Source of the DNA: a virus
Virus record (IMG/VR): IMGVR_UViG_3300044712_000363
Coordinates: 1 to 64,000 of that record
Length of the DNA: 64,000 nucleotides
Strand: one strand, 5' to 3'
The notes beneath the pieces are model-generated. The model did not search any database, was not told the DNA's origin, and saw only the letters and a program-made list of their open reading frames with translations. A program made the position numbers and the translations under genes. Position 1 is the stretch's first letter; each line of letters begins with the position of its first letter. Of the stretch, positions 1-64,000 are shown in pieces.

Positions 1-72
1 AAATCCCTCCTCAAAATAAACGACACCATCACAAGCCCGAAACCTATTGATGATGTCGAAGTCTTTACACAC
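1..72 (-). CDS. possible 5-prime end of a small early gene (partial)
   Basis: A GTG codon preceded by AAAGGCGGG opens a frame of 24 codons that runs off the left edge without a stop (MCKDFDIINRF...). It follows the XRE gene in the same direction. A GAGGAGGGATTT ribosome-binding-like string lies right at the edge, so another gene may start just outside the window. No family recognised; weak call. Confidence 0.3.
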   Translation of the reverse strand, partial: MCKDFDIINRFRACDGVVYFEEGF

Positions 73-136
73 ACCCGCCTTTCGTATATAATGAAAAGTA
101 ACAAAATATTTTTTAACCCTTTTAAATCGCGCACCG

Positions 137-586
137 CTAATGCGCGGTTTTTCCATTCCCAGCCAACCTTACCGAGAATATGGCCCCTGCCAGTTCCCGA
201 AGTTCTGCCATGCATCGTTGCCACTTCGGCAGTTCGTGATCGTCAATCAAGTTATCCCTGCCGCATTCCGCTATTTCGATCTGTAGTTTTGTAACATGAT
301 CCATTTCAACCTGTAAATCCAAGATACTGCCTGACAAGTTCCTGGGCGTCATTGGCGGAAGGATCATTTTGCCGACATTGGTTTGCAGTAGGTACGAGTA
401 CCCCAACCAAGGCGCATTGTAGAATTGAACCATTCGCGCCACCGTTTCGTCTGTCGGCATTGTGATATCTCCCTCATAGTTCGAGATTGATCGGACACCA
501 ACCAAAATAAGCGGTTCTGCCATTTCCTGGGTAAGACCTGCATTTTCTCTTGCAATCTTGCAAGCCTTCCCGAATGATGTATACAT
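137..586 (-). CDS. XRE-family helix-turn-helix regulator
   Basis: 149 residues. Residues 1-60 form a Cro/C1-type HTH (KACKIARENAGLTQEMAEPL, then VGVRSISNYEGD), the usual pattern of an XRE domain with a recognition helix followed by an SxxYE motif. The rest is an alpha-helical tail of unknown function. ATG is preceded by AAAGGAGG with ideal spacing. It lies in the leftward operon that starts with the Cro-like gene, so it is probably an early regulator. Its DNA target is not evident. Confidence 0.85.
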   Translation of the reverse strand: MYTSFGKACKIARENAGLTQEMAEPLILVGVRSISNYEGDITMPTDETVARMVQFYNAPWLGYSYLLQTNVGKMILPPMTPRNLSGSILDLQVEMDHVTKLQIEIAECGRDNLIDDHELPKWQRCMAELRELAGAIFSVRLAGNGKTAH

Positions 587-708
587 TGGACAAGCCTCCT
601 TTCTGTAGGATAATTAAAGTAGTTAACAACCCCCCTCTCATTCGCGCCACTCGGCGCATTTCTTTTGGGCTTGGCCACCCCCTTCCCGCCGGGAAGCCCC
701 GGCCTTAC

Positions 709-822
709 TTACTGAGCCTTGACGTATTTCTTGCCGCGTTTGGTCGCTTCATACACTACTTTTGCCATAACATCATATGCGATCACAAGTTTTGGGTTAT
801 CCTTTTTCTCCTGGTTTTTCAC
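709..822 (-). CDS. small early phage protein, 37 aa
   Basis: GTG start chosen because AGGAGG sits eight bases upstream; the longer reading has no ribosome binding site. The product (MKNQEKKDNP...) is basic and helical, rich in lysine at both ends. It lies between two early genes on the same strand. No family recognised. Confidence 0.5.
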   Translation of the reverse strand: MKNQEKKDNPKLVIAYDVMAKVVYEATKRGKKYVKAQ

Positions 823-850
823 ATCACCCACCTCCTGGTAAAATCTATGC

Positions 851-1021
851 TTAGTTAGATTGTCCCCTTGCCTCTGTAAACCACGGATCACGGTTTATGC
901 AATTAGGGACGGTATCAAATTTGGAGCAGTCGTGGCAAAGTCTGGTGCAAATATGTCCTTTCTTACAAACATTGCTTTGGACATCAACTTCGAGACATTC
1001 TAGGCATCCGCAATCGTCCAT
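851..1021 (-). CDS. small cysteine-rich protein, probable metal binder
   Basis: 56 residues with an ATG preceded by GGGGGTG. Eight or more cysteines are arranged as CGCLEC near the N-terminus, C-KKGHIC, then CHDC and a last C, which suggests one or two zinc sites. It nearly abuts the next upstream gene (stop to start about one base). No named family; role in early infection unknown. Confidence 0.6.
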   Translation of the reverse strand: MDDCGCLECLEVDVQSNVCKKGHICTRLCHDCSKFDTVPNCINRDPWFTEARGQSN

Positions 1022-1022
1022 A

Positions 1023-1229
1023 CTAAACACCCCCAAAAATTCTTCGATGCAGTATCCCGGTTTTAATCCGGCTCTCTGCTGCCGATTCTAGGCATTCGAA
1101 CATGCCTTGGGCATACTTGCCTCGGAAGGGGAACTTCTTCAGCATGGCTGCGATTGACTTTGCGTCTTGTGCGTCACAATTAGCGAGTGCAAGCCGCGTC
1201 CGGCGGTATCCGTTGAGAACGTCGTACAT
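1023..1229 (-). CDS. hypothetical early protein, 68 aa
   Basis: The ATG overlaps the TAA stop of the preceding membrane-protein gene (TAATG) and has GAGGTGGG upstream, so the two are translationally coupled. The product is basic with one helical stretch containing AQDAKSIAAMLKKFP. I do not recognise the family. Confidence 0.62.
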   Translation of the reverse strand: MYDVLNGYRRTRLALANCDAQDAKSIAAMLKKFPFRGKYAQGMFECLESAAESRIKTGILHRRIFGGV

Positions 1230-1375
1230 TAAGCCCACCTCGCCAGTTTGATTATTTCGGGCAGAAAATAGACACCTGCCGCCGTTAGTCCAACAACATG
1301 CCAACCAAGCAATTTCCTACGGTCAATAATGTCCCAAGCAACAAACATTGCACCCGCACACATTAACCACGGCAT
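1229..1375 (-). CDS. small membrane protein, 48 aa
   Basis: Two hydrophobic stretches (around residues 3-15 and 27-40) are separated by a charged DRRKL loop, predicting a two-pass inner-membrane protein. ATG is chosen for the AAGGGGG site upstream. Coupled to the following gene through an overlapping TAATG. Function unknown. Confidence 0.62.
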   Translation of the reverse strand: MPWLMCAGAMFVAWDIIDRRKLLGWHVVGLTAAGVYFLPEIIKLARWA

Positions 1376-1377
1376 AA

Positions 1378-1470
1378 TTACGCCCCCTTTCCCATGTTGA
1401 TAATACACATCAGAAAAACCCCCGCCGCTGCGCCGAACCATATCCCTGCGGCCAAACCAACGATAAACAT
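1378..1470 (-). CDS. small membrane peptide, 30 aa
   Basis: An excellent ribosome binding site (AAAGGAGG, seven-base spacing) precedes an ATG. The product, starting MFIVGLAAGIWFG, is a single glycine/alanine-rich transmembrane helix with a short basic tail. It ends three bases before the next gene. Too short for family assignment, but the signal and operon position support translation. Confidence 0.55.
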   Translation of the reverse strand: MFIVGLAAGIWFGAAAGVFLMCIINMGKGA

Positions 1471-1484
1471 GGACACGACCTCCT

Positions 1485-1730
1485 TTAGCCAGCTTTTTGG
1501 CTGTTTATTTTATCAACACTGTCGGGCAAAAAAATTTCCTTCGGATGTTCATTGCCCAAAAATGCCGCGATTCTATAAGCTTCTTCGACATCAACCCTTA
1601 CATGTGTATCTGATTCGATGCGCTTATAGCGTTGGTATTCAATCCCAGTAGCATCTGCAACTTGTTTTTTTGAGAGATTTCTGTACTCCCTTGCATAGAT
1701 CAAACCCATTCGTTTCTTTGTTCCCACCAT
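1485..1730 (-). CDS. Cro-like XRE regulator
   Basis: 81 residues when started at the ATG with AAAGGAG upstream. An HTH spans residues 8-60 (LIYAREYRNLSKKQVADATG, IEYQRYKRIES) followed by the IAAFLG helix usual in XRE proteins. It is transcribed divergently from the repressor gene across a shared operator region, the standard cro/cI arrangement, and is the first gene of the leftward early operon. Its ribosome binding site lies just inside the last operator copy, so repressor binding should shut it off. Confidence 0.85.
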   Translation of the reverse strand: MVGTKKRMGLIYAREYRNLSKKQVADATGIEYQRYKRIESDTHVRVDVEEAYRIAAFLGNEHPKEIFLPDSVDKINSQKAG

Positions 1731-1744
1731 TATTTCTCCTTTCT

Positions 1745-1833
1745 GTTTAATTCCTAAACTCATTATATAGTTTAATTTCTAAACTGTCAATAGAATTTTA
1801 ATTAGTTTGTAAACAAATTTTTATTTCCTAAAC
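1745..1833. promoter_or_regulatory. operator array between repressor and cro genes
   Basis: A 15-bp dyad GTTTA-N5-TAAAC occurs at 1745-1759 and 1770-1784, with a one-mismatch copy at 1819-1833 and a degenerate copy at 1800-1814 that keeps one half-site. Centres of the good copies are about 25 and 49 bp apart, so all face the same side of the helix approximately. This is the expected lambda-like operator for the flanking HTH proteins. Confidence 0.78.
1762..1790 (-). promoter_or_regulatory. leftward early promoter (PL/PR equivalent)
   Basis: TTGACA and TATAAT, both perfect sigma-A consensus, with a 17-bp spacer read on the minus strand. The spacer is almost exactly filled by operator copy 1770-1784, so a bound repressor would block RNA polymerase directly. 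It drives the Cro-like gene and the leftward early operon. Confidence 0.87.
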
Positions 1834-1875
1834 ATTTGGTGTATGATATATACAATAAACCTTAGAGGTGGGAAT

Positions 1876-2283
1876 ATGTCTACATTTCGCGAACGTCTTT
1901 ACCAATTATGGGAAGAAGCAAAAGACCAAAATCACGATTTAACTCAAACACAATTTGCAGAACGATTTAAGGCTACCAGAAACCAATTTACCGGATGGTT
2001 AGACGGTCGTGGAGAACCAGATACGGAAGCACTAAAAATAATAGCTTCTGTTAATAATGTCTCCACCAGCTGGCTTTTAGGGGAAACCGATATACGTCTA
2101 CCATATGGAGTTATTGACAGTACAAAACAATTTACGGAGGAAACAAAAAAAGAACTGAATATCGAATCAGTTCAACATGAAATGAAAGACGGCATCAACG
2201 AAAAGGAACTTACACCGGAACAATTAAAAATGATTAAAGCTACAATTACCGAAGTAATAAGCGAACTAAAAAAACAGGGTTGA
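1876..2283 (+). CDS. prophage repressor, CI-like XRE protein
   Basis: 135 residues. An N-terminal HTH (FAERFKATRNQFTGWLDGRG, then EALKIIASVNNVSTSWLLGE) is followed by a charged helical tail and no S24 LexA-like peptidase domain. It therefore cannot self-cleave like lambda CI, and induction would need an antirepressor or another signal. The start at 1876 is chosen for the AGAGGTGGG site; the upstream in-frame ATG lacks one. Divergent from the Cro-like gene over the operator array. Lysogeny repressor is the likely role. Confidence 0.85.
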   Translation: MSTFRERLYQLWEEAKDQNHDLTQTQFAERFKATRNQFTGWLDGRGEPDTEALKIIASVNNVSTSWLLGETDIRLPYGVIDSTKQFTEETKKELNIESVQHEMKDGINEKELTPEQLKMIKATITEVISELKKQG

Positions 2284-2433
2284 TTACCCTGTTTCTTTTC
2301 TGTATGCATGGTCTAGGATTTCAATTACCCCGAAGTCTTTTGTGTTTACGCATACTCTCTTCACATCCCCGAGGTCTGCATAAACAATAGTTGCCGGTTT
2401 TTCCCACTCTACCGTGTTACAACATTCCTGCAT
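2284..2433 (-). CDS. small hypothetical protein, 49 aa
   Basis: Convergent with the repressor gene and ending directly against its stop codon. The ATG has GGAGGTG about ten bases upstream. The product has an N-terminal CC pair and ends in a charged helix (MQECCNTVEW...). It is isolated from other minus-strand genes and no promoter was identified, so the call is moderate only. Confidence 0.42.
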   Translation of the reverse strand: MQECCNTVEWEKPATIVYADLGDVKRVCVNTKDFGVIEILDHAYRKETG

Positions 2434-2562
2434 CTGGTCACAACACCTCCGTGCGAAACATTTCACGCTCTAGTAGACAAATGTATTAAACTTCGCTAAA
2501 CCCGAGTAAAAAACCTCCTATAAATTACCACAAAATTTTAACAAATTTATACACATATATCA

Positions 2563-2576
2563 CGAACATATGTTTG
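2563..2576 (+). promoter_or_regulatory. possible LexA (SOS) box
   Basis: CGAACATATGTTTG fits the Firmicutes LexA consensus CGAACRNRYGTTYC at all but the last base. It lies in the intergenic region upstream of the exported-protein gene. One chance match of the core per genome of this size is possible. Confidence 0.38.
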
Positions 2577-2665
2577 TAAAATAAATTATATATTAACTTA
2601 TGAGGGTTGTCTATACGCATTATACGACAAATATGTGATATTTTTGTGAAGCCAAAGACTAAAAA

Positions 2666-2683
2666 CAGGTTAAACCTGGATAT
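2666..2683 (+). promoter_or_regulatory. probable promoter region of the exported-protein gene
   Basis: A TATAAT hexamer lies about 30 bp before the start codon of the downstream gene, next to a perfect 13-bp palindrome CAGGTTTAACCTG read with its complement. No clear -35 box is seen, so the palindrome may bind an activator or repressor. Confidence 0.4.
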
Positions 2684-2714
2684 AATAGTGTTAAAAAATT
2701 TAGGAGTGATTTAA

Positions 2715-3176
2715 ATGTTTAAAAAAATCCTTTGGTTATTGGTTCTTAGTTTCCTTCTCTCACCCGCTTGCTTCGCTGAAGATGTCTATTGCGGCGACTA
2801 TGAAGGTAAACCCGCATACTTGGAAGTCGAAAGCATCACGTCCACATCTATTAGGTCTGGAGATTGGATCGCGACGGAGGACGGCATATTCCCGCGTTAT
2901 TACCACAATTTTACCGCCAATGTATTGCTTGACGGCGTTTGGTATCAAGTGAATTTTAGCAAAGATCACGAAAACACCACTAACGTTATGATCCTAGACA
3001 AGTATAAAAAGAAAACATACAAATATATCTACACCATAAACTTTGATTTTGCTTATTCTACAGTAGCGGAATATTATCCGATAGCCAAAGAAAGACGAAA
3101 CGAAGCCGCGCAAAAACGCTTTGAAGAAGCCGACCGTAAAGCTATAGAAGAGGCCAAAAGAAACAACGCTCAATAA
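2715..3176 (+). CDS. exported protein of unknown function (lysogenic moron)
   Basis: 153 residues with a clear signal peptide: KK, a hydrophobic core from residues 4-17, and a likely cleavage after ACFA (residue 21). The mature part is probably beta-rich, followed by a charged helical C-terminus (RRNEAAQKRFEEADRKA). ATG has TAGGAGTG upstream. It sits between the repressor and the integrase and reads with them, the classic position for a gene expressed in the lysogen. No family recognised; an envelope-located lysogenic conversion or superinfection function is inference only. Confidence 0.68.
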   Translation: MFKKILWLLVLSFLLSPACFAEDVYCGDYEGKPAYLEVESITSTSIRSGDWIATEDGIFPRYYHNFTANVLLDGVWYQVNFSKDHENTTNVMILDKYKKKTYKYIYTINFDFAYSTVAEYYPIAKERRNEAAQKRFEEADRKAIEEAKRNNAQ

Positions 3177-3293
3177 TACCGTGCACATCTATTATATTTT
3201 AAGTAAATTTTCAGACAATGGGCTTCGGTCCCGATTTTCAAGGACTTTTGGCTAAAAACACTATACACTTTTTACACATAAAGGATGATAAGC

Positions 3294-4754
3294 ATGTCTA
3301 AAAATGATAGAATTCGGGCCGTCGGCTATGCTCGTGTCAGTACTGATGAACAAGCAGAACAAGGGATCTCTATACCTTTGCAAAAGTCAAGAATCACGTC
3401 CTATTGCCAGGCGAAAGGCTGGCATCTGGAAGGTTTTTATGTTGATGATGGCTATTCCGGCAAGAATCTCGAAAGAAAAGATATGCCCCGGCTTATAGAT
3501 GATTCAAAAACAAAGAATTTTGATATTGTTGTCGTAGTCAAGCTGGACCGTCTATCCCGCAAACAACGTGATATTATGTATTTAATCGAGGATGTCTTTA
3601 CCCCTAATACTATTGAGTTCGCATCCGTCACCGAAAATTTTGACACTACCACATCAATGGGGCGGGCCATGCTAGGCATAATGGCCGTATTTGCCCAACT
3701 GGAACGTGAGACTATTGTCGAACGTGTTTTGAGCGCAAAAGAGGAAGCGGCCAAGCAAGGGAGATTTGGCGGCGGTGATGCACCATATGGATATGACTAT
3801 GATAAAACCAAAAATAAAGATGAGAAGCGTTTAATGCCCTCAGAACGGGCCGAAACGGTGCAATTGATATATGACCTATACACGATAGACAAACACGGCT
3901 TTAAAATGATTGCAAACATCTTAAATGAAAAAAGGATCTCCACACCCAAGGGAAGTAAGAAATGGGACCATAGTTGTGTGCGGTTTATTTTGGGCAATCC
4001 TCATTACATTGGATACGTCCACCGCTGCGGCATTAAATATCCCGGCAAACATAAAGCCATAATCCCCCGCGAGCAATGGGACGAGGCCCAGGAGATGATG
4101 AAGTCCCGTTATAGACCCAGACCTACCAAAGATCCCAATAACCTCCTGACGGGGATAATATGGTGCGCTGAGTGCGGAGCCCGGATGCGATTTAAGACGC
4201 ACGGGCAAACAGGCATGCAGCATTATGTCTGTTACTCCAAATTAGGCGACTATCAAATGTCCAGGGGACCGTGCGACAGTATATTTCAGCAAGCTATAAA
4301 AATCAATGACGACGTTGTTAAAAAGCTAATGAGATATAGCGCCAATGAGCGCATGGCAAGAAATGCCGTCATGAAAAAAGTGGGATCTGCACCCACGCAC
4401 GAAAAAGTATTGAAAGTTTTACGCAAGGAGTTTGCCTCTATCCAGTCAAAGATTGAACGGTGGGAAGAATTGTATGAGAAAGGCGATGCCGAACCGGACT
4501 TGTTTGTTGATCGCGTGAAAAGTCTCCGGCTAAAAAGGGTTGACATTGAAAATCAAATTTTAGAAATCGAAGCCCAGGAACAAAAAGAAAACTCCCGGGC
4601 CGCTAGTGCCGAGGAGTTGCTTTTGGCGATAAAGGATTTCCGGTTTGTTTGGGAGGAAGCGAATCCCGACGAGCGCCGGACCATGATCACAAATATGCTG
4701 AAGTTCGTAAAAGTCAAGAAAGACGGGACTTTTGACTTTGAATTCGAGGAGTAA
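3294..4754 (+). CDS. int: large serine recombinase (phage integrase)
   Basis: 486 residues. The resolvase catalytic domain comes first (YARVSTDEQ with nucleophile Ser16; KLDRLSRKQRD; later QLERETIVERV). Then comes a recombinase DNA-binding domain (IANILNEKRISTPKGSKKW), a zinc ribbon (CAECG ... YVCY ... GPC) and a C-terminal coiled coil at about residues 375-440, the architecture of large serine integrases. The start at 3294 is chosen because AAAGG is nine bases upstream; the ATG at 3285 directly abuts it. It should catalyse attP x attB integration. A dyad-symmetric attP candidate lies immediately downstream. Confidence 0.97.
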   Translation: MSKNDRIRAVGYARVSTDEQAEQGISIPLQKSRITSYCQAKGWHLEGFYVDDGYSGKNLERKDMPRLIDDSKTKNFDIVVVVKLDRLSRKQRDIMYLIEDVFTPNTIEFASVTENFDTTTSMGRAMLGIMAVFAQLERETIVERVLSAKEEAAKQGRFGGGDAPYGYDYDKTKNKDEKRLMPSERAETVQLIYDLYTIDKHGFKMIANILNEKRISTPKGSKKWDHSCVRFILGNPHYIGYVHRCGIKYPGKHKAIIPREQWDEAQEMMKSRYRPRPTKDPNNLLTGIIWCAECGARMRFKTHGQTGMQHYVCYSKLGDYQMSRGPCDSIFQQAIKINDDVVKKLMRYSANERMARNAVMKKVGSAPTHEKVLKVLRKEFASIQSKIERWEELYEKGDAEPDLFVDRVKSLRLKRVDIENQILEIEAQEQKENSRAASAEELLLAIKDFRFVWEEANPDERRTMITNMLKFVKVKKDGTFDFEFEE

Positions 4755-4757
4755 TTT

Positions 4758-4807
4758 GCGTACCTAAAGGGGGAACGCGCCTTAGTGCTCTCCACCACTT
4801 GGTACGC
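4758..4807. other. candidate attP site
   Basis: Four bases after the integrase stop is a 50-bp imperfect inverted repeat. Its outer 7 bp (GCGTACC / GGTACGC) are perfect and about 16 of 24 paired positions match between half-sites, around a central TT at 4782-4783. Length, symmetry and position next to int match attP sites of large serine integrases. Symmetry out to 25 bp on both sides argues that the site is unrecombined. Confidence 0.62.
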
Positions 4808-4841
4808 GAGAGGATTTTCCTTCATTATAAATGCGACGTAT

Positions 4842-5036
4842 TTATTCATTTTTTTTTAGAAGTTGATTGTAATACCAAAATAGAGCGTCATTTATTATTC
4901 CTGACTGTTCCTGCTTGGTGATTTTTTTTATTGATTGACAGAGCCTTACGATGCTTCTCCACTCTTTCTCGGTGGCCTTGAGGGCTTTGTTTTTTTTGTC
5001 CGACGGTGGCCGGCCAACTTTTTTAGGTTCGGTCAA
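4842..5036 (-). CDS. small basic protein, possible DNA binder
   Basis: 64 residues when started at a TTG eight bases after GGGAG, which places it just after the stop of the ParB-like gene. The N-terminus is rich in K/P/R (MTEPKKVGRPPSDKK) like an AT-hook or ribbon-helix-helix arm, followed by two helices. It is the last gene before attP. Function unknown; a regulator of the IbrAB-like cluster is possible. Confidence 0.58.
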   Translation of the reverse strand: MTEPKKVGRPPSDKKNKALKATEKEWRSIVRLCQSIKKITKQEQSGIINDALFWYYNQLLKKNE

Positions 5037-5041
5037 ACTAA

Positions 5042-5557
5042 TCACTCCCATGATCTTGAATATTCGCGGTCGGCAAACAATCCCGCCAGACCAGTAATTT
5101 GTTTTAACCTCAAAATTTCATCAGCATCCATGCCCAGTTTTTTAGCTATCCATGTATCTGATTTCCCCATCTCAACCAGCTCGGCTACGATGTTACTCAT
5201 TAGATCGACATCGTGGCTTCCCCTGGCTCGGTTATGGCGGATCGTGCTGGCCATCCTGTCGCCAATCGGCTTATCTATCACCGATACCGGCAGACATCCG
5301 TTTTCCCGTTCAAAGATGTCTTTATGTTTGAGCATTATTCCATAGCGGTGAAAACCGTCCACAATTTCATACATGTCATCCTCTGAATGATAGTAACAGA
5401 CGATAGGCATTGTATAGCCATCTTCTTTGATGCTTTCATAAAGGAGTTTCATTTCGGGCGGTGCCACGGCATTAGGATTGTATTCGTTAGCCCGGATTTT
5501 CTCAATTTGTACAGCGATGACGTTATAAACGGGACTTTTAAACATACTCTTTGGCAT
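5042..5557 (-). CDS. ParB/sulfiredoxin-fold protein, IbrB-like
   Basis: 171 residues from the ATG preceded by GGGGAGG. It has the ParB N-terminal signatures: DGFHRYG at about residue 67, the adjacent PIVCYYH strand, and an IRHNRARGSHDVDLMS block characteristic of IbrB-type proteins. A C-terminal helical region contains WIAKKLGMDADEILRLKQ. IbrB proteins are found paired with IbrA (DUF3440), and here an IbrA-like gene lies two genes upstream in the same operon. It overlaps the GNAT gene by 20 bases. Biochemical role unknown; a nucleotide- or DNA-acting ParB-like enzyme is inferred. Confidence 0.85.
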   Translation of the reverse strand: MPKSMFKSPVYNVIAVQIEKIRANEYNPNAVAPPEMKLLYESIKEDGYTMPIVCYYHSEDDMYEIVDGFHRYGIMLKHKDIFERENGCLPVSVIDKPIGDRMASTIRHNRARGSHDVDLMSNIVAELVEMGKSDTWIAKKLGMDADEILRLKQITGLAGLFADREYSRSWE

Positions 5558-5933
5558 ATTCCGTAAAACCTCCCCTCTGGTTTTTTGCTTCAAAACCCTC
5601 TTCAATTAGCATCTTTCTCAGGTTTTCATTTTTAGTGGTCAAAGTAACATTGCCTTGGATGCCTTTTGTTGCCTCGGTAAAGAGTTCGCGGAAGATACCT
5701 TTTTGCCGGTATTCCTCAACAACGTAACAACTCCCGATTTGGTAGTGATTGGCCTTTTTCTGTAGGTAACAAAATCCTATGATTTTTCGCATTTCGATTG
5801 CGATAAACCAAACCTTCTCATCGTCGTCATAAATTTTGTACCCGATTTCCTTTTCGATATTACGCTTGGCTAGGAAAGGGCCTAGTAAGGTATAAAAATC
5901 CTTATCTTGATTTGTCCGCTTGACAATCTTCAC
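5538..5933 (-). CDS. GNAT-family N-acetyltransferase
   Basis: 131 residues with the GNAT core: beta-strand GFCYLQKK, then IGSCYVVEEYRQKGIFRELF, the acetyl-CoA pyrophosphate-binding motif A (R/Q-x-x-G-x), and a C-terminal FEAKNQRGGF stretch. GTG start with GGGGTG upstream. It lies between the IbrA- and IbrB-like genes and overlaps the latter, so the three are probably co-expressed. The substrate is not evident from sequence. Confidence 0.85.
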   Translation of the reverse strand: MKIVKRTNQDKDFYTLLGPFLAKRNIEKEIGYKIYDDDEKVWFIAIEMRKIIGFCYLQKKANHYQIGSCYVVEEYRQKGIFRELFTEATKGIQGNVTLTTKNENLRKMLIEEGFEAKNQRGGFTEYAKEYV

Positions 5934-5943
5934 GTCGCACCCC

Positions 5944-7236
5944 CTATATATTCCGGTATTTTTCTATTAACTGCCGTTGCCGCTCGACCTGATGCTGAGT
6001 CTGTGTAAACGACAGGCCTTTGCATAGGTGATCATTTTTAAGTATGCACATCGCCATCCGCCGCCAGGTAGGAGCGTGTCTTTTGCTTTCAATGCTGGCC
6101 GGTGCCGTATCCTCAATCCGGGAGTAACGGACTATTTTTTTGTCTTTTTTGCCCCGCGTCGCCAAGGTATCGGTAACCACAGCAGACGCCGGCAGCGCGT
6201 CCAGTACATCATCCGGCAGTCCGCAACCCTTACGATGCCAATAGCGCATGAATTTGACAAAATGGCTGACGTAATTGTCCCGGGGCTCAGGAGGCAAGGA
6301 TGCCAGAAGCAACTTTGTATAGCTTTTCCATGTGTGGCCCTCTGGAAGTGATACCTCCCGGTATCCGATGGCCTTGGTGCCGCAGTATATGTTGCCGAAG
6401 TTAGCGCCGGACACCCGATTTACAACTTTTGCCCAGGTCTCGGGTTCAATCACCCGGAATAAGTTCAAGCCGATTCGCTGATCGTCGCCGTAGGGCTGAC
6501 AGATTCGCATTTCATGGATACCAACACCCGCCTTATGAAACAGGTCGTATAGTTTATTATAGTCCCACCCTTGCCGGCCATTTGCGGTCCAGACGTCCTC
6601 TGTTCGCCAGTCATAAATTGGGTAGGCGTTATATATGTTATCGGATAGCTTAGTAGTCCATTTTAGTCTCTGGTAGGTTCCCTTCGTTTCGCTGGCAATC
6701 GTGCGGAACCGATTCAGACTCTCATCGGACCGGATACCGACAAGGCATGCTGTTTTCTCACCTTGCGAATACCATTCGCTGAATGCCGGAACGAATTGTT
6801 CAAACTCCATACGGTACCGGTAAAACGGGAAATATGATCGGTCGGTTATGGCTGGGAAGTCTGGGAATGACCTGATCCACTTATCCTCCTGTCCGGGTTC
6901 CCAACAACACCAAAACGGGTTATACATAGTTACTGCATTCCGCAGGTTAAGAGGCAGACATACCCAATATGGATCTATTAAATCGGCGTTATTGGTCAGC
7001 ATCCGTTGCATGTATTCAATCGTTTCCTGGTATTGTCCCTCTAAGTCCAGAAATAGCACACCGATTTTCAGGGTAATGTTATTAGTTCGCATATAATCCA
7101 GCACCAGGTTCAATACCACGCCGCTATCTTTGCCGCCGGAAAAAGATACACAAATATGGTCGAATTCGCGGAATATGATAGCAATGCGTTCAACTGCCGC
7201 ATCGTAGACAGTTTTTTGCAGATACCGTTTGCTCAT
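5944..7236 (-). CDS. PAPS-reductase-family protein, IbrA-like (DUF3440)
   Basis: 430 residues. The adenine-nucleotide PP-loop SGGKDS is at residues 33-38 and is followed by the PAPS-reductase/ATP-pyrophosphatase fold (LDLEGQYQET, ACLVGIRSDESLNRF, YPIYDWRTEDVW). The long C-terminal extension with MRICQPYGDDQRIGL is typical of DUF3440/IbrA proteins rather than assimilatory CysH. IbrA/IbrB were named as regulators of Ig-binding proteins in E. coli; their chemistry is unresolved, and related enzymes act in DNA phosphorothioation. The stop overlaps the start of the SNF2 gene reading frame region, consistent with an operon. Confidence 0.9.
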   Translation of the reverse strand: MSKRYLQKTVYDAAVERIAIIFREFDHICVSFSGGKDSGVVLNLVLDYMRTNNITLKIGVLFLDLEGQYQETIEYMQRMLTNNADLIDPYWVCLPLNLRNAVTMYNPFWCCWEPGQEDKWIRSFPDFPAITDRSYFPFYRYRMEFEQFVPAFSEWYSQGEKTACLVGIRSDESLNRFRTIASETKGTYQRLKWTTKLSDNIYNAYPIYDWRTEDVWTANGRQGWDYNKLYDLFHKAGVGIHEMRICQPYGDDQRIGLNLFRVIEPETWAKVVNRVSGANFGNIYCGTKAIGYREVSLPEGHTWKSYTKLLLASLPPEPRDNYVSHFVKFMRYWHRKGCGLPDDVLDALPASAVVTDTLATRGKKDKKIVRYSRIEDTAPASIESKRHAPTWRRMAMCILKNDHLCKGLSFTQTQHQVERQRQLIEKYRNI

Positions 7237-8669
7237 AGTGCTTTGATCATCTCCCTAAGTTTAACCTTGTCATCCTTTATCCGGTCGACTTCGCTTTTAA
7301 AACTATCAGCAACATTCTCTTTTTTGACCAGCGACTTCCATATCCGGTCATCAATTGTTCCGCCAGCATGGATATCAATATACGTGACATTATGCTCTTG
7401 GCCTATGCGATGGCAACGATCCTCAGCCTGTAGTCGCTCGCTGTATTTAAACCCATTGTTGTAAAATATAACATAATGAGCCTCATTCAGTGTCAACCCA
7501 TGCCCACCGCAGGATTGTGTTGCCAGAAAAAACCGTGCATCCTTGCGGAACCTTGCAAGCTCGTCCTGCCGTTTCTTTTCTGGGATGCCCCCGTGGAACA
7601 GTGCAAGGGAATCCGGGCCGTATTCAGCGGTTAACGTCGCCTGTATTTGCTTGATGTCATACTGGAATTTTGCCCAAATAATGATTTTATCGCCCGCCGG
7701 GATGTCGCAGATAACTTCCGCAAGCGTGTCCGTGCGCCGGTGCGCGAACTCCAACATTGTAAATTTATCCGTCGATTTCAGCTTGTGGCCGCACATCCGC
7801 CGATGCCAAAACCCGGAAACAATCTGTTGCAACACACCGAACAGACGGAAGATTGTAACCGAATCAAATCCATCATCGTCAACAAGACTCAGCATTTCGT
7901 CCTTTGCCTCTTCATAAGCATACCACTGATCTTTCGTAAGACTAAAATAACGGGTTTCATAGAGTTTTTCCGGTAGTGTTAGGCATTCTTCCTTTATTAC
8001 TTGGTAAACATACGGCTTAATCTTCGCGGCAATATATTCCGTGTTATGTGCCCGGACAATCATGCCGGGGAACTTCTCGGAATATTCCAGGTGGTTAGCG
8101 GCGAAGGAATAAAATGAATTGTATCCCAGGATTTTTGGGGATAAAAACCGCATCTGGCTAAACAGGTCTATAATGCCTTGACTAATTGGCGTACCTGTCA
8201 ATATTAGCCGGTATTTTGCTATCTTGGACAATAGCGTGATCCGCTCTGTACGCAAGGACCGATGTCCTTTTATGTAGCTGGATTCATCCAGGATGACAAA
8301 TGTTCGTTCAGTAATGATTTTATTAGTGGTCAGTATCACCCGGGTGCTGGAGGACATGGATTCAATACCTATTACATACCAGGACGCCTTTGGGATATTA
8401 TCCTCCGTTGTTTTATGATTAAACACATAGATGTCCTGACTATCCGTATGTTTTAAAATCTCTTGTTTGACGGTCTCCTTGAGTGATACCGGACAAAACC
8501 AAACGGCATGGTCAATTTTAAAGCGGCGCCGTTTAACCGATTCAATAGCCGTGCGTGACTTGCCTGTACCCATTTCCATAAATAACCCGGCAACCCGGGA
8601 CGGTGATACTTTTGATACCGCCGCCTCCTGATATACCATTAAATCAGTCGTCGTCGCGAAGTTCTGCAT
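7233..8669 (-). CDS. SNF2-family DEAD/H helicase (ATP-dependent translocase)
   Basis: 478 residues. Motif I is GTGKS at about residues 34-38, motif II is DESS in VILDESSYIKG, motif III is LTGTPIS, and the C-terminal RecA lobe contains ATQSCGGHGLTLNEA and the SNF2 motif VI (QAEDRCHRIGQ). The start is the ATG nine bases after AGGAGG; an upstream TTG abuts that site. It overlaps its neighbours on both sides (4 bp downstream, 26 bp upstream). Compact SNF2 helicases of this size are common in phages of Firmicutes, with proposed roles in replication, recombination or transcription remodelling. Confidence 0.95.
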   Translation of the reverse strand: MQNFATTTDLMVYQEAAVSKVSPSRVAGLFMEMGTGKSRTAIESVKRRRFKIDHAVWFCPVSLKETVKQEILKHTDSQDIYVFNHKTTEDNIPKASWYVIGIESMSSSTRVILTTNKIITERTFVILDESSYIKGHRSLRTERITLLSKIAKYRLILTGTPISQGIIDLFSQMRFLSPKILGYNSFYSFAANHLEYSEKFPGMIVRAHNTEYIAAKIKPYVYQVIKEECLTLPEKLYETRYFSLTKDQWYAYEEAKDEMLSLVDDDGFDSVTIFRLFGVLQQIVSGFWHRRMCGHKLKSTDKFTMLEFAHRRTDTLAEVICDIPAGDKIIIWAKFQYDIKQIQATLTAEYGPDSLALFHGGIPEKKRQDELARFRKDARFFLATQSCGGHGLTLNEAHYVIFYNNGFKYSERLQAEDRCHRIGQEHNVTYIDIHAGGTIDDRIWKSLVKKENVADSFKSEVDRIKDDKVKLREMIKAL

Positions 8670-9789
8670 CGATTTCAACCTCCTCGGGAACCGACAGAAC
8701 CGGAATATCCGTTGACACGGCGGGCATTATCTCCCGTTTTGGTTTTGTCACCTTGGCCGTCAATGTCGCTTCCTTGGTTGCTCTGGACATATCCGCTGTC
8801 TCCTGTGCTTTATCATTAAGCCTGAACCCATACCGTTCAGCAAAATCCAAAACTTCTTCGTACATTTCTGGCGGTACTACTACTGACGGTTTACTCCATT
8901 TACTGCGTGGCAACCTTCGGGCCGCATTATAGATTTTTCCGTCGTCCTCCCGCCACCAAATAGCGAACCATCTCTCATATTCGCCATTCATACGTCGTTT
9001 AATCCACCGGGTATGTTCGGGTTCGTAGGTGCCGTTTATAGCCATTTCACGAACGTGAACATCGTATATACGGGTAATATAACCTGACGCCAAGAGTATG
9101 TTTCCGATTTCTGCTGACCGGTCCTGCAGTGTACCGGCGGAATCGGGTAATTCGCGCCGCCAGCAGGTGCCAGACCATTCATATAATTGTTCTTTGATTA
9201 GATTTCGGAAATCCTCCCGTTTTTCGGGGAAATAAACCTCGATGGCATTATTCAAAGGTTTGATTTCGGCCACGGTTTCGGTTTTAGGATTTTCCGGTCG
9301 GACGGTAGCCTCCACTGAAGCCTCAATCACAACGGGTTCTTTTGTTTCGTTTTCCTTTTTCGCCGCTTTTATTTGTTCCATCAATAATTCATCCATTTCG
9401 CGCATACGTTCAATATGCCGGTGATCAATCCACCATGACGAGGAAGCCTGCTGCGTAATCCGATCCAGCGCCATCATAGCATCTTCTTTGCACTCTTCTT
9501 TGACATTCGACAGGCTTTTACCGATCCGCTCAAGGAGTTTCTGTCGGATAGTCTCGGCCCATGCAATTTGTTTGTCGGTGCCCGTAAGCGCCGGCAATTC
9601 CTGTTCTTTTGCGGCTTCGGCAGCGGCCCGATTTTCCTCTTCGCGTTGCCGCTGTTTTTCTGCTTCCCAACATTCGGGACAAAGTTTTTCAGCTTCTCGC
9701 TCCAGACGCCATTCACGTTGCTTGCCAGGGCCGACGAGGCCGATAACGCCAGTATGTCCGCAAGTATATGTCACATCGTATTTTGCCAT
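8644..9789 (-). CDS. zinc-finger coiled-coil phage protein, unknown function
   Basis: 381 residues. The N-terminus carries CGH ... CPEC (about residues 9-38), a probable zinc ribbon. It is followed by a strongly charged coiled coil (EAEKQRQREEENRAAAEAAKE), a helical domain starting TGTDKQIAWAETIR, and a C-terminal domain with WFAIWWREDDGKIYNAARRLP. ATG chosen ten bases after AAGGAGG. It overlaps the SNF2 gene and is probably its first operon partner. I do not recognise a named family. Confidence 0.78.
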   Translation of the reverse strand: MAKYDVTYTCGHTGVIGLVGPGKQREWRLEREAEKLCPECWEAEKQRQREEENRAAAEAAKEQELPALTGTDKQIAWAETIRQKLLERIGKSLSNVKEECKEDAMMALDRITQQASSSWWIDHRHIERMREMDELLMEQIKAAKKENETKEPVVIEASVEATVRPENPKTETVAEIKPLNNAIEVYFPEKREDFRNLIKEQLYEWSGTCWRRELPDSAGTLQDRSAEIGNILLASGYITRIYDVHVREMAINGTYEPEHTRWIKRRMNGEYERWFAIWWREDDGKIYNAARRLPRSKWSKPSVVVPPEMYEEVLDFAERYGFRLNDKAQETADMSRATKEATLTAKVTKPKREIMPAVSTDIPVLSVPEEVEIDAELRDDD

Positions 9790-9812
9790 TATTTCCATGC
9801 CTCCTTGAGTTT

Positions 9813-9851
9813 GGAGGGCGACTATAGTATTATGTAGGTAAGCCGCCCTCC
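9813..9851. repeat. inverted repeat upstream of the SNF2 operon
   Basis: Perfect 8-bp arms GGAGGGCG / CGCCCTCC enclose a 23-nt loop in the gap between two minus-strand genes. There is no U-run, so it is more likely a leader hairpin or protein site than a terminator. Confidence 0.5.
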
Positions 9852-9897
9852 GGGGTTTGCTAGGCAGTCATTTCATCTTGACGGGTGATGGTTGCCT

Positions 9898-10176
9898 TTA
9901 TTTTTTTAACCATGCTGGATTTAATGCCCTGTATGAGTCATAAGTGTAGAAATTTTGACCTAACATTTCCAAAACATTATCATCTAAAACTGTGTCATAA
10001 CCGCCTGATATTAGTTGCGTCTCCTCGTAATTAATTCTTTTCAACGTCTCGCTAGTAGCAATAATAAAAATCTCATAGAACTCTTCTTTAAATTCTTCCT
10101 TTTGATGAATTGATACATCTTGTAATATTTGCTCCTTAATAGCTTCTAGTTTTTGCAACACTTCCCGGTGGGTCAT
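9898..10176 (-). CDS. hypothetical protein with its own operator-promoter
   Basis: 92 residues, acidic and mostly helical (residues 1-60), with no membrane segment or signal. ATG is preceded by AGGGAGG. It is separated from the lysis operon by a strong terminator and has a near-consensus promoter overlapped by a perfect 20-bp palindrome, so it is independently regulated. It could be a lysogenic or regulatory gene; no family recognised. Confidence 0.6.
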   Translation of the reverse strand: MTHREVLQKLEAIKEQILQDVSIHQKEEFKEEFYEIFIIATSETLKRINYEETQLISGGYDTVLDDNVLEMLGQNFYTYDSYRALNPAWLKK

Positions 10177-10204
10177 TTTAATTTATCCCTCCCTGTATTT
10201 TGTA

Positions 10205-10238
10205 ATTTTAGTATATACTAAAATATACACATAGTCAA
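10205..10238 (-). promoter_or_regulatory. promoter with overlapping 20-bp palindromic operator
   Basis: On the minus strand TTGACT and TATACT are separated by 17 bp. A perfect 20-bp palindrome at 10205-10224 (ATTTTAGTAT and its mirror) covers the -10 box and the downstream half of the spacer. Repression of the 92-aa gene by a dimeric regulator is the simplest reading. Confidence 0.68.
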
Positions 10239-10269
10239 TACGGATTTAACATTTTTACAAGTTTTAGGT

Positions 10270-10296
10270 AAAAAAATAAACCCCGCCGAAGCGGGG
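10270..10296 (-). terminator. intrinsic terminator of the late/lysis operon
   Basis: CCCCGC-TTCG-GCGGGG with the very stable UUCG tetraloop, followed by TTTATTTTTTT on the minus strand. It lies 11 bp after the last lysis-region gene. Confidence 0.92.
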
Positions 10297-10306
10297 GGAT
10301 CAATGT

Positions 10307-10873
10307 TTAAAGCCAAGCATTAAATTGTAGTTTCCCTTGTCTCTCATTATTGTACTTTAATTCAACATCAAACTTGCGCGACTGATAGGCCGCTATCACG
10401 CCGGCCTCTCCACCTAAGTCCTGGGACACTTCCGCATATGCGCCGATTTTTGCCCTCGGTTGCTCCAATGTTTTAATATCAATATTTACTTTACTGGTCT
10501 GGTTTAACTCAACCATGTTCTTTTCAAAGATAAATTTTTCGTCATCGGTTTTGGTGAACTTGCCGACTTTTCCATTAAGCGTATAGGTAAAATCCGGCTT
10601 ACCGATAGTAAACTTGCCGTCAAGTTGTTTTTCCACTTCTTGGCCGGTCTGAGCATCAATGTACTTAATAGTTTCCTTTGGCACATAGGCAATTTGGGTA
10701 TCCGTTCGCGTGACAATCTTTTCAGTAATCACGGGTTTTTCTACGGTTCTTTCCGTGATTTGTTTTTCGGTTAGGCGCGGCCCCCAAGTATATTCGCCCC
10801 ACGCACCAATGCACCCGCCAAGAATGAAGCATACAAGGCAGACTATGGTTAATGTTCTAATGCTGATAAACAT
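10307..10873 (-). CDS. membrane-anchored, beta-rich exported protein (possible spanin-like lysis factor)
   Basis: 188 residues. An N-terminal hydrophobic segment (about residues 5-25) contains LGGC, which could be a lipobox or simply a signal anchor. The rest is predicted outside the cytoplasm: a T/E/K-rich stretch with repeated TEK motifs, then alternating beta-strands (AKIGAYAEVSQDL, FDVELKYNNERQGKLQF) ending in an aromatic-hydrophobic tail NAWL. It is the last gene of the lysis operon. Position and topology would suit disruption of an outer membrane, but no spanin family is recognised and there is no C-terminal membrane helix. Confidence 0.58.
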   Translation of the reverse strand: MFISIRTLTIVCLVCFILGGCIGAWGEYTWGPRLTEKQITERTVEKPVITEKIVTRTDTQIAYVPKETIKYIDAQTGQEVEKQLDGKFTIGKPDFTYTLNGKVGKFTKTDDEKFIFEKNMVELNQTSKVNIDIKTLEQPRAKIGAYAEVSQDLGGEAGVIAAYQSRKFDVELKYNNERQGKLQFNAWL

Positions 10874-10884
10874 AAGGAGCCCCC

Positions 10885-11061
10885 CTAGCCTCCAAATACT
10901 TTAATCAAAACCGCTCCCGCAATAATAACCGCAAGTCCAATCCAGATTTCTTTCGGTACTCCGGTCTTTTTCTCCAGACGCTTGCCCTCCCGGTCTACCT
11001 TGCTTCCAAACTCTTTCCCTTGGTTTTCGATTCTTTTTGCTTCCTCTTTGATGTTCCCCAT
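10885..11061 (-). CDS. small tail-anchored membrane protein, 58 aa
   Basis: ATG chosen for GGGAGGAG seven bases upstream. An amphipathic, highly charged N-terminal helix (EEAKRIENQGKEFGSKVDRE) precedes one C-terminal transmembrane helix (IWIGLAVIIAGAVLIKVF). It lies in the lysis operon between the DUF2829-like and the exported beta-rich protein genes. A holin-modulating or envelope role is possible but unproven. Confidence 0.6.
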   Translation of the reverse strand: MGNIKEEAKRIENQGKEFGSKVDREGKRLEKKTGVPKEIWIGLAVIIAGAVLIKVFGG

Positions 11062-11075
11062 GTTCAATCTCCTCC

Positions 11076-11255
11076 CTAATCTAAAATTTCCCAATCTTCG
11101 GCCAAAACATCTTCATATGTCGGCGTCCATCTGGCCACATTTTGCAGGTTAATAATCCTGCCGTTCACCCATTTGCAACGGCTGATATTTTTACCATTCT
11201 TGACGGCCTGGATCGCGCCGCCGATGTCAACTTTATCCACTCTGCGGATAACCAT
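11076..11255 (-). CDS. short DUF2829-type protein (Tad2-like)
   Basis: 59 residues; ATG two bases after the amidase stop with GGGGTG upstream. It has the DUF2829 pattern: GGAIQAVKNGKNISRCKW (family consensus F-EAL-ALK-GK-V-R-GW), then WTPTYEDVLAEDWEIL, close to the family C-terminal W-PS-EDLLAEDW. The central insert present in longer members is missing. DUF2829 includes the Thoeris anti-defence protein Tad2, which sequesters gcADPR signals. Whether this short form binds nucleotides is unknown. It is placed in the lysis operon. Confidence 0.65.
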   Translation of the reverse strand: MVIRRVDKVDIGGAIQAVKNGKNISRCKWVNGRIINLQNVARWTPTYEDVLAEDWEILD

Positions 11256-11257
11256 AA

Positions 11258-11812
11258 CTACACCCCGATTCCGTTTTCCAAGTACCAGTTTGCTTTTTCT
11301 CTGATTAAGTTCCCGCCGCTTCCCGGCTCATCGCCTTCGCGGAATACCCAACCATCCCAACGCTCAACCGTTGTAGCAGGGCCATAGCCATCCTCGTCCG
11401 CTTGCTCGGCATGAGTGCGGACATAATCATAATTGATGGGTAAGCCTAACTCCTGGCACAGCAAGGCTACCACCTGCGCCATTGTTTCAATTTGCGTCTG
11501 TGTGGGCGGCTCTGGACCTAGATCATCGCAGGAGTTTGCATTATAGCAACATAGTGCAGATACACCAATTGCCCCGGTATTCCTGTGCCAAGTATGACCT
11601 AATATTTCGGCGAGATTATCGGTGCCGGCATAAATCTCCCCGCCCTGGTCAATGTTAATATGGTAATGTTCGCTAGGGTTTCCGTAGTGGCCAGCAGACC
11701 AATGGAGATAAATCATTGGCTTATTATAGTCGGAACCTTGCGCGGCAGTATAAATATCTTGCATGCAATTTTTCGCCATCATCTGAATTTCTAACAGATT
11801 AACCCGTCGCAT
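11258..11812 (-). CDS. N-acetylmuramoyl-L-alanine amidase (endolysin)
   Basis: 184 residues, Amidase_2/PGRP fold. Zinc ligands are expected at the His of YLHWSAG, a His in HTWHRNTG and the His of RTHAEQAD. SALCCYNA and a C-terminal substrate-loop region follow, with no separate wall-binding domain. It cleaves the lactyl-amide bond between MurNAc and the stem peptide. The ATG with GGAGGGT upstream is chosen over longer readings. It follows the holin genes in the lysis cassette. There is no signal peptide, so it needs holin for release. Confidence 0.93.
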   Translation of the reverse strand: MRRVNLLEIQMMAKNCMQDIYTAAQGSDYNKPMIYLHWSAGHYGNPSEHYHINIDQGGEIYAGTDNLAEILGHTWHRNTGAIGVSALCCYNANSCDDLGPEPPTQTQIETMAQVVALLCQELGLPINYDYVRTHAEQADEDGYGPATTVERWDGWVFREGDEPGSGGNLIREKANWYLENGIGV

Positions 11813-11814
11813 AA

Positions 11815-11913
11815 CTACCCTCCTAAAATACAAACTAACCAAACAAAAAAGCCGACGCCCACCATTACCGGTATCGCTTCGGCTGTCTCACACAATATTC
11901 TATTAAGGTTCAT
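11815..11913 (-). CDS. small membrane peptide, 32 aa, in the lysis cassette
   Basis: ATG preceded by AAAGGGGAAAA. One transmembrane helix (PVMVGVGFFVWLVCIL) follows a short charged N-terminus. Its stop (TAG) overlaps the ribosome binding site of the amidase, and its start overlaps the end of the holin-like gene. It is a candidate holin or antiholin partner. A terminator-like hairpin lies inside it. Confidence 0.5.
   Translation of the reverse strand: MNLNRILCETAEAIPVMVGVGFFVWLVCILGG
11845..11884 (-). terminator. terminator-like hairpin inside the 32-aa ORF
   Basis: AGCCGAAGC pairs with GCGTCGGCT (one mismatch) and is followed by TTTTTTG on the minus strand, just upstream of the amidase gene. 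It may attenuate amidase expression rather than end the operon. Confidence 0.5.
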
Positions 11914-12157
11914 TATCTTTTCCCCTTTCGGAGAATTTCTTGCCTACGTAAGCAGTCAAGCAAGTTGATGCCCACGCGACCAATTGTGTCCACCCGGAAA
12001 ACTTGATTCCAAAGCCAAGTTCGGCAATTAAAGCAACGATTATGCATAGTCCCGAAACAGCACACCACACGCGCGGCAATGAAATATGTTTGAACTCAAA
12101 GTCATCATATAGGGTTAAGGCTAGTTGCCGCAAAACCCATTTTACATTCTTCCACAT
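11903..12157 (-). CDS. holin-like protein
   Basis: 84 residues from the ATG ten bases after GAGGG (two ATGs 6 and 9 bases upstream are alternatives). Two hydrophobic helices (CAVSGLCIIVALIAELGFGI and WTQLVAWASTCLTAYVG) are separated by a short turn, with a charged C-terminus (KKFSERGKDNEP), as in class II holins. It sits between the XhlA-like gene and the amidase. Likely forms the membrane lesion that releases the endolysin. Confidence 0.75.
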   Translation of the reverse strand: MWKNVKWVLRQLALTLYDDFEFKHISLPRVWCAVSGLCIIVALIAELGFGIKFSGWTQLVAWASTCLTAYVGKKFSERGKDNEP

Positions 12158-12170
12158 AGGCATCATTCCC

Positions 12171-12377
12171 TCAGTGAAACAGTTTTTGTAGTGCAACAAC
12201 AAGAACTGCAGTTACAACACTGGCCCCGCCCACATAATAAGCAATAGTTACTTTAATTTTCCCTATCTCAATAATAATTTCGTCAAATTTTTTAAATAGT
12301 GTCTCGTCATTTTTTTTACATGTGTCCAAGGCTTCACACACCCCGCTATGTTGTAAACAGTCATACTCTTTGACCAT
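12171..12377 (-). CDS. XhlA-like holin accessory protein
   Basis: 68 residues from ATG with AGAGGGTG upstream. An amphipathic helical part (CKKNDETLFKKFDEIIIEIGKIKV) is followed by one C-terminal transmembrane helix (YVGGASVVTAVLVVALQKLF), the topology of XhlA/hemolysin-type proteins that act with holins. It is first gene of the lysis cassette. The N-terminal YDCLQHSGVCEALDTC motif holds three cysteines. Confidence 0.7.
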   Translation of the reverse strand: MVKEYDCLQHSGVCEALDTCKKNDETLFKKFDEIIIEIGKIKVTIAYYVGGASVVTAVLVVALQKLFH

Positions 12378-12402
12378 GTAATCACCCTCTCTCACATAAT
12401 AA

Positions 12403-12425
12403 AAAAGGCCCCTATATGGCCTTTT
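12403..12425. terminator. bidirectional hairpin terminator
   Basis: AAAAGGCC-CCTATAT-GGCCTTTT forms an 8-bp stem with A/T tracts on both sides. It lies between the tailspike region and the lysis cassette, upstream of the latter on the minus strand. Confidence 0.7.
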
Positions 12426-12456
12426 GTCTGGGGAATATTATGTTGTCTGGGTAAGG

Positions 12457-12517
12457 TGCTAGGCAAGCCCCCAGAACAAGCCTTTCAAGCGGAGAGCGAC
12501 CCCACTCTAGCCTAGCA
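12457..12517. repeat. structured intergenic element
   Basis: Perfect 8-bp arms TGCTAGGC / GCCTAGCA flank 45 nt that contain three CAAGC repeats. It is not a tRNA. The role could be a structured RNA or leader of the lysis operon. Confidence 0.4.
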
Positions 12518-12553
12518 GGTATATTTTACCACACCTGCAGGTAATTTACAACA

Positions 12554-12583
12554 TTGTTAATCCCTCCTAAAAATTGGTATAAT
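12554..12583 (+). promoter_or_regulatory. plus-strand promoter for the 43-aa membrane protein
   Basis: TTGTTA and TATAAT with an 18-bp spacer, 33 bp before the start codon. One of the few plus-strand promoters in the late region. Confidence 0.75.
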
Positions 12584-12616
12584 AAGGTTTAGAACTTCGA
12601 AAAGGAAGGTTGAAGA

Positions 12617-12748
12617 ATGCCAGATTTTGATTTTAGCAAAGATTTGGTTATATCAGGTAGTGCTTTGTTAGGGTTTATTATAGTCTTAACTTTTTATGTG
12701 TTAATTGTTAGATGGAAAATTAAGAGATTAAAGAACCCTGCAAATTAA
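12617..12748 (+). CDS. small single-pass membrane protein, 43 aa (moron)
   Basis: ATG preceded by AAGGAAGG with good spacing and by its own promoter. The N-terminus is acidic (MPDFDFSKD), followed by a long hydrophobic helix (residues 11-31) and a basic C-terminal tail (RWKIKRLKN), so N-out/C-in by the positive-inside rule. It is antisense to, and overlaps by four bases, the end of the tailspike gene. Promoter-driven small membrane proteins in late regions are often superinfection-exclusion factors; that role is inference. Confidence 0.65.
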   Translation: MPDFDFSKDLVISGSALLGFIIVLTFYVLIVRWKIKRLKNPAN

Positions 12749-15060
12749 GTGGACACTGCCGCAATCAGTCCAAACCCATTCCAAGTTCCCGGCGTACCCG
12801 AAGAAGTGCATACCCATCCAGTATAACTACCGGACGAAGGTGTGGCATTAATTACTTCCTCCCCTGATTTCCACGTCCCTAAAGTGGGTATAGCATCAGC
12901 AACTAATTTTTCCGAACCGGAATACCTAGCCAATCGGCCAGCATATTCCTGATCGGTCAAAATGATCCCTGCTACATCCATATATGCACCAGCCGCACCA
13001 GGGTTAAATGTTCTAAGCCTGATATACCCTTTCGGCTTATTAATTAAAACCGGATAATCAAACCTAGCATAGTAGCCTAAATCGCCAAAGGATGGCCGCA
13101 TTTCCGTTCCCACCACATTTGCAAAACCATAACCCGGGTAATCTGTTGTGGAAGCTAAAGTAAATTCACTGCTTGCACAGTATAAAGCAGGGTCATAAGT
13201 TCCACCATTTACGAACCTGCTACCATTAAAAAGAATTAAACGTGCGATTTTACCTACCAAATTCGGCGCATAATAAGGAATATCCATATATGCTGCACTC
13301 GAACCGGCACAAGTAAGCCGGATTGAATTGCCTCCAATACCATTATCACCGTTTACCGATAATGTTGCATTAGTCAATTTAACAATATCAGGAATTATAC
13401 TCGTACTCGTGAATGTTCCATTACAAACATAATTCGGTATTTCCTCACAGCAATTGTATTTACTGTCCGTGAACCTCGGCATGTATTCGCCCTCGTAAAC
13501 CGTGCCTTTACTGTATATCTTTGCGCCGGCGGAATAAACATCGGTACCGAAAAATGTGGTATAAGTAGTCGCTGGCTTTGTCACGGTAATTGTTGCCGCT
13601 GAACTGTTAGCAGTAGCCGCCGCCGACATCTGGAAAGTTCCCGCCGTTTCGTTGACTGCTAAAATTGTGGTTCCGGCAGGTATACCCGCACTTTCCACCG
13701 TATAACCTGTCGATAAATTAGAAAGCGAAATAGGTGTTACGGTATCGCTCGTGTCGGTAATATCTCCGGTAATTTCAAAAATCTTTAAGTTAATTCTACC
13801 GTTGTCGTTGTGGATATTTCGGCGTAAATAAGTGTTAATTAAATGTACTTCGCCGGATAGTCCATAAACACCATAGGTCGGATCACAGGTATTGTGAGAC
13901 ATAAAAACGGGGCTACCTGCTCCATGGATATTGCAGTCATTTAGCAACCCACTACCATTTATAGCCACATAACCACCGTTAACATAGACAGGCGTAATCG
14001 AGCCATCTCCCAAATACGTATTTGTAATATTGATTTTCCCGCCTTGGCTATAGATGTGGTACGGGTTTTGCTCCATAATACCATTATGAAGGTTTATGTC
14101 ATTTCCCGAAGTGCCAACATTGGACTTGGACCAAATACCTCTTCCCACACTAGAAAGGGATGTAAAATAAACATTCGTTAATGCGGCGGTACTAGTGGTG
14201 GTACATTCACGGGAAATCGTAATAGTACCTGCTGTCGAATCAATACTATCAACCCTAGAGCCATAGGCAACACCGGGTCCGGAGAACATATCACCAACAC
14301 TGATGCGGCCAAAATATTCCGCTTCTGGCGTTACGACATTACTTCCCGACGAGATAGCAGCGTATAGGTACATTTGCTGGCAACGCCAAACCCGGAATTG
14401 ATTTAAGGCCAAACTACCAAGCGACCCGGAAGATGCATTATCGACCACCAAACCATTTAAACAGCGCATGAATTGCACATTGTTCAAATTATTGTAATAT
14501 GATCCTGTCATGTATTCCATGCCGTGTTCAAGTTCGGTAATGACGGTGTTATTTATCTCCAATCTTTGCGCGTTGCTTCCGGTCTTAATCCCTGTCCCGG
14601 TGTTTTTTGTCGAACCGCTATGTCCGATAGTTAAATTATCAATTATATCCCCTTGTGAAAGCAGGAATACAGGTTTCGACGTGAACGTATCGTCAATTTT
14701 AATGACAGAACTTAGTCCTGTCCGTTCATAGCCGGCACCGCCTCCAAAGCGCATATGGATTCCCTTGTTACTGGTGGCCGGAGTAGTCAGTGTGTCGGTA
14801 ACCCTATAAAAATTAGAGGGAACGGGAAAATCTATGGTGCGTCCGGTACTAATGGCACTTTGTATTGCAGCGGTGTCGTCTGTTGCGCCATCACCAACCG
14901 CACCAAGAGCCCGCACGTCAGTAAACGGCTTTTTTGATATTACATCCAGCACATTTAACTCATTAGTGCCATCCTGTAATTGAGTAATGGTTAAATCCCC
15001 CGGTATGCCTCGCGGGCCTTGTGGTCCTCTCTCGTTGCTCATTATAAAGGTATATGTCAT
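12745..15060 (-). CDS. tailspike / receptor-binding protein, beta-helix
   Basis: 771 residues from ATG with GGGAGGTG upstream. A short collagen-like stretch (GPQGPRGIPGD, about residues 11-21) is followed by a pectate-lyase-superfamily start (FTDVRALGAVGDGATDDTAAI, about 46-66), characteristic of phage tailspikes. A long right-handed beta-helix then runs to about residue 540, and a C-terminal beta-rich carbohydrate-binding-like part follows. Two insertion segments resemble each other (see findings). It probably binds or depolymerises a host surface polysaccharide. It is the last structural gene before lysis. Specificity cannot be read from sequence. Confidence 0.9.
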   Translation of the reverse strand: MTYTFIMSNERGPQGPRGIPGDLTITQLQDGTNELNVLDVISKKPFTDVRALGAVGDGATDDTAAIQSAISTGRTIDFPVPSNFYRVTDTLTTPATSNKGIHMRFGGGAGYERTGLSSVIKIDDTFTSKPVFLLSQGDIIDNLTIGHSGSTKNTGTGIKTGSNAQRLEINNTVITELEHGMEYMTGSYYNNLNNVQFMRCLNGLVVDNASSGSLGSLALNQFRVWRCQQMYLYAAISSGSNVVTPEAEYFGRISVGDMFSGPGVAYGSRVDSIDSTAGTITISRECTTTSTAALTNVYFTSLSSVGRGIWSKSNVGTSGNDINLHNGIMEQNPYHIYSQGGKINITNTYLGDGSITPVYVNGGYVAINGSGLLNDCNIHGAGSPVFMSHNTCDPTYGVYGLSGEVHLINTYLRRNIHNDNGRINLKIFEITGDITDTSDTVTPISLSNLSTGYTVESAGIPAGTTILAVNETAGTFQMSAAATANSSAATITVTKPATTYTTFFGTDVYSAGAKIYSKGTVYEGEYMPRFTDSKYNCCEEIPNYVCNGTFTSTSIIPDIVKLTNATLSVNGDNGIGGNSIRLTCAGSSAAYMDIPYYAPNLVGKIARLILFNGSRFVNGGTYDPALYCASSEFTLASTTDYPGYGFANVVGTEMRPSFGDLGYYARFDYPVLINKPKGYIRLRTFNPGAAGAYMDVAGIILTDQEYAGRLARYSGSEKLVADAIPTLGTWKSGEEVINATPSSGSYTGWVCTSSGTPGTWNGFGLIAAVST

Positions 15061-15074
15061 TCCTAAACACCTCC

Positions 15075-15440
15075 CTATGTTGTAACCGAAGGCGTAACCG
15101 AAAAGGTTCCCTGCCACCAGTATTCGATATTAGTCCCCGTGTTAACTTTGATGTCATGGTAATATGTTTCAACTTGGTCAAAATTTACGCCCGATGTCGG
15201 GAGTGTTGCGGAAATTGAGGACGCAAGAGAAAGGACTAGTTTGTTAGTTGCCGCGGTGCTGCAAGTCGCATTTAACGATGCTATTACCCCGCCGGCAGGA
15301 ATTGATTTTAGATCGCTCTCAAGTACAAATGTTGATATGTCCAAAGCCGCGGTACTTATGCCAATATAACAGTCAATTTCTTCGTAAAAAGACGCCCCTC
15401 GTTTTAATGTGAAATTTACAGTTGCGGGATCTTCTGCCAT
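15075..15440 (-). CDS. tail/baseplate-associated protein, 121 aa
   Basis: Beta-rich protein starting MAEDPATVNFTLKRGASFYEEI, a pattern like the N-terminal domain of BppU/upper-baseplate proteins that join receptor-binding proteins to the tail tip. AAGGGGGG lies upstream of the ATG. It sits between a DUF2793-like protein and the tailspike, consistent with an adaptor. Family assignment tentative. Confidence 0.62.
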   Translation of the reverse strand: MAEDPATVNFTLKRGASFYEEIDCYIGISTAALDISTFVLESDLKSIPAGGVIASLNATCSTAATNKLVLSLASSISATLPTSGVNFDQVETYYHDIKVNTGTNIEYWWQGTFSVTPSVTT

Positions 15441-15454
15441 CTAATCCACCCCCC

Positions 15455-15811
15455 TTATAATGCGGTAACGACCCATCCTGTGCTAACGCCTCTTTGGAAA
15501 GCGTAATACTTGTCCTCGGTAGACACATAGACCATCCAGCCCTTACGTGGCGTATAATACTCCCACGCTCCGCCGATATACTGCGCGATTTGATCCGTTA
15601 ACCCGACCCAAACACCGCCTGCGGTTGACGGGATTATATAAGCCGCGCCCGTTGATGCTTCCGTCGATGTCGGTGCTGCTGTCGTTGTTCTGTTTAATAC
15701 AATCCGGTCGCCAAACATATCCAGACGGCTTAATGCCTCGTTGAAAGTGGTTTCCTTTTGTGACTGCCCCACCGACATATAGGTCAAGCCTAAATTAGGC
15801 GTATCGCTCAT
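15455..15811 (-). CDS. DUF2793-type tail protein
   Basis: 118 residues. It begins with the DUF2793 signature: TPNLGLTYMSVGQSQKETTF followed by NEALSRLDMF (family: TPNLGLP-I---QAQKHVTHNEAL--LD). The C-terminal half repeats small beta units with GGVWVGLTDQIAQYIGGAWEY. DUF2793 proteins occur in tail fibre loci of GTA-like phages. Its stop is 15 bp before the next gene and its start overlaps the end of the tail hub gene by four bases. Confidence 0.78.
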   Translation of the reverse strand: MSDTPNLGLTYMSVGQSQKETTFNEALSRLDMFGDRIVLNRTTTAAPTSTEASTGAAYIIPSTAGGVWVGLTDQIAQYIGGAWEYYTPRKGWMVYVSTEDKYYAFQRGVSTGWVVTAL

Positions 15812-18315
15812 ATCGTCGCCTCCTCTCTAATTCCTCGGCCCCTCGTCTCAGACATCTGATAGATTCTGACCGTCAAGCTTGGCTGGGGTGCACCGAAGTC
15901 CGTTGTTTGATCCGCTGCACTGTAGCTTGCTGTCTGAGATGTAGCTGTTATAGTTCTGACTACCGTCGCGCCATTCATCACGTCGATTTGATATGATTCG
16001 CTTGTTTCATTCAAAGGCACGTCTGCAAGGTCTTGCCATTCGCCGCCGTATCTTGTCCGGCGCACCCATGTGATTGTTAAATTACTGCTGACATCCCTTG
16101 TGCCCGCAACATGGCAAACAGACCACGGTTGGTTCAACCTGGCCTGATTTGTAAATGATTCATTGATAAACCTGAGATCGGATACGGTCACGCCCGCGGG
16201 TCCGCAACGATAAGTTCTCGCCACATACCAAGACGCGGATGGTATTGTGCCGATAGCCCCGGATTCAAGCAATACGAATCTGTCGCCCGCCGTATGCTCG
16301 GTAATCTGATCCTCAGTGCCCAATCTGCCGCGCAATAAGCCGGATAATCTGTATGTGTTGGTGCTTAAAAGTGTCGCGGTTGTAAAGCCGATTATTTCAC
16401 TGCCTATTACGGCGGCATTGTAGCCGTTTAACACGTCAATTTTTGGCCGGCTTGATAAAGTCCCGTTCAGGACAACCACGTCAACAGTGTTTTTGTTGTC
16501 GAAAATATATTCCGTACCCGCACCAAGTTCAGTAAGCGTATAGCCCATAGTCGCCTGTTTTAGGTGCTGTTTAAGCAAAGTATAGGTTGATCCACCGTCC
16601 GCGCTTGTATAAACGTCCACGCCTTGATAAACCTGCCCCGTGGCCGCAATGTAAATATTGTCCGTCGCGCTTGTGTCATCCGGCAATTTCGGTAAGTCAA
16701 GGAATTCGATATAAACTTGTGTTGCCGCGCTACCGTCGCCGGGGACAATGTTGCTGTCGGGTGTTCTATTGGCCGAAGCATAAGTCACAGCATCAATAGC
16801 AATAGCCGAGATTTTATTTATACCCGGCTTACCATAATTGGAATTAGTCACAACGCAAGTGTGGATGTTGTCCTCATCATCGGTAATACTTAAAACTTTC
16901 CCCGGCGTCACATCGGCGTATTTTGGACCAAGGACAGTCTCATAACCTGTTCTATTAATCCATGCCTCATAAAGTAGTTTTTCGGCCAACGCTTGCGCCT
17001 GTGCGTCCGTCATTACTATGGGCACGCTGATATTGGTTTCGTTTTTACTGTTCGATAACTGCCGTCTGCTTTGCATTGATTGAGTCTGATAGTCAAAATC
17101 AGACGATACATATTGGACGCTCACAGATCGCGGCATTTCCAACTCATCGGCAATGGTAATAGTCAAAGGCTCAACGCTCTCGGATTCATGCGCTCCTAGA
17201 TCCTCGTATGGGATAGATATGGCCCCCGAAGTAGTGCGGCGCAGAAAATACACCTTGCCGTCCCGTTCCACGCCATCAAAGTTAAACACAGTCATCAAAG
17301 GTTCGATTTTATTTCGGCCTGACGACACACTTTCAATGCTATAACCCGTAACGGTAAGCCCCGCCAAGTCCGTCGCGTCAACATCCGCCGCCGCGATTCC
17401 CGATTCGGTGCTTATGTTTTCGACAATGGTTTGCAGGCTAGTAGTTGCTGTTGTAACCTCGAAATTTAAGTTGGGCGGTCGGTTGCCGAAATCGCCGAGG
17501 TACATATCCTGGAAAACGATATAGGCCATGCCGCGATATGCCGGGACATTCCCAACGCCCTCCACGGCTTCCATGATCGAATCCGCAGTCTGGACTTCGG
17601 TGCCCAAATGCAGATTATATGTGAATTTTGCCGCGCTTGGCTCGACATCTAATGTGAAAATAGTGCCATTTGCGATGGCCGTAGATGTCGTTTTATAGTC
17701 CACCAAAAACGATATTAGACCATTGTCGTACAATGCGCCGAAAGCGCAATCGGCATAGGTTATTCCACCGCTGACTACTCCAAGCATTTGCACGCCGCCG
17801 ACATCCTTTGTCGTCAATGTCCATGTTGAGTCCGCATCTGCCGCCACTGCCGTAAATGTTAAGGTGTTTACGTCGCCATTTGAACTGCTGACGGTATATT
17901 TTGATTCATATAGCGGGAACGGTTTGCCGTCAGTCCAAACCCTATTTATGCCTGTAATGGGACCCTTGCCAAGAGATACAGCAAATGAAACCGAATAAGT
18001 GTATTCCGTTGTACTGACAGATCCACCGCCGCCACCCTTGCCGCCCTGCTCTGATGTGTTGGCATGTTCGACAAAGTTAGTACCCCAAATGATATTTCCG
18101 GCTACTCTGGCCGTACCGTAAACTTTTGGTATGGTTACGCCATAGGTTGATGTTTGCAGCCGCAGATCTTGGAGTCTGCTTCCTTCTTGATGGATTTTCT
18201 GACCGAACAGGCGTTGATCAATATATGATGTAGCAGTAAAAGCAAGAATAGACCCAAGATAAGACAAACCAATGGAACCGTTTGCCACTGCCGCACTCAA
18301 TAATAATGTTGCCAT
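15808..18315 (-). CDS. tail hub/tip protein, GTA gp15-like
   Basis: 835 residues. The N-terminus has a hydrophobic helix, then SRLQDLRLQTSTYGVTIPKV and YGTARVAGNIIWGTNF, the conserved opening of GTA-type hub proteins. Phage-tail/FN-like beta domains follow from about residue 330, and RGRLGTEDQITEHTAGDRFVLL lies near 680, as in tail-3 domain proteins. A glycine-rich loop with GGKGGGGG is at about residue 90. It is the last member of the TMP-DUF2460-DUF2163-NlpC-hub set. Expected to form the baseplate hub that carries the tailspike. Confidence 0.85.
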   Translation of the reverse strand: MATLLLSAAVANGSIGLSYLGSILAFTATSYIDQRLFGQKIHQEGSRLQDLRLQTSTYGVTIPKVYGTARVAGNIIWGTNFVEHANTSEQGGKGGGGGSVSTTEYTYSVSFAVSLGKGPITGINRVWTDGKPFPLYESKYTVSSSNGDVNTLTFTAVAADADSTWTLTTKDVGGVQMLGVVSGGITYADCAFGALYDNGLISFLVDYKTTSTAIANGTIFTLDVEPSAAKFTYNLHLGTEVQTADSIMEAVEGVGNVPAYRGMAYIVFQDMYLGDFGNRPPNLNFEVTTATTSLQTIVENISTESGIAAADVDATDLAGLTVTGYSIESVSSGRNKIEPLMTVFNFDGVERDGKVYFLRRTTSGAISIPYEDLGAHESESVEPLTITIADELEMPRSVSVQYVSSDFDYQTQSMQSRRQLSNSKNETNISVPIVMTDAQAQALAEKLLYEAWINRTGYETVLGPKYADVTPGKVLSITDDEDNIHTCVVTNSNYGKPGINKISAIAIDAVTYASANRTPDSNIVPGDGSAATQVYIEFLDLPKLPDDTSATDNIYIAATGQVYQGVDVYTSADGGSTYTLLKQHLKQATMGYTLTELGAGTEYIFDNKNTVDVVVLNGTLSSRPKIDVLNGYNAAVIGSEIIGFTTATLLSTNTYRLSGLLRGRLGTEDQITEHTAGDRFVLLESGAIGTIPSASWYVARTYRCGPAGVTVSDLRFINESFTNQARLNQPWSVCHVAGTRDVSSNLTITWVRRTRYGGEWQDLADVPLNETSESYQIDVMNGATVVRTITATSQTASYSAADQTTDFGAPQPSLTVRIYQMSETRGRGIREEATI

Positions 18316-18749
18316 TAGTCAACCACCCCCGGATAACGGAAAGCATGACGCAAGCGGCTTTGCCATAGTTCATCCATACGGGTTTCAACTACTTTTACCA
18401 CGTCCATATAACTGTGTATGATGGTATTGTCAAACGTCAAAATACCGATATGGTGAGCGACAAAACGCGGACGAAATGAAAAAAGCAGCAGGTCACCCGG
18501 CTGCGTTTCGGGAAGGTCTATTTCTATTGCATATGTTTTGCACTCCTCATAAAGCCATGGATCGCTTTTGAACAAGTGCCATGTTGGGGGATAATTGACG
18601 GTAAGAGGGATTTTTTCGCCCGTCAAATGTTCGTATACTCCCCGGGCAAGTCCGACACAATCACAGGCCACGCCTTTCAATGACGCCTGGTGCTGCCAGG
18701 GGAGTCCTAGCCATTCCCTAGCCTCGGCAATTATTTCTTCTCGCGTCAT
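18315..18749 (-). CDS. NlpC/P60-family tail-tip peptidase
   Basis: 144 residues. The catalytic Cys lies in ACDCVGLARGVYE and the His in FVAHHIGILT, with the third polar residue probably in the following IHSYM strand. It is preceded by EAREWLGLPWQHQAS, as in phage cell-wall peptidases. ATG chosen for GAGGAGGTGATGAC upstream; a longer frame has no site. Equivalent to RcGTA gp14, which opens peptidoglycan during DNA entry. It is flanked by DUF2163 and hub genes. Confidence 0.9.
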   Translation of the reverse strand: MTREEIIAEAREWLGLPWQHQASLKGVACDCVGLARGVYEHLTGEKIPLTVNYPPTWHLFKSDPWLYEECKTYAIEIDLPETQPGDLLLFSFRPRFVAHHIGILTFDNTIIHSYMDVVKVVETRMDELWQSRLRHAFRYPGVVD

Positions 18750-18753
18750 GTCA

Positions 18754-19626
18754 TCACCTCCTCGCGTCCGCGCCCTCAGACACCGTATTTGCCGAACCTT
18801 GCGCCGGATAGCTTGCGGCATAGTCGGAACCAGGGACATGCGGTTCCCCCCGGAAATTAACCACATTAGAAAACTTCGTTGAGCATGTGGTGAAATTACC
18901 GTCACATCCGGATATAGCGGTAAATGTGTCTCCGGTGCTTGGCGTGTAAGTAAAAGGAAGGAAAGGCATAAATTTGCCGTTGGTGTTCGTAAACCGCTTA
19001 ATCTCGACAGACTTTCCGTTATTTGGTCCCGTAGATGTCCATGTCAGCAAACCGTAATCATAGTAATAGTCGGCCCTGGTCGAATCGGTATAGATCGAAC
19101 CGTCTGACGAATTGTAAGCCGTGACCGTGAATGTGGACGTATACGCCGCCGTATTAACCCCGCATTTCGTACTGCCCAAAGTGGTACGGCAGGACTTTTG
19201 GTATACGTCTCCCTGGTCTTGTTGATAGGCCTGCATCAATCCGCGAATTTCGGCAGTAAAAGCCGTCTTCCCGGCGCTAACCTGCCCAAGTGTACCTTTG
19301 CGAACCTTGAAAGCCGTACTTGATAGATTCGACCAATCACACTGAAAAATTAAAATCTGCGCCCCGTCGTATTTGCCGGAGAGCAGATCGTCTTTTGTAA
19401 TCCTTGTGCTGTCTATTGCGCCTTGAATGTCCAGGTTATCAACCGCCATATCGCGGGAGGTTTCAACCGCCGTCGGCGTGAACCCGGAAGCCGCTTCGTA
19501 TGTTATTCCGCTGATAGTCAAGTCCACATCGTGGTTTGTAAAGCCCATGGTCGAACCGTCCGCCAATGTGAGTTTCCAGCACCATGCCGCTGTCGTGACT
19601 TCATCTTGTAAAAAGCTTACTGTCAT
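18754..19626 (-). CDS. DUF2163 / BR0599-type tail protein
   Basis: 290 residues. The N-terminal half (WCWKLTLADGSTMGFTNHDV, DLTISGITYEAASGF) is the DUF2163 opening. A conserved cysteine region follows (SCRTTLGSTKCGV, then CDGNFTTCSTKF) in place of the usual phage_BR0599 C-terminal zinc or cysteine motif. Corresponds to RcGTA gp13, a distal tail iron-sulfur/baseplate protein. Start at the ATG ten bases after GCAGGTGA; the first codons overlap the DUF2460 gene. Confidence 0.86.
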   Translation of the reverse strand: MTVSFLQDEVTTAAWCWKLTLADGSTMGFTNHDVDLTISGITYEAASGFTPTAVETSRDMAVDNLDIQGAIDSTRITKDDLLSGKYDGAQILIFQCDWSNLSSTAFKVRKGTLGQVSAGKTAFTAEIRGLMQAYQQDQGDVYQKSCRTTLGSTKCGVNTAAYTSTFTVTAYNSSDGSIYTDSTRADYYYDYGLLTWTSTGPNNGKSVEIKRFTNTNGKFMPFLPFTYTPSTGDTFTAISGCDGNFTTCSTKFSNVVNFRGEPHVPGSDYAASYPAQGSANTVSEGADARR

Positions 19627-20243
19627 GATGTAGATTTCACCTGCAATTCTACAATGGGGATATTGTCCCAACTAAAGGCATTAATAGCCTCGTAATTTAC
19701 GGGCATGTAGTCGGTGTCTAATCTGCACGGAACATCAAAATAAAAGTCGGCGGTAATCGCTGCGCCACTTGATGGAATGGCCGATGTGGAAAATGTGACT
19801 ATGCCATTGGTACTGCTCACCGTCCACCCGGTTGACAAAGTACCCGCAACATAGACTTTTACACTGTTCTCGACCGGCTTTTTGATGGTTCTTGTTAATG
19901 AGTACCCTCCCGAATCCGTATATTTTTTGACAAGCTGAAATTGTGTTGTCGCTCCGTCACCTGTGCCGATAGCTTGATTTTTTGCCGTATAGTCCGACCA
20001 ATCTTTATACCGAAATCCGTAGGCCTTACCATAACGGCAATAAAAAAAGGCTCTGATGTCCTCAAAGTCCTTTTCGCTCTTTACGCCATGGGCCACGTCG
20101 CCCTTATGCAAGGGATATTGCCGGTTTATGTTTCTTTGTTCTCCCGCAGTACCTATTTTGGCAATGTCAGTATCGAACTCCGGCCCAAACGTAGCGCCGA
20201 GGCTTATTTCTGTAGGGAATTGAATTTCATGGAATCCAGCCAC
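19623..20243 (-). CDS. DUF2460 distal tail protein
   Basis: 206 residues starting MAGFHEIQFPTEISLGATFG, followed by the family-typical RNINRQYPLHKGDVAHGVKS and FFYCRYGKAYGFRYKDWSDY. A beta-sandwich middle and the C-terminal DTDYMPVNYEAINAFSWDNI are also conserved features. GTG start with AGGAGG upstream, overlapping the tape-measure stop. Equivalent to RcGTA gp12, the distal tail (Dit-like) ring. Confidence 0.89.
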   Translation of the reverse strand: MAGFHEIQFPTEISLGATFGPEFDTDIAKIGTAGEQRNINRQYPLHKGDVAHGVKSEKDFEDIRAFFYCRYGKAYGFRYKDWSDYTAKNQAIGTGDGATTQFQLVKKYTDSGGYSLTRTIKKPVENSVKVYVAGTLSTGWTVSSTNGIVTFSTSAIPSSGAAITADFYFDVPCRLDTDYMPVNYEAINAFSWDNIPIVELQVKSTS

Positions 20244-23158
20244 TATAGATTCCTCCTTATAGCACGATTTATGCTTTTGGCCGCTGCTGCTCCGATTTGG
20301 CCCCGGCTTTGCATAAAGCTGTTTGCATCCTTCACGCCGGATACATTTACGTTTACAGTTATGGGATTGCTTCGGCCACCAGATAGCATCCTTTCCGTTT
20401 CATCGGCGGGATAAACCCTGCCGGGATTTGAAAAATTAACTAATTCCGGCCCTTTTTCACCGACCATAGTCCACCCGGAAGCAAGTCCGCCTTTGGCGGC
20501 AAAATTAAAGTTAGGCAAAAATTTCCCTACATCGGCATATCCGCCGCCAGATGAAGAAGCACCGCCACCACCGCCCGTGCCACCCAAAAGACCGGTAAAC
20601 CAATTTCTAATAGGTTGCATTATATATTGCTGTACCATGATTTCCGCAAACATTTCCAAAATGGATGTCGTTAAGTCCCGGATGACTCCTTTAATCCCTT
20701 CGCCCATTGATTCCGCGCCGGTGATCATACTCTTAAAATGGCCACTGACAGCGTTTGAAATGTCGTTCCAAGTACTGACCATTAGGTTTTTGTAGTTGAA
20801 TTGCTGGTTTTGGATGTCCTTCATGGCAAGATCCCAGGATGAGGCAAGGTCGTTAGACATAATATCATTTTTCTGCTGGGTTACGGTGGCCATATCGTTC
20901 ATGACTTTATACCATTGCTCTGTAAATTTCCCGCCATATTTTTCGATTTCTGCTAATTGCCCTTGAAGGTACAGTATTTGGCTGTTATATACCGCAAGAT
21001 TCGCCGCGTCCGTTTGTGCCGCCGTCTGTTGGTGCATGGCAAGCAGGTTTTGGTTAAGTTGCACTTGCCATTGGTATATTTGCAATTGGTTTTGCCGGTG
21101 TTTATCCATGTTCTGCTTTTCCAATAACGTTACTTGGTCGTTATACCATTTTTCGATGGCAAGTTTGGCGTCGGCATCGTCTTGATCCCGCTGGACGGCT
21201 TTTAGTTTCTCTTCGCGTTCTTTATTAAGTTTCGTAAGAGCGATTTGCAGTTCAGCGTCGGCTTCCGCCTGGGCATCCCCGACCAATTGAGTATGTACCA
21301 AAGCGGATTGATCCTTTAGGTTTTGCCAAGCTTCTTGCCATGTTTTTTCGAGGTTTGCTGTTACGACTTTGTTATATTCATCAAGTGCGGTCTGGGCATC
21401 TTTTACGTCAACCCCTGCTTTCATGGCAGCATTGATGTCTTTTTGCATCTTCAGGACTTCCGTCGAGAGTTTGGACATACTTTTTTCAAATGTCGTCCCG
21501 GTTTCTCCGAGGATTTTAGCGTTTAGGTTCGCAGTGAGTTCTTCCATTCTTTCAAGCTGGTTTTCGTATTTACTGGCCGCGCCACCGCCACCTCCACCCG
21601 AAGCCGCGCCACCACCGCCACCGCCGGAAAGTCCGCCGAATTTTGGAATCTGGAATGGTGTTTTAACGATGTTGCTCAATCCTTTGACACTTTCAGTTAA
21701 CTTAGTGCCTATCCCGTCAAGAGCGTTGGTTATTTTGCCTAATGCGGTATTTTTTCTTACGTCATAATCATTGGTGCCTAAGATCTGGGATTCAAAAGAC
21801 GGCCCGCCAAAAGCGGTACTTAAAGAACTAACTAAACTTATTGCCTTTTGCACGCCGGAACTTATAACAGAAAGAATATTATTCCATGCGCCAACTACAA
21901 TATTTACTATCCAATCCCACGCCTGACCAAAAGCCTCGGCAAGTGAACTAAGCGCGTCGATAAATGGTTTAAAGGTATTATAGGCATCGTTTGCGATAAT
22001 TTGAATTACTGCCCATTTCTCTTCCACGACGGCAACTATATACTCCCATATGCCTGTGAAAAGATCTCCTAACGGTTCCCATGCTTGCCATATTACCCAT
22101 GCGGCCTCAGCAAGAGCAAGACCAACTATAATAAGAGGTGCTAAAGGTGCAACTGCGGCAATTGTGGACGCCGCAAAAATAGCAACTGCAACGGCTGCTG
22201 CCGCCATAGCGCCAGCCAAAGCAAAGAGTGCAAAAGTCAGTTCTTTCGGAATCATATTTTTTAATGCTTCATTAAGTCCTTTGCTCTGGACATAATCGGC
22301 AAAGGCGCCAAGATATGAAACGGCGTATTCAAGTTTGCCCTGAATATCAAAAGCCTTAATAATATCTTCGCCAATTTCGCGCATTACCGTTTTTGTTTTA
22401 TCTCTAATGGTTGATAAAAGACCATTGATTTCCTTACTTAAAACGTCCATGCCGCCTTTAAATCTTTCCTGCATGCCAAAGAGGATCGCGTTTATTGTAG
22501 TGGTACTATCTACAACGCCATTTTCTACCATTTTCATAGTTTCGGGGATGGTTTTACCGAGTGCTTTAGCTAGATATTCCCAAGCAGGGATACCAAGTTC
22601 GGCGATTTGTAAAGAAATCTCTTCAGCGCTTGCTTTTCCCTTACTCCGAATTTGCCCGAGTGCGCGGATGACGCTATTTATTCCTTCCTGCCCAAGATTT
22701 AAAGCCGCCGCCGTATCGCCGACGACACCCATAATAGGTAGAATGTCTTCTAACGCAAAACCAAAGGCTAGAAGTTTCCGCGATGCATTTGTAAGCCCCG
22801 GAAATTCAAAGGGAGTCTCGTCGGCCATCTTCTGCAAATCATCAAGGAATTTGGCGGCTTTTTGTTCGTCGCCGATTAGACTAGTGAAAGCTTTGCGAGT
22901 AGACCTCATGTCGGCTTGCATTTTGACTGAGGCGACAGCAAAAGCTCCAGCGGCGGCTGCGGCGGCTACTAAGCCCAAAGCCAGTTTTTCGGACAGAGCA
23001 ATAGCGTCGTCGCCAAATGTTTTTTCAATACTACGCTTAACACCCTTTATGGATTGTTCAAAACTATTAGCCGCCCGTTCAGCTTGTTTAAGCCCCCGCA
23101 TGTAGTCGCTTGTATCAGCAGTCAAAACCGCATTCAATTCACCAACATTTAACGCCAC
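20243..23158 (-). CDS. tape measure protein
   Basis: 971 residues. The N-terminal helical domain (MALNVGELNAVLTADTSDYM) and the tape_meas_nterm module (about residues 70-230: TRKAFTSLIGDEQKAAKFLD) are followed by hydrophobic stretches (about 310-360), a glycine-rich linker (SGGGGGGAASGGGGGGAASK) and long coiled coils at 530-780. The C-terminus holds GGLASGWTMVGEKGPELVNF as in lambda GpH-like proteins. GTG start. At about 0.15 nm per residue it suggests a tail of roughly 145 nm. Sits right after the frameshifting chaperone gene. Confidence 0.95.
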   Translation of the reverse strand: MALNVGELNAVLTADTSDYMRGLKQAERAANSFEQSIKGVKRSIEKTFGDDAIALSEKLALGLVAAAAAAGAFAVASVKMQADMRSTRKAFTSLIGDEQKAAKFLDDLQKMADETPFEFPGLTNASRKLLAFGFALEDILPIMGVVGDTAAALNLGQEGINSVIRALGQIRSKGKASAEEISLQIAELGIPAWEYLAKALGKTIPETMKMVENGVVDSTTTINAILFGMQERFKGGMDVLSKEINGLLSTIRDKTKTVMREIGEDIIKAFDIQGKLEYAVSYLGAFADYVQSKGLNEALKNMIPKELTFALFALAGAMAAAAVAVAIFAASTIAAVAPLAPLIIVGLALAEAAWVIWQAWEPLGDLFTGIWEYIVAVVEEKWAVIQIIANDAYNTFKPFIDALSSLAEAFGQAWDWIVNIVVGAWNNILSVISSGVQKAISLVSSLSTAFGGPSFESQILGTNDYDVRKNTALGKITNALDGIGTKLTESVKGLSNIVKTPFQIPKFGGLSGGGGGGAASGGGGGGAASKYENQLERMEELTANLNAKILGETGTTFEKSMSKLSTEVLKMQKDINAAMKAGVDVKDAQTALDEYNKVVTANLEKTWQEAWQNLKDQSALVHTQLVGDAQAEADAELQIALTKLNKEREEKLKAVQRDQDDADAKLAIEKWYNDQVTLLEKQNMDKHRQNQLQIYQWQVQLNQNLLAMHQQTAAQTDAANLAVYNSQILYLQGQLAEIEKYGGKFTEQWYKVMNDMATVTQQKNDIMSNDLASSWDLAMKDIQNQQFNYKNLMVSTWNDISNAVSGHFKSMITGAESMGEGIKGVIRDLTTSILEMFAEIMVQQYIMQPIRNWFTGLLGGTGGGGGASSSGGGYADVGKFLPNFNFAAKGGLASGWTMVGEKGPELVNFSNPGRVYPADETERMLSGGRSNPITVNVNVSGVKDANSFMQSRGQIGAAAAKSINRAIRRNL

Positions 23159-23191
23159 ACATCCACCCCCTTAAACACAAAGAGAGGACGA

Positions 23192-23736
23192 TTACCGCCC
23201 CCTCTTCGACTTCATTTTGGCCTCTGCTTTTTTCCGTGCATCTTCCTCGGCCTTGTGCTTGATGTTAAACCATTCCACCCATTCGGCAAATTCTGATACA
23301 GGCATCTGTTCTAATTCGTAGACTGGTTTTCCGATTGTTTCTGCGATAAGGAAGAGCCATTGCCTTTCCTTATCTTTTCGGAGTTTTTTGCTTTTTCCGC
23401 CGCCTCCACGTTCATCAGACGCATGACCACGGGCGCGAATTCATCAATAAACCCGCCGCATGGCTGCGCTTCCAATGAGGCATAGTCCTCATTTGTGAAT
23501 ACGTTTTCCCCATCCTCGGTATAGACACAGCAAATAGTCGCCCAAATCTGCATCTTGGCAAGGTCGATTTTCTCAACGTCGCCGGTGATCATTTTAGAGG
23601 CCTGCATGATCGCGGCCCTTTGACCGACAGACGGTTGCCGGACTAAAAACTTCTCGCCGCCATATTCAACTATTTCCTCACCGAACTTTTTCGGTGCGCC
23701 TACGGTTAACTCGCGTAACTTGTCTCTATTGGACAT
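23192..23736 (-). CDS. tail assembly chaperone, -1 frameshift product (GpGT-like)
   Basis: The gene at 23311-23736 continues in the -1 frame at an A AAA AAC heptamer (23389-23383) into an otherwise start-less ORF ending at 23192. The extension reads roughly LRKDKERQWLFLIAETIGK, then a segment rich in E/W/K (EFAEWVEWFNIKHKAEEDAR) and a basic end. This is the lambda G/GT arrangement: both products bind the tape measure protein before tail tube assembly and are absent from virions. The position just upstream of the tape measure gene agrees. Confidence 0.75.
23311..23736 (-). CDS. tail assembly chaperone (GpG-like)
   Basis: 141 residues from the ATG with GGAGGG upstream. An alpha/beta protein with VGAPKKFGEEIVEYGGEKFL and VRQPSVGQRAAIM, as in GTA/HK97-type tail chaperones. 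The C-terminus after the slippery site is short and polar (SSLSQKQSENQSTN). It lies between the tail tube and tape measure genes. The unshifted product would be made in excess over GpGT. Confidence 0.76.
   Translation of the reverse strand: MSNRDKLRELTVGAPKKFGEEIVEYGGEKFLVRQPSVGQRAAIMQASKMITGDVEKIDLAKMQIWATICCVYTEDGENVFTNEDYASLEAQPCGGFIDEFAPVVMRLMNVEAAEKAKNSEKIRKGNGSSLSQKQSENQSTN
23383..23389 (-). other. programmed -1 ribosomal frameshift site
   Basis: AAAAAAC on the minus strand sits in the correct phase (A AAA AAC; codons 122-123 of the 23751-start frame) for -1 slippage. Downstream an open reading frame of about 60 codons follows. Confidence 0.77.
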
Positions 23737-23752
23737 GTAATTTCCCTCCAAA

Positions 23753-24631
23753 TTAATCGGCGCTATTCGCTACTGCTGTTCCTGCTTTAGTTGAGGAATC
23801 AAGCTGCAGCGACACGCTATTTTGTCTTAAATCTGCGACTGCCCCGGATTCTTCCAGGGATTCGACCTTTGCCCACATTCTCCACACGTCATTTGTACTG
23901 CCCGACGGCTGGATCTCAACCAGGAAAGCATTCCGAGAGAAGATGGAACCGTTCATTTCAAATACGGCGGCGTCCGTCGAATGCGCCGCTAATGTGGTGC
24001 CCCATTCCCCCCGGCTTGCGGAAACGGTATCCTGCGCTGTTGATGTGGTCGTCAGTGCGGTAATCAGGAAAATCTCATCATCAATTCGAATGTTTTTCCC
24101 TACGTTCCCGGCTACCAACCCACTGCCTTTGCTGATTGTAAATGTGACCGGCGTACTTGTGGCCGTCAATGCCTGGGTTAAATCTGCCGTAGTGTCCGTA
24201 AAACCGTAGAACCACGGGTTAGTGAATCCGCCAAGTGTCATAGAACCGTCCAACAAACATACCTGCTTGCGTCGGTATCCGGCATTGTTGTCAAATGTGG
24301 TCCTGTCCTGGGGATCGCCGGATAGGGAAAGTGTATACTCGTTAAATCCGGCCTTTTCTGTTACCGGCAGATAATTGCCGCTGGCCGTTACCGCCCCCGA
24401 CGATGGCACTGTGATTTTGCCGAATAGATAGTTGATGTTTGTCGGTGATGACATGGCCCCGTCAAGGTAAACCGTTGGCGTAACATCCCGGTCAAATAGT
24501 GCCTTCGTAAAATCTGCGATTTGATAAGTAAGGCTTGACGGACTGGCTAATTGGGTAAATGTCTCGGATGTGGAAAATGTCGTGCTGATGCCTGGGGTTT
24601 TGATTGCGCCGTTATAGGCTGCTTGTGCCAA
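23753..24631 (-). CDS. second tail tube-like protein with inserted domain
   Basis: 292 residues, TTG start with GGGGGCGATG upstream. The ends resemble the preceding tail tube protein (GYRRKQVCLLDGSMTLGG; WRMWAKVESLEESGAVADL and QNSVSLQLDSSTK), while a beta-rich region of about 70 residues (VTFTISKGSGLVAGNVGK ...) is inserted. Likely a tube or tube-decoration/terminating protein. Followed closely by the tail chaperone gene. Confidence 0.7.
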   Translation of the reverse strand: MAQAAYNGAIKTPGISTTFSTSETFTQLASPSSLTYQIADFTKALFDRDVTPTVYLDGAMSSPTNINYLFGKITVPSSGAVTASGNYLPVTEKAGFNEYTLSLSGDPQDRTTFDNNAGYRRKQVCLLDGSMTLGGFTNPWFYGFTDTTADLTQALTATSTPVTFTISKGSGLVAGNVGKNIRIDDEIFLITALTTTSTAQDTVSASRGEWGTTLAAHSTDAAVFEMNGSIFSRNAFLVEIQPSGSTNDVWRMWAKVESLEESGAVADLRQNSVSLQLDSSTKAGTAVANSAD

Positions 24632-24643
24632 TTACATCGCCCC

Positions 24644-25057
24644 CTAAACGGCGGTAATGCCGGTAGAATCACCCTGTAAGGAACAACTAAAAGTATTCTT
24701 ATCGCCTACTGCACCGCCGAGTTCCCAGGATTCAACAACAAAGGCCGTTTGGAATCCGTTGCCGGTTGTTGATCCGGTGGGTAAAACCTGAATATAAAGA
24801 GGGTTTCTGCCTTGCCACGCAGTGAATAATGCACGTTGCCCCGCCGCTGTACTGTAATTACCGGACAATGAAAGACTTACATCCAACAAACCGACAAGTC
24901 TGGATCTGTAACCAGGTGCGCCGGTACTAAAGCATGTGTCGTCCAAAACTTCGCCATTAAACGACAAAGTTGCGTCGTCTAGGTCGTCGATGGTTACATA
25001 AGTCCCACCCTCGGCAGTACTATAACGCACGATTTTGTTATAACCAGCAGTTGCCAT
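24644..25057 (-). CDS. major tail (tube) protein
   Basis: 137 residues. The TP901/GTA-type tube fold is suggested by the DDLDDATLSFNGEVLDDTCF region, GLLDVSLSLSGNYSTAAGQ and the C-terminal WELGGAVGDKNTFSCSLQGD. ATG with AAAAGGAG upstream. A terminator precedes it, so it may have separate expression control. Position between tail-terminator and chaperone genes is that of the major tail protein. Confidence 0.82.
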   Translation of the reverse strand: MATAGYNKIVRYSTAEGGTYVTIDDLDDATLSFNGEVLDDTCFSTGAPGYRSRLVGLLDVSLSLSGNYSTAAGQRALFTAWQGRNPLYIQVLPTGSTTGNGFQTAFVVESWELGGAVGDKNTFSCSLQGDSTGITAV

Positions 25058-25084
25058 AATGTGTTCACACTCCTTTTAGTTTTA

Positions 25085-25110
25085 TAAAAAAAGCCCGCCT
25101 CTAAGCGGGA
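25085..25110 (-). terminator. intrinsic terminator between tail terminator and tail tube genes
   Basis: CCCGC-TTAGAG-GCGGG followed by CTTTTTTT on the minus strand. It sits inside the late operon, so read-through or antitermination is implied. Confidence 0.82.
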
Positions 25111-25143
25111 GGGCTCGCTGTCGTACAAGAGACGGGCAAAAAG

Positions 25144-25584
25144 TTACACTGTGGATTGATAGGTGGCCATGAAATTCAGCGAAAACAAAGGGCATCCGTT
25201 GTCGTCGTTCCCAATCGGTATCGGACCGCTTTGCTGTGCCAGAAAATGAAAATACCCCGTAGGTATTGCACCTTCGAGGCAGTTCCAAACATCTTCCGCA
25301 AAATCGCGGGCATCAAGGCTTTTATTTTTTTCGCCTCTGATCATGATTTGAAACGGTATTTCTAAAATTCGGTGATCGTGGCCAAATACTCTTTGTGGTT
25401 CAGGTCCCGGTTGAATAATAACCCATGCGCTTTTTACAGGGATTAAGGCATTGCCGTTAGTGTCAGTCTTAGGAGGCCTGGGGAGTCCGATGAATACATT
25501 GTTATCAAGCGTTTGGTTATATGTGCATATGCCTTGGTTTGCTAAATATTCACAAACGTCCTCGTCGGTTTTTCTTAGTGTCAC
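25144..25584 (-). CDS. tail terminator-like protein
   Basis: 146 residues, GTG start with GAGGTG upstream. Alpha/beta protein beginning MTLRKTDEDVCEYLANQGIC; central PVKSAWVIIQPGPEPQRVFG and FQIMIRGEKNKSLDARDFAE; this is the layout of phage minor-capsid/tail-completion proteins that cap the tail. Lies between the HK97 gp10-like and major tail genes, the expected position. Confidence 0.72.
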   Translation of the reverse strand: MTLRKTDEDVCEYLANQGICTYNQTLDNNVFIGLPRPPKTDTNGNALIPVKSAWVIIQPGPEPQRVFGHDHRILEIPFQIMIRGEKNKSLDARDFAEDVWNCLEGAIPTGYFHFLAQQSGPIPIGNDDNGCPLFSLNFMATYQSTV

Positions 25585-25590
25585 ATGTTA

Positions 25591-26010
25591 TCACCTCGGC
25601 TTCTGCGGCATGTCTGTCGGGCTTGCGCCTTGGTTTTGAACAAAGGCTCTCTCGGCATAATTGGCGACATTCTTTCCCAAGGAACCTTTGGCGCGATATA
25701 GCGGATTTTGGAGAAATTTCGCGTTGCCTCCACCCGGATGATTTAGCGTAACATCCTCGTGCTGGCGAACAACATAAGCCTTGGAGGCTCCACCGAACCC
25801 ACACTCAACCACTACATTGTTACCGGAAACTTGCGGCAAGGTGACATAACCGCTATTTTTCATGATCCCGGTATCGACCGGGCACTCTTTTTTTGCCTCA
25901 GATAAGACATTATTACCCATCAAGTAAAGTCCACAACCAACCGCCTTTACTCCCCTTGGACCCGCCGCCTGTAGGTTCTTAATCAGTTCATTCGTCCCGA
26001 CAATCTTCAT
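25591..26010 (-). CDS. HK97 gp10-like head-tail joining protein
   Basis: 139 residues from the ATG in MKIVGTNELIKNLQAAG. Hallmarks are the alpha-helix then ECPVDTGIMKNSGYV (family PVDTG-L--S) and a beta-hairpin with VVECGFGGASKAYVVRQHED. An upstream GTG overlapping the previous gene is an alternative start. Typical member of the connector module that joins capsid and tail. Confidence 0.82.
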   Translation of the reverse strand: MKIVGTNELIKNLQAAGPRGVKAVGCGLYLMGNNVLSEAKKECPVDTGIMKNSGYVTLPQVSGNNVVVECGFGGASKAYVVRQHEDVTLNHPGGGNAKFLQNPLYRAKGSLGKNVANYAERAFVQNQGASPTDMPQKPR

Positions 26011-26017
26011 GCTCACC

Positions 26018-26368
26018 CTAGCCACGGACAGCACCCCCTAAGAACACTTTGCAGTAATCAAACGCGCCTTTCTCATCCACCGCATTCTTCACAGCCAAAG
26101 GCGCATGCCCCGGATCATTGTCCTTATCCTCCCCCGGAACCCATACAAGGAAATCACAATCAATCGGCAATGAACTCGCCAGGATAATCTGACTATGGCT
26201 TACCACTTCCTGCCCGTCCCGGTTCATTACCTTCTGCGTGCGTTCCATCACCCGGGCGGCGTAGGATGAAGCAAAACCGGAAATCGGTTCCCCTGTCTGC
26301 GTGTCGATAGTGTCGGCGGTGGAAATATAGACGGTCTGTTGGCATTGCTTAAACAGTTGATAGTCCAT
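26018..26368 (-). CDS. head-tail connector protein (putative head closure)
   Basis: 116 residues from ATG (MDYQLFKQCQQTVYIS) with GGGG upstream. Beta-rich core with a dipeptide-rich basic loop (MERTQKVMNRDGQEVVSHSQ), the stopper-protein pattern in SPP1/HK97-type modules. Situated between the gp6-like and gp10-like genes. Family assignment comes mostly from position. Confidence 0.68.
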   Translation of the reverse strand: MDYQLFKQCQQTVYISTADTIDTQTGEPISGFASSYAARVMERTQKVMNRDGQEVVSHSQIILASSLPIDCDFLVWVPGEDKDNDPGHAPLAVKNAVDEKGAFDYCKVFLGGAVRG

Positions 26369-26370
26369 AA

Positions 26371-26808
26371 TCAATACCCCTGTGTGCTTAAACGGTCAAT
26401 TGATTCATCATTGCCGGGGAAATCGTGCATACCGCGGGCAAAGGACGGCTGAGTGATACTTGTGTCGTCTGCGGCAGTGTCTTTTTCACTGATAAGTCGG
26501 CCACCCGCCCACATGACCGCGAGTTTACCGCCTTTGCTCCGGTATTTCTTGGCGAGACTCAGGTAATTCTCATGCCGTTTCTGTGCGGCAACCCGTAAGT
26601 CTCCATTTGTGGTATCGACATCCCTGGCAAGTTTGGCAGCAATGGCCTCGCATAGTTCAGCGGCGGCAAGGTATTTGTCGGCGTATTCCGTGGTAATAAA
26701 GGTAATTTCCTCGTCGGTAACAAGTTGATCGTTTGTGTCCGTATCACCAATCAGGAAGCGCACGGCGTCCCTTGTGGAGGTTGAGGGGTCTGTGTAAGTC
26801 CACGTCAT
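26371..26808 (-). CDS. gp6-like head-tail adaptor
   Basis: 145 residues. The start MTWTYTDPSTSTRDAVRFLI and GDTDTNDQLVTDEEITFI are the standard opening of phage adaptor proteins (DxxPLVTDEEI). It is followed by the CEAIAAKLARDVD helix and a glycine-rich C-terminus. GGGGGCGA upstream of the ATG. Binds the portal in related phages. Confidence 0.78.
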   Translation of the reverse strand: MTWTYTDPSTSTRDAVRFLIGDTDTNDQLVTDEEITFITTEYADKYLAAAELCEAIAAKLARDVDTTNGDLRVAAQKRHENYLSLAKKYRSKGGKLAVMWAGGRLISEKDTAADDTSITQPSFARGMHDFPGNDESIDRLSTQGY

Positions 26809-26819
26809 TCAATCGCCCC

Positions 26820-27176
26820 CTACAACGTAACGCCGAAATATTTGCCGGCCATTGTCCCGCCCGTTGATGCGGCAGTGGATGCCTTGGCAATTTGCACTTG
26901 GATGTCGGTGTACATATCTGTAATTTGGAAATAAGTCGAATTACCAACAGTCAAGGAAGCGGACGACAAAACGGTTATATCGTAATTCGTGCTATCAATA
27001 CTACCCATAACCTTATAGGCTATATCCGTTGTGGCAGCGGTCAACACAATAGCTTTTGTTTTGTACGCTTTGCAAGCAAAACTGCCAAGCACTGTAAATG
27101 CTGTGGATGCCGTTGCCGCAGTGGTCCATGAATCATAGGCACCGCCTATGTCGTATTGTTTAGCGAAGGAAGTCAA
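26820..27176 (-). CDS. small structural protein, unknown role
   Basis: 118 residues, TTG start eight bases after GGAGGGG. Alanine/threonine-rich and beta-rich, with regularly spaced hydrophobics (FTVLGSFACKAYKTKAIVL, TDIQVQIAKASTAASTGG). It may be a head decoration or surface protein. Lies between the sialyltransferase-like gene and the connector genes. No family recognised. Confidence 0.6.
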   Translation of the reverse strand: MTSFAKQYDIGGAYDSWTTAATASTAFTVLGSFACKAYKTKAIVLTAATTDIAYKVMGSIDSTNYDITVLSSASLTVGNSTYFQITDMYTDIQVQIAKASTAASTGGTMAGKYFGVTL

Positions 27177-27179
27177 TTA

Positions 27180-28127
27180 TTACCCCTCCTTTATTGGTAC
27201 TCCAAACAAATGTTTACCATCATACATGTTGGTACGGCCAAATAAGCGCGTCTCGTCGGCGTGACTCCATACCCTAATCGCGTACTCGGCATCTTCAATC
27301 GCGCCCTGATATTTAGCCAGGTTGCGGTCCAGTGTGTCAATCTGCGACCATGTGCTTTTCATATGGGACCGGATTTCCTTTAGCCGTTGCGGTGCAAATT
27401 CCGGCGGCATATCTTCGGACTTAATGACGAAATCCTGAAACTGACTGACAAGATTTCGCTTTTCCGCTTCCATTTGTGCCATGCGCCCTTGAAAATCCTG
27501 TGTGCGGGCTTGCATCTTGACTTTGGCCTCATCGTCCTCGACATAGCCATACTGAAACCTGAGTTTGAGCATGTCGGCTTTGGGCGGGATCATGATTTTT
27601 ATGCCTTTCCCTGCCGCAATGCCTAGCCAGTATTCACAGGATGGCCGTTGGTAGCCGTATTCCCTATCAAGCAAGGAATCGGAAGCCATGTCAATACCGT
27701 AAATACGAATCTCCTTATACCCCATATGGATGGCCAGCGCCGTCATGTACGAACAGGAATTATTCAGATAGTTGCCATACTGATAGGATTCCATGATTTC
27801 TTCAAGCGGATATTCCACGGAAAAAGGAATGTCGTCGTAATGTTGGTGCATGTAAACCGGGAGTTTGGCATCACGTAACCATTGCAGGTGATTCGCACTC
27901 CGGGGAGTTTTCTCCACCAGTTCCCGGACGTGCATCTCAAACCACCGGTCAGCTTTAGGGATCTGGGTGTATAAGTCGTTCATACCCCAGAATTCAAAAT
28001 CCGGATTGTCCCAGGGAACATCAGCCAACGTATATGGGCAATAGCCCAGGATAATAACCTTGTCTTTTTTTCGCCGTAAATCTAATTTTGATTCCGTCTT
28101 TTTATTTAATACCGCGAGTTCACTCAT
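27180..28127 (-). CDS. putative sialyltransferase-like (GT42/Maf, DUF115-fold) protein
   Basis: 315 residues, SD GGAGGG. The Rossmann N-terminus VIILGYCPYTLADVPWDNPD with WGMNDLY resembles the CMP-binding opening of GT42 sialyltransferases and Maf/DUF115 proteins (VI-AG-GPSL--ID----D-F--N). NNSCSYMTALAIHMGYKEIR followed by IYGIDM mirrors their conserved SG-YMC-AIALGYKEI---GIDF strand-helix. The C-terminal 120 residues form a long coiled coil plus a beta tail. It is embedded among head genes, and a CMP-nonulosonate pathway lies 7 kb upstream in the same phage. A virion or host-surface glycosyltransferase is inference; the fold similarity is by eye. Confidence 0.6.
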   Translation of the reverse strand: MSELAVLNKKTESKLDLRRKKDKVIILGYCPYTLADVPWDNPDFEFWGMNDLYTQIPKADRWFEMHVRELVEKTPRSANHLQWLRDAKLPVYMHQHYDDIPFSVEYPLEEIMESYQYGNYLNNSCSYMTALAIHMGYKEIRIYGIDMASDSLLDREYGYQRPSCEYWLGIAAGKGIKIMIPPKADMLKLRFQYGYVEDDEAKVKMQARTQDFQGRMAQMEAEKRNLVSQFQDFVIKSEDMPPEFAPQRLKEIRSHMKSTWSQIDTLDRNLAKYQGAIEDAEYAIRVWSHADETRLFGRTNMYDGKHLFGVPIKEG

Positions 28128-28150
28128 CTCTTTATTCCCTCCAAAAATAT

Positions 28151-28477
28151 TTAATTATCGGTTACATAAACCCAATCCACCGGCAATTTATCATCGGCAA
28201 TTAGCCGCACATCGCCGGAAGAAACGGCCTCCGCCATGTATTCGGTCAAAAACAAAATGTCATCCTCGCTGAAAGGATGACATATAGCACATAGTCCATT
28301 TGCGTCTTGTGCATAGGTAATCACGTTGGGAGTACCGTCAGGGTCGCCAATGTTTGTTTCAAAATAATCGCCAATGGCTTTCTTTGGCCCCATCCAACAC
28401 CAACAACCACTAGGCACAACGGCAATTTCCTGCAACCATGTGTCGGCTATAGTCTTGCTTTTAAATGCTATGAGCAA
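28151..28477 (-). CDS. hypothetical head-region protein, 108 aa
   Basis: TTG start, chosen because AAAGGAGG lies nine bases upstream; there is no ATG in position. It contains CWCWMGPKKAIGDYFETNIG and several buried tryptophans, suggesting a compact globular fold. It starts inside the end of the 33-aa upstream ORF (translational coupling). No family recognised. Confidence 0.6.
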   Translation of the reverse strand: MLIAFKSKTIADTWLQEIAVVPSGCWCWMGPKKAIGDYFETNIGDPDGTPNVITYAQDANGLCAICHPFSEDDILFLTEYMAEAVSSGDVRLIADDKLPVDWVYVTDN

Positions 28478-28562
28478 GTATTGCCGCCTCCTTTGCCGCG
28501 TCTATGCGCTCTTGGCGTTTAGTGTCGCGCTCTTCTTTGGTTTTGGGACGTTTATTACTCAT
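28461..28562 (-). CDS. small highly charged protein, 33 aa
   Basis: MSNKRPKTKEERDTKRQERI..., one amphipathic, lysine/arginine/glutamate-rich helix. The ATG has GGAGGGG nine bases upstream and overlaps the stop of the LamG-like gene. Such short charged peptides recur in phage head loci. Its 3-prime end holds the ribosome binding site of the next gene. Confidence 0.6.
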   Translation of the reverse strand: MSNKRPKTKEERDTKRQERIDAAKEAAILAHSI

Positions 28563-29248
28563 ATGGTTATTCCCCTCCCTGCCATTGTACGGCGTAATAC
28601 TCTATGGTCGTGGAGGCATTCGGCATCAGACAAAACACGGTTATAAATTAACATCGAATATACAACCCCAACAAGATTGTACAGTCCGCCAGTGATGCCT
28701 ATAATCCATGTTCCCTTTGCGCCCCAAGTGTTTGTATATGCCAGGTCCCCGCTTTTAGTTGTGTTTTGGAACACATGCGCGGTTCCACCAGAATAACGCA
28801 GACAATGTATATATGGCGTGTTTACCGCCACGGTTAACCCCGTGACGATGTTTGCACTTGATGCGACACCCGCATTTATTGCGCCGGTTGTTGTCGCGGC
28901 AAAGATATAACTGCGTGAATTCGTCCCTCCATTTGCTCCAAATACGGCTTTATTCGATGCTAATGATGTAGCCTTCCAAGCAACGATAATCGTCGCATTC
29001 TCTGTAATTAATACAGGTGTCGTGGTGTAATCATCGCTATCATTAGTAAGTCCGCCATTAGCGAATGAAGGATCATTTGTGTCTACTCCCGCCGTACTGC
29101 CTAACTGGCCATGGTTTCCATTGCCACTCCGGTCAATCAACACTTGCCCTGTCTGGCCCGTCAATATCTGCCATCCAGGATCATACCAAGCGATTAAACC
29201 GTTACTCACCAACCCTTGATAATATAAATGAGGTGACAATATTGGCAT
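28559..29248 (-). CDS. LamG/concanavalin-like virion surface protein
   Basis: 229 residues from the ATG with AGGTGG upstream. The jelly-roll features of phage LamG/Laminin_G_3 domains are present: GLIAWYDPGWQI, then DRSGNGNHGQLGS, IIVAWKATSLASNKAVFGA and the final GVVYSMLIYNRVLSDAE. It could bind carbohydrate on the capsid surface. Lies among head decoration-like genes. Confidence 0.78.
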   Translation of the reverse strand: MPILSPHLYYQGLVSNGLIAWYDPGWQILTGQTGQVLIDRSGNGNHGQLGSTAGVDTNDPSFANGGLTNDSDDYTTTPVLITENATIIVAWKATSLASNKAVFGANGGTNSRSYIFAATTTGAINAGVASSANIVTGLTVAVNTPYIHCLRYSGGTAHVFQNTTKSGDLAYTNTWGAKGTWIIGITGGLYNLVGVVYSMLIYNRVLSDAECLHDHRVLRRTMAGRGITI

Positions 29249-29257
29249 ATCATCCAC

Positions 29258-29641
29258 CTACTTACATATCAGATATAGCGTTCTAGTCGCAGTCTGGTTT
29301 ACGGCGGCAGTCGATGTCCCGCTACGCAATTGGATAAATCGTAACGGAGCAAGAGCCAGAGCAATATCACCATTCAGCGATACGACACGGTTTCCGGTGC
29401 TTACCGTCGCCTGAACCTCTACGCCAGAACCATCATATACGGCAAAAAATGATCCGCTTGACGCACGGGCCGCAGTAAATGAAATATTGGCGGCGTCCCA
29501 GCCTCCGGTAGACATTTCGATTGCGAAGGTGTTGAAGCCCTGAACATCCACCGTTCCTGACAGGCTGGCCCCGCTGGAGATGGTAACGGTTTTGACGGAA
29601 TCAGCTAACAGATGCGGGCCTATTTTAAACATTTGCGACAT
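29258..29641 (-). CDS. putative head decoration protein, 127 aa
   Basis: Beta-rich, serine/alanine/threonine-rich protein (SSGASLSGTVDVQGFNTFAI, FTAARASSGSFFAVYDG). GGAGGTGG precedes the ATG. Composition and position next to the LamG-like gene suggest a virion surface protein. No recognised family. Confidence 0.6.
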   Translation of the reverse strand: MSQMFKIGPHLLADSVKTVTISSGASLSGTVDVQGFNTFAIEMSTGGWDAANISFTAARASSGSFFAVYDGSGVEVQATVSTGNRVVSLNGDIALALAPLRFIQLRSGTSTAAVNQTATRTLYLICK

Positions 29642-29690
29642 TGGTCCACCTCCTGAAGTTAAAAGGCCGCCTCAATAGACGGCCCTCTGT

Positions 29691-30005
29691 TTATGCTGTT
29701 GAGATTATTACCCAGTCCGATGTACTTGCGGCAAACAGTACCTTGCCGGACGCCGTAGATCGAGCGAAAAAACCTATGGATGTCGGCGCTGTGCCCGTGG
29801 ATACATTCGGCAGTTTAAACGATGCCGCACTACTCAATGCTACAGCCCCAGTGAAGTTTGCCGCGCCTCCGGTCAATGTGCCCGTCACGGTAAAACCGGA
29901 ACTTGCGACAATCGTTGCGTTTGCGGTGCTTTTCAGCGTGGCCCCGCTTAAAAATTCAAAAACATTATGGATTATGGTCCCGCGTACCTTGTCGGTTATG
30001 CCCAA
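29691..30005 (-). CDS. putative virion fibre/decoration protein, 104 aa
   Basis: TTG start with GGGGGTGG upstream. The sequence has repetitive short beta segments (SGATLKSTANATIVASSG, FTVTGTLTGGAANFTGAVAL) like head or tail fibre shafts. It follows the small gene after the major capsid gene. Function inferred from position only. Confidence 0.6.
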   Translation of the reverse strand: MGITDKVRGTIIHNVFEFLSGATLKSTANATIVASSGFTVTGTLTGGAANFTGAVALSSAASFKLPNVSTGTAPTSIGFFARSTASGKVLFAASTSDWVIISTA

Positions 30006-30248
30006 TTATGCCACCCCCTGTTTTTTGGATTTGGACTGAGGAGGTTTTTCATTTTCTTCGGTGGCTTTAATGGCCTCCTCAATCAGTCGAAAATCTTCTT
30101 CGGAATTAGGGCGGCGTAGATACCGCCCTTCTTCCAAGCCGCGCACATTGCGGAAAATTGATGTGTCAACCGGTTGTCCCGGACTTAGCCGGCCATCGTT
30201 GCTGACAAACGTTTTTACGACAATTCTATAATCATTAATCGTAGGCAT
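30006..30248 (-). CDS. small capsid-associated protein, 80 aa
   Basis: Starts at an ATG overlapping the capsid-gene stop. A beta-strand opening (NDYRIVVKTFVSNDGRLSPG, a pattern seen in phage proteins that follow the coat gene) is followed by a charged helix and a lysine-rich tail. Possibly a head accessory or connector factor. Confidence 0.65.
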   Translation of the reverse strand: MPTINDYRIVVKTFVSNDGRLSPGQPVDTSIFRNVRGLEEGRYLRRPNSEEDFRLIEEAIKATEENEKPPQSKSKKQGVA

Positions 30249-31228
30249 TAAGTACTCGCCCCCGAGAACAGATAACCGAGGTCAGTGGCAATGACTTTCA
30301 TGTCATAAGCCATTTCTCCCTCGATCCTGTCACATTTGGTCAGGTCATTACGAATCCGGCTAATGGTCACACCATTGGCATTTCTGCCGCCGTATCCAGA
30401 CCATGCGAAGATATAGCCGGCGGTAGGAGCCAGCAGTGAAGGAGTGGGTGCGGTATAGCAAAGCAGAGCATATTTGCCGAGTACTTGACTGAAACTGTTG
30501 GCCGCGCCCTCGACGCCGGTGTTGTAAACTGCATCCATGACGACAAGTTTCTGCAAACCGAATACTTGAGCGACAAGGTCCTGGGTGATGATGCCTTTTT
30601 GGGTGTACTTAATACGTTCCAAAATGTCGGGGTGGTCTTTAAGCACGTCCCATACTTCGCCGCCCATAACAAGGGCATTGGGTTTATAACCGGTATTGGT
30701 TTTGATGGTTCTTGCGCCCGTGGTAACATCTTTTACGGGATCGGATGTGGCGTAATTGGACCATGCAGTGAAATCCGTGCCGCCGGTGTACGTGGTGTCC
30801 CATGTTCCTGAACTCAGGAAGTGGGTAACAAAATCACGTTCGCGGCGAAGCAGCAGCCGCTGCGTGACGAACTCGGTGGCGTCCCGGTCACTGTTGATTC
30901 CTGCGTCCTCATTGGCCCTGACCATGTCTGGAATGTCTTTATGAATACCATATACTGCGCAGGAATAGGTGTCGGTGGAATTCAGCGTAAAGCCGGACCC
31001 TACAGTCTCGCCGGCAGGCGGACGGACATCTGCCTCATCTCTAAACCAGCACCCTTTCGGATAATTGAAGTAGCGGTCAGTCTGTTTCTGCACCGGTACG
31101 ACGGGGAAAATATCTGCAGCCCTATATTCGGACTGATTTTGAATATAGGCAACGGATATATTGGTTAGCGGCGTATTGACATGCACGTCGCTTGCGGTAG
31201 GTTGACTTTTGCGAATCGCAAATTGCAT
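30248..31228 (-). CDS. major capsid protein
   Basis: 326 residues beginning MQFAIRKSQPTASDVHVNTP, then NISVAYIQNQSEYRAADIF, the opening of a lambda GpE-like coat family seen in GTA-tailed phages. Later features are the E-loop region (PPAGETVGSGFTLNSTDTYS), the helix ATEFVTQRLLLRRERDFV and the C-terminal A-domain (EGEMAYDMKVIATDLGYLF). ATG with AAGGAG upstream. It follows the decoration protein gene. No N-terminal delta domain is apparent, in line with a separate scaffold gene. Confidence 0.91.
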   Translation of the reverse strand: MQFAIRKSQPTASDVHVNTPLTNISVAYIQNQSEYRAADIFPVVPVQKQTDRYFNYPKGCWFRDEADVRPPAGETVGSGFTLNSTDTYSCAVYGIHKDIPDMVRANEDAGINSDRDATEFVTQRLLLRRERDFVTHFLSSGTWDTTYTGGTDFTAWSNYATSDPVKDVTTGARTIKTNTGYKPNALVMGGEVWDVLKDHPDILERIKYTQKGIITQDLVAQVFGLQKLVVMDAVYNTGVEGAANSFSQVLGKYALLCYTAPTPSLLAPTAGYIFAWSGYGGRNANGVTISRIRNDLTKCDRIEGEMAYDMKVIATDLGYLFSGAST

Positions 31229-31252
31229 TTATATCAACTCCTTATTGTTTAT

Positions 31253-31663
31253 TTAAGCGGTGGCCCGGTAGTAAAGCGGGGTTGCACAGTTGATGAATGC
31301 TGTGCCGATTTCGGTACTAGCCCCGCCTTGGATGACTTGGCCGAAGCCGTATTCTCCAGAATCGCTTGATGCGAGTACCGGGTCCCATTGAACAATGGTT
31401 CCGAGGCTGGAATTACCAATTAACTGGCCATAGGTCAGTGTCTCGCCGAATTTAACCTTGGTAATACCGAACACGCAAACTGCGGCAGCATCTCCAGCAG
31501 CAGACGGCTTATTCTGCAGAATCCCAAACGGGGTTGCAGTGGTGGACGAAGCCAGACTCACTGTGTTTTCGGTGGACAGGTAGACTACACAATACTGGGA
31601 CGTGGACAAGTCAGCAGCGGCACTTATGCCGGGTGCGATGATTTGGAAACCTTCATATGCCAT
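31253..31663 (-). CDS. DUF2190-type capsid decoration protein
   Basis: 136 residues from ATG (MAYEGFQIIAPGISAAADLS). The DUF2190 pattern of an SH3-like head fibre protein is visible: LSTSQYCVVYLSTENTVSLA, then PFGILQNKPSAAGDAAAVCV and FGITKVKFGE. GGAGGTG upstream. Directly precedes the coat gene and follows a terminator. Confidence 0.74.
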   Translation of the reverse strand: MAYEGFQIIAPGISAAADLSTSQYCVVYLSTENTVSLASSTTATPFGILQNKPSAAGDAAAVCVFGITKVKFGETLTYGQLIGNSSLGTIVQWDPVLASSDSGEYGFGQVIQGGASTEIGTAFINCATPLYYRATA

Positions 31664-31687
31664 GTATGACACCTCCATTTTTGCATT

Positions 31688-31708
31688 AAAAAAACGCTCA
31701 TCTGAGCG
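31688..31708 (-). terminator. intrinsic terminator after the scaffold gene
   Basis: CGCTC-AGAT-GAGCG followed by TTTTTTT on the minus strand, between the scaffold and decoration genes. Confidence 0.87.
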
Positions 31709-31724
31709 CCGTGTTAGGGGCTAT

Positions 31725-32849
31725 TTAATTGGATCGTTTTTGCCGGTTGTACTCGTCGTATAGTCCGGGATTTTGTTCCAGTGCCTTGTTATAGGCGACT
31801 TCATAACTTACTTTGTCTTTTTCCTGGATACCTTTTGCGAGTTTCTCCAGTTGGGCCTCGGCGTCATTTTCGGGTAATTGCCCGCCGCCGAGTTCTTTCA
31901 TGAGAATAAGTTTGTTTTCGGCATGTACGCCTTTGTTAGTGTCGAGCATTTTGATCAGTTCGGCGTATTGGTCGGGGGCCTTTTGATTAAGGTCCTTCAA
32001 CAGTTTACCAAATGCCGCGACTTCCACGCCAGGGAGGTCCTTGTACTGCTTGGCGACTTCTTCAAATTCTTTGGTAATGCGCTGGTCTTTTTCGACCTCC
32101 AGTGCTTTGGCCAAAGTTTCATTGGTTTTGGCCATATCCTCCAGTTTCTTCTGGATGGCTTCCATGTCCGGGGCGGATTTCTTGACATCCTCCACGGCTT
32201 TAGTGACAGCCTCTTTGACTTGTTTTTCCATGTCGGCTTTTAGCGCCGCTTGCTGATCCTCTGTAAGGGATTTCATGAATTCATCATAGGTCACAGTATC
32301 ATCTCCTTTTTTAACTTTGGGTTTACAGCCTTCTTTTATAGGTTCTTGCATGCCCTCTTCCATGCCCATTAGTTCTTTGAGGGCTTGCATAGCGGCTTCG
32401 ATTTTTTGGCGGTTGGCGGCGGAAATCTTTTTGCCAGCTTTGGACACATCCTCGGATATTGCTTCCAGTGCGGTAAGTGCGCCTTCGGCTTTCATCGTGT
32501 CGACCATCATTGGGATGATGGGTTTTGCCATACTTATAAACTGCATACAAGTCTGCATAAGTAGAGTTCCTTGGTCGGCTTCCTCATCGGCAAGGATAGA
32601 TTGCACACTGTCCTGGAACCTACTGCATAATTGCCACCAGTCGACCCTAGCCTCTTCTGCTTGGACAACTTGGTCGAGCGTCATGGCTTTGGTAAAAGCG
32701 TTCTTGACGCCTTCAACAACTCTTTGGAAAAACGGTTTTTTCACATCATCACCGTCCTGTTTGAAAAGGACTATCTTGGCTAGGGGATTTTTCCCTCGCT
32801 GGCAAATTGTCCCTTCCGTAATCTCCATTTCGGTCAATTTTGTTGTCAA
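31725..32849 (-). CDS. scaffold-like protein
   Basis: 374 residues, TTG start with AGGAGGTG upstream. Mostly alpha-helical and strongly charged, with long coiled coils in residues 190-300 (KADMEKQVKEAVTKAVEDVK, EKDQRITKEFEEVAKQYKDL) and a C-terminal helix EKLAKGIQEKDKVSYEVAYN. The KPFFQRVVEGVKNAF helix near residue 38 may bind membrane or capsid. Located between protease and coat genes, as scaffolds are. It may be cleaved by the upstream XkdF-type protease. Confidence 0.76.
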   Translation of the reverse strand: MTTKLTEMEITEGTICQRGKNPLAKIVLFKQDGDDVKKPFFQRVVEGVKNAFTKAMTLDQVVQAEEARVDWWQLCSRFQDSVQSILADEEADQGTLLMQTCMQFISMAKPIIPMMVDTMKAEGALTALEAISEDVSKAGKKISAANRQKIEAAMQALKELMGMEEGMQEPIKEGCKPKVKKGDDTVTYDEFMKSLTEDQQAALKADMEKQVKEAVTKAVEDVKKSAPDMEAIQKKLEDMAKTNETLAKALEVEKDQRITKEFEEVAKQYKDLPGVEVAAFGKLLKDLNQKAPDQYAELIKMLDTNKGVHAENKLILMKELGGGQLPENDAEAQLEKLAKGIQEKDKVSYEVAYNKALEQNPGLYDEYNRQKRSN

Positions 32850-32867
32850 CTGTTCTCACCTCCTTAT

Positions 32868-33476
32868 TTACTCTTCAATTATTTCACGGCGACCCTTGCC
32901 GCCAATGGAGAACGAGTTATAATGGCCCCCTTTAACGAGATCCCATGCATCAGATTTTGTTATGTGATAGCCTACCCACCAGCCACAGCAAGGTAATATC
33001 CCTTCCGGTATCCCCAAAGCGGCGATTTTCTCCTTAGTAAAAACCATGGATTCCACGAGATCGCCAATTAATTCTTCGTGGTTTTCCCCAGCTTTTCGGA
33101 ATTTGAGAACGTGATTATATGCGGCCCTTTCGAGTTCATTTGGTTCAATTATGTCATTGTCAGCATCCACCACAACGTTGCCCTGTGCATCCGTTGCTAT
33201 GCTCAACCATCCAAACACCATCTGCATGTCCTGGTCAACCTTCGATATTTCAAACTCCCGCCGCCATTCCTCACTCTTCTTGGCCCAGTTCCCTTCCGTG
33301 TCCTGATGATACCCGGCGTTTTCTAATGCTCCATATGCCTGGGCAAAGGCCGTGGAATCGGTTTCGCCTTCCTGGGCTATGACATCGTTGAATACCTCGC
33401 GGAATATACTCTGCGCTGCCGTGGGCATTGCTTCGCGCACTCGCGGGGGAAGGTCACTATTCGTTTTATAGGGCAA
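32868..33476 (-). CDS. ChaB-XkdF prohead protease
   Basis: 202 residues from a TTG start eight bases after AGGAGG. This gives the exact ChaB opening (PYKTNSDLPPRVREAMPTAA, then QSIFREVFNDV), supporting the start. The XkdF domain follows from about residue 80 (QMVFGWLSIATDAQGNVVVD, ELERAAYNHVLKFRKAGE, and VGYHITKSDAWDLVKGGHYN). ChaB-XkdF fusions act as prohead maturation proteases. The catalytic residues are probably His (in NHEEL or YHIT) and Ser (in FSIGG). A terminator lies upstream. Confidence 0.87.
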   Translation of the reverse strand: MPYKTNSDLPPRVREAMPTAAQSIFREVFNDVIAQEGETDSTAFAQAYGALENAGYHQDTEGNWAKKSEEWRREFEISKVDQDMQMVFGWLSIATDAQGNVVVDADNDIIEPNELERAAYNHVLKFRKAGENHEELIGDLVESMVFTKEKIAALGIPEGILPCCGWWVGYHITKSDAWDLVKGGHYNSFSIGGKGRREIIEE

Positions 33477-33502
33477 ATTGATCACCTCCTAAAATAGAAA
33501 AA

Positions 33503-33532
33503 GACCCGCCTACCGATTAAGGTAGACGGGTT
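33503..33532 (-). terminator. intrinsic terminator upstream of the protease gene
   Basis: ACCCGTCTACC-TTAATC-GGTAGGCGGGT, an 11-bp stem with one GT pair, followed by CTTTTTC on the minus strand. It would stop transcripts entering from the sugar-pathway genes. Confidence 0.8.
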
Positions 33533-33575
33533 TCTGGAACCTCAAAAAATATTTACTTTTGTTTGATTATTTTGC

Positions 33576-33604
33576 TTGCAATACATTCTATAGTATGCTA
33601 TAAT
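33576..33604 (+). promoter_or_regulatory. promoter of the plus-strand three-gene moron
   Basis: TTGCAA and TATAAT (perfect -10) with a 17-bp spacer. The hexamer and spacer contain TATAG-TATG-CTATA dyad symmetry over the -10, a possible operator. Confidence 0.86.
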
Positions 33605-33635
33605 AAAGACAAGATAAAGAACGGGAGTGATTGAA

Positions 33636-33842
33636 ATGAAAAGAATGAGCAAAGAAGAGTTTAAAAACCTTCCCCAATTACTACAAGAAGAAATTAAAGC
33701 TACTTTTCGTAAAACGACTGCCGATCACTATAACATCGAGCATAAGTGGGGTTGCTGGGGTTCTTGCGAAGATGACGAAATTGATGACTTGTACGACCAT
33801 GAATATGTTGGTACTGTATTTAAAGAGGACATAAATGACTAG
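33636..33842 (+). CDS. moron gene 1, small acidic protein
   Basis: 68 residues from the ATG eight bases after GGGAG. An N-terminal amphipathic helix (SKEEFKNLPQLLQEEIKATF) is followed by a WGCWGSCEDDEIDDLYDH acidic region with two cysteines. First gene of a plus-strand operon that opposes the surrounding late genes. No family recognised; a host-directed or regulatory role is possible. Confidence 0.8.
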   Translation: MKRMSKEEFKNLPQLLQEEIKATFRKTTADHYNIEHKWGCWGSCEDDEIDDLYDHEYVGTVFKEDIND

Positions 33843-34002
33843 AGGCGGCGCAAGACCAGGGGCCGGACGCAAACCCGGCTCCCTCAAAAAAACACCATTT
33901 ACAGACCGAACGGAGCAATTAGGCAAGCGGATCACAAAAGAGGAAAAGGCCGCTTTAGAGGCACATTTAAAGAGGATGAGAGGAGCGAAGAAAAATGTTT
34001 AA
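33835..34002 (+). CDS. moron gene 2, small basic protein with RPGAGRK motif
   Basis: 55 residues; ATG overlaps the end of gene 1 (8 bases). TRGGARPGAGRKPGSLKKTP is a short basic motif common at the N-terminus of small phage DNA-binding proteins and terminase-associated factors, followed by one helix (EEKAALEAHLKRMRG). It probably binds nucleic acid. It overlaps gene 3 by eight bases. Confidence 0.76.
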   Translation: MTRGGARPGAGRKPGSLKKTPFTDRTEQLGKRITKEEKAALEAHLKRMRGAKKNV

Positions 34003-34303
34003 AATCCAAGCCTACACAACGGCAGGTAATTACCCAAACGAAAGAAAGCTTGATGACGATTACGCATTACATGCCAACGTCGAAAGCGCGAAAGAGTTTG
34101 ACGAATTTATCCAAAAAAATCTACATCCTGAAGTGTACCAAGTATTGAAAGTTCCCGATGAAAAATCAATTTGCGGGTACAGTTGGAAAAGTGGATTTTT
34201 GACATGTAGACTAGAATTAGACTGTTATAATTGCAATCATCGGCCAGGATGTGAAGCAAACGACGGCATGTGTTATCACGAAATCGAGGAAGCCTCCCAC
34301 TAA
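33995..34303 (+). CDS. moron gene 3, cysteine-rich small protein
   Basis: 102 residues, ATG after GAGAGGAGCGAAG. Alpha/beta N-terminal part and a C-terminal cysteine cluster (C of SGFLTCRLELDCYNCNHRPG, then CEANDGMCYH), probably a zinc site. It ends ten bases before, and partly within, a strong terminator. Unknown family. Confidence 0.8.
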   Translation: MFKIQAYTTAGNYPNERKLDDDYALHANVESAKEFDEFIQKNLHPEVYQVLKVPDEKSICGYSWKSGFLTCRLELDCYNCNHRPGCEANDGMCYHEIEEASH

Positions 34304-34318
34304 GGGAGGTTTTTCTTT
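34293..34318 (+). terminator. terminator of the plus-strand moron operon
   Basis: CCTCCC-ACTAA-GGGAGG followed by TTTTTCTTT on the plus strand. Confidence 0.92.
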
Positions 34319-34331
34319 ACCCCTCTACAAA

Positions 34332-34351
34332 GCCCCGGCAATCGCCGGGGC
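34332..34351 (-). terminator. GC-rich hairpin at the end of the sugar operon
   Basis: A perfect 8-bp stem GCCCCGGC with a 4-nt loop. On the minus strand it is followed only by TTTGTAG, so it is either a weak terminator or a 3-prime stabilising hairpin. The plus-strand sequence after it (AAAGGAGG twice) opens no useful ORF. Confidence 0.45.
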
Positions 34352-34409
34352 CAGCAAAGGGAAAGGAGGAAAGGAGGTATTGAGTCAGCAGTTTCCTGCT
34401 AATTAGCGT

Positions 34410-34628
34410 TTAGAAATCAGTTATAACTTTTAGAAACTTACCTTCCATTGTAAACTTAAAGGTAGTCCATTCTTCGCTTGCTTCTTCTGATTTTTCGCCT
34501 CGGATAAAATATAATTCTAATGTGCGTTCAAAGTCTAAATGCGCTAAGTTATTTACAATTTCATAGCTTATCCCTAATTCGTCGAATAAGTCTCTGACTT
34601 TTTTTAAATCAGATTTAAAATCAAGCAC
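34410..34628 (-). CDS. small hypothetical protein at the end of the sugar operon
   Basis: 72 residues, GTG start with GGAGG upstream, overlapping the end of the radical SAM gene by eight bases. Acidic alpha/beta protein (FDELGISYEIVNNLAHLDFE). It is the last gene of the accessory cassette. Family unknown; the pattern of a small ORF next to each enzyme recurs throughout this cassette. Confidence 0.7.
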   Translation of the reverse strand: MLDFKSDLKKVRDLFDELGISYEIVNNLAHLDFERTLELYFIRGEKSEEASEEWTTFKFTMEGKFLKVITDF

Positions 34629-36060
34629 GGCTCTTGGCCTCCTCTAACGCTTTACGCGCAAAATCTAAATGTGGGTACATGTCCACTACAGCCCCAAACA
34701 ACCTGCAAGCCTTGGCCGGACAATTTTCCGTGTTCCAATTATGCAAGAAATTGGTTTCAATGTTTGCCCTTTCCTTTGCTTCAGTCAAGTATTCATGGGT
34801 AAACGCTTGGTTCTTCAGCATGGGACTATAAAAAGAGCGTAGCGGATCGAAATCGTTCGGATCAAGCCACCCTCTGTCTATACATGTTTGGTATATCTCG
34901 GTTCCCGGTAACGGGCTGAATACGAAGAAATGGCTCCAATCCAGTTCCAGGGACTTTGCAAACTCAATAGTATTTTCTATGTCAACCTTTCCTTCGCCGG
35001 GAAATCCCAAAATAAAAAAGCCCCGGACATCCATGCCGAGACTTCTTATTTTGTCCACCATCGGCTTTACCTTCGCCAGATTGATCGGTTTTTTCATGAT
35101 CTTAGTACAAATGTCCTGGTTCCCGTTTTCGATGGCAAGGGAGACAGAATAACAGCCGGATGCGGCCATTTTTTCAAGGAGTTCGTCGTCGAGGCAAGAG
35201 ACAGCCATGCCGCTGGGGACGGTCCAGGTTAAACCGTAGTTTCGTTCAATCAGTCCGTCGAAGATTTGTATGGCCCGCGCTCTGTCGCCGGTGAGATTGT
35301 CGTCCTCGAAGTGGATCTCGCGTATGCCGTATTGGTTGACGAGAAAGTCTATTTCGGATAGGACGGACACGGCGGAACGGTATCGCGGCTTTTTGCCCCA
35401 GTGATTGGCAATACTGCAGAAGGAACACGCGAATTTGCATCCTCGGGAAGTGATCATGGTCATAAAGGGTTTTTGCTTGTACCCTGCATGGCCGACGGCA
35501 AGGTCAAAGTATTTTTGCATGGGGAGAAGATGATAGGCAGGGAAAGGAATGGTGTCGAGGTTTTCAATGGGTCGCGGTCTTGAAAATCCGTGGTTTATGA
35601 TGTCTAATATTGCTTGTTCCCCGTCGCCGCGAATGACGTAATCTACCGAATAGCCACGAAACTTCAATATTTTTTCTTTGTTGGTTCCTGCCCATGCTCC
35701 GCCGATAACTGTGCTAATATTTCTATTAACTTCTTTTGCTAGGCCGCAAACATATACGGCATCTCGTTCCATAGCCGAGAAAAGGCATGATACCCCAACA
35801 CAATCAGGATTATATTCCCGGATTCTTTTTATTATTTCGTGGTCCGAAAGGCCATAGCGAATTGTATAACCTTTTTTTTGAGTTATTCCCTGCAAATCCC
35901 CCTCAATCAAAGCATCGAGAATCCTTACCTCATGCCCTGCTTTTTCGAGTGCTGCGGCGACGTAGGCAAGTCCAAGGGGAATGAATGGGGAAACTCGGAC
36001 GATAGATGCGTCAAAACCCACCGGCCTTGTGACCGGCGGGGATATAAGTAACACTTTCAC
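34621..36060 (-). CDS. B12-binding radical SAM enzyme
   Basis: 479 residues, GTG start after GGAGG. N-terminal cobalamin-binding-like Rossmann domain (MKVLLISPPVTRP; PLGLAYVAAALEKAGHEVRI; TVIGGAWAG), then the radical SAM domain with the [4Fe-4S] motif C208-x3-C212-x2-C215 (SRGCKFACSFCSI). Later parts are IHFEDDNLTG, GFFILGFPGE and SPLPGTEIYQ, all usual for this class. Such enzymes (class B) often methylate sp3 carbons, including sugars and antibiotics. Placement at the end of a sugar pathway suggests it modifies the nonulosonate or its carrier; the substrate is unknown. A classical DxHxxG cobalamin motif is not evident. Confidence 0.9.
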   Translation of the reverse strand: MKVLLISPPVTRPVGFDASIVRVSPFIPLGLAYVAAALEKAGHEVRILDALIEGDLQGITQKKGYTIRYGLSDHEIIKRIREYNPDCVGVSCLFSAMERDAVYVCGLAKEVNRNISTVIGGAWAGTNKEKILKFRGYSVDYVIRGDGEQAILDIINHGFSRPRPIENLDTIPFPAYHLLPMQKYFDLAVGHAGYKQKPFMTMITSRGCKFACSFCSIANHWGKKPRYRSAVSVLSEIDFLVNQYGIREIHFEDDNLTGDRARAIQIFDGLIERNYGLTWTVPSGMAVSCLDDELLEKMAASGCYSVSLAIENGNQDICTKIMKKPINLAKVKPMVDKIRSLGMDVRGFFILGFPGEGKVDIENTIEFAKSLELDWSHFFVFSPLPGTEIYQTCIDRGWLDPNDFDPLRSFYSPMLKNQAFTHEYLTEAKERANIETNFLHNWNTENCPAKACRLFGAVVDMYPHLDFARKALEEAKSRA

Positions 36061-36064
36061 GGAG

Positions 36065-37201
36065 TTAGCCTCCTAAAAGAATTTTCTTAAAAAGTAAATT
36101 CGGGTCCTCGATATTCTCCTTAATCACCTGAACTATTCTCTTGCTGGGCAAATCGTCAGGCAATACCATCCCGCCGTCTGCAGATCCTAGTGCTTCTTTT
36201 ATGTGTTGCACAAGTTCATCGACATCATATACAGTATTAATAACCGACGGATAGTGTTGCCGGCCACTTTGCCTACTACCTATATTTATGGTTCTGTGTC
36301 CCGTGAACGGGTATTCAATCACTCCGCAGGAAGAATTGCCTATCATGAATGCAGATTGCTGCATCAGGCTTTGGAATAGTTGGTTTTCGAGATTTGTGAA
36401 TGCTTTGCAGTTGTCGTGTGTCCAGCAATATTCATTTATGGCATTGATAATGGTATTTGATTCTAACTCGGCGCATGGTTGCACAAAAACAGTCTGTTGG
36501 TTTATCCTATCCAACGCGCTAAGAATAGGATTAATTTGACCCTCTACACTTAATGATTGAACGGTCAAACATCTTTTATCTTGATAGTTTACTTTTGGCT
36601 CAATCGAAGGGTAATAGATGCACAACGCCGTCGGAATGCTTAAATCAAGCCCTATGGCCTTGCTAGTTTCCTCCAGGGATAGTTTCGGAGTCCGGGCGAC
36701 GTTCTCAAGTCCGCATTGGCCTACGATGTGGACTCGCTCCGGTTGTTCCCCGGATTGAATGAGGTTTTTCGCGGCATAATGGTCGCTGACTAGGTGCAGA
36801 TGGGCAAAACGACTTAAAGCATAGCGGTATAAGTTGTCCCGGCTGCCGTCTGTGATTTCGCCGTCACCGATTAATGCAATAGGTATGTCGCGAAGATTTG
36901 CGGCCAGGGCAATCGGAACCAGCTCCACCCTGTCTCCGTTTAGGATGAGCATGTCGGGTTTTATATCCAACAATGCTCCCGAAACATCTCGCAATACATG
37001 CGAGAGGTTAAAACAAGCCGTTTGAAAGTCTCTAGCATCATAATTGCGAATATAATATGCCGGCATATCAATCTCGCCCTTGGGTATCCATCCAGTGATT
37101 AAAGATAGGTCAAACTCCGGATCATCACGAAGGGCCTGTATGACATAGCGGGAGGCGTTTAGTTCGCTTCTTTGCGTTGTGACCCATGCTATTTTTTTCA
37201 T
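36065..37201 (-). CDS. hydrolysing UDP-GlcNAc-type 2-epimerase (NeuC/LegG family)
   Basis: 378 residues. GT-B fold with the NeuC signatures: KKIAWVTTQRSELN opening, ILNGDRVELVPIALAANL (family GDR-E), PIALIGDGEITDGSRDN (in place of the usual HGGE), HLVSDHYAAKNLIQSGEQP and MIGNSSCGVIEYPFTGHRTI (GNSSSG). NIGSRQSGR is also conserved. It would convert the UDP-HexNAc intermediate to free ManNAc-type sugar. The HGGE to GDGE change may alter substrate or rate. Overlaps the next small gene by four bases. Confidence 0.88.
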   Translation of the reverse strand: MKKIAWVTTQRSELNASRYVIQALRDDPEFDLSLITGWIPKGEIDMPAYYIRNYDARDFQTACFNLSHVLRDVSGALLDIKPDMLILNGDRVELVPIALAANLRDIPIALIGDGEITDGSRDNLYRYALSRFAHLHLVSDHYAAKNLIQSGEQPERVHIVGQCGLENVARTPKLSLEETSKAIGLDLSIPTALCIYYPSIEPKVNYQDKRCLTVQSLSVEGQINPILSALDRINQQTVFVQPCAELESNTIINAINEYCWTHDNCKAFTNLENQLFQSLMQQSAFMIGNSSCGVIEYPFTGHRTINIGSRQSGRQHYPSVINTVYDVDELVQHIKEALGSADGGMVLPDDLPSKRIVQVIKENIEDPNLLFKKILLGG

Positions 37202-37497
37202 GCTTCACCATCTAATACTTTTTGCTTAAACTTAGTTAAAAACTTATGTAGTTCGCTTTTTGTTGTAACCATTATATCCATGCCATACGTTAATCTATTT
37301 TCATTCTCGAATACCGATTTAGTAACAGTGAAAGTATTGTATATACCTTCTGCTATTTTATAAGCTATATTGCTTTTTGCTGTGTTTTCATGTTTTCTTG
37401 CCTCTTCTTCTGTGTATTCGTTATATCTATCAAGATCGATATCGCAATAAGTTTCTATGGACAAAAAATGTTTATCCAAGTCAATATTTTTAAACAT
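37198..37497 (-). CDS. small hypothetical protein in sugar cassette, 99 aa
   Basis: ATG overlaps the stop of the acyltransferase gene (TAATG) with GGGGGAG upstream. Helical, charged (DLDRYNEYTEEEARKHENTA) with a C-terminal KFLTKFKQKVLDG. No family recognised. One of several small ORFs lying between pathway enzymes. Confidence 0.7.
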   Translation of the reverse strand: MFKNIDLDKHFLSIETYCDIDLDRYNEYTEEEARKHENTAKSNIAYKIAEGIYNTFTVTKSVFENENRLTYGMDIMVTTKSELHKFLTKFKQKVLDGEA

Positions 37498-38306
37498 TAA
37501 ACGCTCCCCCTCGCCGTGTAATATTCCAATTCCAAATTCCCGAATTTCTTCTTAAACCGGTGCAACGAGTCATCCTCAGCAAGTCCCCCGCCGAAATGTA
37601 CTAACTTGACTCCTCGCCCTTGGTAATAGTGGCATGCCTCACTGATTAACCTTTCCATCGGGTACAGGTGGGCATATTCGATGTCCATGCCGCTGAATTG
37701 GTAGTGGGCCGTATATTTGTCGTGCAGGAAGGTTGCGGCGGCGATTATTTTTTCATCACAGTCCATTATTGTGAATAAATCAATACTATCTTTAAGATGA
37801 GCGAACATTCTTGAGAAATAAATTAGATTATATTTATAACAACGTTCAGTTTGATTTCTTTCCATAGTTTCAATATAAAGCCTATGAAAATTAAAAAATG
37901 GGTTGCGGTCATCTGGAAATTCATATAATAGTTCGTATCCGTGAAATATTCTATCGTCACAATCAGATTCCATATTCTTCTTAATCGATGACTTTGTCCC
38001 ATGCCCCCACCGGATCGGCATCGATAAGTCCCGAGCCACGGTATGGCGGCTAAATACAGCGTTCGGAAAATCAATATGGTTTCTCAGCCAGGGCGTAAAC
38101 CGGATAAGGTATTCTTTGGCCCCTGCCGCCTTTAAATCGTTGATAAAGTCGAAAGGGCAAAAGTCCTGAGTCGGCCCACCGTAGGAGTTATTTGGCGTGT
38201 AGGCCAGTCCGTCACGCAATAAAAGAGGCATGCCGCCAGCCGTTATAATTTCGGCCCCGTCATGCCATGCCTGGAACTGCATATATTGTTTTGTTTGATA
38301 GATCAT
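37497..38306 (-). CDS. FemAB/GNAT_6-like acyltransferase
   Basis: 269 residues from ATG after AGGAG. A GNAT-type fold is suggested by the N-terminal GGMPLLLRDGLAYTPNNSYG, central FFNFHRLYIETMERN, the strand FTIMDCDEKIIAAATFLHD and the C-terminal GVKLVHFGGGLAEDDSLHRF with KKKFG. The latter (HFGGG---D-L--FKKKFG) is characteristic of FemAB-like proteins in polysaccharide and sialic acid loci. It may N-acetylate the 4-amino sugar, the step of PseH/LegH, which otherwise lacks a candidate here. Substrate unproven. Confidence 0.8.
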   Translation of the reverse strand: MIYQTKQYMQFQAWHDGAEIITAGGMPLLLRDGLAYTPNNSYGGPTQDFCPFDFINDLKAAGAKEYLIRFTPWLRNHIDFPNAVFSRHTVARDLSMPIRWGHGTKSSIKKNMESDCDDRIFHGYELLYEFPDDRNPFFNFHRLYIETMERNQTERCYKYNLIYFSRMFAHLKDSIDLFTIMDCDEKIIAAATFLHDKYTAHYQFSGMDIEYAHLYPMERLISEACHYYQGRGVKLVHFGGGLAEDDSLHRFKKKFGNLELEYYTARGSV

Positions 38307-38310
38307 GGAG

Positions 38311-38577
38311 TCACGCTCCTTTCAATGTATAAAGCTTCTCGACCCTAGCCAATAGTGCCGCAGGACTGCTATTATAAAGCAATCCGTCGCATTCCATTAT
38401 TGCATCTATTAGCAGTTTCATTTTGGCTTGATACCACCATTCCCAGATCATGAACAATTCGCCGGTGGGACTGTAGTTCCAAATTTCATCTGCCGTTGGA
38501 TTCGTGCCGTCATTTTTGATCAGTACCTTTGACTTTTCGATGATTGTACAGACTCTTTTTAATGTCAAGCCTTTCAT
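38311..38577 (-). CDS. small hypothetical protein in sugar cassette, 88 aa
   Basis: ATG with AAGGAG upstream. Helical with a tryptophan-rich centre (NYSPTGELFMIWEWWYQAK). No family recognised. Lies directly upstream of the acyltransferase gene with a 4-bp gap. Confidence 0.68.
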   Translation of the reverse strand: MKGLTLKRVCTIIEKSKVLIKNDGTNPTADEIWNYSPTGELFMIWEWWYQAKMKLLIDAIMECDGLLYNSSPAALLARVEKLYTLKGA

Positions 38578-38592
38578 GCGGAAGCATGCTCC

Positions 38593-38784
38593 TTATTGTA
38601 TTTTCCGGTAGTTAATAATAACAGTAGATCTTCCATTGGGCTTTCTCTCTATGTACCCACGATCGCGCCCTAGAACACTAATACCTTCCTCTATTGATAC
38701 ATGGGTAATCCCGATTTCTCCTGACTCCGCCTGTTCAATTATTTTCTTTAAACACTCAATGGCTTTGGGATCAAATTCATCCAC
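38593..38784 (-). CDS. small hypothetical protein in sugar cassette, 63 aa
   Basis: GTG start with AAAGGAG nine bases upstream, 4 bp after the synthase stop. Acidic N-terminal helix (KAIECLKKIIEQAESGEIG) and a basic C-terminus (RDRGYIERKPNGRSTVIINY). It is not the missing SAF domain of the synthase. Unknown function. Confidence 0.68.
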   Translation of the reverse strand: MDEFDPKAIECLKKIIEQAESGEIGITHVSIEEGISVLGRDRGYIERKPNGRSTVIINYRKIQ

Positions 38785-38788
38785 AGAG

Positions 38789-39598
38789 TCAAACTCCTTT
38801 CAACCTATACAAATCCCTAACCTGCAATTCCCTTTCACACGGCTGTTTGATACCATTCCCCATGGCCGCTTCAACATTTCTGATCGCCTGCACCATTTGC
38901 TTAAACTCGCCGGGCTCTAATGATGCCGCATGATCCGGGCCGGGAAGGTTCCTGTTCAATGTCAGATGTTTCTCGATAACCGTTGCGCCAAGTGCCACGG
39001 CTGCAATCGGGATTTCAATGCCGGGGGTATGGTCGGAGAGGCCAGTATACCATGTAAATTCATCTTTCATTTGCTTTATTGCGTTAAGATTGACTTCTTC
39101 GTACTTGGTAGGGTATAAAGAAATGCAATGTAATAACTGCACCCATCGAACGCCCGGACGGCATAAAAGATCAAGTGCTTCTCTAATTTCTTTTTTACTG
39201 CCCATACCCGTTGATAAGATAATTGGTTTGTTTTTAGTTGCAACCTTCTCCAAAAATGATTTATTTGTCAGATTTCCGCTGCCAATCTTTATGATTTCTA
39301 TGTCCATCTCATCAACCAGGAAATCAAGGCTTTCCTCGTCGTCCGGTGTGGATAGGAACATGATCCCGATGTCGTCGCAGTATTGCTTCACATTGCGGAA
39401 GAAGTCGAACGGCATTTCCAAGTCCTTTAGCATTTGATACCGGGGATGGTCGGGGGGGAGGATTTTATCGGTGACCCACGTTTGGAACTTGGCCGCTGAA
39501 GCCCCGGCTTCTTTGGCTAGATCACAAAGGGTGTATGCCATATCGAGGGATTTATTAAAATTTACGCCTATTTCTGCAATTATAAAAGTGTTCGGCAA
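38789..39598 (-). CDS. NeuB-family nonulosonic acid synthase lacking the SAF domain
   Basis: 269 residues, TTG start eight bases after AAGGAG. TIM-barrel with NeuB features: IAEIGVNFNKSLD, AAKFQTW, MFLSTPDDEESLDFL, KIGSGNLTNKSFLEKVA, LSTGM, LLHCISLYPT, and GLSDHTPGIEIPIAAVALGA with VIEKHLTLNRNLPGPDHA. The two metal-ligand histidines (SDHT, EKHLT) are present. It condenses PEP with a ManNAc-type sugar to give a nine-carbon acid. It ends at LKGV, where the C-terminal SAF (antifreeze-like) domain of about 60-70 residues should begin, so it is short relative to the usual 330-350. The role of SAF in capping the active site makes this notable. Confidence 0.92.
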   Translation of the reverse strand: MPNTFIIAEIGVNFNKSLDMAYTLCDLAKEAGASAAKFQTWVTDKILPPDHPRYQMLKDLEMPFDFFRNVKQYCDDIGIMFLSTPDDEESLDFLVDEMDIEIIKIGSGNLTNKSFLEKVATKNKPIILSTGMGSKKEIREALDLLCRPGVRWVQLLHCISLYPTKYEEVNLNAIKQMKDEFTWYTGLSDHTPGIEIPIAAVALGATVIEKHLTLNRNLPGPDHAASLEPGEFKQMVQAIRNVEAAMGNGIKQPCERELQVRDLYRLKGV

Positions 39599-39599
39599 T

Positions 39600-39806
39600 T
39601 TAATCGCTCCTTTTCAATGTTTGCCATTCTCCGTTGCCAATACGGTATTTCGTATGCTTTCGTATCTTTTGCATCATCCAATCCACGGCTTCTTCGGGTT
39701 TAACGATTCTTAAAAGAACCAAAAGCGCCATAAACCAGCTGAACAATTTGAGTCTTATTGTCGGGCTTTTTATAGTCATTTTGAGAGTCGCATCTTTTAT
39801 AGTCAT
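39600..39806 (-). CDS. small membrane protein in sugar cassette, 68 aa
   Basis: ATG with GAGGAG upstream, overlapping the end of the cytidylyltransferase gene by four bases. A basic N-terminus, one hydrophobic helix (LKLFSWFMALLVLLRIV, residues 19-35) and a basic C-terminus (QKIRKHTKYRIGNGEWQ). Might anchor the pathway at the membrane; no family recognised. Confidence 0.7.
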   Translation of the reverse strand: MTIKDATLKMTIKSPTIRLKLFSWFMALLVLLRIVKPEEAVDWMMQKIRKHTKYRIGNGEWQTLKRSD

Positions 39807-40360
39807 TGCAATCTACTCCTCATCAAAGCCTCGGCTATCCGCCAATCAATTTCCTCGTCTATATCCACCGAATTCTCCTTGCCCATCAGATACAAAAAAG
39901 AACTGTCGTTATATAAACGTCCAGTCCGTCGAATAAAGTCTGTTGTGGCCGCGTATATGGCCCCATTTTGGATGTAAGTCCCGTCTATGGGACTGTAGAC
40001 CGATACAAGGGATTCAGTCATGTATCCTGCGGCCTCCCGGATGTTCTCCGGCGTGCGTAATGGCGATGTGCATTGCAGGAGCATAATTGAGTCTACCAGA
40101 TATTTATCCGCTACCCACCGGACGACATCAACATTGGTCGATATGTCGGAAGCCATAGGTTGGGGAATGACTATTGCTCCGTAACTACGAGCAATGGCCC
40201 CTATTTCAGCATCTTCGGTGGATACAAATATTTCGTCGAATACTCCGCTGTCCTGGGCCTGTTTTATGGCCCAATAGATCAACGGCATGCCGCAGAATTC
40301 GCGGATATTTTTGCGGGGGATTCTCTTTGAACCACCTCTGCACGGAATAAGTGCATACAT
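39803..40360 (-). CDS. CMP-nonulosonate cytidylyltransferase (NeuA/PseF/LegF-like), short form
   Basis: 185 residues. The CTP-binding motif IPCRGGSKRIPRKNI is at residues 5-19. MLLQCTSPLRTPENI, NGAIYAATTDF and VDIDEEIDWRIAEAL are the family motifs for ribose/triphosphate and acid sugar binding. Members are usually about 225-235 residues; here a middle segment of about 40 is missing between SVYSPIDG and TYIQNGAIY. It activates the nonulosonic acid with CTP. ATG after GGAGG. It is coupled to the 29-aa ORF (TAATG). Confidence 0.9.
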   Translation of the reverse strand: MYALIPCRGGSKRIPRKNIREFCGMPLIYWAIKQAQDSGVFDEIFVSTEDAEIGAIARSYGAIVIPQPMASDISTNVDVVRWVADKYLVDSIMLLQCTSPLRTPENIREAAGYMTESLVSVYSPIDGTYIQNGAIYAATTDFIRRTGRLYNDSSFLYLMGKENSVDIDEEIDWRIAEALMRSRLQ

Positions 40361-40449
40361 TACTTATACCTCCGGTCAACCCAGTGCATAAAGCCAAGTA
40401 AAACAAAAAACGAAACGATGATAATTGTTATCGTCATTCGAAGTTCCAT
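40360..40449 (-). CDS. small membrane peptide, 29 aa
   Basis: ATG overlaps the aminotransferase stop (TAATG) and the stop overlaps the cytidylyltransferase start (TAATG). One hydrophobic helix (TITIIIVSFFVLLGFMHW) flanked by basic residues. Its position coupled on both sides makes translation plausible. Unknown function. Confidence 0.5.
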   Translation of the reverse strand: MELRMTITIIIVSFFVLLGFMHWVDRRYK

Positions 40450-41546
40450 TATCCAAGCACCTCCAAGAGTGTCTTTGCCACGTATTCGATGTCCTCCACC
40501 GCGTTCAGGGTACTGCTTGGTAAACACAATCCCTTTTCGTATAGTTCCCGGGCGTTTGGTAAATTGGTCAGGGGTTCAAATATGCGCCTGGTAGGTATGC
40601 CGCGGGCTTTTAGTTCGGCCTGAATTTGGGGGATTTGTTTGTTGTGGTTGATTTTGATGGCGGTGAACCAGAAAGAGGGTTTTGTTGGATTAGTCCATCT
40701 AAAATTTGAACTGTAGTCGTTTTGGTAAAATTTTTGCATTTCAACAATGCCGCGGTCTATTAACGCTTCCAAGTGCAAACAGTATGAATTATAGAACTCA
40801 TGCTTCTTTTCCAGGAACTCCGGCAATCGCCCCATTTGTGACAATCCCAAAGCCGCATTCTGGTTTACCATACCAAAATTAAAACCGTGTCCAACAACGT
40901 TTCCGTTACTGTCACGGCCTTGATTTACGAATTGCCTTGCACGTTCTGCCAATACATTACTATTTGTGACTATCATTCCGCCCCCGCCGCTGGTAATAAT
41001 TTTGTTGCGGTTGAAGCTGAAGCAACCAATTGGTCCAATAGTCCCGGTTTGATATCCGTCATATGTTGCGCCCAAAGACTGGCAAGCATCCTCGATTACT
41101 TCTAGCCCTTTATCATTAGCTATCTGCATTATCTCTTCCATATCGCAAGGATTACCGTATAAATGTACGGGCAATATAGCCTTCGTTTTTATCGTAATTG
41201 CCTTCTCAATCTCGGCAGGGTCGATATTCCATGTATTTGGGTCAATGTCTACCACTACAGGTCGGGCCCCGGTCATCGTGACCGCATGCTTTGTTGCAAC
41301 AAATGTCGTGGCCGGGATAATTACTTCATCGCCATGGCCTGTGCCTAGGACTTTCAGGGCAGTAAAAATGGCCGCAGAACCAGAGTTAGTGCTGATACAG
41401 TGGACATCACCGCCAAGATAAGCAGCAACGGCCTTTTCAAATTCTCCACGTTTGTCACCCACTGTCGATATGTCGTTACCCAATAGGGCTTTTTGTACTG
41501 CATCTATGTCTTTAAAACTGATGTTCGGATTGTCAAGGTAAATCAT
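40449..41546 (-). CDS. PLP-dependent sugar aminotransferase (DegT; LegC/PglE-like)
   Basis: 365 residues with DegT/DnrJ/EryC1 features: NPNISFKDIDAVQKALLGND opening, TNSGSAAIFTALKVLGTGHG, DEVIIPATTFVATKHAV, IEDACQSLGATYDG and FSFNRNKIITSGGGGMIV with the PLP-binding Lys. That last motif is closer to LegC/PglE-type enzymes than PseC-type (usually SFHPVK). It would convert the 4-keto sugar from the dehydratase to a 4-amino sugar. ATG after AAGGAGGCG. Coupled to the small downstream gene. Confidence 0.91.
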   Translation of the reverse strand: MIYLDNPNISFKDIDAVQKALLGNDISTVGDKRGEFEKAVAAYLGGDVHCISTNSGSAAIFTALKVLGTGHGDEVIIPATTFVATKHAVTMTGARPVVVDIDPNTWNIDPAEIEKAITIKTKAILPVHLYGNPCDMEEIMQIANDKGLEVIEDACQSLGATYDGYQTGTIGPIGCFSFNRNKIITSGGGGMIVTNSNVLAERARQFVNQGRDSNGNVVGHGFNFGMVNQNAALGLSQMGRLPEFLEKKHEFYNSYCLHLEALIDRGIVEMQKFYQNDYSSNFRWTNPTKPSFWFTAIKINHNKQIPQIQAELKARGIPTRRIFEPLTNLPNARELYEKGLCLPSSTLNAVEDIEYVAKTLLEVLG

Positions 41547-41553
41547 AAGCGTT

Positions 41554-41790
41554 TTACGCCTCCTTAATGCACTTGGTAACTTCGATGGTTTCTCCTGTTA
41601 CTTTACAAATAAGTTTGCAGGGAATAATAATCGGTTCTGTTATTCCAAGCGTAAATGTCGAACTTATTTCAGAAAATGAACATTCAAGGCATTTCTTGAC
41701 TGACATCCCGCATTCGACTTCTTCCATAAATTCTTTAATTTCTTTGTACACCTTTATTGCTGTAAGTGTAGGCAGATCAGAGTCCGTCAT
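41554..41790 (-). CDS. small hypothetical protein in sugar cassette, 78 aa
   Basis: ATG with GGGGAGG upstream and overlapping the dehydratase stop by four bases. Four cysteines (ECGMSVKKCLECSF; CKLICKV; TKCIKEA) and beta-strand-rich C-terminal half. No family recognised. Confidence 0.7.
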   Translation of the reverse strand: MTDSDLPTLTAIKVYKEIKEFMEEVECGMSVKKCLECSFSEISSTFTLGITEPIIIPCKLICKVTGETIEVTKCIKEA

Positions 41791-42725
41791 ATTTGCGCCT
41801 CCCCTATCTGCTTCCTGATCTCTTCAACGGTCAGGAACTGATTGTCCATCGAATCATATTGAAAGTCAATCGGTACGCTGTTTTTTGGCACGCCTTCTTT
41901 GATTAGATAATAACTGCCGCAGTCTGCCGTAATGTCTGCCGTTTCCCTGGGGCAGATGATTTCCTTCAGTTTCTCCCCCGGCCTCATGCCGACAGTCTCA
42001 AAGCCTTTGCCCAGGGCATCTATTAGATCCCGGATGTAGATCGACTTCATTTTCGGGACGAATGTCTCTTGCCCGCTCATGTGCATAAGGCATTTAAGGA
42101 TAAACTCTGCACACTCGTCGGCGCTGATCCAGAACCGCGCCATAAGTGGATGTGTCAAGGGCAAGAACTCTGCACCCTCGGCAATCAGTTTCCTATAGTG
42201 CGGCAATACGGACCCGGAAGAATTAATGACGTTGCCCAAGCGGACAACGGAAAACTTCGTGCCCTTGTCCATATTGTTTGCCGCGATAAATAGTTTTTCG
42301 GCAGCCAGCTTCGTGGCCCCATAGAGAGATACGCTGTTAATCGCCTTATCGGTGGATATCAATATGGCTTTTTCTATGCCATGGGCGATAGCGGCTTTTA
42401 TGACGTTCTCAGTCCCGATGACGTTGGTCTTAATACATTCCATCGGGTTGAATTCGGCTATGTCAACGTGCTTCATCGCTGCTGCGTGAATAATGTAGTC
42501 GATGTCCTTGCATGCCTGATTCACGCGGTCAAAGTCGCGCACGTCGCCAACAAAAAAGCGCAAGCAGTCATTTTTGAACTGTTGCGCCATGAGATAGTGC
42601 TTATGTTCGTCCCGGCTGAATACTACCAGTCGCCGGGGTTGGTAATTGTCAAGTATGTGTTTCACCAGGGCTTTACCTAATGTTCCGGTCGCCCCTGTAA
42701 TGAGAATTGAACGTCCGTTGAGCAT
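41787..42725 (-). CDS. UDP-GlcNAc 4,6-dehydratase (PseB/FlaA1 family)
   Basis: 312 residues from ATG with GGGAGG upstream (a longer frame is a shadow). An SDR with nucleotide-binding TGATGTLG at 10-17, VFSRDEHKHYLMAQQF, IIHAAAMKHVDIAEFNPME, STDKAINSVSLYGATKLAAE (catalytic D-K and YxxxK) and MARFWISADECAEFI. These match PseB. It starts from UDP-GlcNAc and produces a 4-keto-6-deoxy sugar, possibly with C5 inversion. First enzyme in the cassette. The C-terminal region with GMRPGEKLKEIIC is typical of the family. Confidence 0.92.
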   Translation of the reverse strand: MLNGRSILITGATGTLGKALVKHILDNYQPRRLVVFSRDEHKHYLMAQQFKNDCLRFFVGDVRDFDRVNQACKDIDYIIHAAAMKHVDIAEFNPMECIKTNVIGTENVIKAAIAHGIEKAILISTDKAINSVSLYGATKLAAEKLFIAANNMDKGTKFSVVRLGNVINSSGSVLPHYRKLIAEGAEFLPLTHPLMARFWISADECAEFILKCLMHMSGQETFVPKMKSIYIRDLIDALGKGFETVGMRPGEKLKEIICPRETADITADCGSYYLIKEGVPKNSVPIDFQYDSMDNQFLTVEEIRKQIGEAQI

Positions 42726-42736
42726 TTTATGCCTCC

Positions 42737-42895
42737 CTATTTTAACAGATCCATAATTTCCAGTACACATACTGCTAAAACAGCATAATGTGTGGCTTTT
42801 TGAACTTCGTTATCATTGTAAAGTAACGCAGAAATTATAATAGCGCAACCCACAAGGAATGCACCTACATTGAAAACAATAAATTCCAGCATCAT
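42737..42895 (-). CDS. small membrane protein, 52 aa
   Basis: ATG-ATG after GGAGGCACG, directly upstream of the dehydratase gene. Two hydrophobic helices (EFIVFNVGAFLVGCAIIISA; ATHYAVLAVCVLEIMDLL). Phage origin likely; no family recognised. Confidence 0.6.
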   Translation of the reverse strand: MMLEFIVFNVGAFLVGCAIIISALLYNDNEVQKATHYAVLAVCVLEIMDLLK

Positions 42896-42904
42896 CGTGC
42901 CTCC

Positions 42905-43387
42905 TTAGAATTTCATGTTGCCTTTAAGTAATTTAACTACTTCACTTAATGCCCAATATTCAGGGTTAAAAATAAGCGTACACACTTCTACAAAGCTTGG
43001 TAATGCAAAAATAAATGTCGCTATGAAGGTTAGATTGATGATTAGCAATATCATAAAAAAGTCAATTGCGCTAATGTCTTCTCTGATTTTAGCTAAAAGT
43101 GTCCCTTCTCTAAAACTAATCTGAATTAAACGCCAAAGTCCCCCAAAAAGTAAAAACCACAACACATATTTAAGGCAGGCGGATATGGCATAAACCTTTG
43201 CCTGTTGTACCTGTAATTGAAAAAGGTACTTAGCAGAAGTCCCTACAGCTTCAGCCGCTTTTTCCATATATGGCGTTACTGTTTCCAATATCTCCTTAAA
43301 CCCAGTTACAAAACCAGACGTTGCCGCTTGTGCGGCTTGGGCTCCCTGTTGAACCACTTGGGCTGTTTGTTCGATTTCGGACATCAT
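42905..43387 (-). CDS. membrane protein, 160 aa
   Basis: An amphipathic coiled N-terminal half (QTAQVVQQGAQAAQAATSGF) is followed by two strong membrane segments (CLKYVLWFLLFGGLWRLIQI at about 76-95, and FFMILLIINLTFIATFIFAL at about 110-130). The first half resembles signal-free helical domains facing the cytoplasm. ATG after GGGAGG. Lies just upstream of the sugar cassette. Could be a membrane partner; unknown family. Confidence 0.7.
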   Translation of the reverse strand: MMSEIEQTAQVVQQGAQAAQAATSGFVTGFKEILETVTPYMEKAAEAVGTSAKYLFQLQVQQAKVYAISACLKYVLWFLLFGGLWRLIQISFREGTLLAKIREDISAIDFFMILLIINLTFIATFIFALPSFVEVCTLIFNPEYWALSEVVKLLKGNMKF

Positions 43388-43395
43388 GTGCCTCC

Positions 43396-43506
43396 CTATC
43401 TAAAATTAATTCCCCGGTTGGTTCGCATCATGCGGTCAATGGCTTTGAAACTCAGATGTTCCTGTGGGGGTTTCTTCGGTTTAGGTTTTTCCTTCTTCTT
43501 TCCCAT
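43396..43506 (-). CDS. small basic protein, 36 aa
   Basis: MGKKKEKPKPKKPPQEHLSF... ATG preceded by CAGGAGGTAAAGC. Highly lysine/proline-rich, likely nucleic-acid or protein binding. Starts within the end of the Com-like gene and ends next to the ribosome binding site of the 160-aa membrane protein. Confidence 0.55.
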   Translation of the reverse strand: MGKKKEKPKPKKPPQEHLSFKAIDRMMRTNRGINFR

Positions 43507-43648
43507 GCTTTACCTCCTGGAGTTTGCCGTCCACCACTTCCAGACCGTGCAATTTTTTGCATTTCCGGCATTTCCCCTGGACTGTGGTGTCGGTGTATTT
43601 CAAAATCAGTGGCCTGTGTTCGTTGCAGTCGCAGCGTAGTTCGCGCAT
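43481..43648 (-). CDS. Com-like zinc ribbon protein, 55 aa
   Basis: MRELRCDCNEHRPLILKY then KCRKCKKLHGLEV: C-x-C ... C-x2-C zinc ribbon in the layout of the Mu Com family, with a basic second knuckle. ATG after AAGGGAG. Com proteins are small translational activators in Mu-like phages (mom). Here it begins the block that leads to the sugar cassette. Function inferred only from fold and size. Confidence 0.65.
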   Translation of the reverse strand: MRELRCDCNEHRPLILKYTDTTVQGKCRKCKKLHGLEVVDGKLQEVKHGKEEGKT

Positions 43649-43738
43649 TGTTTAGTCTCCCTTGAATCAATATATCCCCCTATGGGGAATCCCTGCCGGG
43701 ACGAACCACAGACGCAGGGCAAATCTGGCAATAAGAAA

Positions 43739-43764
43739 AGCGACCGTCATCTGACAGCCGCTTT
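43739..43764 (-). terminator. intrinsic terminator after the HicB-like gene
   Basis: AAAGCGGCTGTC-AGAT-GACGGTCGCTTTTC forms a stem of about 11 bp with mismatches and a short T run on the minus strand, overlapping the HicB stop codon. Confidence 0.75.
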
Positions 43765-44143
43765 AGTCAATTAAGTGCTTTATATGTTTATTAAAATCAT
43801 CCATACTTATCTTGAAACTCTGTCCATCAATTACTATTGTAGCCGTGTCGTTATAGTTGCGCACTCTGAAAGTTTGACCACGGTATTCGAGCGGTGTGGT
43901 TCCAAAATTAAGAGTGCATTTAATATTCGCCGCATTTTTAAGTTTGGATATAATTTCAGATATTACAACATCAGCACCTCTAGGGTTTCCCCTCAACCAG
44001 CCATTTCTAGCATCCATAGCATCTTCTATAGCTTCTTCCTTCGTGTCTCCCGTTCCGATAATCCCAGGTAGGTCTGGAAACTCGACTATCCAACCAGACC
44101 CTTCTTCGGCGGTTAATTGACGAATAGTGTATTTCAAGTGCAT
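43763..44143 (-). CDS. HicB-like protein without a HicA partner
   Basis: 126 residues. RNase H-like HicB fold signatures: YTIRQLTAEEGSGWIVEFPD and LPGIIGTGDTKEEAIEDAMD, with ARNGWL. Then comes a second part of unknown type (KCTLNFGTTPLEYRGQTFRV). No HicA toxin ORF is adjacent on either side. ATG taken after AGGGGGC; the following TTG is an alternative start. It may act as a regulator or anti-toxin against host HicA. Confidence 0.82.
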   Translation of the reverse strand: MHLKYTIRQLTAEEGSGWIVEFPDLPGIIGTGDTKEEAIEDAMDARNGWLRGNPRGADVVISEIISKLKNAANIKCTLNFGTTPLEYRGQTFRVRNYNDTATIVIDGQSFKISMDDFNKHIKHLID

Positions 44144-44148
44144 GCCCC

Positions 44149-44334
44149 CTATGGTTTCCCCTGTGTCAATTTCAACCACTTCCATGCTCGGTCGATGGCC
44201 TGTGTCCATCCTGTTCCCTTGTCCAGTTCCTCATTGATGACATGGCACATAAACCCTAGTGCTTCGTAATCGTCGCCCAGGATGTTTTTTATATATCGTG
44301 GCAAGTCGTCTGTTGTTGCGTATCGCTTGTCCAT
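44149..44334 (-). CDS. small hypothetical protein, 61 aa
   Basis: No ribosome binding site is visible before the ATG, but a TATAAT sits about 12 bases upstream, suggesting a leaderless or near-leaderless transcript. Helical with a tryptophan-rich C-terminus (GWTQAIDRAWKWLKLTQ). No family recognised. Confidence 0.55.
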   Translation of the reverse strand: MDKRYATTDDLPRYIKNILGDDYEALGFMCHVINEELDKGTGWTQAIDRAWKWLKLTQGKP

Positions 44335-44356
44335 AATTACTATTATACCCGAAAAC

Positions 44357-45241
44357 TCACATTGCTTGCTTGAGTAAATTCATACATTTTTTGATATTGT
44401 TTTTTATGTCTTGCTCTTTGAATCTTAGAACTTTATAACCGCGGGATTTTAAATCTTGGTCCTTTTTAATATCTTTTTGTTTTCGTTCTGGTCTATTATG
44501 CCAATAATCGCCATCTGCTTCGATAACAATTTTGCTTTCAGGTAAATAAAAGTCCACTAAATACCTGCCTAGCCGCTGTTGTTCAATAAAATCTATATTT
44601 AGCATTTCCAATTCGTTCTTAACTATTAATTCAAGTGAACTTTTCCTTCCTCCTTGTGCGGCTGTTGTTGCAGAACCAACGCAAAATCTGGAACAATATC
44701 TTGTTTCAAGTTCTTTGCTTGGTTTAACCTTAAACTCCTTGCCACACCATTGACATTTAACAATTTTCCTTTCGAGAAATAACGGATGCTCCTTACCTGT
44801 GATTCTTCTTTTCGCTTCGTGTTTACAAGCATCTGAACAATATTTTGCTGAATCCTTCCTGACTTTAGGAACTTCGAATTCTTTGCCACAAATAATGCAG
44901 ATTATTTTACATGGAGTTTCTTTGTTCCAAGGAGCGCTGCCCTTTCTGCTATCATTACCACATTTTACACTGCAATGTGTTTTATGACCTCTAAATGTCT
45001 TGCCACATTGAGGGCATGTTCTCCAAATCATTTTTGATTCAACAGAACATTTATGGCAACAATATTTTCTGCTATCGCAACAAGGTTTCACTTTGAATAC
45101 TTTGCCACAGTTACAACAGACTTTTTCTATCCTTTTCCTTGATCCGATGTGTTGGCATGGTTTAGAGCAGTATTTTTGAGTCTCTTTTATAGGCTTATAT
45201 TCTTTTTGGCAAACGACACACTTTCGAGTTATTTTAATCAC
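44357..45241 (-). CDS. zinc-ribbon array fused to a DUF559/Vsr-like endonuclease
   Basis: 294 residues. At least five treble-clef-like zinc units in tandem (CVVCQKEY ... YCSKPC; CCNCGKVF ... YCCHKC; CPQCGKTF ... CSVKC; CIICGKEF ... YCSDAC; CQWCGKEF ... YCSRFC), then a PD-(D/E)XK-type domain with YLVDFYLPESKIVIEADGDY and VLRFKEQDIKNNIKKC. This resembles free-standing homing endonucleases that use zinc fingers for DNA recognition. The GTG start overlaps the upstream gene and its own ribosome binding site, so the exact start is uncertain. It separates the head and HicB genes. Confidence 0.83.
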   Translation of the reverse strand: MIKITRKCVVCQKEYKPIKETQKYCSKPCQHIGSRKRIEKVCCNCGKVFKVKPCCDSRKYCCHKCSVESKMIWRTCPQCGKTFRGHKTHCSVKCGNDSRKGSAPWNKETPCKIICIICGKEFEVPKVRKDSAKYCSDACKHEAKRRITGKEHPLFLERKIVKCQWCGKEFKVKPSKELETRYCSRFCVGSATTAAQGGRKSSLELIVKNELEMLNIDFIEQQRLGRYLVDFYLPESKIVIEADGDYWHNRPERKQKDIKKDQDLKSRGYKVLRFKEQDIKNNIKKCMNLLKQAM

Positions 45242-46103
45242 TCCTTGGAGTCACTAAGCCTTGGGCGCATCTACACGAGCAATGGAGTGGAGGCCCACTA
45301 ACATGTTTCCCTAGAGTCTTTGAATAAAATTTTTCATCAAGCCCGACCTTTTGCCCGTCCATTGGTTTACAGTGTTGACAAGTCCTGGCTGAAGCAGTTG
45401 CGGCTATCCATACTCTTTTGCTCTCGAGGAGTAAAAATCCTTCATTTTGAGCAACTTTCCATGCAATTTCTACTCCACGATTAGAAGCACCGATGCACTC
45501 TGTCCTCGCCACATTCATTGCCCTATTCCTCAGCAACCGTTTAGAATAATCCATCGCCATTCCGTCGACTTGCTTTGCTGTCAAATTATTAGCATCCTCA
45601 TTAAGCGCCAGCCAATACCTCAACACCGCCCTTGCGTCCCTGTCAGTAAGTCCTATCATGCCCTGAATGCGCTTGGCCATATCTCGCGGCGGATATCCCG
45701 TCTGCATCCCTTCAAAAACTACAGAACGAATGGCAAGCTTTGTTTCTTCGCTCACCATCGTTACCAGCTCGGCCCCGTGTTCTGCGACCCATCTTTCGGC
45801 GTATGGGTTTCTGATGTCAAAGGAATAGGGGATGTCTAACCGTTTCCATGCTTCTGCGCCCGTGAGTGCCATGATGGAATTTGCGATGGATTCGTGCAGT
45901 TTTGCCAGACGATTGTCGAAGCGGTCGGCCCAGTCTATAGAGTCAATGATATACGCCGGATCGCCTCGGGCAATGGCTTCTTCGATGAGTGCAATGTCGA
46001 TGTCCTGCAGGTCGGCGAGGATGAGCTCTGTGCCGTTGGTTAGTTGGAGGACGTGGGCATCGGCTGCATTATGTTGATAGGCCCATTCTTTTTCATTAGG
46101 CAT
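45234..46103 (-). CDS. minor head protein, Mu gpF / SPP1 gp7-like
   Basis: 289 residues. Phage_Mu_F domain at about 150-280: AMNVARTECIGASNRGVEIA, KRVWIAATASARTCQHCKPM and a C-terminal SGPPLHCSCRCAQGL, the cysteine/histidine motif of this family. The N-terminal part is helical. ATG after AAAGGAGG. Follows the portal gene as usual. Involved in head morphogenesis and perhaps DNA ejection. Confidence 0.9.
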   Translation of the reverse strand: MPNEKEWAYQHNAADAHVLQLTNGTELILADLQDIDIALIEEAIARGDPAYIIDSIDWADRFDNRLAKLHESIANSIMALTGAEAWKRLDIPYSFDIRNPYAERWVAEHGAELVTMVSEETKLAIRSVVFEGMQTGYPPRDMAKRIQGMIGLTDRDARAVLRYWLALNEDANNLTAKQVDGMAMDYSKRLLRNRAMNVARTECIGASNRGVEIAWKVAQNEGFLLLESKRVWIAATASARTCQHCKPMDGQKVGLDEKFYSKTLGKHVSGPPLHCSCRCAQGLVTPRSD

Positions 46104-46118
46104 CTGTGCGCCTCCTTT

Positions 46119-47414
46119 CTACATTGGTCCCGGTTCTCGTTGCGGTAAGTTAGCTTTGCGCCGCAGGTAATTTTCTAACTCGTCATCTCCTACGAGCGGG
46201 AAACCTGCTTTTCCGAGTTTCTCTAAGAATACGCCGAGTTCATCAATGCTCAACTCCTGGACTGGACCGTGTTTCAGTGTAGGCAATTGCTCCAGCTTCC
46301 AGCCGTTGACTTGAAACAGCCGCGGAATAGCGAACCTGTTAAACACTTCGGCAATTGAGTCAAGCCAAGCATATAACGCCGTGGAGAATAAATTCATCTT
46401 ACTGCTGACAAGAGAAAAGGACCCGACTTTATCGAGTCCCAGCATTATGAATTCAGCGAGTACCGTCATGGCGATGCGCTGTTCATACCTTGTAATGGTT
46501 TTATCAACGTCAATTTGCCGTGTGCCGCCGGTGGACAAAAGCCGGAATTTAAAGCCAGTCGGTTTTCCATCGTCGTTTAATTCGGCAGGGATGACTAATC
46601 CTTCCCTTTCGTCCCGGCGGATTTCGGATACTATGACTTTTAATTGTTCAACCATCGCCTTTTGTGTGGCTGTTGCGTCAGACATTAAATTTTCCGGCGG
46701 CACTTCGCAAACCGGCAGTCCGGCTAAGTCCCTTTCAATGCCGATGGCTTCAATCTCTTCGATTCTTTTTTTGAAAAACCAGGGCCTGTGGCTTGTGCGA
46801 AGTACGCTAACGCCTTCGGGGTTGTTCTTGATTATTTTCGTTCTGAATAAAAGTGCCTTTTCAATGGGGATGAATACGTTCCCAGGATTAGTGCCATACA
46901 TAACCGATTGATGCATCCCGGCAATACCGCCGTCGTCTTGAAACTCCCATCTGTCGAGTGATTCCTGCGCTCTTAGCGGGATCTTACGCCAGCCTATTTT
47001 CCCATCGGTGAACTTACTTCGTCTGCTTGGATCGGTGCTGTCCGGCCCTTGACGGTATTTATAGATAATTTCGTGATATGCCCAGCCGTTAATAAGCATT
47101 GTTAATATTTCGCTGATTAAGTCCGGCCAGGAGTGCGACATATCCGACATGCACTCTTCGAGAAACTGCGCGGGTTCTGCATCGGCTGTGTTATCGGAAG
47201 CAGGTTCTGCTGACCACGTGACCTGCCTGCACAACATTTCGATGGCAAATAAAATTGACCCGATAACCGGGTCATTCTGTGACATCTCAGCATATATTTT
47301 TGCCGCCCTGCCGCCGCTAAGTTTGCGAAGTTGTTCTTCGTAAATTCTGCCGCCCGAGCGTTTTAGGCCGGAATCGCCGATTATATTTAAGTCTAAGGCC
47401 AATGTTTTCACCAC
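46119..47414 (-). CDS. portal protein (DUF935 / Mu gp29-like)
   Basis: 431 residues. Portal features of the Mu gp29 group: EMSQNDPVIGSILFAIEMLC near the start, WQHE-like GWAYHEIIYKYRQGPDSTD, and WFFKKRIEEIEAIGIERDLA with GLPVCEVPPENL. Ring-forming dodecamer at the capsid vertex; binds terminase and adaptors. It is directly after the large terminase gene. GTG-GTG start with AGGTG; the exact start is not certain. Confidence 0.9.
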   Translation of the reverse strand: MVKTLALDLNIIGDSGLKRSGGRIYEEQLRKLSGGRAAKIYAEMSQNDPVIGSILFAIEMLCRQVTWSAEPASDNTADAEPAQFLEECMSDMSHSWPDLISEILTMLINGWAYHEIIYKYRQGPDSTDPSRRSKFTDGKIGWRKIPLRAQESLDRWEFQDDGGIAGMHQSVMYGTNPGNVFIPIEKALLFRTKIIKNNPEGVSVLRTSHRPWFFKKRIEEIEAIGIERDLAGLPVCEVPPENLMSDATATQKAMVEQLKVIVSEIRRDEREGLVIPAELNDDGKPTGFKFRLLSTGGTRQIDVDKTITRYEQRIAMTVLAEFIMLGLDKVGSFSLVSSKMNLFSTALYAWLDSIAEVFNRFAIPRLFQVNGWKLEQLPTLKHGPVQELSIDELGVFLEKLGKAGFPLVGDDELENYLRRKANLPQREPGPM

Positions 47415-48692
47415 CTATACGATTTTCCAGTATGACTGTTGTTTGCCAACGTTCAAATCAAGACTAACGTCGGTTACTCTGTTCCGCATTTCGTCCTCAT
47501 AAGCGTACCTAAGACCATCGATCAAATGATTCAGCTTGTCTACAGGTTCATTCAGCACGTTCCCGTTCTTGTCTTCACGCCACTTATACTGTTGAAATTC
47601 ATTCTTTGCGTTTTGACAACTAACGTCTATAATAATTTCCTGGCGTTGTAACCATTGAATGCCGAAGTTAACTGAGTCTTTGCCTTTTATGGCACCCTTG
47701 GCAGTAATTCCAAGGTTTTTTAATTCCTGTATGCTTTTAGGTTCTGAGCTATCGCATGTTACAACTTGTCTGCCGATAATAGCTTTTACTTTGTCGGCAA
47801 GCACATCATTAGTTAAGCCTCGTTCGTATATTTCGTCGAGTACATATATCCGTTTTCGCATCTTATCATAATAGGTATGTATTAATGCTGCCGGATCACT
47901 GCCATAACCAAAGTCGAGGCCGTTTTTAAACTTATCAGCAATCTTTCTAATTTCGCTGCAGTTTTCTGTGCGCCAATTTTTAAAGATAACCGCTCCAAGT
48001 ACGCCCCAATTACCCAAAGTATAAACATCGTAATAATATGGGTCCGGTTCGTTCTCTAATCCTTTTATGTCATCGGGTGTTAGGAACTTGTTATCTTTAT
48101 ATGTCGTTTTTAGAATTACAACATCTTCACCGCGACAACATTGTTTTGAATTATCCCATATGCCGAAGAAGTCTTTGTATATCCAATGATCCTGCAGTAT
48201 AGGATTGAATGACATTGTAAGACGTTTTTTGTCTTTAGAAATACCCCGTAGACGTTTATATAATTGCTTTACTGCGTCCCTATCTGTCTCGGTAGCTTCT
48301 TCAATGCGTATATCGGTGATAACGCCTTTTTGCGGGGTGATGGATTTTATCTTTTCAACGTCATCAAGGCCCCCGAATAATATTTGATAGCCGTTAATAC
48401 AGGTAACAACCATGTCAGACTTGTTAATAGTAAAATACTTATTTACCTTGAAAAATGATATGGCCTTAACTATCTCGTTAAATACTGACTTACGAATAGT
48501 GTCTTTAACATTACGCACTAAAAGAAAATTCCTACCGCCTTTTAGAACGTCCAGGACGTCCCGTTGCGCTAGGAAATATGATTTCCCCGATGACGAACCA
48601 CCGAATAATAACTGGGTTCGGGTATCGTCATTAAGGAATGGAATATAAATATCGTTGAATACTTTCTTGCTGACTTCTAGTTCTATATTCAT
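47415..48692 (-). CDS. terL: terminase large subunit (PBSX/Terminase_3 family)
   Basis: 425 residues. Walker A GGSSSGKS at 31-38, Walker B region VITDIRIEEATETDRDAVKQ at about 131-150, and the RNase H-like nuclease with GLDFGYGSDPAALI at about 252 and VTCDSSEPKSIQELKNLGIT. ATPase motor and nuclease that packages and cuts concatemers. It overlaps the small terminase by four bases. Confidence 0.95.
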   Translation of the reverse strand: MNIELEVSKKVFNDIYIPFLNDDTRTQLLFGGSSSGKSYFLAQRDVLDVLKGGRNFLLVRNVKDTIRKSVFNEIVKAISFFKVNKYFTINKSDMVVTCINGYQILFGGLDDVEKIKSITPQKGVITDIRIEEATETDRDAVKQLYKRLRGISKDKKRLTMSFNPILQDHWIYKDFFGIWDNSKQCCRGEDVVILKTTYKDNKFLTPDDIKGLENEPDPYYYDVYTLGNWGVLGAVIFKNWRTENCSEIRKIADKFKNGLDFGYGSDPAALIHTYYDKMRKRIYVLDEIYERGLTNDVLADKVKAIIGRQVVTCDSSEPKSIQELKNLGITAKGAIKGKDSVNFGIQWLQRQEIIIDVSCQNAKNEFQQYKWREDKNGNVLNEPVDKLNHLIDGLRYAYEDEMRNRVTDVSLDLNVGKQQSYWKIV

Positions 48693-49135
48693 TCATTATC
48701 ATCTACCAATGTGACTTTTATTTTAACGGTATCCGAGCCGCTGTCTTTATCTCCTAGACTTACCTTTCCTACGGCCTGGAAGTTTTTTAACGCTGCAGAC
48801 AATTTGTTTATATCTTCAGGCAGTGCTTGCTTGTCAATCATTGCTTGCACTTTGTCCATTCCTTTTTTAGCAGCATTGAAACAATCAAGATCAAATTGAC
48901 TACCTTCATCAGAGATAACTTCCGCTTTCTTCTCTTGACGTTTGGTTGATATTTTATTGACCATTATTTCTTTTTGTACGTCCCATTGATCTTTTTTAGC
49001 TTTACGGCAAATTGTAGCGGGATCAATATTATATTTAGCAGATATTTCAGCTTGTGACGGATGAATTAACTGCCCGCCTTTCTTGATTCCTTCGACATAT
49101 TCTTTTTTAATCTGTTCCCAATTATGACGGGCCAT
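48689..49135 (-). CDS. terminase small subunit-like DNA-binding protein
   Basis: 148 residues from ATG with GAGGTGAG upstream. N-terminal HTH with HPSQAEISAKYNIDPATICR and KAKKDQWDVQKE as in PBSX-type TerS, then an oligomerisation helix (FDLDCFNAAKKGMDKVQAMI) and an acidic C-terminus. Lies directly before the large subunit gene. Expected to bind the packaging initiation site, possibly the direct repeats just upstream. Confidence 0.82.
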   Translation of the reverse strand: MARHNWEQIKKEYVEGIKKGGQLIHPSQAEISAKYNIDPATICRKAKKDQWDVQKEIMVNKISTKRQEKKAEVISDEGSQFDLDCFNAAKKGMDKVQAMIDKQALPEDINKLSAALKNFQAVGKVSLGDKDSGSDTVKIKVTLVDDNE

Positions 49136-49149
49136 AATCACTCACCTCT

Positions 49150-49248
49150 TTACCTACCCATTACCCAAAAGCAATGTTTCGTCCGTCTCACCGAATCAGC
49201 GTTTTTTCTCTGCCGCCGTATGTACTCAGATCTTGATATTTTCCTCAT
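49150..49248 (-). CDS. small basic protein, 32 aa
   Basis: ATG seven bases after GGAGGAGG; peptide MRKISRSEYIRRQRKNADSV... is arginine-rich with an amphipathic helix. It ends about 15 bases before the TerS start, at its ribosome binding site. Probably real but unknown. Confidence 0.55.
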   Translation of the reverse strand: MRKISRSEYIRRQRKNADSVRRTKHCFWVMGR

Positions 49249-49278
49249 GTTTCATCCTCCTCCGGGATTTAGGTACTA

Positions 49279-49337
49279 AGTCTTACTTAATAATACTTAC
49301 TATGAATACCCTTTTACTATTAAGATAGTCTTACTTA
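49279..49337. repeat. direct repeats upstream of the terminase genes
   Basis: AGTCTTACTTA occurs at 49279-49289 and 49327-49337 (48 bp apart, about four helical turns and a half), with partial TACTTA copies between. This A/T-rich intergenic region precedes the late operon; it could be a late activator or packaging site. No gene is seen between 49249 and 49516. Confidence 0.5.
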
Positions 49338-49344
49338 GGGATAT

Positions 49345-49380
49345 ATAAAAAGGCCACCAGTTCCGCAACTGATGACCTTT
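49345..49380 (-). terminator. terminator between early/middle and late genes
   Basis: AAGGTCATCAGTT-GCGG-AACTGGTGGCCTT followed by TTTATATAT on the minus strand, a long stem with one mismatch. It ends transcription coming from the ArpU region. Confidence 0.8.
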
Positions 49381-49516
49381 GGTGTTCCTTAAAAACCATT
49401 GATCAACTCTCTTTGGAGTTTAGTGCAATGGCCTCACCCCCTTAGTTATATTCTTATAAACTCAGCATAACATAAAAACTCACTGAAAAAGTTCCACAAA
49501 AGTAACATTTTTTATT

Positions 49517-49675
49517 TTATAGGGTTTGCGCCTCCTTCTCCATCCGGATTATTGCCGAAAGAAGAATATGGGCAATGCTAGTTATTTCCGCATCTGTCAT
49601 CATTGGAGCAAGTTTGCGCATTAGTTCTAGCGTTTCGCGGACTTTCCATATTTCTGCTCGGTTGTTGTCAGTCAT
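49517..49675 (-). CDS. small helical protein, 52 aa
   Basis: ATG overlaps the ArpU-like gene stop (ATGA) with AAGGAGG upstream. MTDNNRAEIWKVRETLELMR, an alpha-helical acidic protein. Unknown family. Last gene before the terminator and the late operon. Confidence 0.68.
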   Translation of the reverse strand: MTDNNRAEIWKVRETLELMRKLAPMMTDAEITSIAHILLSAIIRMEKEAQTL

Positions 49676-50178
49676 AATGGCGCCTCCTTAATTTTCTCCC
49701 TCCCATTTCTAAACCTATGCGGCAGCGTATCGTAAACAAACTGCAGCATCCGCATGTGTGCCCTCCAAAATGTCTGCTTTGAACAAAACAGAAACATCGA
49801 GTATATATGATAATCAGGCTGGATATGCTGGTAATACTTATGTCGCACGATCTGCACCGCGAGATTTCCCCAATGCCCATCATGGACTAGTGCTTCCATG
49901 ACCATATTGTATTCATCCAACTTGTCCTGTTTTTCCGCTAAGTGATATTTGAGAAAATCCAATCTTTCCTCGTAAGTATCCGTAAATTCCGCCCATGCCT
50001 CTATTTTTGATCCGCCGTCTCCGCCTGGTGCAAGGCTCATGGTTGATGTAATCCTTACATGTGCTTCCCGGCGTCCGACATGGTGTTCTATTGCTTTATT
50101 CAGGTTGATTATGGCAAGCTCCGTGGCTTTCATTGAATACAGGTATTTTTTTACTCGTTTCAATTCCTCTTTTGTCAA
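49672..50178 (-). CDS. ArpU/RinA-like late transcription regulator
   Basis: 168 residues, TTG start with GGAGGGG upstream. The sequence YLYSMKATELAIINLNKAIE and the C-terminal VQIVRHKYYQHIQPDYHIYS with SKQTFWRAHMRMLQFVYDTL have the layout of ArpU-family (DUF1492-like) sigma-region-4-type activators, which sit just before terminase genes in many Firmicutes phages. It probably activates the late operon. Family assignment by pattern and position. Confidence 0.72.
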   Translation of the reverse strand: MTKEELKRVKKYLYSMKATELAIINLNKAIEHHVGRREAHVRITSTMSLAPGGDGGSKIEAWAEFTDTYEERLDFLKYHLAEKQDKLDEYNMVMEALVHDGHWGNLAVQIVRHKYYQHIQPDYHIYSMFLFCSKQTFWRAHMRMLQFVYDTLPHRFRNGREKIKEAPL

Positions 50179-50207
50179 CCCGACCCCTCCCTCGATATAT
50201 GTCCCCC

Positions 50208-50372
50208 TTAATTCTCAAGATACACTTTTAAAATAGCCGCCACACCCAAGGTTATTGCACCACCAAAAAACGCCGTAAAGTATTGCCATTCATTTCCCGG
50301 CAGGTTGTACAGTGTCAATGTGATATAAGAACCTGCAAGCCCGATAAGTAAGTCTCGAACATAGCCCAACAT
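50208..50372 (-). CDS. small membrane protein, 54 aa
   Basis: ATG after AGGAGGCGATTAA. Two hydrophobic helices (YVRDLLIGLAGSYITLTLY; YFTAFFGGAITLGVAAILKV). Located between ArpU-like and ABA-sandwich genes. No family recognised. Confidence 0.62.
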   Translation of the reverse strand: MLGYVRDLLIGLAGSYITLTLYNLPGNEWQYFTAFFGGAITLGVAAILKVYLEN

Positions 50373-50813
50373 TTAATCGCCTCCTAATGTGGCAAGCAGG
50401 GCGGCTTTGCATATTGCTTCGGGGGATGTATCTGCACAAACAATGTGCCGTCCTATATTGTCATTTTGCACAAGTACATACCAGCACACAGTCCCTAGCG
50501 GATAACCTTCACTCGTTAAATAATGCGTGTTGGGTTTATATAGCGGCCCCGACCATTTAAAACCATCTACAGGATAATTATTCATTCGCGCTGCCATCTT
50601 CTCCACTACTCCCCAAGCCGACGCAATGTCTGTGCTATAAGGCCAAATTGGACTCCGTTCTGCTTCTCCAACCGACATTTCCTGTTCGCATGGGTGATAT
50701 GCCATATAACTCTTACCATTAGTCCAAATCCCTGTCCACCCCATAACCCTCTCAGCCACAAGCGCATCCAACTCCCGCCCAGGCTCCATCACTAAAATAT
50801 CTTCTCTGGTCAC
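50373..50813 (-). CDS. phage ABA-sandwich domain protein (DUF2591-like)
   Basis: 146 residues, GTG start after GGGGGCG. Typical opening LVMEPGRELDALVAERVMGW, then WPYSTDIASAWGVVEKMAAR and the ending DTSPEAICKAALLATLGGD. These small alpha-beta-alpha proteins are widespread in phages and their function is unknown. Overlaps the downstream stop codon region by one base. Confidence 0.83.
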   Translation of the reverse strand: MTREDILVMEPGRELDALVAERVMGWTGIWTNGKSYMAYHPCEQEMSVGEAERSPIWPYSTDIASAWGVVEKMAARMNNYPVDGFKWSGPLYKPNTHYLTSEGYPLGTVCWYVLVQNDNIGRHIVCADTSPEAICKAALLATLGGD

Positions 50814-50814
50814 C

Positions 50815-51048
50815 CTACTTCGCCCCCTTCAGCATGTTGCCTAGCCAGCAGTCGCTTACATGGCTATATCTATACTCCCTACCGCAAACAGGGCAAAAAC
50901 TATACATATCAAGCATGTCCCGCAAATTCTGCTTTAGTTCGTCCAGTTCTGCTATGGCATCCTGCACAATATCACGATGATTAATATATGCTTCGTCTCC
51001 ATCTGCAATAAAACCATATTCCTTTAATGCTTCCTCAATCTTTTTCAT
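50815..51048 (-). CDS. small zinc-finger protein, 77 aa
   Basis: ATG with GGGAGTAGG upstream. A C-terminal CPVCGREYRYSHVSDCWLG motif (C-x2-C ... H-x3-C) suggests a zinc knuckle; the rest is helical (KKIEEALKEYGFIADGDEAY). Common type in phage early regions; function unknown. Confidence 0.68.
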   Translation of the reverse strand: MKKIEEALKEYGFIADGDEAYINHRDIVQDAIAELDELKQNLRDMLDMYSFCPVCGREYRYSHVSDCWLGNMLKGAK

Positions 51049-51062
51049 CCTACTCCCCTCCC

Positions 51063-51194
51063 TCATCCCACTTTCAGCAATCTAACCAAATGCTTGCATT
51101 TGCCCCTTCGCCTTTGGCTCAAGCACTTGGAATACATTTCATGACGGTACACGCCTCTGTTTTTCTTCAAGCACCATGCCGGGGCGTTAATCAT
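51063..51194 (-). CDS. small cysteine-rich basic protein, 43 aa
   Basis: ATG with AAAGGCGG upstream. Conserved-looking cysteine/histidine spacing (WCLKKNRGVYRHEMYSKCLS, RGKCKHLVRL) suggests a metal-binding phage peptide. Lies right after the PD-(D/E)XK-like gene. No named family. Confidence 0.58.
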   Translation of the reverse strand: MINAPAWCLKKNRGVYRHEMYSKCLSQRRRGKCKHLVRLLKVG

Positions 51195-51197
51195 GGG

Positions 51198-51947
51198 TTA
51201 CACCGCCTTTGTTGATGGATTAGACAGTTTATCCAATTCATTCAAAAAGTTTTCTACGGATCTCCTCATCGACTTCAATGCGCCATAGCGACCATTAATT
51301 TCATCCATGCTCTCCGCAATTTTTAACCTTTCAGCCAACCCCTCGATATCAGTGTAATAATTTAACTCTTGACCGGTGGCTTTTTTAAATTCATCGACCT
51401 TCTCTTTAAGTTTTTTAAAATTACCGGTTCTGGATTCGATTTCGTTGTTAAGCCGGCGCTCATAATATTCCGTTATTTCTTGCGCGGCCTTATTTCTCGC
51501 TTCCTGTAGCGTCGCCTCGTCAACCTTACCTGCCGACCTAAGAACAGCGGCCATAAATTGCTTTGTCACTGGCTTGGGTTCCAATGCTTGCGCTTTCTTT
51601 TTAACCCACATTTTCCCGCTAATAAGTTCAATGATTCCCCAAGGTGTCGGAATATTATCCTCGTCCCTGATTAATCCTTCCGGCACCGCCAGCCACCACT
51701 CATTGCAATACTGAGCAACCGCTTCAGCCTTGTCGGGATTTTCAAGTTCCCGCTTTAAATCCTGCCGCGAAACCTTGATTTCAAAACCGAGAATCGCAAG
51801 CCCTCGGCTCGGATACATATTCATTGCTAATGCGTCAGCATGCCTCTTCGCGTTTCCACCTGTCCCATTGGCTACTTCAAAAAATAGGCACCATTCCGGC
51901 TGTTTATATCTCTCGCGCATTGCCGCACATATATCTGCCGATGTCAT
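51198..51947 (-). CDS. MmcB-like PD-(D/E)XK domain protein
   Basis: 249 residues. The N-terminal half has the nuclease-like core: YPSRGLAILGFEIKVSRQDL, KRELENPDKAEAVAQYCNEW, WLAVPEGLI, with E/K catalytic residues in FEIK. The C-terminal half is coiled coil (NEIESRTGNFKKLKEKVDEF). Possibly a DNA repair or phage recombination nuclease. Next to RusA. Confidence 0.75.
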   Translation of the reverse strand: MTSADICAAMRERYKQPEWCLFFEVANGTGGNAKRHADALAMNMYPSRGLAILGFEIKVSRQDLKRELENPDKAEAVAQYCNEWWLAVPEGLIRDEDNIPTPWGIIELISGKMWVKKKAQALEPKPVTKQFMAAVLRSAGKVDEATLQEARNKAAQEITEYYERRLNNEIESRTGNFKKLKEKVDEFKKATGQELNYYTDIEGLAERLKIAESMDEINGRYGALKSMRRSVENFLNELDKLSNPSTKAV

Positions 51948-51950
51948 AAA

Positions 51951-52361
51951 TCACACCGCCTTTATATTAATTTCCACCCGCGGAACATCCGAATATCTCT
52001 TTACCCCCAACAATTCAACGACTTGGCTGTCATCGTTCCAAATGACACCTTTTAAAGCATCCTTGATCCCTTTTATTACATTGTCAATATCCGGCTTCGT
52101 TATTGGTTTTATCTCGCCATCTATTGCTAAATTTCTTTTTTTGTTGCTAAATGACTTCGGTATGCTTTTATAAGCAATAACCGTCAATTGTAGTGGCCCT
52201 TCCAAGGGTTTTTCCGGCCTTACCTTTGACGCTGCATACCGAACAATGGATTTATAATTGGCAGATTTCTCCGGGTCATACGCTTTTGCATGGCCGCTTA
52301 TTGTTGTAAATTTCGGCCTTCCTTGCGCGACAGGTTCGCCATATACCGTGAACGTGATCAT
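51951..52361 (-). CDS. rusA: RusA-family Holliday junction resolvase
   Basis: 136 residues: MITFTVYGEPVAQGRPKFTT opening, and the catalytic KPDIDNVIKGIKDALKGVIW with NDDSQVVEL and VEINI. The aspartates in PDIDN and NDD are the active-site residues of RusA. ATG after GGGAGGGG. Resolves four-way junctions during recombination or before packaging. Confidence 0.93.
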   Translation of the reverse strand: MITFTVYGEPVAQGRPKFTTISGHAKAYDPEKSANYKSIVRYAASKVRPEKPLEGPLQLTVIAYKSIPKSFSNKKRNLAIDGEIKPITKPDIDNVIKGIKDALKGVIWNDDSQVVELLGVKRYSDVPRVEINIKAV

Positions 52362-52375
52362 CCAACCCCTCCCTT

Positions 52376-52876
52376 TTAATCAAATATATCCGGCAATACT
52401 CGCGGATTATATACTCTCTCACTATCCACATGTTGCATTTCTTTTCGCATCTTGCCGTAAACCCCGTCTAATTCTTGCCAGATTCCTTTATGTTTGCCAA
52501 TAAACTCCCCAAGTGGCTGAAGGACGCCTAAATTGTCCTTGGCTTCCCGCCGTCTCAAACTATATTCTCGCAGTAACTTGAATACCTTGGTCCGTTTCTT
52601 TTGGTCTATTATTTGCTTTTCCGCCAAATGCCGGATGTCACCAAATGCCTGATCGCATAAATGGACTTCTTGTTCCCAATATGCAATACTGTCGCCGATC
52701 TCTCTTGCTATCCGTCTGAATTCCTCCGTAGTTTCAAAAACCAGCTTGTATGTGATTTTATTGGTTTTCTCCACCGGCTTTATATTTGGCGCACCCTTTA
52801 CTTGTTTTAATATTCTTTCTGCCACATCATCTTTTTTGGCCATTGCTTTCTCGAACATATTGGCTAATGGTGGCAT
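52376..52876 (-). CDS. hypothetical protein, 166 aa
   Basis: ATG with GGGAGGG upstream. Entirely helical, highly charged, with coiled coil (LAEKQIIDQKKRTKVFKLLR) and an arginine-rich segment SLRRREAKDN. Located in the early recombination region before RusA. No family recognised. Confidence 0.65.
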   Translation of the reverse strand: MPPLANMFEKAMAKKDDVAERILKQVKGAPNIKPVEKTNKITYKLVFETTEEFRRIAREIGDSIAYWEQEVHLCDQAFGDIRHLAEKQIIDQKKRTKVFKLLREYSLRRREAKDNLGVLQPLGEFIGKHKGIWQELDGVYGKMRKEMQHVDSERVYNPRVLPDIFD

Positions 52877-52920
52877 TTCATTACCCTCCCCCTAATCATT
52901 TACCGGTTAATAGATTGTTT

Positions 52921-53403
52921 TTATATTTCGTTCAATCTAGCAAACTCACCATGATATTTGATTGCTGCTACGTTGTAAGCCTTGGCCGCTTCTATTTCGT
53001 TTTTAAAAAACCCAATGTTGTGTTGTTTTTTATTGTGAACAATACATGCAAGCCAAGTGGTTTGGGTACACTTATACACGCCTTTATATTTCGATGATTT
53101 TTTATAGGAGGAACCGCGTTTATTTAGGTTATTTTCAGCTATTGTACATAATCTTAAATTACATCTCCTGTTGTCCAATTTATTACCGTTAATGTGATCA
53201 ACATATACGCCATCAGACGGCTTCATTATCATCCTGTGCATAAGTATAGTTTTTTGTTTTCCATCCAATTCCACTATTGTAATTACGTATCTATTTGCTT
53301 CACAAAATTTATTTGCCACTTTCCAAGTATACTTATTGAGCCATTCATAATCTTCTTCGTCGACCACGGCCACAAAACCGCCATTTAATTTTATGTTATT
53401 CAC
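52921..53403 (-). CDS. HNH homing endonuclease with AP2 domain (copy A)
   Basis: 160 residues, GTG start with CGAGGTGAT upstream. HNH core LMHRMIMKPSDGVYVDHING, then NKLDNRRCNLRLCTIAENNL; AP2 DNA-binding domain follows (YKGVYKCTQTTWLACIVHNK and IGFFKNEIEAAKAYNVAAIK). Same architecture as the protein at 57665. Selfish free-standing element in the early region. Preceded by a possible LexA box. Confidence 0.92.
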   Translation of the reverse strand: MNNIKLNGGFVAVVDEEDYEWLNKYTWKVANKFCEANRYVITIVELDGKQKTILMHRMIMKPSDGVYVDHINGNKLDNRRCNLRLCTIAENNLNKRGSSYKKSSKYKGVYKCTQTTWLACIVHNKKQHNIGFFKNEIEAAKAYNVAAIKYHGEFARLNEI

Positions 53404-53477
53404 AACATCACCTCGTTCAAACAATGTTATTTTGCCTCTCTAAGCCCTTTTCTTTGTCCTAAATCATTTCCCTTGGA

Positions 53478-53491
53478 AGAACATTTGTTCG
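53478..53491 (-). promoter_or_regulatory. possible LexA (SOS) box
   Basis: CGAACAAATGTTCT on the minus strand has the perfect core GAAC-N4-GTTC and fits CGAACRNRYGTTYC at 13 of 14 bases. It lies in the only sizeable intergenic gap of this region, upstream of the HNH/AP2 gene. Confidence 0.42.
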
Positions 53492-53513
53492 TTGACCCTG
53501 ACTTAAAATTCGC

Positions 53514-53705
53514 CTAACTGAGAATATTATAGACAACCTTCTTTCTCCCCGCAGGATGATTTTTCGGCATCCCGCGCCGTTCTCTCCATCTGGTTATGGT
53601 TTGTTGGCAACATTTGCATATAAAAGCTATTTTATGATCTGACAGGCCGTTATAATATAACTCTTCCCGCTTCTGTTCTTCTTGTTTGTTTAAAACTCTG
53701 CCCAT
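53514..53705 (-). CDS. small HTH DNA-binding protein
   Basis: 63 residues from the ATG with CGGAGGG upstream. ELYYNGLSDHKIAFICKCCQ with QTITRWRERRGMPKN is a helix-turn-helix that also has two adjacent cysteines, similar to the N-terminal part of phage HTH regulators found near homing endonucleases. Basic C-terminus. Confidence 0.72.
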   Translation of the reverse strand: MGRVLNKQEEQKREELYYNGLSDHKIAFICKCCQQTITRWRERRGMPKNHPAGRKKVVYNILS

Positions 53706-53706
53706 A

Positions 53707-54192
53707 TCAATAACCCTCCGGCCACTCGTTTTTGTAGGTTGGGCCGGGGGAGGCGGAGAGGGCTTTTTCGATATCTCGATATACAGTCCAAAAAGGATGC
53801 TTGCCCTCGGCAATTCTTTGGTATCTATTTGCTTCTCCCAAATCAATTAAAGCCTTCTCCAACGCCGCCCTATACACTGCCTCCCGCGCCTCTGCCTCTG
53901 CCGCCTCAATTAGTGCGGACACCGGGCCGGGTGGGGTGGAATATAATAATTCGCGAATTTCGTTATATTTTTCAACAGTGCGATAATTGTGAAACATATG
54001 AAGATACTCCAACGCCGCCCTATATTGCGCCTCTCTTGCCTCCGCCTCTGCCGCCCTTGCTTCTGCTGCTTGGAGTTGTTGCTGGAGGGCTATTTCTCCA
54101 CGTGCTTTCTTACAATGCCGACATAGTTCTTTATCAAATGCCGATGTGGCCGAAATCCTATACCACACAAACTCATGCTTGCACTCACTCAA
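53707..54192 (-). CDS. coiled-coil protein with zinc knuckle and internal duplication
   Basis: 161 residues. N-terminal CKHEF ... CRHCKKARG zinc-like motif, then alanine/glutamate-rich heptads. The unit AEAEAREAxYRAALE occurs twice (about residues 47-61 and 98-112) with DNA identity across it, so part of the gene is duplicated. Unknown function. Confidence 0.65.
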   Translation of the reverse strand: MSECKHEFVWYRISATSAFDKELCRHCKKARGEIALQQQLQAAEARAAEAEAREAQYRAALEYLHMFHNYRTVEKYNEIRELLYSTPPGPVSALIEAAEAEAREAVYRAALEKALIDLGEANRYQRIAEGKHPFWTVYRDIEKALSASPGPTYKNEWPEGY

Positions 54193-54388
54193 ACCTTCCC
54201 GCCTCCCTTTGAAATTGCTCTATCTTCCACATAGTTTGGGCACATATATTTGGGAACACTCTCCCAAAACCCCGCATTATTGCCCCTGCATCCCTCAACA
54301 ACCCCTCCGCCTCCGTTAGCCGGGATTGGAGGGCGGTGTTTTGTTTCTCTAGTTCTTTGTTTTTCCGCATGAGCATTAGTGGAATCAT
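54185..54388 (-). CDS. small coiled-coil protein, 67 aa
   Basis: Heptad-rich (KNKELEKQNTALQSRLTEAE) with a C-terminal half containing IMRGFGRVFPNICAQTMWKI. The ATG abuts GAGGGA; a later ATG may be used. It overlaps the next gene by eight bases. Unknown family. Confidence 0.58.
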   Translation of the reverse strand: MIPLMLMRKNKELEKQNTALQSRLTEAEGLLRDAGAIMRGFGRVFPNICAQTMWKIEQFQREAGRFE

Positions 54389-54392
54389 TCCC

Positions 54393-54581
54393 TCATCCTC
54401 CCTCTTTAGGTGACTCTATTCGCATCCAATGGGTAATATCATCATTTTCGCGCCGCCCATTTATCCAAAAACCATTCCCAATAGTATTAAAATAAGCCGT
54501 ATCTAAGCCGTAACAATCATGGTAAACCACTACCGTCCCGGATTTCTCCGGCAACCTCTCGTTAACCTTAATCCAGTCCAT
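54393..54581 (-). CDS. DUF551-type protein, 62 aa
   Basis: ATG after AAGGAGGGGGG. MDWIKVNERLPEKSGTVVVY with a C-terminal ITHWMRIESPKEG is the DUF551 pattern (W--V-ERLPE--G-VLV---- ... THWMPLP-PP). Common small phage protein of unknown role. Confidence 0.8.
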   Translation of the reverse strand: MDWIKVNERLPEKSGTVVVYHDCYGLDTAYFNTIGNGFWINGRRENDDITHWMRIESPKEGG

Positions 54582-54597
54582 AATCCCCCCTCCTTGG

Positions 54598-54753
54598 CTA
54601 TGCACTCTTATACCCGCAGAATATATACCGAATCGCCGGTGCGTTCATCAGCACCTGGGCCCTGTAATTCCGGCAATGGGCGCAGCCTGAACATTTTACG
54701 ACTGAAAGAGTGGTGTTGGTTTTGGGGCAGGTGTCCTTGCCTTTGATTTTCAA
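54598..54753 (-). CDS. small zinc-binding protein, 51 aa
   Basis: TTG start eight bases after GGGAGG, overlapping the helicase-loader stop. Cysteines C9, C21-x2-C24-x2-C27 and C46 form a probable zinc site (KCSGCAHCRNYR). No family recognised. Confidence 0.55.
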   Translation of the reverse strand: MKIKGKDTCPKTNTTLSVVKCSGCAHCRNYRAQVLMNAPAIRYIFCGYKSA

Positions 54754-55325
54754 GTTGTTTGCCTCCCTGTTGATGTTAGGCTTCCCGGCAAATTCATATT
54801 GCCAGGAATAAATACTATTCCATTGGCTTCAAGCCGGCGCAATACTTCTCCGTCAATGGACTTTTCTTTCCTGCGCTTACAAGCTGCATCGTAAAGTTTC
54901 AGGAATTGCCCTCTAGCAACACCGATATCATCCGTCTTGGTTTCGCATAGGTTAACCCACCCCATAGACCGGGCCGCCTGTTCTATTTCCGGCGTACTAA
55001 ATAACGGCTTTTTAGTGGTGAAAGCGGTTTCCTGCATCTGTTTTAAAACTTCGTCCCATGCCTCGTCTGGAGATTTTATTTTCGTGTCGGTCACAGTCTG
55101 GATCATGTTTGTGGCTTCTGCGCGAATCCGGGCGATAGACGGGAAATAGTCGCAGGTGTTGATGCACTTTAGGACTGCGGCATTTAATGCGCCAAAGTCG
55201 ATGTCAGACAAGGCTCTGGCGTATAAATCAAGCGTGTCCTTGGTTATTTTCAGATTCGGGTATGCTAATACAAGGGGTTTCAGCACCTTGAAGATTCGGG
55301 CTAATTGCTCATTATCCACATTCAT
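54750..55325 (-). CDS. helicase loader-like protein (SPP1 G39P-type)
   Basis: 191 residues, ATG after AAGGGGG. N-terminal helical domain with LVLAYPNLKITKDTLDLYAR, ALSDIDFGALNAAVLKCINT and CDYFPSIARIRAEAT, the pattern of the G39P loader/inhibitor family. It is followed by a variable C-terminus. Follows the initiator gene; should recruit the host or phage replicative helicase. Confidence 0.76.
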   Translation of the reverse strand: MNVDNEQLARIFKVLKPLVLAYPNLKITKDTLDLYARALSDIDFGALNAAVLKCINTCDYFPSIARIRAEATNMIQTVTDTKIKSPDEAWDEVLKQMQETAFTTKKPLFSTPEIEQAARSMGWVNLCETKTDDIGVARGQFLKLYDAACKRRKEKSIDGEVLRRLEANGIVFIPGNMNLPGSLTSTGRQTT

Positions 55326-56037
55326 ACCCCCTTATCAATTCATCGATGGCAGATGCGGGATCGTTTTTCTTGGGTATGTTCTTTGGCAGTACCGCATCAA
55401 TAACCCATGACAAGATAGCTCTGTAGTCAGACTTATACGTCCGGCCAGATGCTCCTTTATGATTGTCCAGCTTTTGAATAAAGCGGTCTGTCATTTCTTC
55501 GCCATATTGTTCGACTAATTTGCCATGTTCAATCTGAGTCATTTTTACAAACTCGGCGTATTGAATTCTATTATCGGGTTTTTTTCGGGTACAAGTACGC
55601 GAGTCGCGTTTTCCGTTTTCAATGATGAGGGATTCAGTAATAGGGTTAAGGGATTCAGCCGGATTCGGACTGTCTTTGGACTGTCTTTGTATGATATTTG
55701 CACCCGAGTCCTCACTACACTCTGGAATTTTACTTTCTGGTTCGTTTTTATGGGGGTTTTGATGGTCTAAAAATGTAGGAATTTCAAGGTATTGGGCATT
55801 GTCAACTTCATAAAGGATAATAAACCCATGCTCAGTTAATTGGTAAATAAGTGCATCAATCTCGCAGTCATCATAAGGCAAAATCTCAGCCTTAATTCGC
55901 TTTGGTCTGTATTCCATACGTCCTTCTTTATCCGCAATAGTCCAAAGACCAGCAAAAAGAATCCGTGCTAATGGGTCGCATTCTGCTAATTCTTCGTTTT
56001 TAAAGAACCCTGGTTTAATGTTCCTTGCCCTTGCCAT
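55312..56037 (-). CDS. replication initiator / DnaD-like phage protein
   Basis: 241 residues. Start MARARNIKPGFFKNEELAEC and DPLARILFAGLWTIADKEGR are the well-known opening of phage replisome organiser proteins (winged-helix). A linker rich in polar residues comes next, and the C-terminal domain contains DRFIQKLDNHKGASGRTYKS. It overlaps the loader gene by 14 bases. Should bind the phage origin, which may lie within this gene. Confidence 0.83.
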   Translation of the reverse strand: MARARNIKPGFFKNEELAECDPLARILFAGLWTIADKEGRMEYRPKRIKAEILPYDDCEIDALIYQLTEHGFIILYEVDNAQYLEIPTFLDHQNPHKNEPESKIPECSEDSGANIIQRQSKDSPNPAESLNPITESLIIENGKRDSRTCTRKKPDNRIQYAEFVKMTQIEHGKLVEQYGEEMTDRFIQKLDNHKGASGRTYKSDYRAILSWVIDAVLPKNIPKKNDPASAIDELIRGYECG

Positions 56038-56064
56038 TCTCCGATCCCCCTCAAACTAAACAAA

Positions 56065-56175
56065 TCACTTCAAACATTCCGCAATCCCGGACATGACATA
56101 TTCCACACACGGTATTGCCACACTATTTCCCAGTGCCTTATATCGTGCCGTGTCGCTCCCGCCGGCGGTGTATTT
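56065..56175 (-). pseudogene. remnant of a DNA cytosine-5 methyltransferase C-terminus
   Basis: A frame of 36 codons, in a different frame from the HTH gene that overlaps it, reads YTAGGSDTARYKALGNSVAI then PCVEYVMSGIAECLK. GNSVAxP is methyltransferase motif X and the flanking residues are the standard C-terminus of phage Dcm-type enzymes. There is no start, and motifs I, IV, VI and VIII are absent upstream, so this is the scar of a deletion. Confidence 0.8.
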
Positions 56176-56477
56176 GCCCGGATATCCCTCCGGATTCGTT
56201 TAGCCACGACGGTCTGGCTAAGATGATATAGTTCACCGATCTTGTGGGTACTGAGTCCGTATTCATGGAGTTTCAGCAGTGTTTCGTCGGTCAAGTCGGC
56301 CTTAGTCATCCTTTTGCAATCTTTCATAATTTGCGGCATACCCCAGCCTTCCGCAATGGCCTCCGTAGGTGTAGGGAAATGTCCTTGCATCACTTTTACC
56401 TCCCCTGCGGCTTTCGTCCCGTTTTCTCGTTCCCACATTTCTATATTCAGTTTTGGGGTTCGGTCTCTGCCGAACAT
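56070..56477 (-). CDS. HTH protein with an out-of-frame tail from a methyltransferase scar
   Basis: 135 residues, ATG after CGGGGTGA. Central HTH: TDETLLKLHEYGLSTHKIGE, LYHLSQTVVAKRIRRDIR. From about residue 101 on, the C-terminus is encoded by the methyltransferase remnant in another frame, so it is probably not an ancestral part of the protein. N-terminal half (PTPTEAIAEGWGMPQIMKDC) is unassigned. Confidence 0.65.
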   Translation of the reverse strand: MFGRDRTPKLNIEMWERENGTKAAGEVKVMQGHFPTPTEAIAEGWGMPQIMKDCKRMTKADLTDETLLKLHEYGLSTHKIGELYHLSQTVVAKRIRRDIRANTPPAGATRHDIRHWEIVWQYRVWNMSCPGLRNV

Positions 56478-56481
56478 TTGA

Positions 56482-57357
56482 TCACCCCGTTTTCATATGC
56501 GACCTTATTGCTGCGGGTCTACTCCATGTACGCGCAAAATCTTCCCATTCTTCAGAATATGTTTTCCTTATATGTTGCGGAGGTTGATATAGTTGCGCGA
56601 ATGGCATAGCACCAAGTTCATAAATTTGCATTAATCTTGCTTCGTTTTCTTTCATATCATCGCCGATCAGTACATAGCACCTTATTTTATTTCTTGCCGG
56701 TTCTCCTTTTTTGCCACTTTTACAGTCTTTTGTTAACAAATCAATCCCACCGGCATGAAGCATTTTAATGGCCTTTTCAAGCGGTTTTAAAGCAAATTTA
56801 GTATCACAGGCTAGGAATATTTCATGTAAATCTAGATTACGCATTTCGTTTACATCCCACTCAGTAAGTTGTGCTGATTCAATTCCACCGCTAAAAGTTA
56901 CATCTTTTTGAGTTTTTAGCATGTCATATGCTCTGCGCCTTTGATATTTAGAGCATTGAGCAAATGCGTTGTCTTGGATGGTATTGCCGGGGCATATAAC
57001 ATCTAATTCACGCAATCTACCTTCCCTGCGCCACACTAAACAGTGAGGACATTGATTATTACAGCCTTTGCTTACAAAGGTAACTCCCCATTTTAAATAT
57101 CTACCAGGGACGAAAATCCCATCATTAGGATCATCAAATGCGGGGCCTCCTAATTTCACGGGCTTACTTGTATGATCTTGCCAACTTGCTTGCAAATACT
57201 TTGCTTTTTCAATGTCCCATGTAAATATAGTAACTATATGGATTTCGTCATGTTCGGGTATCGGGAACATCCCAGGCACATCAAAAAAACAATATTCATC
57301 ATCAGGAGTTAACTTTGTCTTAGTAGGAAATACCCGAATAATCCGCAATTCCCTCAC
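56482..57357 (-). CDS. radical SAM-like enzyme (early region)
   Basis: 291 residues. A CxxxCxxC cluster (C99, C103, C106 in SKGCNNQCPHCLVWR) and a barrel-type layout with LHEIFLACDTKFALKPLEKA and KIRCYVLIGDDMKENEARLM. The N-terminal 90 residues (FDVPGMFPIPEHDEIHIVTI) look like a B12-binding-type or substrate domain. GTG start at 57357 is not well supported; a TTG nine bases later is possible. Substrate unknown; an early-region place next to the methylase scar and AbrB may hint at nucleic acid or nucleotide chemistry. Confidence 0.82.
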   Translation of the reverse strand: MRELRIIRVFPTKTKLTPDDEYCFFDVPGMFPIPEHDEIHIVTIFTWDIEKAKYLQASWQDHTSKPVKLGGPAFDDPNDGIFVPGRYLKWGVTFVSKGCNNQCPHCLVWRREGRLRELDVICPGNTIQDNAFAQCSKYQRRRAYDMLKTQKDVTFSGGIESAQLTEWDVNEMRNLDLHEIFLACDTKFALKPLEKAIKMLHAGGIDLLTKDCKSGKKGEPARNKIRCYVLIGDDMKENEARLMQIYELGAMPFAQLYQPPQHIRKTYSEEWEDFARTWSRPAAIRSHMKTG

Positions 57358-57413
57358 CCCCGCATAAAACGAATGGATTTAGGGCAGACTGGTATCGTCC
57401 GCCCCCTGTGCAT

Positions 57414-57662
57414 TTACCCGGCCTTTACTGACTCCGCGCATCCGGCGCATAAGCCGATATGTCCTACATGGTGAGTAATCCTGTTCTGCCCACATGCGGC
57501 GCATAACGGTCCCGCGTATTTGCGTACCCGGATTTCATTACCGATGACGAAGATTTCCACGTCGTCGCCATTGTTGATGTCTAAAGCCCTTCGGTACTCC
57601 TTGGGAATAACCGCCCTGCCTAAATCGTCGATCTTGCGAACTATGCCTGTAGATTCAATCAT
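57414..57662 (-). CDS. AbrB/SpoVT-family regulator with zinc tail
   Basis: 82 residues. N-terminal swapped-hairpin domain MIESTGIVRKIDDLGRAVIP, KEYRRALDINNGDDVEIFV; C-terminal C-x2-C ... C-x2-C (LCAACGQNRITHHVGHIGLC AGC) probable zinc site. ATG after AAGGAGG. Typical transition-state regulator fold carried by Firmicutes phages. Confidence 0.92.
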   Translation of the reverse strand: MIESTGIVRKIDDLGRAVIPKEYRRALDINNGDDVEIFVIGNEIRVRKYAGPLCAACGQNRITHHVGHIGLCAGCAESVKAG

Positions 57663-57664
57663 TT

Positions 57665-58186
57665 TTATGCCTCCTTATTTTCTTGACTACATGTCATAAA
57701 TTTTTTTCGAGCCTCGATTGCTGCTAGTTTTGCAGAGATTATGTCATTGAATACGCCAATATGATATTGCCTTCCATTAACCTGAACCCTTACTCGCCAT
57801 TTATTTAACTTTTTCATCCAATCCACGCCTCGTATACCGGTTCGCGAATCTTTGCGTACACTTTTTGGGTTTTGCATATTTTCTGAATGAGTTATACTTC
57901 TGAGTTTGCTCTTTCTATTATCGAGAGTGTCATGATAGATGTGATCGACATCGATTCCATCACGGGCCCCGAGTATAATCCTATGAAGAAGAATGGTTTT
58001 GCCTTCGTGATTAGCTTTTACGTAATATGAATTTGTTTCTTTATTCCAAGAAGCACTCCATGAACAGTTATATTTTTTCAACATTGGCAAATCGGCAGTA
58101 TCAATCAGTGTTTCAATTATTTGACCATTCCTACGCTTTAAAAATATCGCTGTAGTATCGCCCCTGATTTCATGCCGATTTTTCAT
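57665..58186 (-). CDS. HNH homing endonuclease with AP2 domain (copy B)
   Basis: 173 residues, ATG after GGAGG. HNH: LLHRIILGARDGIDVDHIYH with DTLDNRKSKLRSITHSENMQ; AP2: GIRGVDWMKKLNKWRVRVQV and IGVFNDIISAKLAAIEARKK. Same architecture as copy A at 52921 with diverged sequence. Lies between AbrB and an HTH gene. A selfish element. Confidence 0.92.
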   Translation of the reverse strand: MKNRHEIRGDTTAIFLKRRNGQIIETLIDTADLPMLKKYNCSWSASWNKETNSYYVKANHEGKTILLHRIILGARDGIDVDHIYHDTLDNRKSKLRSITHSENMQNPKSVRKDSRTGIRGVDWMKKLNKWRVRVQVNGRQYHIGVFNDIISAKLAAIEARKKFMTCSQENKEA

Positions 58187-58207
58187 AAATTTTATCCTCC
58201 CTCTCTC

Positions 58208-58606
58208 TCAAATCACGTCCTTATAATTCCTGCCCGTACATATCCCACTTATCACCGTTGGACTGGTCCCGTAATCCGCGGCAATCTTCCTCTGAGGTTC
58301 CCCGTTCTTGGCCCGCTTCCGAATTTCAATAACCTGTGCATTTGAGAACTGTCGCTTATTCGACTTCTTCTTTGGCCCCCACTTAGCCGCAATAGACGGT
58401 TCAGTCTCAATGATCCGCACAACGGTTTCCGGTTCACGTTTACGCATCGGGCATGATCTTGGCGCTACCGCCCGGGGAATACCGTCCTGCGTGTTGTATG
58501 CTGCCAGGACCGGGATTATGATATCACCGCATTTGATGACGGAGTCAAATTTACTGTAGATTATCTGCCCTTGTGGGCAGATTTCGTCGCCGTGTAGACA
58601 GTACAT
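58208..58606 (-). CDS. zinc and HTH-domain protein
   Basis: 132 residues from the ATG (MYCLHGDEICPQGQIIY) after GGAGGTTG. N-terminal CLHG-x3-CP motif and a C-terminal HTH of the resolvase/HNH-associated type (SNAQVIEIRKRAKNGEPQRK, ADYGTSPTVISGICTGRNY). Basic linker KKKSNKR. Possibly a DNA-binding regulator or the remains of an endonuclease. Confidence 0.68.
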   Translation of the reverse strand: MYCLHGDEICPQGQIIYSKFDSVIKCGDIIIPVLAAYNTQDGIPRAVAPRSCPMRKREPETVVRIIETEPSIAAKWGPKKKSNKRQFSNAQVIEIRKRAKNGEPQRKIAADYGTSPTVISGICTGRNYKDVI

Positions 58607-58610
58607 AGGA

Positions 58611-58880
58611 TCAACCTCCAAATACATGAAACATCAGATCTCCGCCGTAAAGTTTTACTGTACCTAAAAATTGCCAATGTCTAGCCATGTCAGGAAGTTC
58701 ATGTCCGGTACCATAAATGCCATAGGGGACTGTGGTTATACAAAGATTCTCCAAATCAATCAAGGCATACATGACAATGCTTTCCCTCTGGTTCTCGACG
58801 GATAGCGATTTAACAAAACCACGAATCTTTAATTCCCCGTTTTCTGTTGGCGCAAGGGTAAATTTATGAATTGTTAACAT
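58611..58880 (-). CDS. DUF7352-like hypothetical protein, 89 aa
   Basis: ATG after GGGGGAGG. Beta-rich; MLTIHKFTLAPTENGELKIR opening and a conserved-looking ending GTVKLYGGDLMFHVF. It contains TVPYGIYGTGHEL, whose DNA partly repeats in another frame near 59264. Small phage protein family of unknown function; assignment tentative. Confidence 0.62.
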   Translation of the reverse strand: MLTIHKFTLAPTENGELKIRGFVKSLSVENQRESIVMYALIDLENLCITTVPYGIYGTGHELPDMARHWQFLGTVKLYGGDLMFHVFGG

Positions 58881-58883
58881 GTA

Positions 58884-59228
58884 CTAACCTCCCCCTATAG
58901 CGTGCTTCCAAGGCTGGTTATATTGCCGTTGTGAAAAATCAGGCAGGACTATTGGTTTATCCAGTTCAATGATTGCAGATCGTTCGCATTGCCTTGCACA
59001 CCATTTATTATGCTTTTTTGTTTTCGGTTTTCCGTGACCACCCTCAAAACAGCCATTACATTCAGGAGCAATATCAACTTCGCCGTCAGCTAGAAACGCA
59101 TAATCATCGGCGTCGTTTTCATCAAATTTAATGCTTGGCCGTTCGCAAATACCAAAAGCTTTGTCGCATTTACCGTCACAAACTAATAGGGTGGGTTGTT
59201 TGTTAGAGGTGATGTTGGTAACTAGCAT
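58884..59228 (-). CDS. cysteine-rich hypothetical protein, 114 aa
   Basis: ATG after AGGAGGAAG; the longer in-frame region upstream is a shadow. Cysteine clusters CDGKCDKAFGIC, CNGC and CARQC indicate one or two zinc sites. Early-region gene; no family recognised. Confidence 0.65.
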   Translation of the reverse strand: MLVTNITSNKQPTLLVCDGKCDKAFGICERPSIKFDENDADDYAFLADGEVDIAPECNGCFEGGHGKPKTKKHNKWCARQCERSAIIELDKPIVLPDFSQRQYNQPWKHAIGGG

Positions 59229-59241
59229 AAACTTCCTCCTG

Positions 59242-59544
59242 TTAAGCGAATTGTTCCCCGTTCCATAAATCCCATAATGGACTGTAATTATGCCGTGCGC
59301 GTTCGGGCGGGCTTTCGTGTGAGGATTCTTTATATTCCGTCCAATTGTCATCCAGCCAATAGTGGTTTAGGATTCCTTTGTAAGGGTCGCTTTTTAGTGT
59401 AGTTTTACTTATATAAAAAATATGATCATCGGTAACGGCGGTAATTTCTATAACACTTGTGGTATAACTACCATCTTCACCGTAATTTGTTTTTGCCGGT
59501 CTAGTCCTCAAAACTTTCTTGCCGATCAAATCCGAAGCTTTCAT
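59242..59544 (-). CDS. hypothetical protein, 100 aa
   Basis: ATG after GAGGAGGG (MKASDLIGKKVLRTRPAKTN). SH3-like beta pattern (SVIEITAVTDDHIFYISKTT; HYWLDDNWTEYK). Resembles small phage proteins with a KxSDLIGKKV opening; function unknown. Confidence 0.65.
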   Translation of the reverse strand: MKASDLIGKKVLRTRPAKTNYGEDGSYTTSVIEITAVTDDHIFYISKTTLKSDPYKGILNHYWLDDNWTEYKESSHESPPERARHNYSPLWDLWNGEQFA

Positions 59545-59594
59545 AATCTCCCTCCTCAAAATTAGGGGCCGAGGTTAGCGGCCCCGTGAATTGG

Positions 59595-60023
59595 TTAAAT
59601 AAATATCATGTTACCTTCCTGATGGCAAACATTGTCGTCAGAAAGCATCTGAAACCACTCTTCCCTTGTCGCCTTATATGGGCCAAATGTGGTGGCATTA
59701 TCCTCACACCATTCACAAAGTTCTTCTAATGTTGAAAATACTGGCGATACAGGGCTTCCTTCTGATGTGTTTTCCCAAAGCTGATAACCTTCGCCCTCTG
59801 GTGGTTCAACCGGCAATAAAGGCAAATTGTAAAACTTCTCAAAATTTGGGCATCCATCATCAATGATTTCAATACCTTTTATTCGGGCATATGCTTTGCA
59901 CCCGTTACATCCGGCAGAATATTCCGAATGGCAAAAATTGAAATATCTATCGTAATATCCGTACCAAACGGTTTTTAAAGGATAATTAAAATCCAGAGGC
60001 ACTCTTTTTAATAAGCGGCCCAT
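59595..60023 (-). CDS. hypothetical protein, 142 aa
   Basis: ATG after AAGGAG. Contains a cysteine region (CHSEYSAGCNGCKAYARIKG; CPNFEKFYN) and a tryptophan-rich C-terminus. The sequence TLEELCEWCEDNATTFGPYK suggests a globular alpha/beta fold. Not recognised; neighbour of the other early proteins. Confidence 0.62.
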   Translation of the reverse strand: MGRLLKRVPLDFNYPLKTVWYGYYDRYFNFCHSEYSAGCNGCKAYARIKGIEIIDDGCPNFEKFYNLPLLPVEPPEGEGYQLWENTSEGSPVSPVFSTLEELCEWCEDNATTFGPYKATREEWFQMLSDDNVCHQEGNMIFI

Positions 60024-60024
60024 A

Positions 60025-60228
60025 TCAATCTCCTTTCTCTTCGCATTCGCAGCAATATTCCCACCAGATCAAAATCTTGTCGGTCTGTACGTTTGCTCTC
60101 CATACCCTCGGTTCACCGGTCAGTCCTTCCCTCTCAAGCCGCGCATGGATTTTGTCCAGGGCTTCGTCTATTGTTGGGGAAAATACCCTGCCCTGCAGGT
60201 AGACCTGAGTTTTATTCTCCTGCGACAT
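60025..60228 (-). CDS. hypothetical protein, 67 aa
   Basis: ATG in MSQENKTQVYLQGRVFSPTI with GGAG upstream; the longer frame overlaps the MBL gene. Alpha/beta, with IDEALDKIHARLEREGLTGE and two final cysteines (CCECEEKGD). Unknown family. Confidence 0.6.
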   Translation of the reverse strand: MSQENKTQVYLQGRVFSPTIDEALDKIHARLEREGLTGEPRVWRANVQTDKILIWWEYCCECEEKGD

Positions 60229-60916
60229 AGACGGGTACTCCGCAAATTGCCGCAATCTCCCTTTTGAACCTTTCGGTGTCTGAGTTATCACCACTAAGGT
60301 GGATCAGGTGAACTTGGCGTAATTTAGAGAGATCGTTTGCAAGTAGGAATTGCTTACAAGTTTCAAGGCTGAAATGGCTTTTTATGATCCGGTTTTTTAG
60401 TTCTGGTGCCACCGTGCCATTGGCCACATTTTGATTGAGAATATCTAGTGCGTAATTGCACTCGATCATGATCACATTCGGACGAGGGATCAGATATTTA
60501 CAGTAGAACGAATCAGTGATATAAACCAACCTTTCCCCTGCCCTGTTCTCCAAGAGATACCCTAGGTTATAGACATCATGCTGAAGTTCAAACGGGACCA
60601 CAGTCCATGTGCCTATCTTGTATCTCTTTTTGGGTTCCACAATATGAACCCGATGCCCAGATACGTCAATTTCATCCGCCGTAGGTTTGCCCAGATAGAC
60701 ATCTATACCGGCCTTGATTAAATCGGGCGCTGCACGACAGTGATCTAAGTGGGAATGCCCCACCAATACTCCGGAAATACCGGATAATTGGAAGTTTAGC
60801 TTTTGCCGCAGTAATCGGAATTGCAAACCTGCATCCAGTAGCAGGCGGGTTTCGCCGTCATCAACCATATGGGCGTTACCCGCGCTACTGCTGGCTAAAG
60901 TATGGATATTGATCAT
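60212..60916 (-). CDS. metallo-beta-lactamase-fold hydrolase
   Basis: 234 residues: HSHLDHCRA is the MBL metal site (HxHxDH), preceded by LLLDAGLQFRLL and followed by KIGTWTVVPFELQHDVYNLG, IKSHFSLETCKQFLLAND and IHLSGDNSDTERF. This type (YycJ/YhfI-like) occurs beside recT and SbcC-like genes in Firmicutes phages and probably acts on nucleic acid. Start ATG overlaps the RecT stop (TAGATG). Confidence 0.9.
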   Translation of the reverse strand: MINIHTLASSSAGNAHMVDDGETRLLLDAGLQFRLLRQKLNFQLSGISGVLVGHSHLDHCRAAPDLIKAGIDVYLGKPTADEIDVSGHRVHIVEPKKRYKIGTWTVVPFELQHDVYNLGYLLENRAGERLVYITDSFYCKYLIPRPNVIMIECNYALDILNQNVANGTVAPELKNRIIKSHFSLETCKQFLLANDLSKLRQVHLIHLSGDNSDTERFKREIAAICGVPVYVAGE

Positions 60917-61957
60917 CTAAAAACTCGGTCCGTCTGTACCGGTAGCGGGAAGGTCAGGATCAGGCCATTCAAATTCCTGCGACTTTTCCGGCTCCGGCTG
61001 TTTGGTTTCCGGTGCCGGTTTTTTCGATTCTTCCGCCGGCTTCTCTTCCACTACCTCTGCATCAATGTCAATTGTCTCCGTATTCGCATTTACCGCAATT
61101 TCCTCCGCGACTTCGGCCTCTTTCAAGGACTGCTCCATCTGACTCATGCGAACATAATCGTCGTCAATCTTCTGGCTGTCAATGGTGATATTGCCATAAG
61201 CGGCCCGGTATATGGTTTTATAGCACATTTCGTCGTACCACCCGTCAATGGTTTCCTTGCCGACCTTTTTGCCGCCTTCCCATTTATCTTTCTCGCCGCC
61301 CCAGAATTCCGGACTTGCGTATTTTGGCTTGCGCTTCAGAATGTCTTTTAGGCTGAACACAACCAGCTTGTTTTTCTCGGGGTTGTTGGTGAAAATGTGG
61401 TAATAGAATCCGCCGATGATTTCTCCCCTGTCGAATTCGTTCACGATCTCAAATTCAAAGGTTTCAACCGGATTATTCCGGTCTTTCTTGATTGATTTAA
61501 ACCGGTCGTTTTTATAGACCAGTTCCACAATTACGCCGTCGGGAATATCAAGCCCGTATTTTGTGGCCTTGACTTCAATGCCTCGATACCCTTCGATAAA
61601 GGCAAGATCATATTTGCCGGTAGTGTTGTTTTTGTAGGGAATCGGGTGGATGTGGTTCTTCTGCGCCGGATCAAGACCGATTCTTGCGGCGGAAACGACG
61701 TTCCGGGCCAGGAGTTCCATGTTGATATTGTTCCATGTTACAGGCACTGGGTCTTGATTCCGTGTTTTATTCTGCCGCTTTTCCTCGGCGGTTTTTAAAA
61801 CAGCATCTATGACAATAAAATAGTTTTGCGCAAGTCGCTTTTGGAACGGTGTAAGCCTTAATTCGCCGGTTCCAGAAGTAAATTCGGCAGTTACCTTCTG
61901 GACAAACCTTTCCGACATGGTAAGTTCTACTTTGGTTGAGACTTTATTTTCAGACAT
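60917..61957 (-). CDS. recT: RecT single-strand annealing protein
   Basis: 346 residues. RecT family features: TPFQKRLAQNYFIVIDAVLK, NMELLARNVVSAARIGLDPA, HIHPIPYKNNTTGKYDLAFI, EGYRGIEVKATKYGLDIPDG and the C-terminal TIYRAAYGNITIDSQKIDDD. An acidic, proline-rich tail (about residues 280-346) is unusual-length. ATG after GGAGG. It should anneal single strands and promote recombination; needs an exonuclease partner, perhaps the neighbouring proteins. Confidence 0.95.
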   Translation of the reverse strand: MSENKVSTKVELTMSERFVQKVTAEFTSGTGELRLTPFQKRLAQNYFIVIDAVLKTAEEKRQNKTRNQDPVPVTWNNINMELLARNVVSAARIGLDPAQKNHIHPIPYKNNTTGKYDLAFIEGYRGIEVKATKYGLDIPDGVIVELVYKNDRFKSIKKDRNNPVETFEFEIVNEFDRGEIIGGFYYHIFTNNPEKNKLVVFSLKDILKRKPKYASPEFWGGEKDKWEGGKKVGKETIDGWYDEMCYKTIYRAAYGNITIDSQKIDDDYVRMSQMEQSLKEAEVAEEIAVNANTETIDIDAEVVEEKPAEESKKPAPETKQPEPEKSQEFEWPDPDLPATGTDGPSF

Positions 61958-61960
61958 GTG

Positions 61961-63949
61961 TTAAACAGCCTCCCTCAATTTATTTTCGTCCTCTACTTGG
62001 ACGACTAACTTACTGTACATTTCCCGGTTCTCCGGCGTGATTTCCGGCTTCACCAACCGTATGACCTGTGCATCCATTTCCGGCAGTTCCGACACCGATT
62101 CGGCATTATCTACAAACAAAACCGGAGAAAATCCATAATGCTGCGAAAGTGTTTGTATAATGTCCATACCCACAATGATTTTGTGACCGGCGTTTAGCCC
62201 AGAACTGTAGGGGACGCCGTCATAAATGGTTTCACAACATTCCTCTATGCCCCCATTGATGAGGGTCGAGAACATTTTGAAGCGGGCCAGTTTGAATTTG
62301 CTATTGATCCGTTCTTCAAGAAGATTGACTTTCGCCCGGATAAAGGATTCTGTAAGGTATAGCTCTGATTCCAACCGTTCGTATTCCGCCGCCAGTGTCT
62401 TCTCCTGTTTCTTCAGTTCATCGATCCGCTTCTGTCCGGCAACATAGGTGTCTATCTGGTGGAATTGTTTTTCCTTGGCCGTCAGTTCGGTTTCAAGTGC
62501 CGTGATTTCAGTCCGTACCGTAGTAATGGCGTCCTGACTATCGGCAGATAGTGCGGAGATTTCTTTTTGCAGTGCTTCTTTTTCCTCAAATGCCGCCGCA
62601 TATTCTTGCGAAGGTTCGCCGGGACCGATGGAGTCAATCTCATTTTGCAATGTGCCAGCGGTTTTGTGTAGTTCGGGAAGTTGATTGTCAAGGAGTGCAA
62701 TCTGTTTTTCCAACTCCTCATTTGTTGCCACAAGCTTCGCAACCTCGCCCATAATGCCCTTACCCGCGGCATTGATCTTTTCAAGTTTGTCGGATTTCAG
62801 GAGGTTAAAGTCTGCCAGTGCCTTTTGCCTTGCCGTATTCACTTGTTCCTCCGGCAGCGATTGTTTGCAGGTCGGGCAGGTAAGTTGATCATCATGCGCG
62901 AATGCGGTTTTGTTGATCTCGCCATACTGCTCCCGCAACCTTTGGGCCTCGGCTCTCAATCGGGTAATTTCAGTATCGTTCCGGGTAATGCGACCCTGCT
63001 TCAGTTGAATGTCTTGCTCAATGGTGGATATTTGGCCCCGGATGTTGTTCAACTCTGTCCGCTTAGTCTGTGCCTTGCCCAATGTTTCCGCATGCTGTTT
63101 GTTCTGAATATCCAGCAGTTTAGCTTCGATCTGCCGCAGTGCCTTGGTCTTCTCGGCCACTTGACCCCCCGATTGAACGCGAGACAGTTCGTTCCGTTTC
63201 TCCTGGGTCCGGGACTTTAGTCCTTCGATTTCGGAAATGAGTAGGTTTTCGTCAATACCGGTGATGTCAGGCAGTGTGCGGGTGACTTCGTCTATGCGCG
63301 GACTAATTTCCTTAATCTCGGCATTTATCTTTGTCCGGCGGGCAGTAATCACTTTCCGGTGATCGTCAATTGTGCGACCGCCGAGAATAGCAGGAAGCTT
63401 TTTCAGGTTTTCGTCGGACGCGATAACGTCCTCGTCGCTAATGTCTCCGCATACGTCCAATAGGAGTTTCCGGCGCTTTTCCCAATGAAGGTTATTATTG
63501 AAATATGTCGGGCTTGTTAGGAGTTTAAAAATCTCCTCTTCGATCATGCTGGCAATAAAAGCCGTGTAGTCTTTCATCGGTACCGGCACACCGTCAAGGA
63601 AATGCTCTACCGTGTGCCCCGTGAATTCTTCCTTGGCCGAACCTCTCTTGCGAGTGTATTTTTCGCTATAGACCTTCCGCAGAGTGACAAGCCGGCCATT
63701 ATGCCGCAGGACCGCTTCGCACTCATGGTTTAAATGGTGAAGAGGTTCGCCGTCCGGCCCCAGAGTTTTTATTTCGAAATCTGCCTTCCCTGCGCTGTCT
63801 TTGCCGAACAGCAACCAGGAGAACGCATCGCACTGGGTTGTCTTAAAAGTCGCGTTATCTCCGTAAACCGATGCGTTATTCCCGTTCGGTTCAAAAGTAA
63901 ATGATCTACATCCTTTGAAATTGAGTAAACTCAATCTAATTAATTGCAC
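61961..63949 (-). CDS. SbcC/Rad50-like ATPase with zinc hook
   Basis: 662 residues, GTG start with GGAGG upstream. N-terminal ATPase half: GNNASVYGDNATFKTTQCDA with the P-loop region GDNATFKT (second glycine replaced), then SWLLFGKDS; long coiled coils; zinc hook LTCPTCKQSLP at about 360; C-terminal signature GLNAGHKIIVGMDIIQTLSQ and Walker B FSPVLFVDNAESVSE. Such short SbcC-like proteins pair with RecT in phages. No SbcD nuclease is seen nearby. Extends close to the right edge of the window. Confidence 0.9.
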   Translation of the reverse strand: MQLIRLSLLNFKGCRSFTFEPNGNNASVYGDNATFKTTQCDAFSWLLFGKDSAGKADFEIKTLGPDGEPLHHLNHECEAVLRHNGRLVTLRKVYSEKYTRKRGSAKEEFTGHTVEHFLDGVPVPMKDYTAFIASMIEEEIFKLLTSPTYFNNNLHWEKRRKLLLDVCGDISDEDVIASDENLKKLPAILGGRTIDDHRKVITARRTKINAEIKEISPRIDEVTRTLPDITGIDENLLISEIEGLKSRTQEKRNELSRVQSGGQVAEKTKALRQIEAKLLDIQNKQHAETLGKAQTKRTELNNIRGQISTIEQDIQLKQGRITRNDTEITRLRAEAQRLREQYGEINKTAFAHDDQLTCPTCKQSLPEEQVNTARQKALADFNLLKSDKLEKINAAGKGIMGEVAKLVATNEELEKQIALLDNQLPELHKTAGTLQNEIDSIGPGEPSQEYAAAFEEKEALQKEISALSADSQDAITTVRTEITALETELTAKEKQFHQIDTYVAGQKRIDELKKQEKTLAAEYERLESELYLTESFIRAKVNLLEERINSKFKLARFKMFSTLINGGIEECCETIYDGVPYSSGLNAGHKIIVGMDIIQTLSQHYGFSPVLFVDNAESVSELPEMDAQVIRLVKPEITPENREMYSKLVVQVEDENKLREAV

Positions 63950-64000
63950 TTTGCTTGCCTCCTTACTGGCGTAGTTAATGCTTTTCGAACATCCCAGACC

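Follow-up and report, generated by a model that had tools for sequence, protein, structure and literature searches.

A phage head-gene protein with a predicted sialyltransferase fold and a putative role in transferring nonulosonates to virion proteins

A gene lying among the head genes of a temperate tailed phage encodes a protein that is most likely a CMP-nonulosonate (CMP-NulO) transferase, a reading based on its predicted fold, on the co-occurrence of its family with NeuB and CMP-synthetase genes and on a repeated gene order, the linkage to the donor being genomic. The whole explanation, which we hold to be probable, is that this phage-specific enzyme would transfer the sugar made by the phage's own cassette to Ser/Thr residues of virion surface proteins. 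The window, i.e. the whole stretch of DNA analysed, comprises 64 kb of a 66,065-base IMG/VR virus record, and is assigned to a temperate tailed phage because PHROGs profiles find terminase, portal, MuF, protease, capsid and connector genes together with a serine integrase at the left. The gene lies where the original prediction had placed it, with an ATG start at 28127, and is taken as real since residues are conserved over 58 dereplicated sequences, the relatives being 23-45% identical. Its features are as follows:

27180-28127, minus strand: sialyltransferase-fold protein of 315 aa, putative CMP-nonulosonate transferase
28137-28142: ribosome-binding site GGAGGG, 9 bases upstream of the ORF
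27543-28064, minus strand: predicted Rossmann-like GT42/GT29-type catalytic domain, aa 22-195, pLDDT mostly >90
27267-27530, minus strand: two long helices (helical hairpin or coiled coil) in the predicted model, aa 200-287
27930-27932, minus strand: near-invariant His66, candidate catalytic base
27645-27662, minus strand: near-invariant EY..QR motif (E156, Q160, R161)
27690-27722, minus strand: strand GYKEIRIYGID, common to CstII (GYKEIYLSGID) by sequence alignment

The AlphaFold model of the window protein (pLDDT 86, pTM 0.71) consists of a Rossmann-like domain followed by two long C-terminal helices, and all eight of its PDB matches with E<=0.001 are GT42 CstII/CstI structures (best 2.8e-6). 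A distant family member of about 30% identity (L048), modelled separately with pLDDT 88.6, gave sialyltransferases at ranks 1-10, comprising GT42 enzymes and the human GT29 enzyme ST8SiaIII. The TM-scores of both models against sialyltransferases were moderate, at about 0.3-0.47, and SteA and thiamin pyrophosphokinase appeared lower down in both lists. The structure search for a nucleotide-sugar transferase fold that had been proposed as a check thus placed sialyltransferases at the top for two family members, which confirms a sialyltransferase-like nature at the level of the predicted fold. The best structural matches, CstI and CstII of Campylobacter (PDB 2p2v, 1ro7; PF06002) and a Pasteurella enzyme (9c08), have the Rossmann domain in common with the window protein, and CstII additionally shares the stretch S-x-x-YM-x-A-x-AI-x-x-GYKEI-x-x-x-GID. 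The GT42 resemblance first noticed in 'YMTALAIHMGYKEI..GID' is therefore real and strong by predicted structure but weak by sequence: the Pfam CST-I profile (PF06002) scored E=0.0021 and 18 bits against a cut-off of 25, and matched only 2 of 47 family members at E<=0.1. A search of 198 Bacteroidota genomes with PF06002 gave no match, so that these genomes supplied no natural GT42 set.

Residues were mapped using a CstII reference sequence that agrees with 1ro7 at 259/259 residues. The sequence match is restricted to about 33 residues, and beyond the anchor at aa 119-151 the mapping is tentative because the HMM alignment is of low confidence there. The catalytic base of CstII is His188 (PMC4202792), for which the window protein has no counterpart; it contains no His within aa 135-254, a region that instead holds the EY..QR motif, and for this reason it is not a classical GT42 member. 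CstII Asn31, at the CMP site, aligns with window Asn50 (an Asn kept in only 28 of 58 family members), Arg129 lands in an alignment gap, and Asn51 aligns near His66, which may serve as an alternative catalytic base. The retention of His66, Glu156, Gln160 and Arg161 across 23-45% identity suggests an active site. Also unlike the GT42 enzymes, the protein carries an additional C-terminal helical hairpin and is phage-encoded within head modules.

Maf proteins combine a CstII-like (PF01973) central domain with a helical domain and modify Ser/Thr residues of flagellin (PMC11339370). The window protein has the same succession of a CstII-like and an alpha-helical domain, is tied to CMP-Leg/Pse genes and, as proposed here, would use Ser/Thr protein acceptors; it nevertheless lacks a significant match to PF01973 (E=0.24, 11.6 bits against a cut-off of 34.6) and the N-terminal Maf domain, and its gene stands among phage head genes with no flagellin. 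Maf structures were absent among the 50 listed fold matches of either model, so the Maf resemblance originally suggested found no support and the likeness is one of functional analogy only. The model supports a GT42/GT29-like protein by fold, and filing it under GT42 or Maf fails, given the sub-threshold Pfam scores, the missing GT42 catalytic His and the lack of a Maf domain match.

Scanning viral contigs with the window protein as a lone query returned nothing, and alignments of two or more sequences were needed; an alignment of the window protein with its relative from Microcystis phage Mvi-Yong1342-1 retrieved 76 viral loci, dereplicated to 57 relatives plus the window protein. Near-invariant residues across the 58 sequences are G28, P38, W47, H66, G144, E156, Q160, G169, Y193 and G275, the last (95%) belonging to a conserved Gly-Ala close to the end of the helical hairpin. 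The Microcystis phage protein (L002; PP496355.1 34781-35584), whose gene adjoins that for the terminase small subunit, is the sole relative among annotated phages; its annotation as 'type 11 methyltransferase' has no support in the present data. None of 47 members had a PHROGs match, they fall outside every Pfam family at threshold, and a plasmid search found none. One pattern scan of a species-level genome collection yielded three family loci, and 1 of 198 Bacteroidota genomes matched, namely the seed itself, on a contig that also bears NeuB. The family thus looks rare in cellular genomes and, judged by sequence, is apparently uncatalogued and phage-restricted; literature searches found no earlier description, though subscription papers lay largely outside their coverage. 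Two unannotated Caudovirales proteins in BFVD, A0A6J5RL04 and A0A516M9U3, have the same predicted fold (E=5.8e-18 and 4e-11) and are probably members. One member (L067:3601-4221) is broken directly after the conserved EY of EY..QR by an intein-start-like sequence (CVDPETRVLT...); inteins often sit in active sites. On a NeuB-bearing viral contig (L198; G329:7-483 and 642-1322) the transferase gene occurs twice in tandem.

A CMP-nonulosonate pathway had already been noted in the same phage, and the cassette was confirmed at 36065-42770, with a further enzyme at its end:

34621-36060, minus strand: B12-binding radical SAM enzyme at the cassette end, possibly for sugar tailoring
36065-37201, minus strand: NeuC/LegG-type hydrolysing UDP-sugar 2-epimerase, above the NCBIfam NeuC cut-off
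37497-38306, minus strand: FemAB/GNAT acyltransferase, probable sugar N-acyltransferase
38789-39598, minus strand: NeuB-family nonulosonate synthase, 269 aa, apparently a short form of the family
39803-40360, minus strand: CMP-nonulosonate cytidylyltransferase (PseF/NeuA type), 185 aa, apparently a short form of the family
40449-41546, minus strand: LegC/PseC-type aminotransferase
41787-42770, minus strand: UDP-GlcNAc 4,6-dehydratase (PseB type)

Dehydratase, aminotransferase, acyltransferase, hydrolysing epimerase, NeuB synthase and CMP-transferase are all present, several of them scoring under equivalog cut-offs. By sequence, a legionaminic-type sugar is suggested by the NeuC-type epimerase and the LegC-like aminotransferase, and a pseudaminic-type one by the PseB-like dehydratase. 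The cassette is placed between the MuF gene (45234-46103) and the protease gene (32868-33485). Between it and MuF lies a DUF559/VSR-like endonuclease gene (44357-45241), which may be a trace of the cassette's entry into the head module.

The nonulosonate link of the transferase family is well supported. NeuB was present in 16 of 48 family-bearing viral records and in none of 48 records fetched with the window's terminase, control phages whose host and habitat may differ from those of the family-bearing set; after dereplication the counts were 15/41 versus 0/39 (p=1.3e-5), and with the records limited to those of 35 kb or longer 9/16 versus 0/12 (p=0.003). A CMP-sugar synthetase likewise occurred in 16 of the 48 family-bearing records, 15 in common with NeuB plus L023, and its gene lies 14 bp (L023), 194 bp (L048) and 728 bp (L077) from the transferase gene. 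In the reverse test the family was found in 11 of 50 NeuB-bearing viral contigs versus 1-2 of 48 controls. Used alone as a query on viral contigs, the window NeuB gave nothing, a multi-sequence alignment being needed, and a different, less sensitive search of the annotated phage collection with it matched 3 of 50,697 records. NDP-sugar pyrophosphorylase (PF00483) was found in 0/48 family-bearing records, on which ground an enrichment for sugar metabolism in general was rejected. Mapped onto the family tree, where some NeuB absences will stem from contig fragments, NeuB presence changes label 13 times, at least 8 of these forced by starred branches; the linkage is therefore recurrent, and its inheritance by one clade was rejected. 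A DegT aminotransferase was detected in just 6/48 family-bearing records, so that most carriers have partial pathways or sialic-type NeuB/NeuA pairs. Roughly half of the family-bearing records that reach 35 kb lack NeuB, and so does the complete Microcystis phage genome; such carriers have to rely on a donor from the host or on a different substrate. The host may supply them with CMP-sugars, or the family may accept a wider range of donors.

In the window the capsid gene is followed by small beta-rich proteins, the LamG-like protein, the transferase and then the connectors:

30248-31228, minus strand: major capsid protein (phrog_1005)
29691-30005, minus strand: 104 aa protein, 29% Ser+Thr, candidate acceptor
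29258-29641, minus strand: 127 aa beta-rich protein, 23% Ser+Thr, candidate acceptor
28559-29257, minus strand: LamG-like virion protein (PF13385 E=1.1e-5, just under the cut-off), candidate acceptor
26820-27176, minus strand: 118 aa protein directly downstream of the transferase, 27% Ser+Thr, candidate acceptor
26018-26808, minus strand: head-tail connector-type proteins (phrog_1732, phrog_3881)

These flanks agree with those first described, LamG-like and small beta/Ser-Thr-rich proteins on one side and connectors (phrog_3881, phrog_5) on the other. Two loci at about 30-40% identity (L020 and L022) share the order MuF, CMP-NulO genes, protease, scaffold, capsid, transferase, connector, as determined by tblastn with the window genes, the CMP-synthetase of L022 being placed by profile; the order capsid, transferase, connector recurs in five more (L008, L019, L042, L049 and L059). 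Reciprocal co-occurrence and this conserved synteny both uphold the link to CMP-nonulosonates claimed at the outset. Across the family, Ser and Thr are enriched in the ORF immediately upstream of the transferase (18.9% versus 14.5%, p=1.3e-4) and not in the downstream one; a high Ser/Thr content is common in structural proteins in any case, and the window's own directly upstream gene is not rich (11%), others close by being so.

From gene position and neighbours we infer virion-protein modification as the best reading, and by analogy with Maf the best reading of its chemistry would be O-glycosylation of virion surface proteins; glycosylation of the capsid is plausible. UDP-GlcNAc would undergo 4,6-dehydration, amination, acylation, hydrolytic epimerisation and condensation to a nonulosonic acid of legionaminic or pseudaminic type, which would then be activated with CTP to CMP-nonulosonate. 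The transferase, a sialyltransferase-type Rossmann domain with a C-terminal helical hairpin, would use this donor to glycosylate Ser/Thr on virion surface proteins, the probable acceptors being the beta-rich and LamG-like proteins adjoining the capsid gene, and the hairpin may hold it to the acceptor or prohead. The mycobacteriophages Che8, Corndog and Myrna decorate their own capsid and tail proteins using phage-encoded glycosyltransferases (Freeman et al. 2023, via PMC12363180 and PMC12691614), and the location of a transferase gene within or beside structural genes holds for the window phage too. Other transferases act there, the portions of these accounts consulted mention no nonulosonate pathway, and the modification was detected experimentally in those phages.

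The acceptor could instead be a host surface molecule, such as a cell-wall or S-layer glycan, whose modification would alter the lysogen or infected cell, e.g. by blocking superinfection. Surface glycans are the normal targets of GT42 enzymes and the phage, with its serine integrase, is temperate, yet the position of the transferase between capsid and connector genes is conserved in several phages, cassette and transferase are both part of the late head operon, the window genes tested included no flippase, polymerase or further glycosyltransferase, and the protein has a helical hairpin rather than a membrane anchor; we therefore regard a host acceptor as unlikely. A target in the tail, such as a fibre, a spike or another tail protein, in place of a head protein appears quite unlikely, since wherever the order could be resolved the transferase gene lies on the capsid side of the connectors, although tail proteins of the window (23753-24631 and 12745-15117) are also Ser/Thr-rich (20-25%) and L033 and L053 have NulO genes that continue into tail genes.

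The least probable of the readings weighed here is that of a protein devoid of transferase activity, either a Rossmann nucleotide-binding protein of the wider MptE/thiamin pyrophosphokinase/SteA group or a degenerate sialyltransferase serving as a structural or assembly factor. It would accommodate the missing GT42 His, the lower-ranking SteA and thiamin pyrophosphokinase matches and the many carriers without NeuB, but is at odds with the four residues kept over 23-45% identity (His66, Glu156, Gln160, Arg161) and with the specific linkage to CMP-nonulosonate genes.

Nonulosonates on flagella, capsules and S-layers shape the recognition of bacteria by phages and animals. The pairing of this family with activated-sugar genes in dozens of unrelated phages suggests that many phages may cover their own particles with sugars resembling sialic acid, as bacteria do their flagella. 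If so, the puzzling neuB/neuA genes of viral genomes would be explained, a further enzyme family would be gained whose catalytic site is apparently different, and there would be a small enzyme for sialylating proteins that an established E. coli assay could test. A wider proposal, to which we give an even chance, is that this large phage-specific family, having a catalytic site of its own (His66 / EY..QR), serves as a general machine for virion O-glycosylation with CMP-nonulosonates, through which many lineages would sialylate the capsid surface during assembly, some by a complete pathway that they encode themselves and others with host CMP-sugars. Elsewhere in the window (5042-7236), beside a helicase-like gene, a ParB-like protein adjoins a PAPS-reductase/DUF3440 protein, forming an IbrB/IbrA-like pair.
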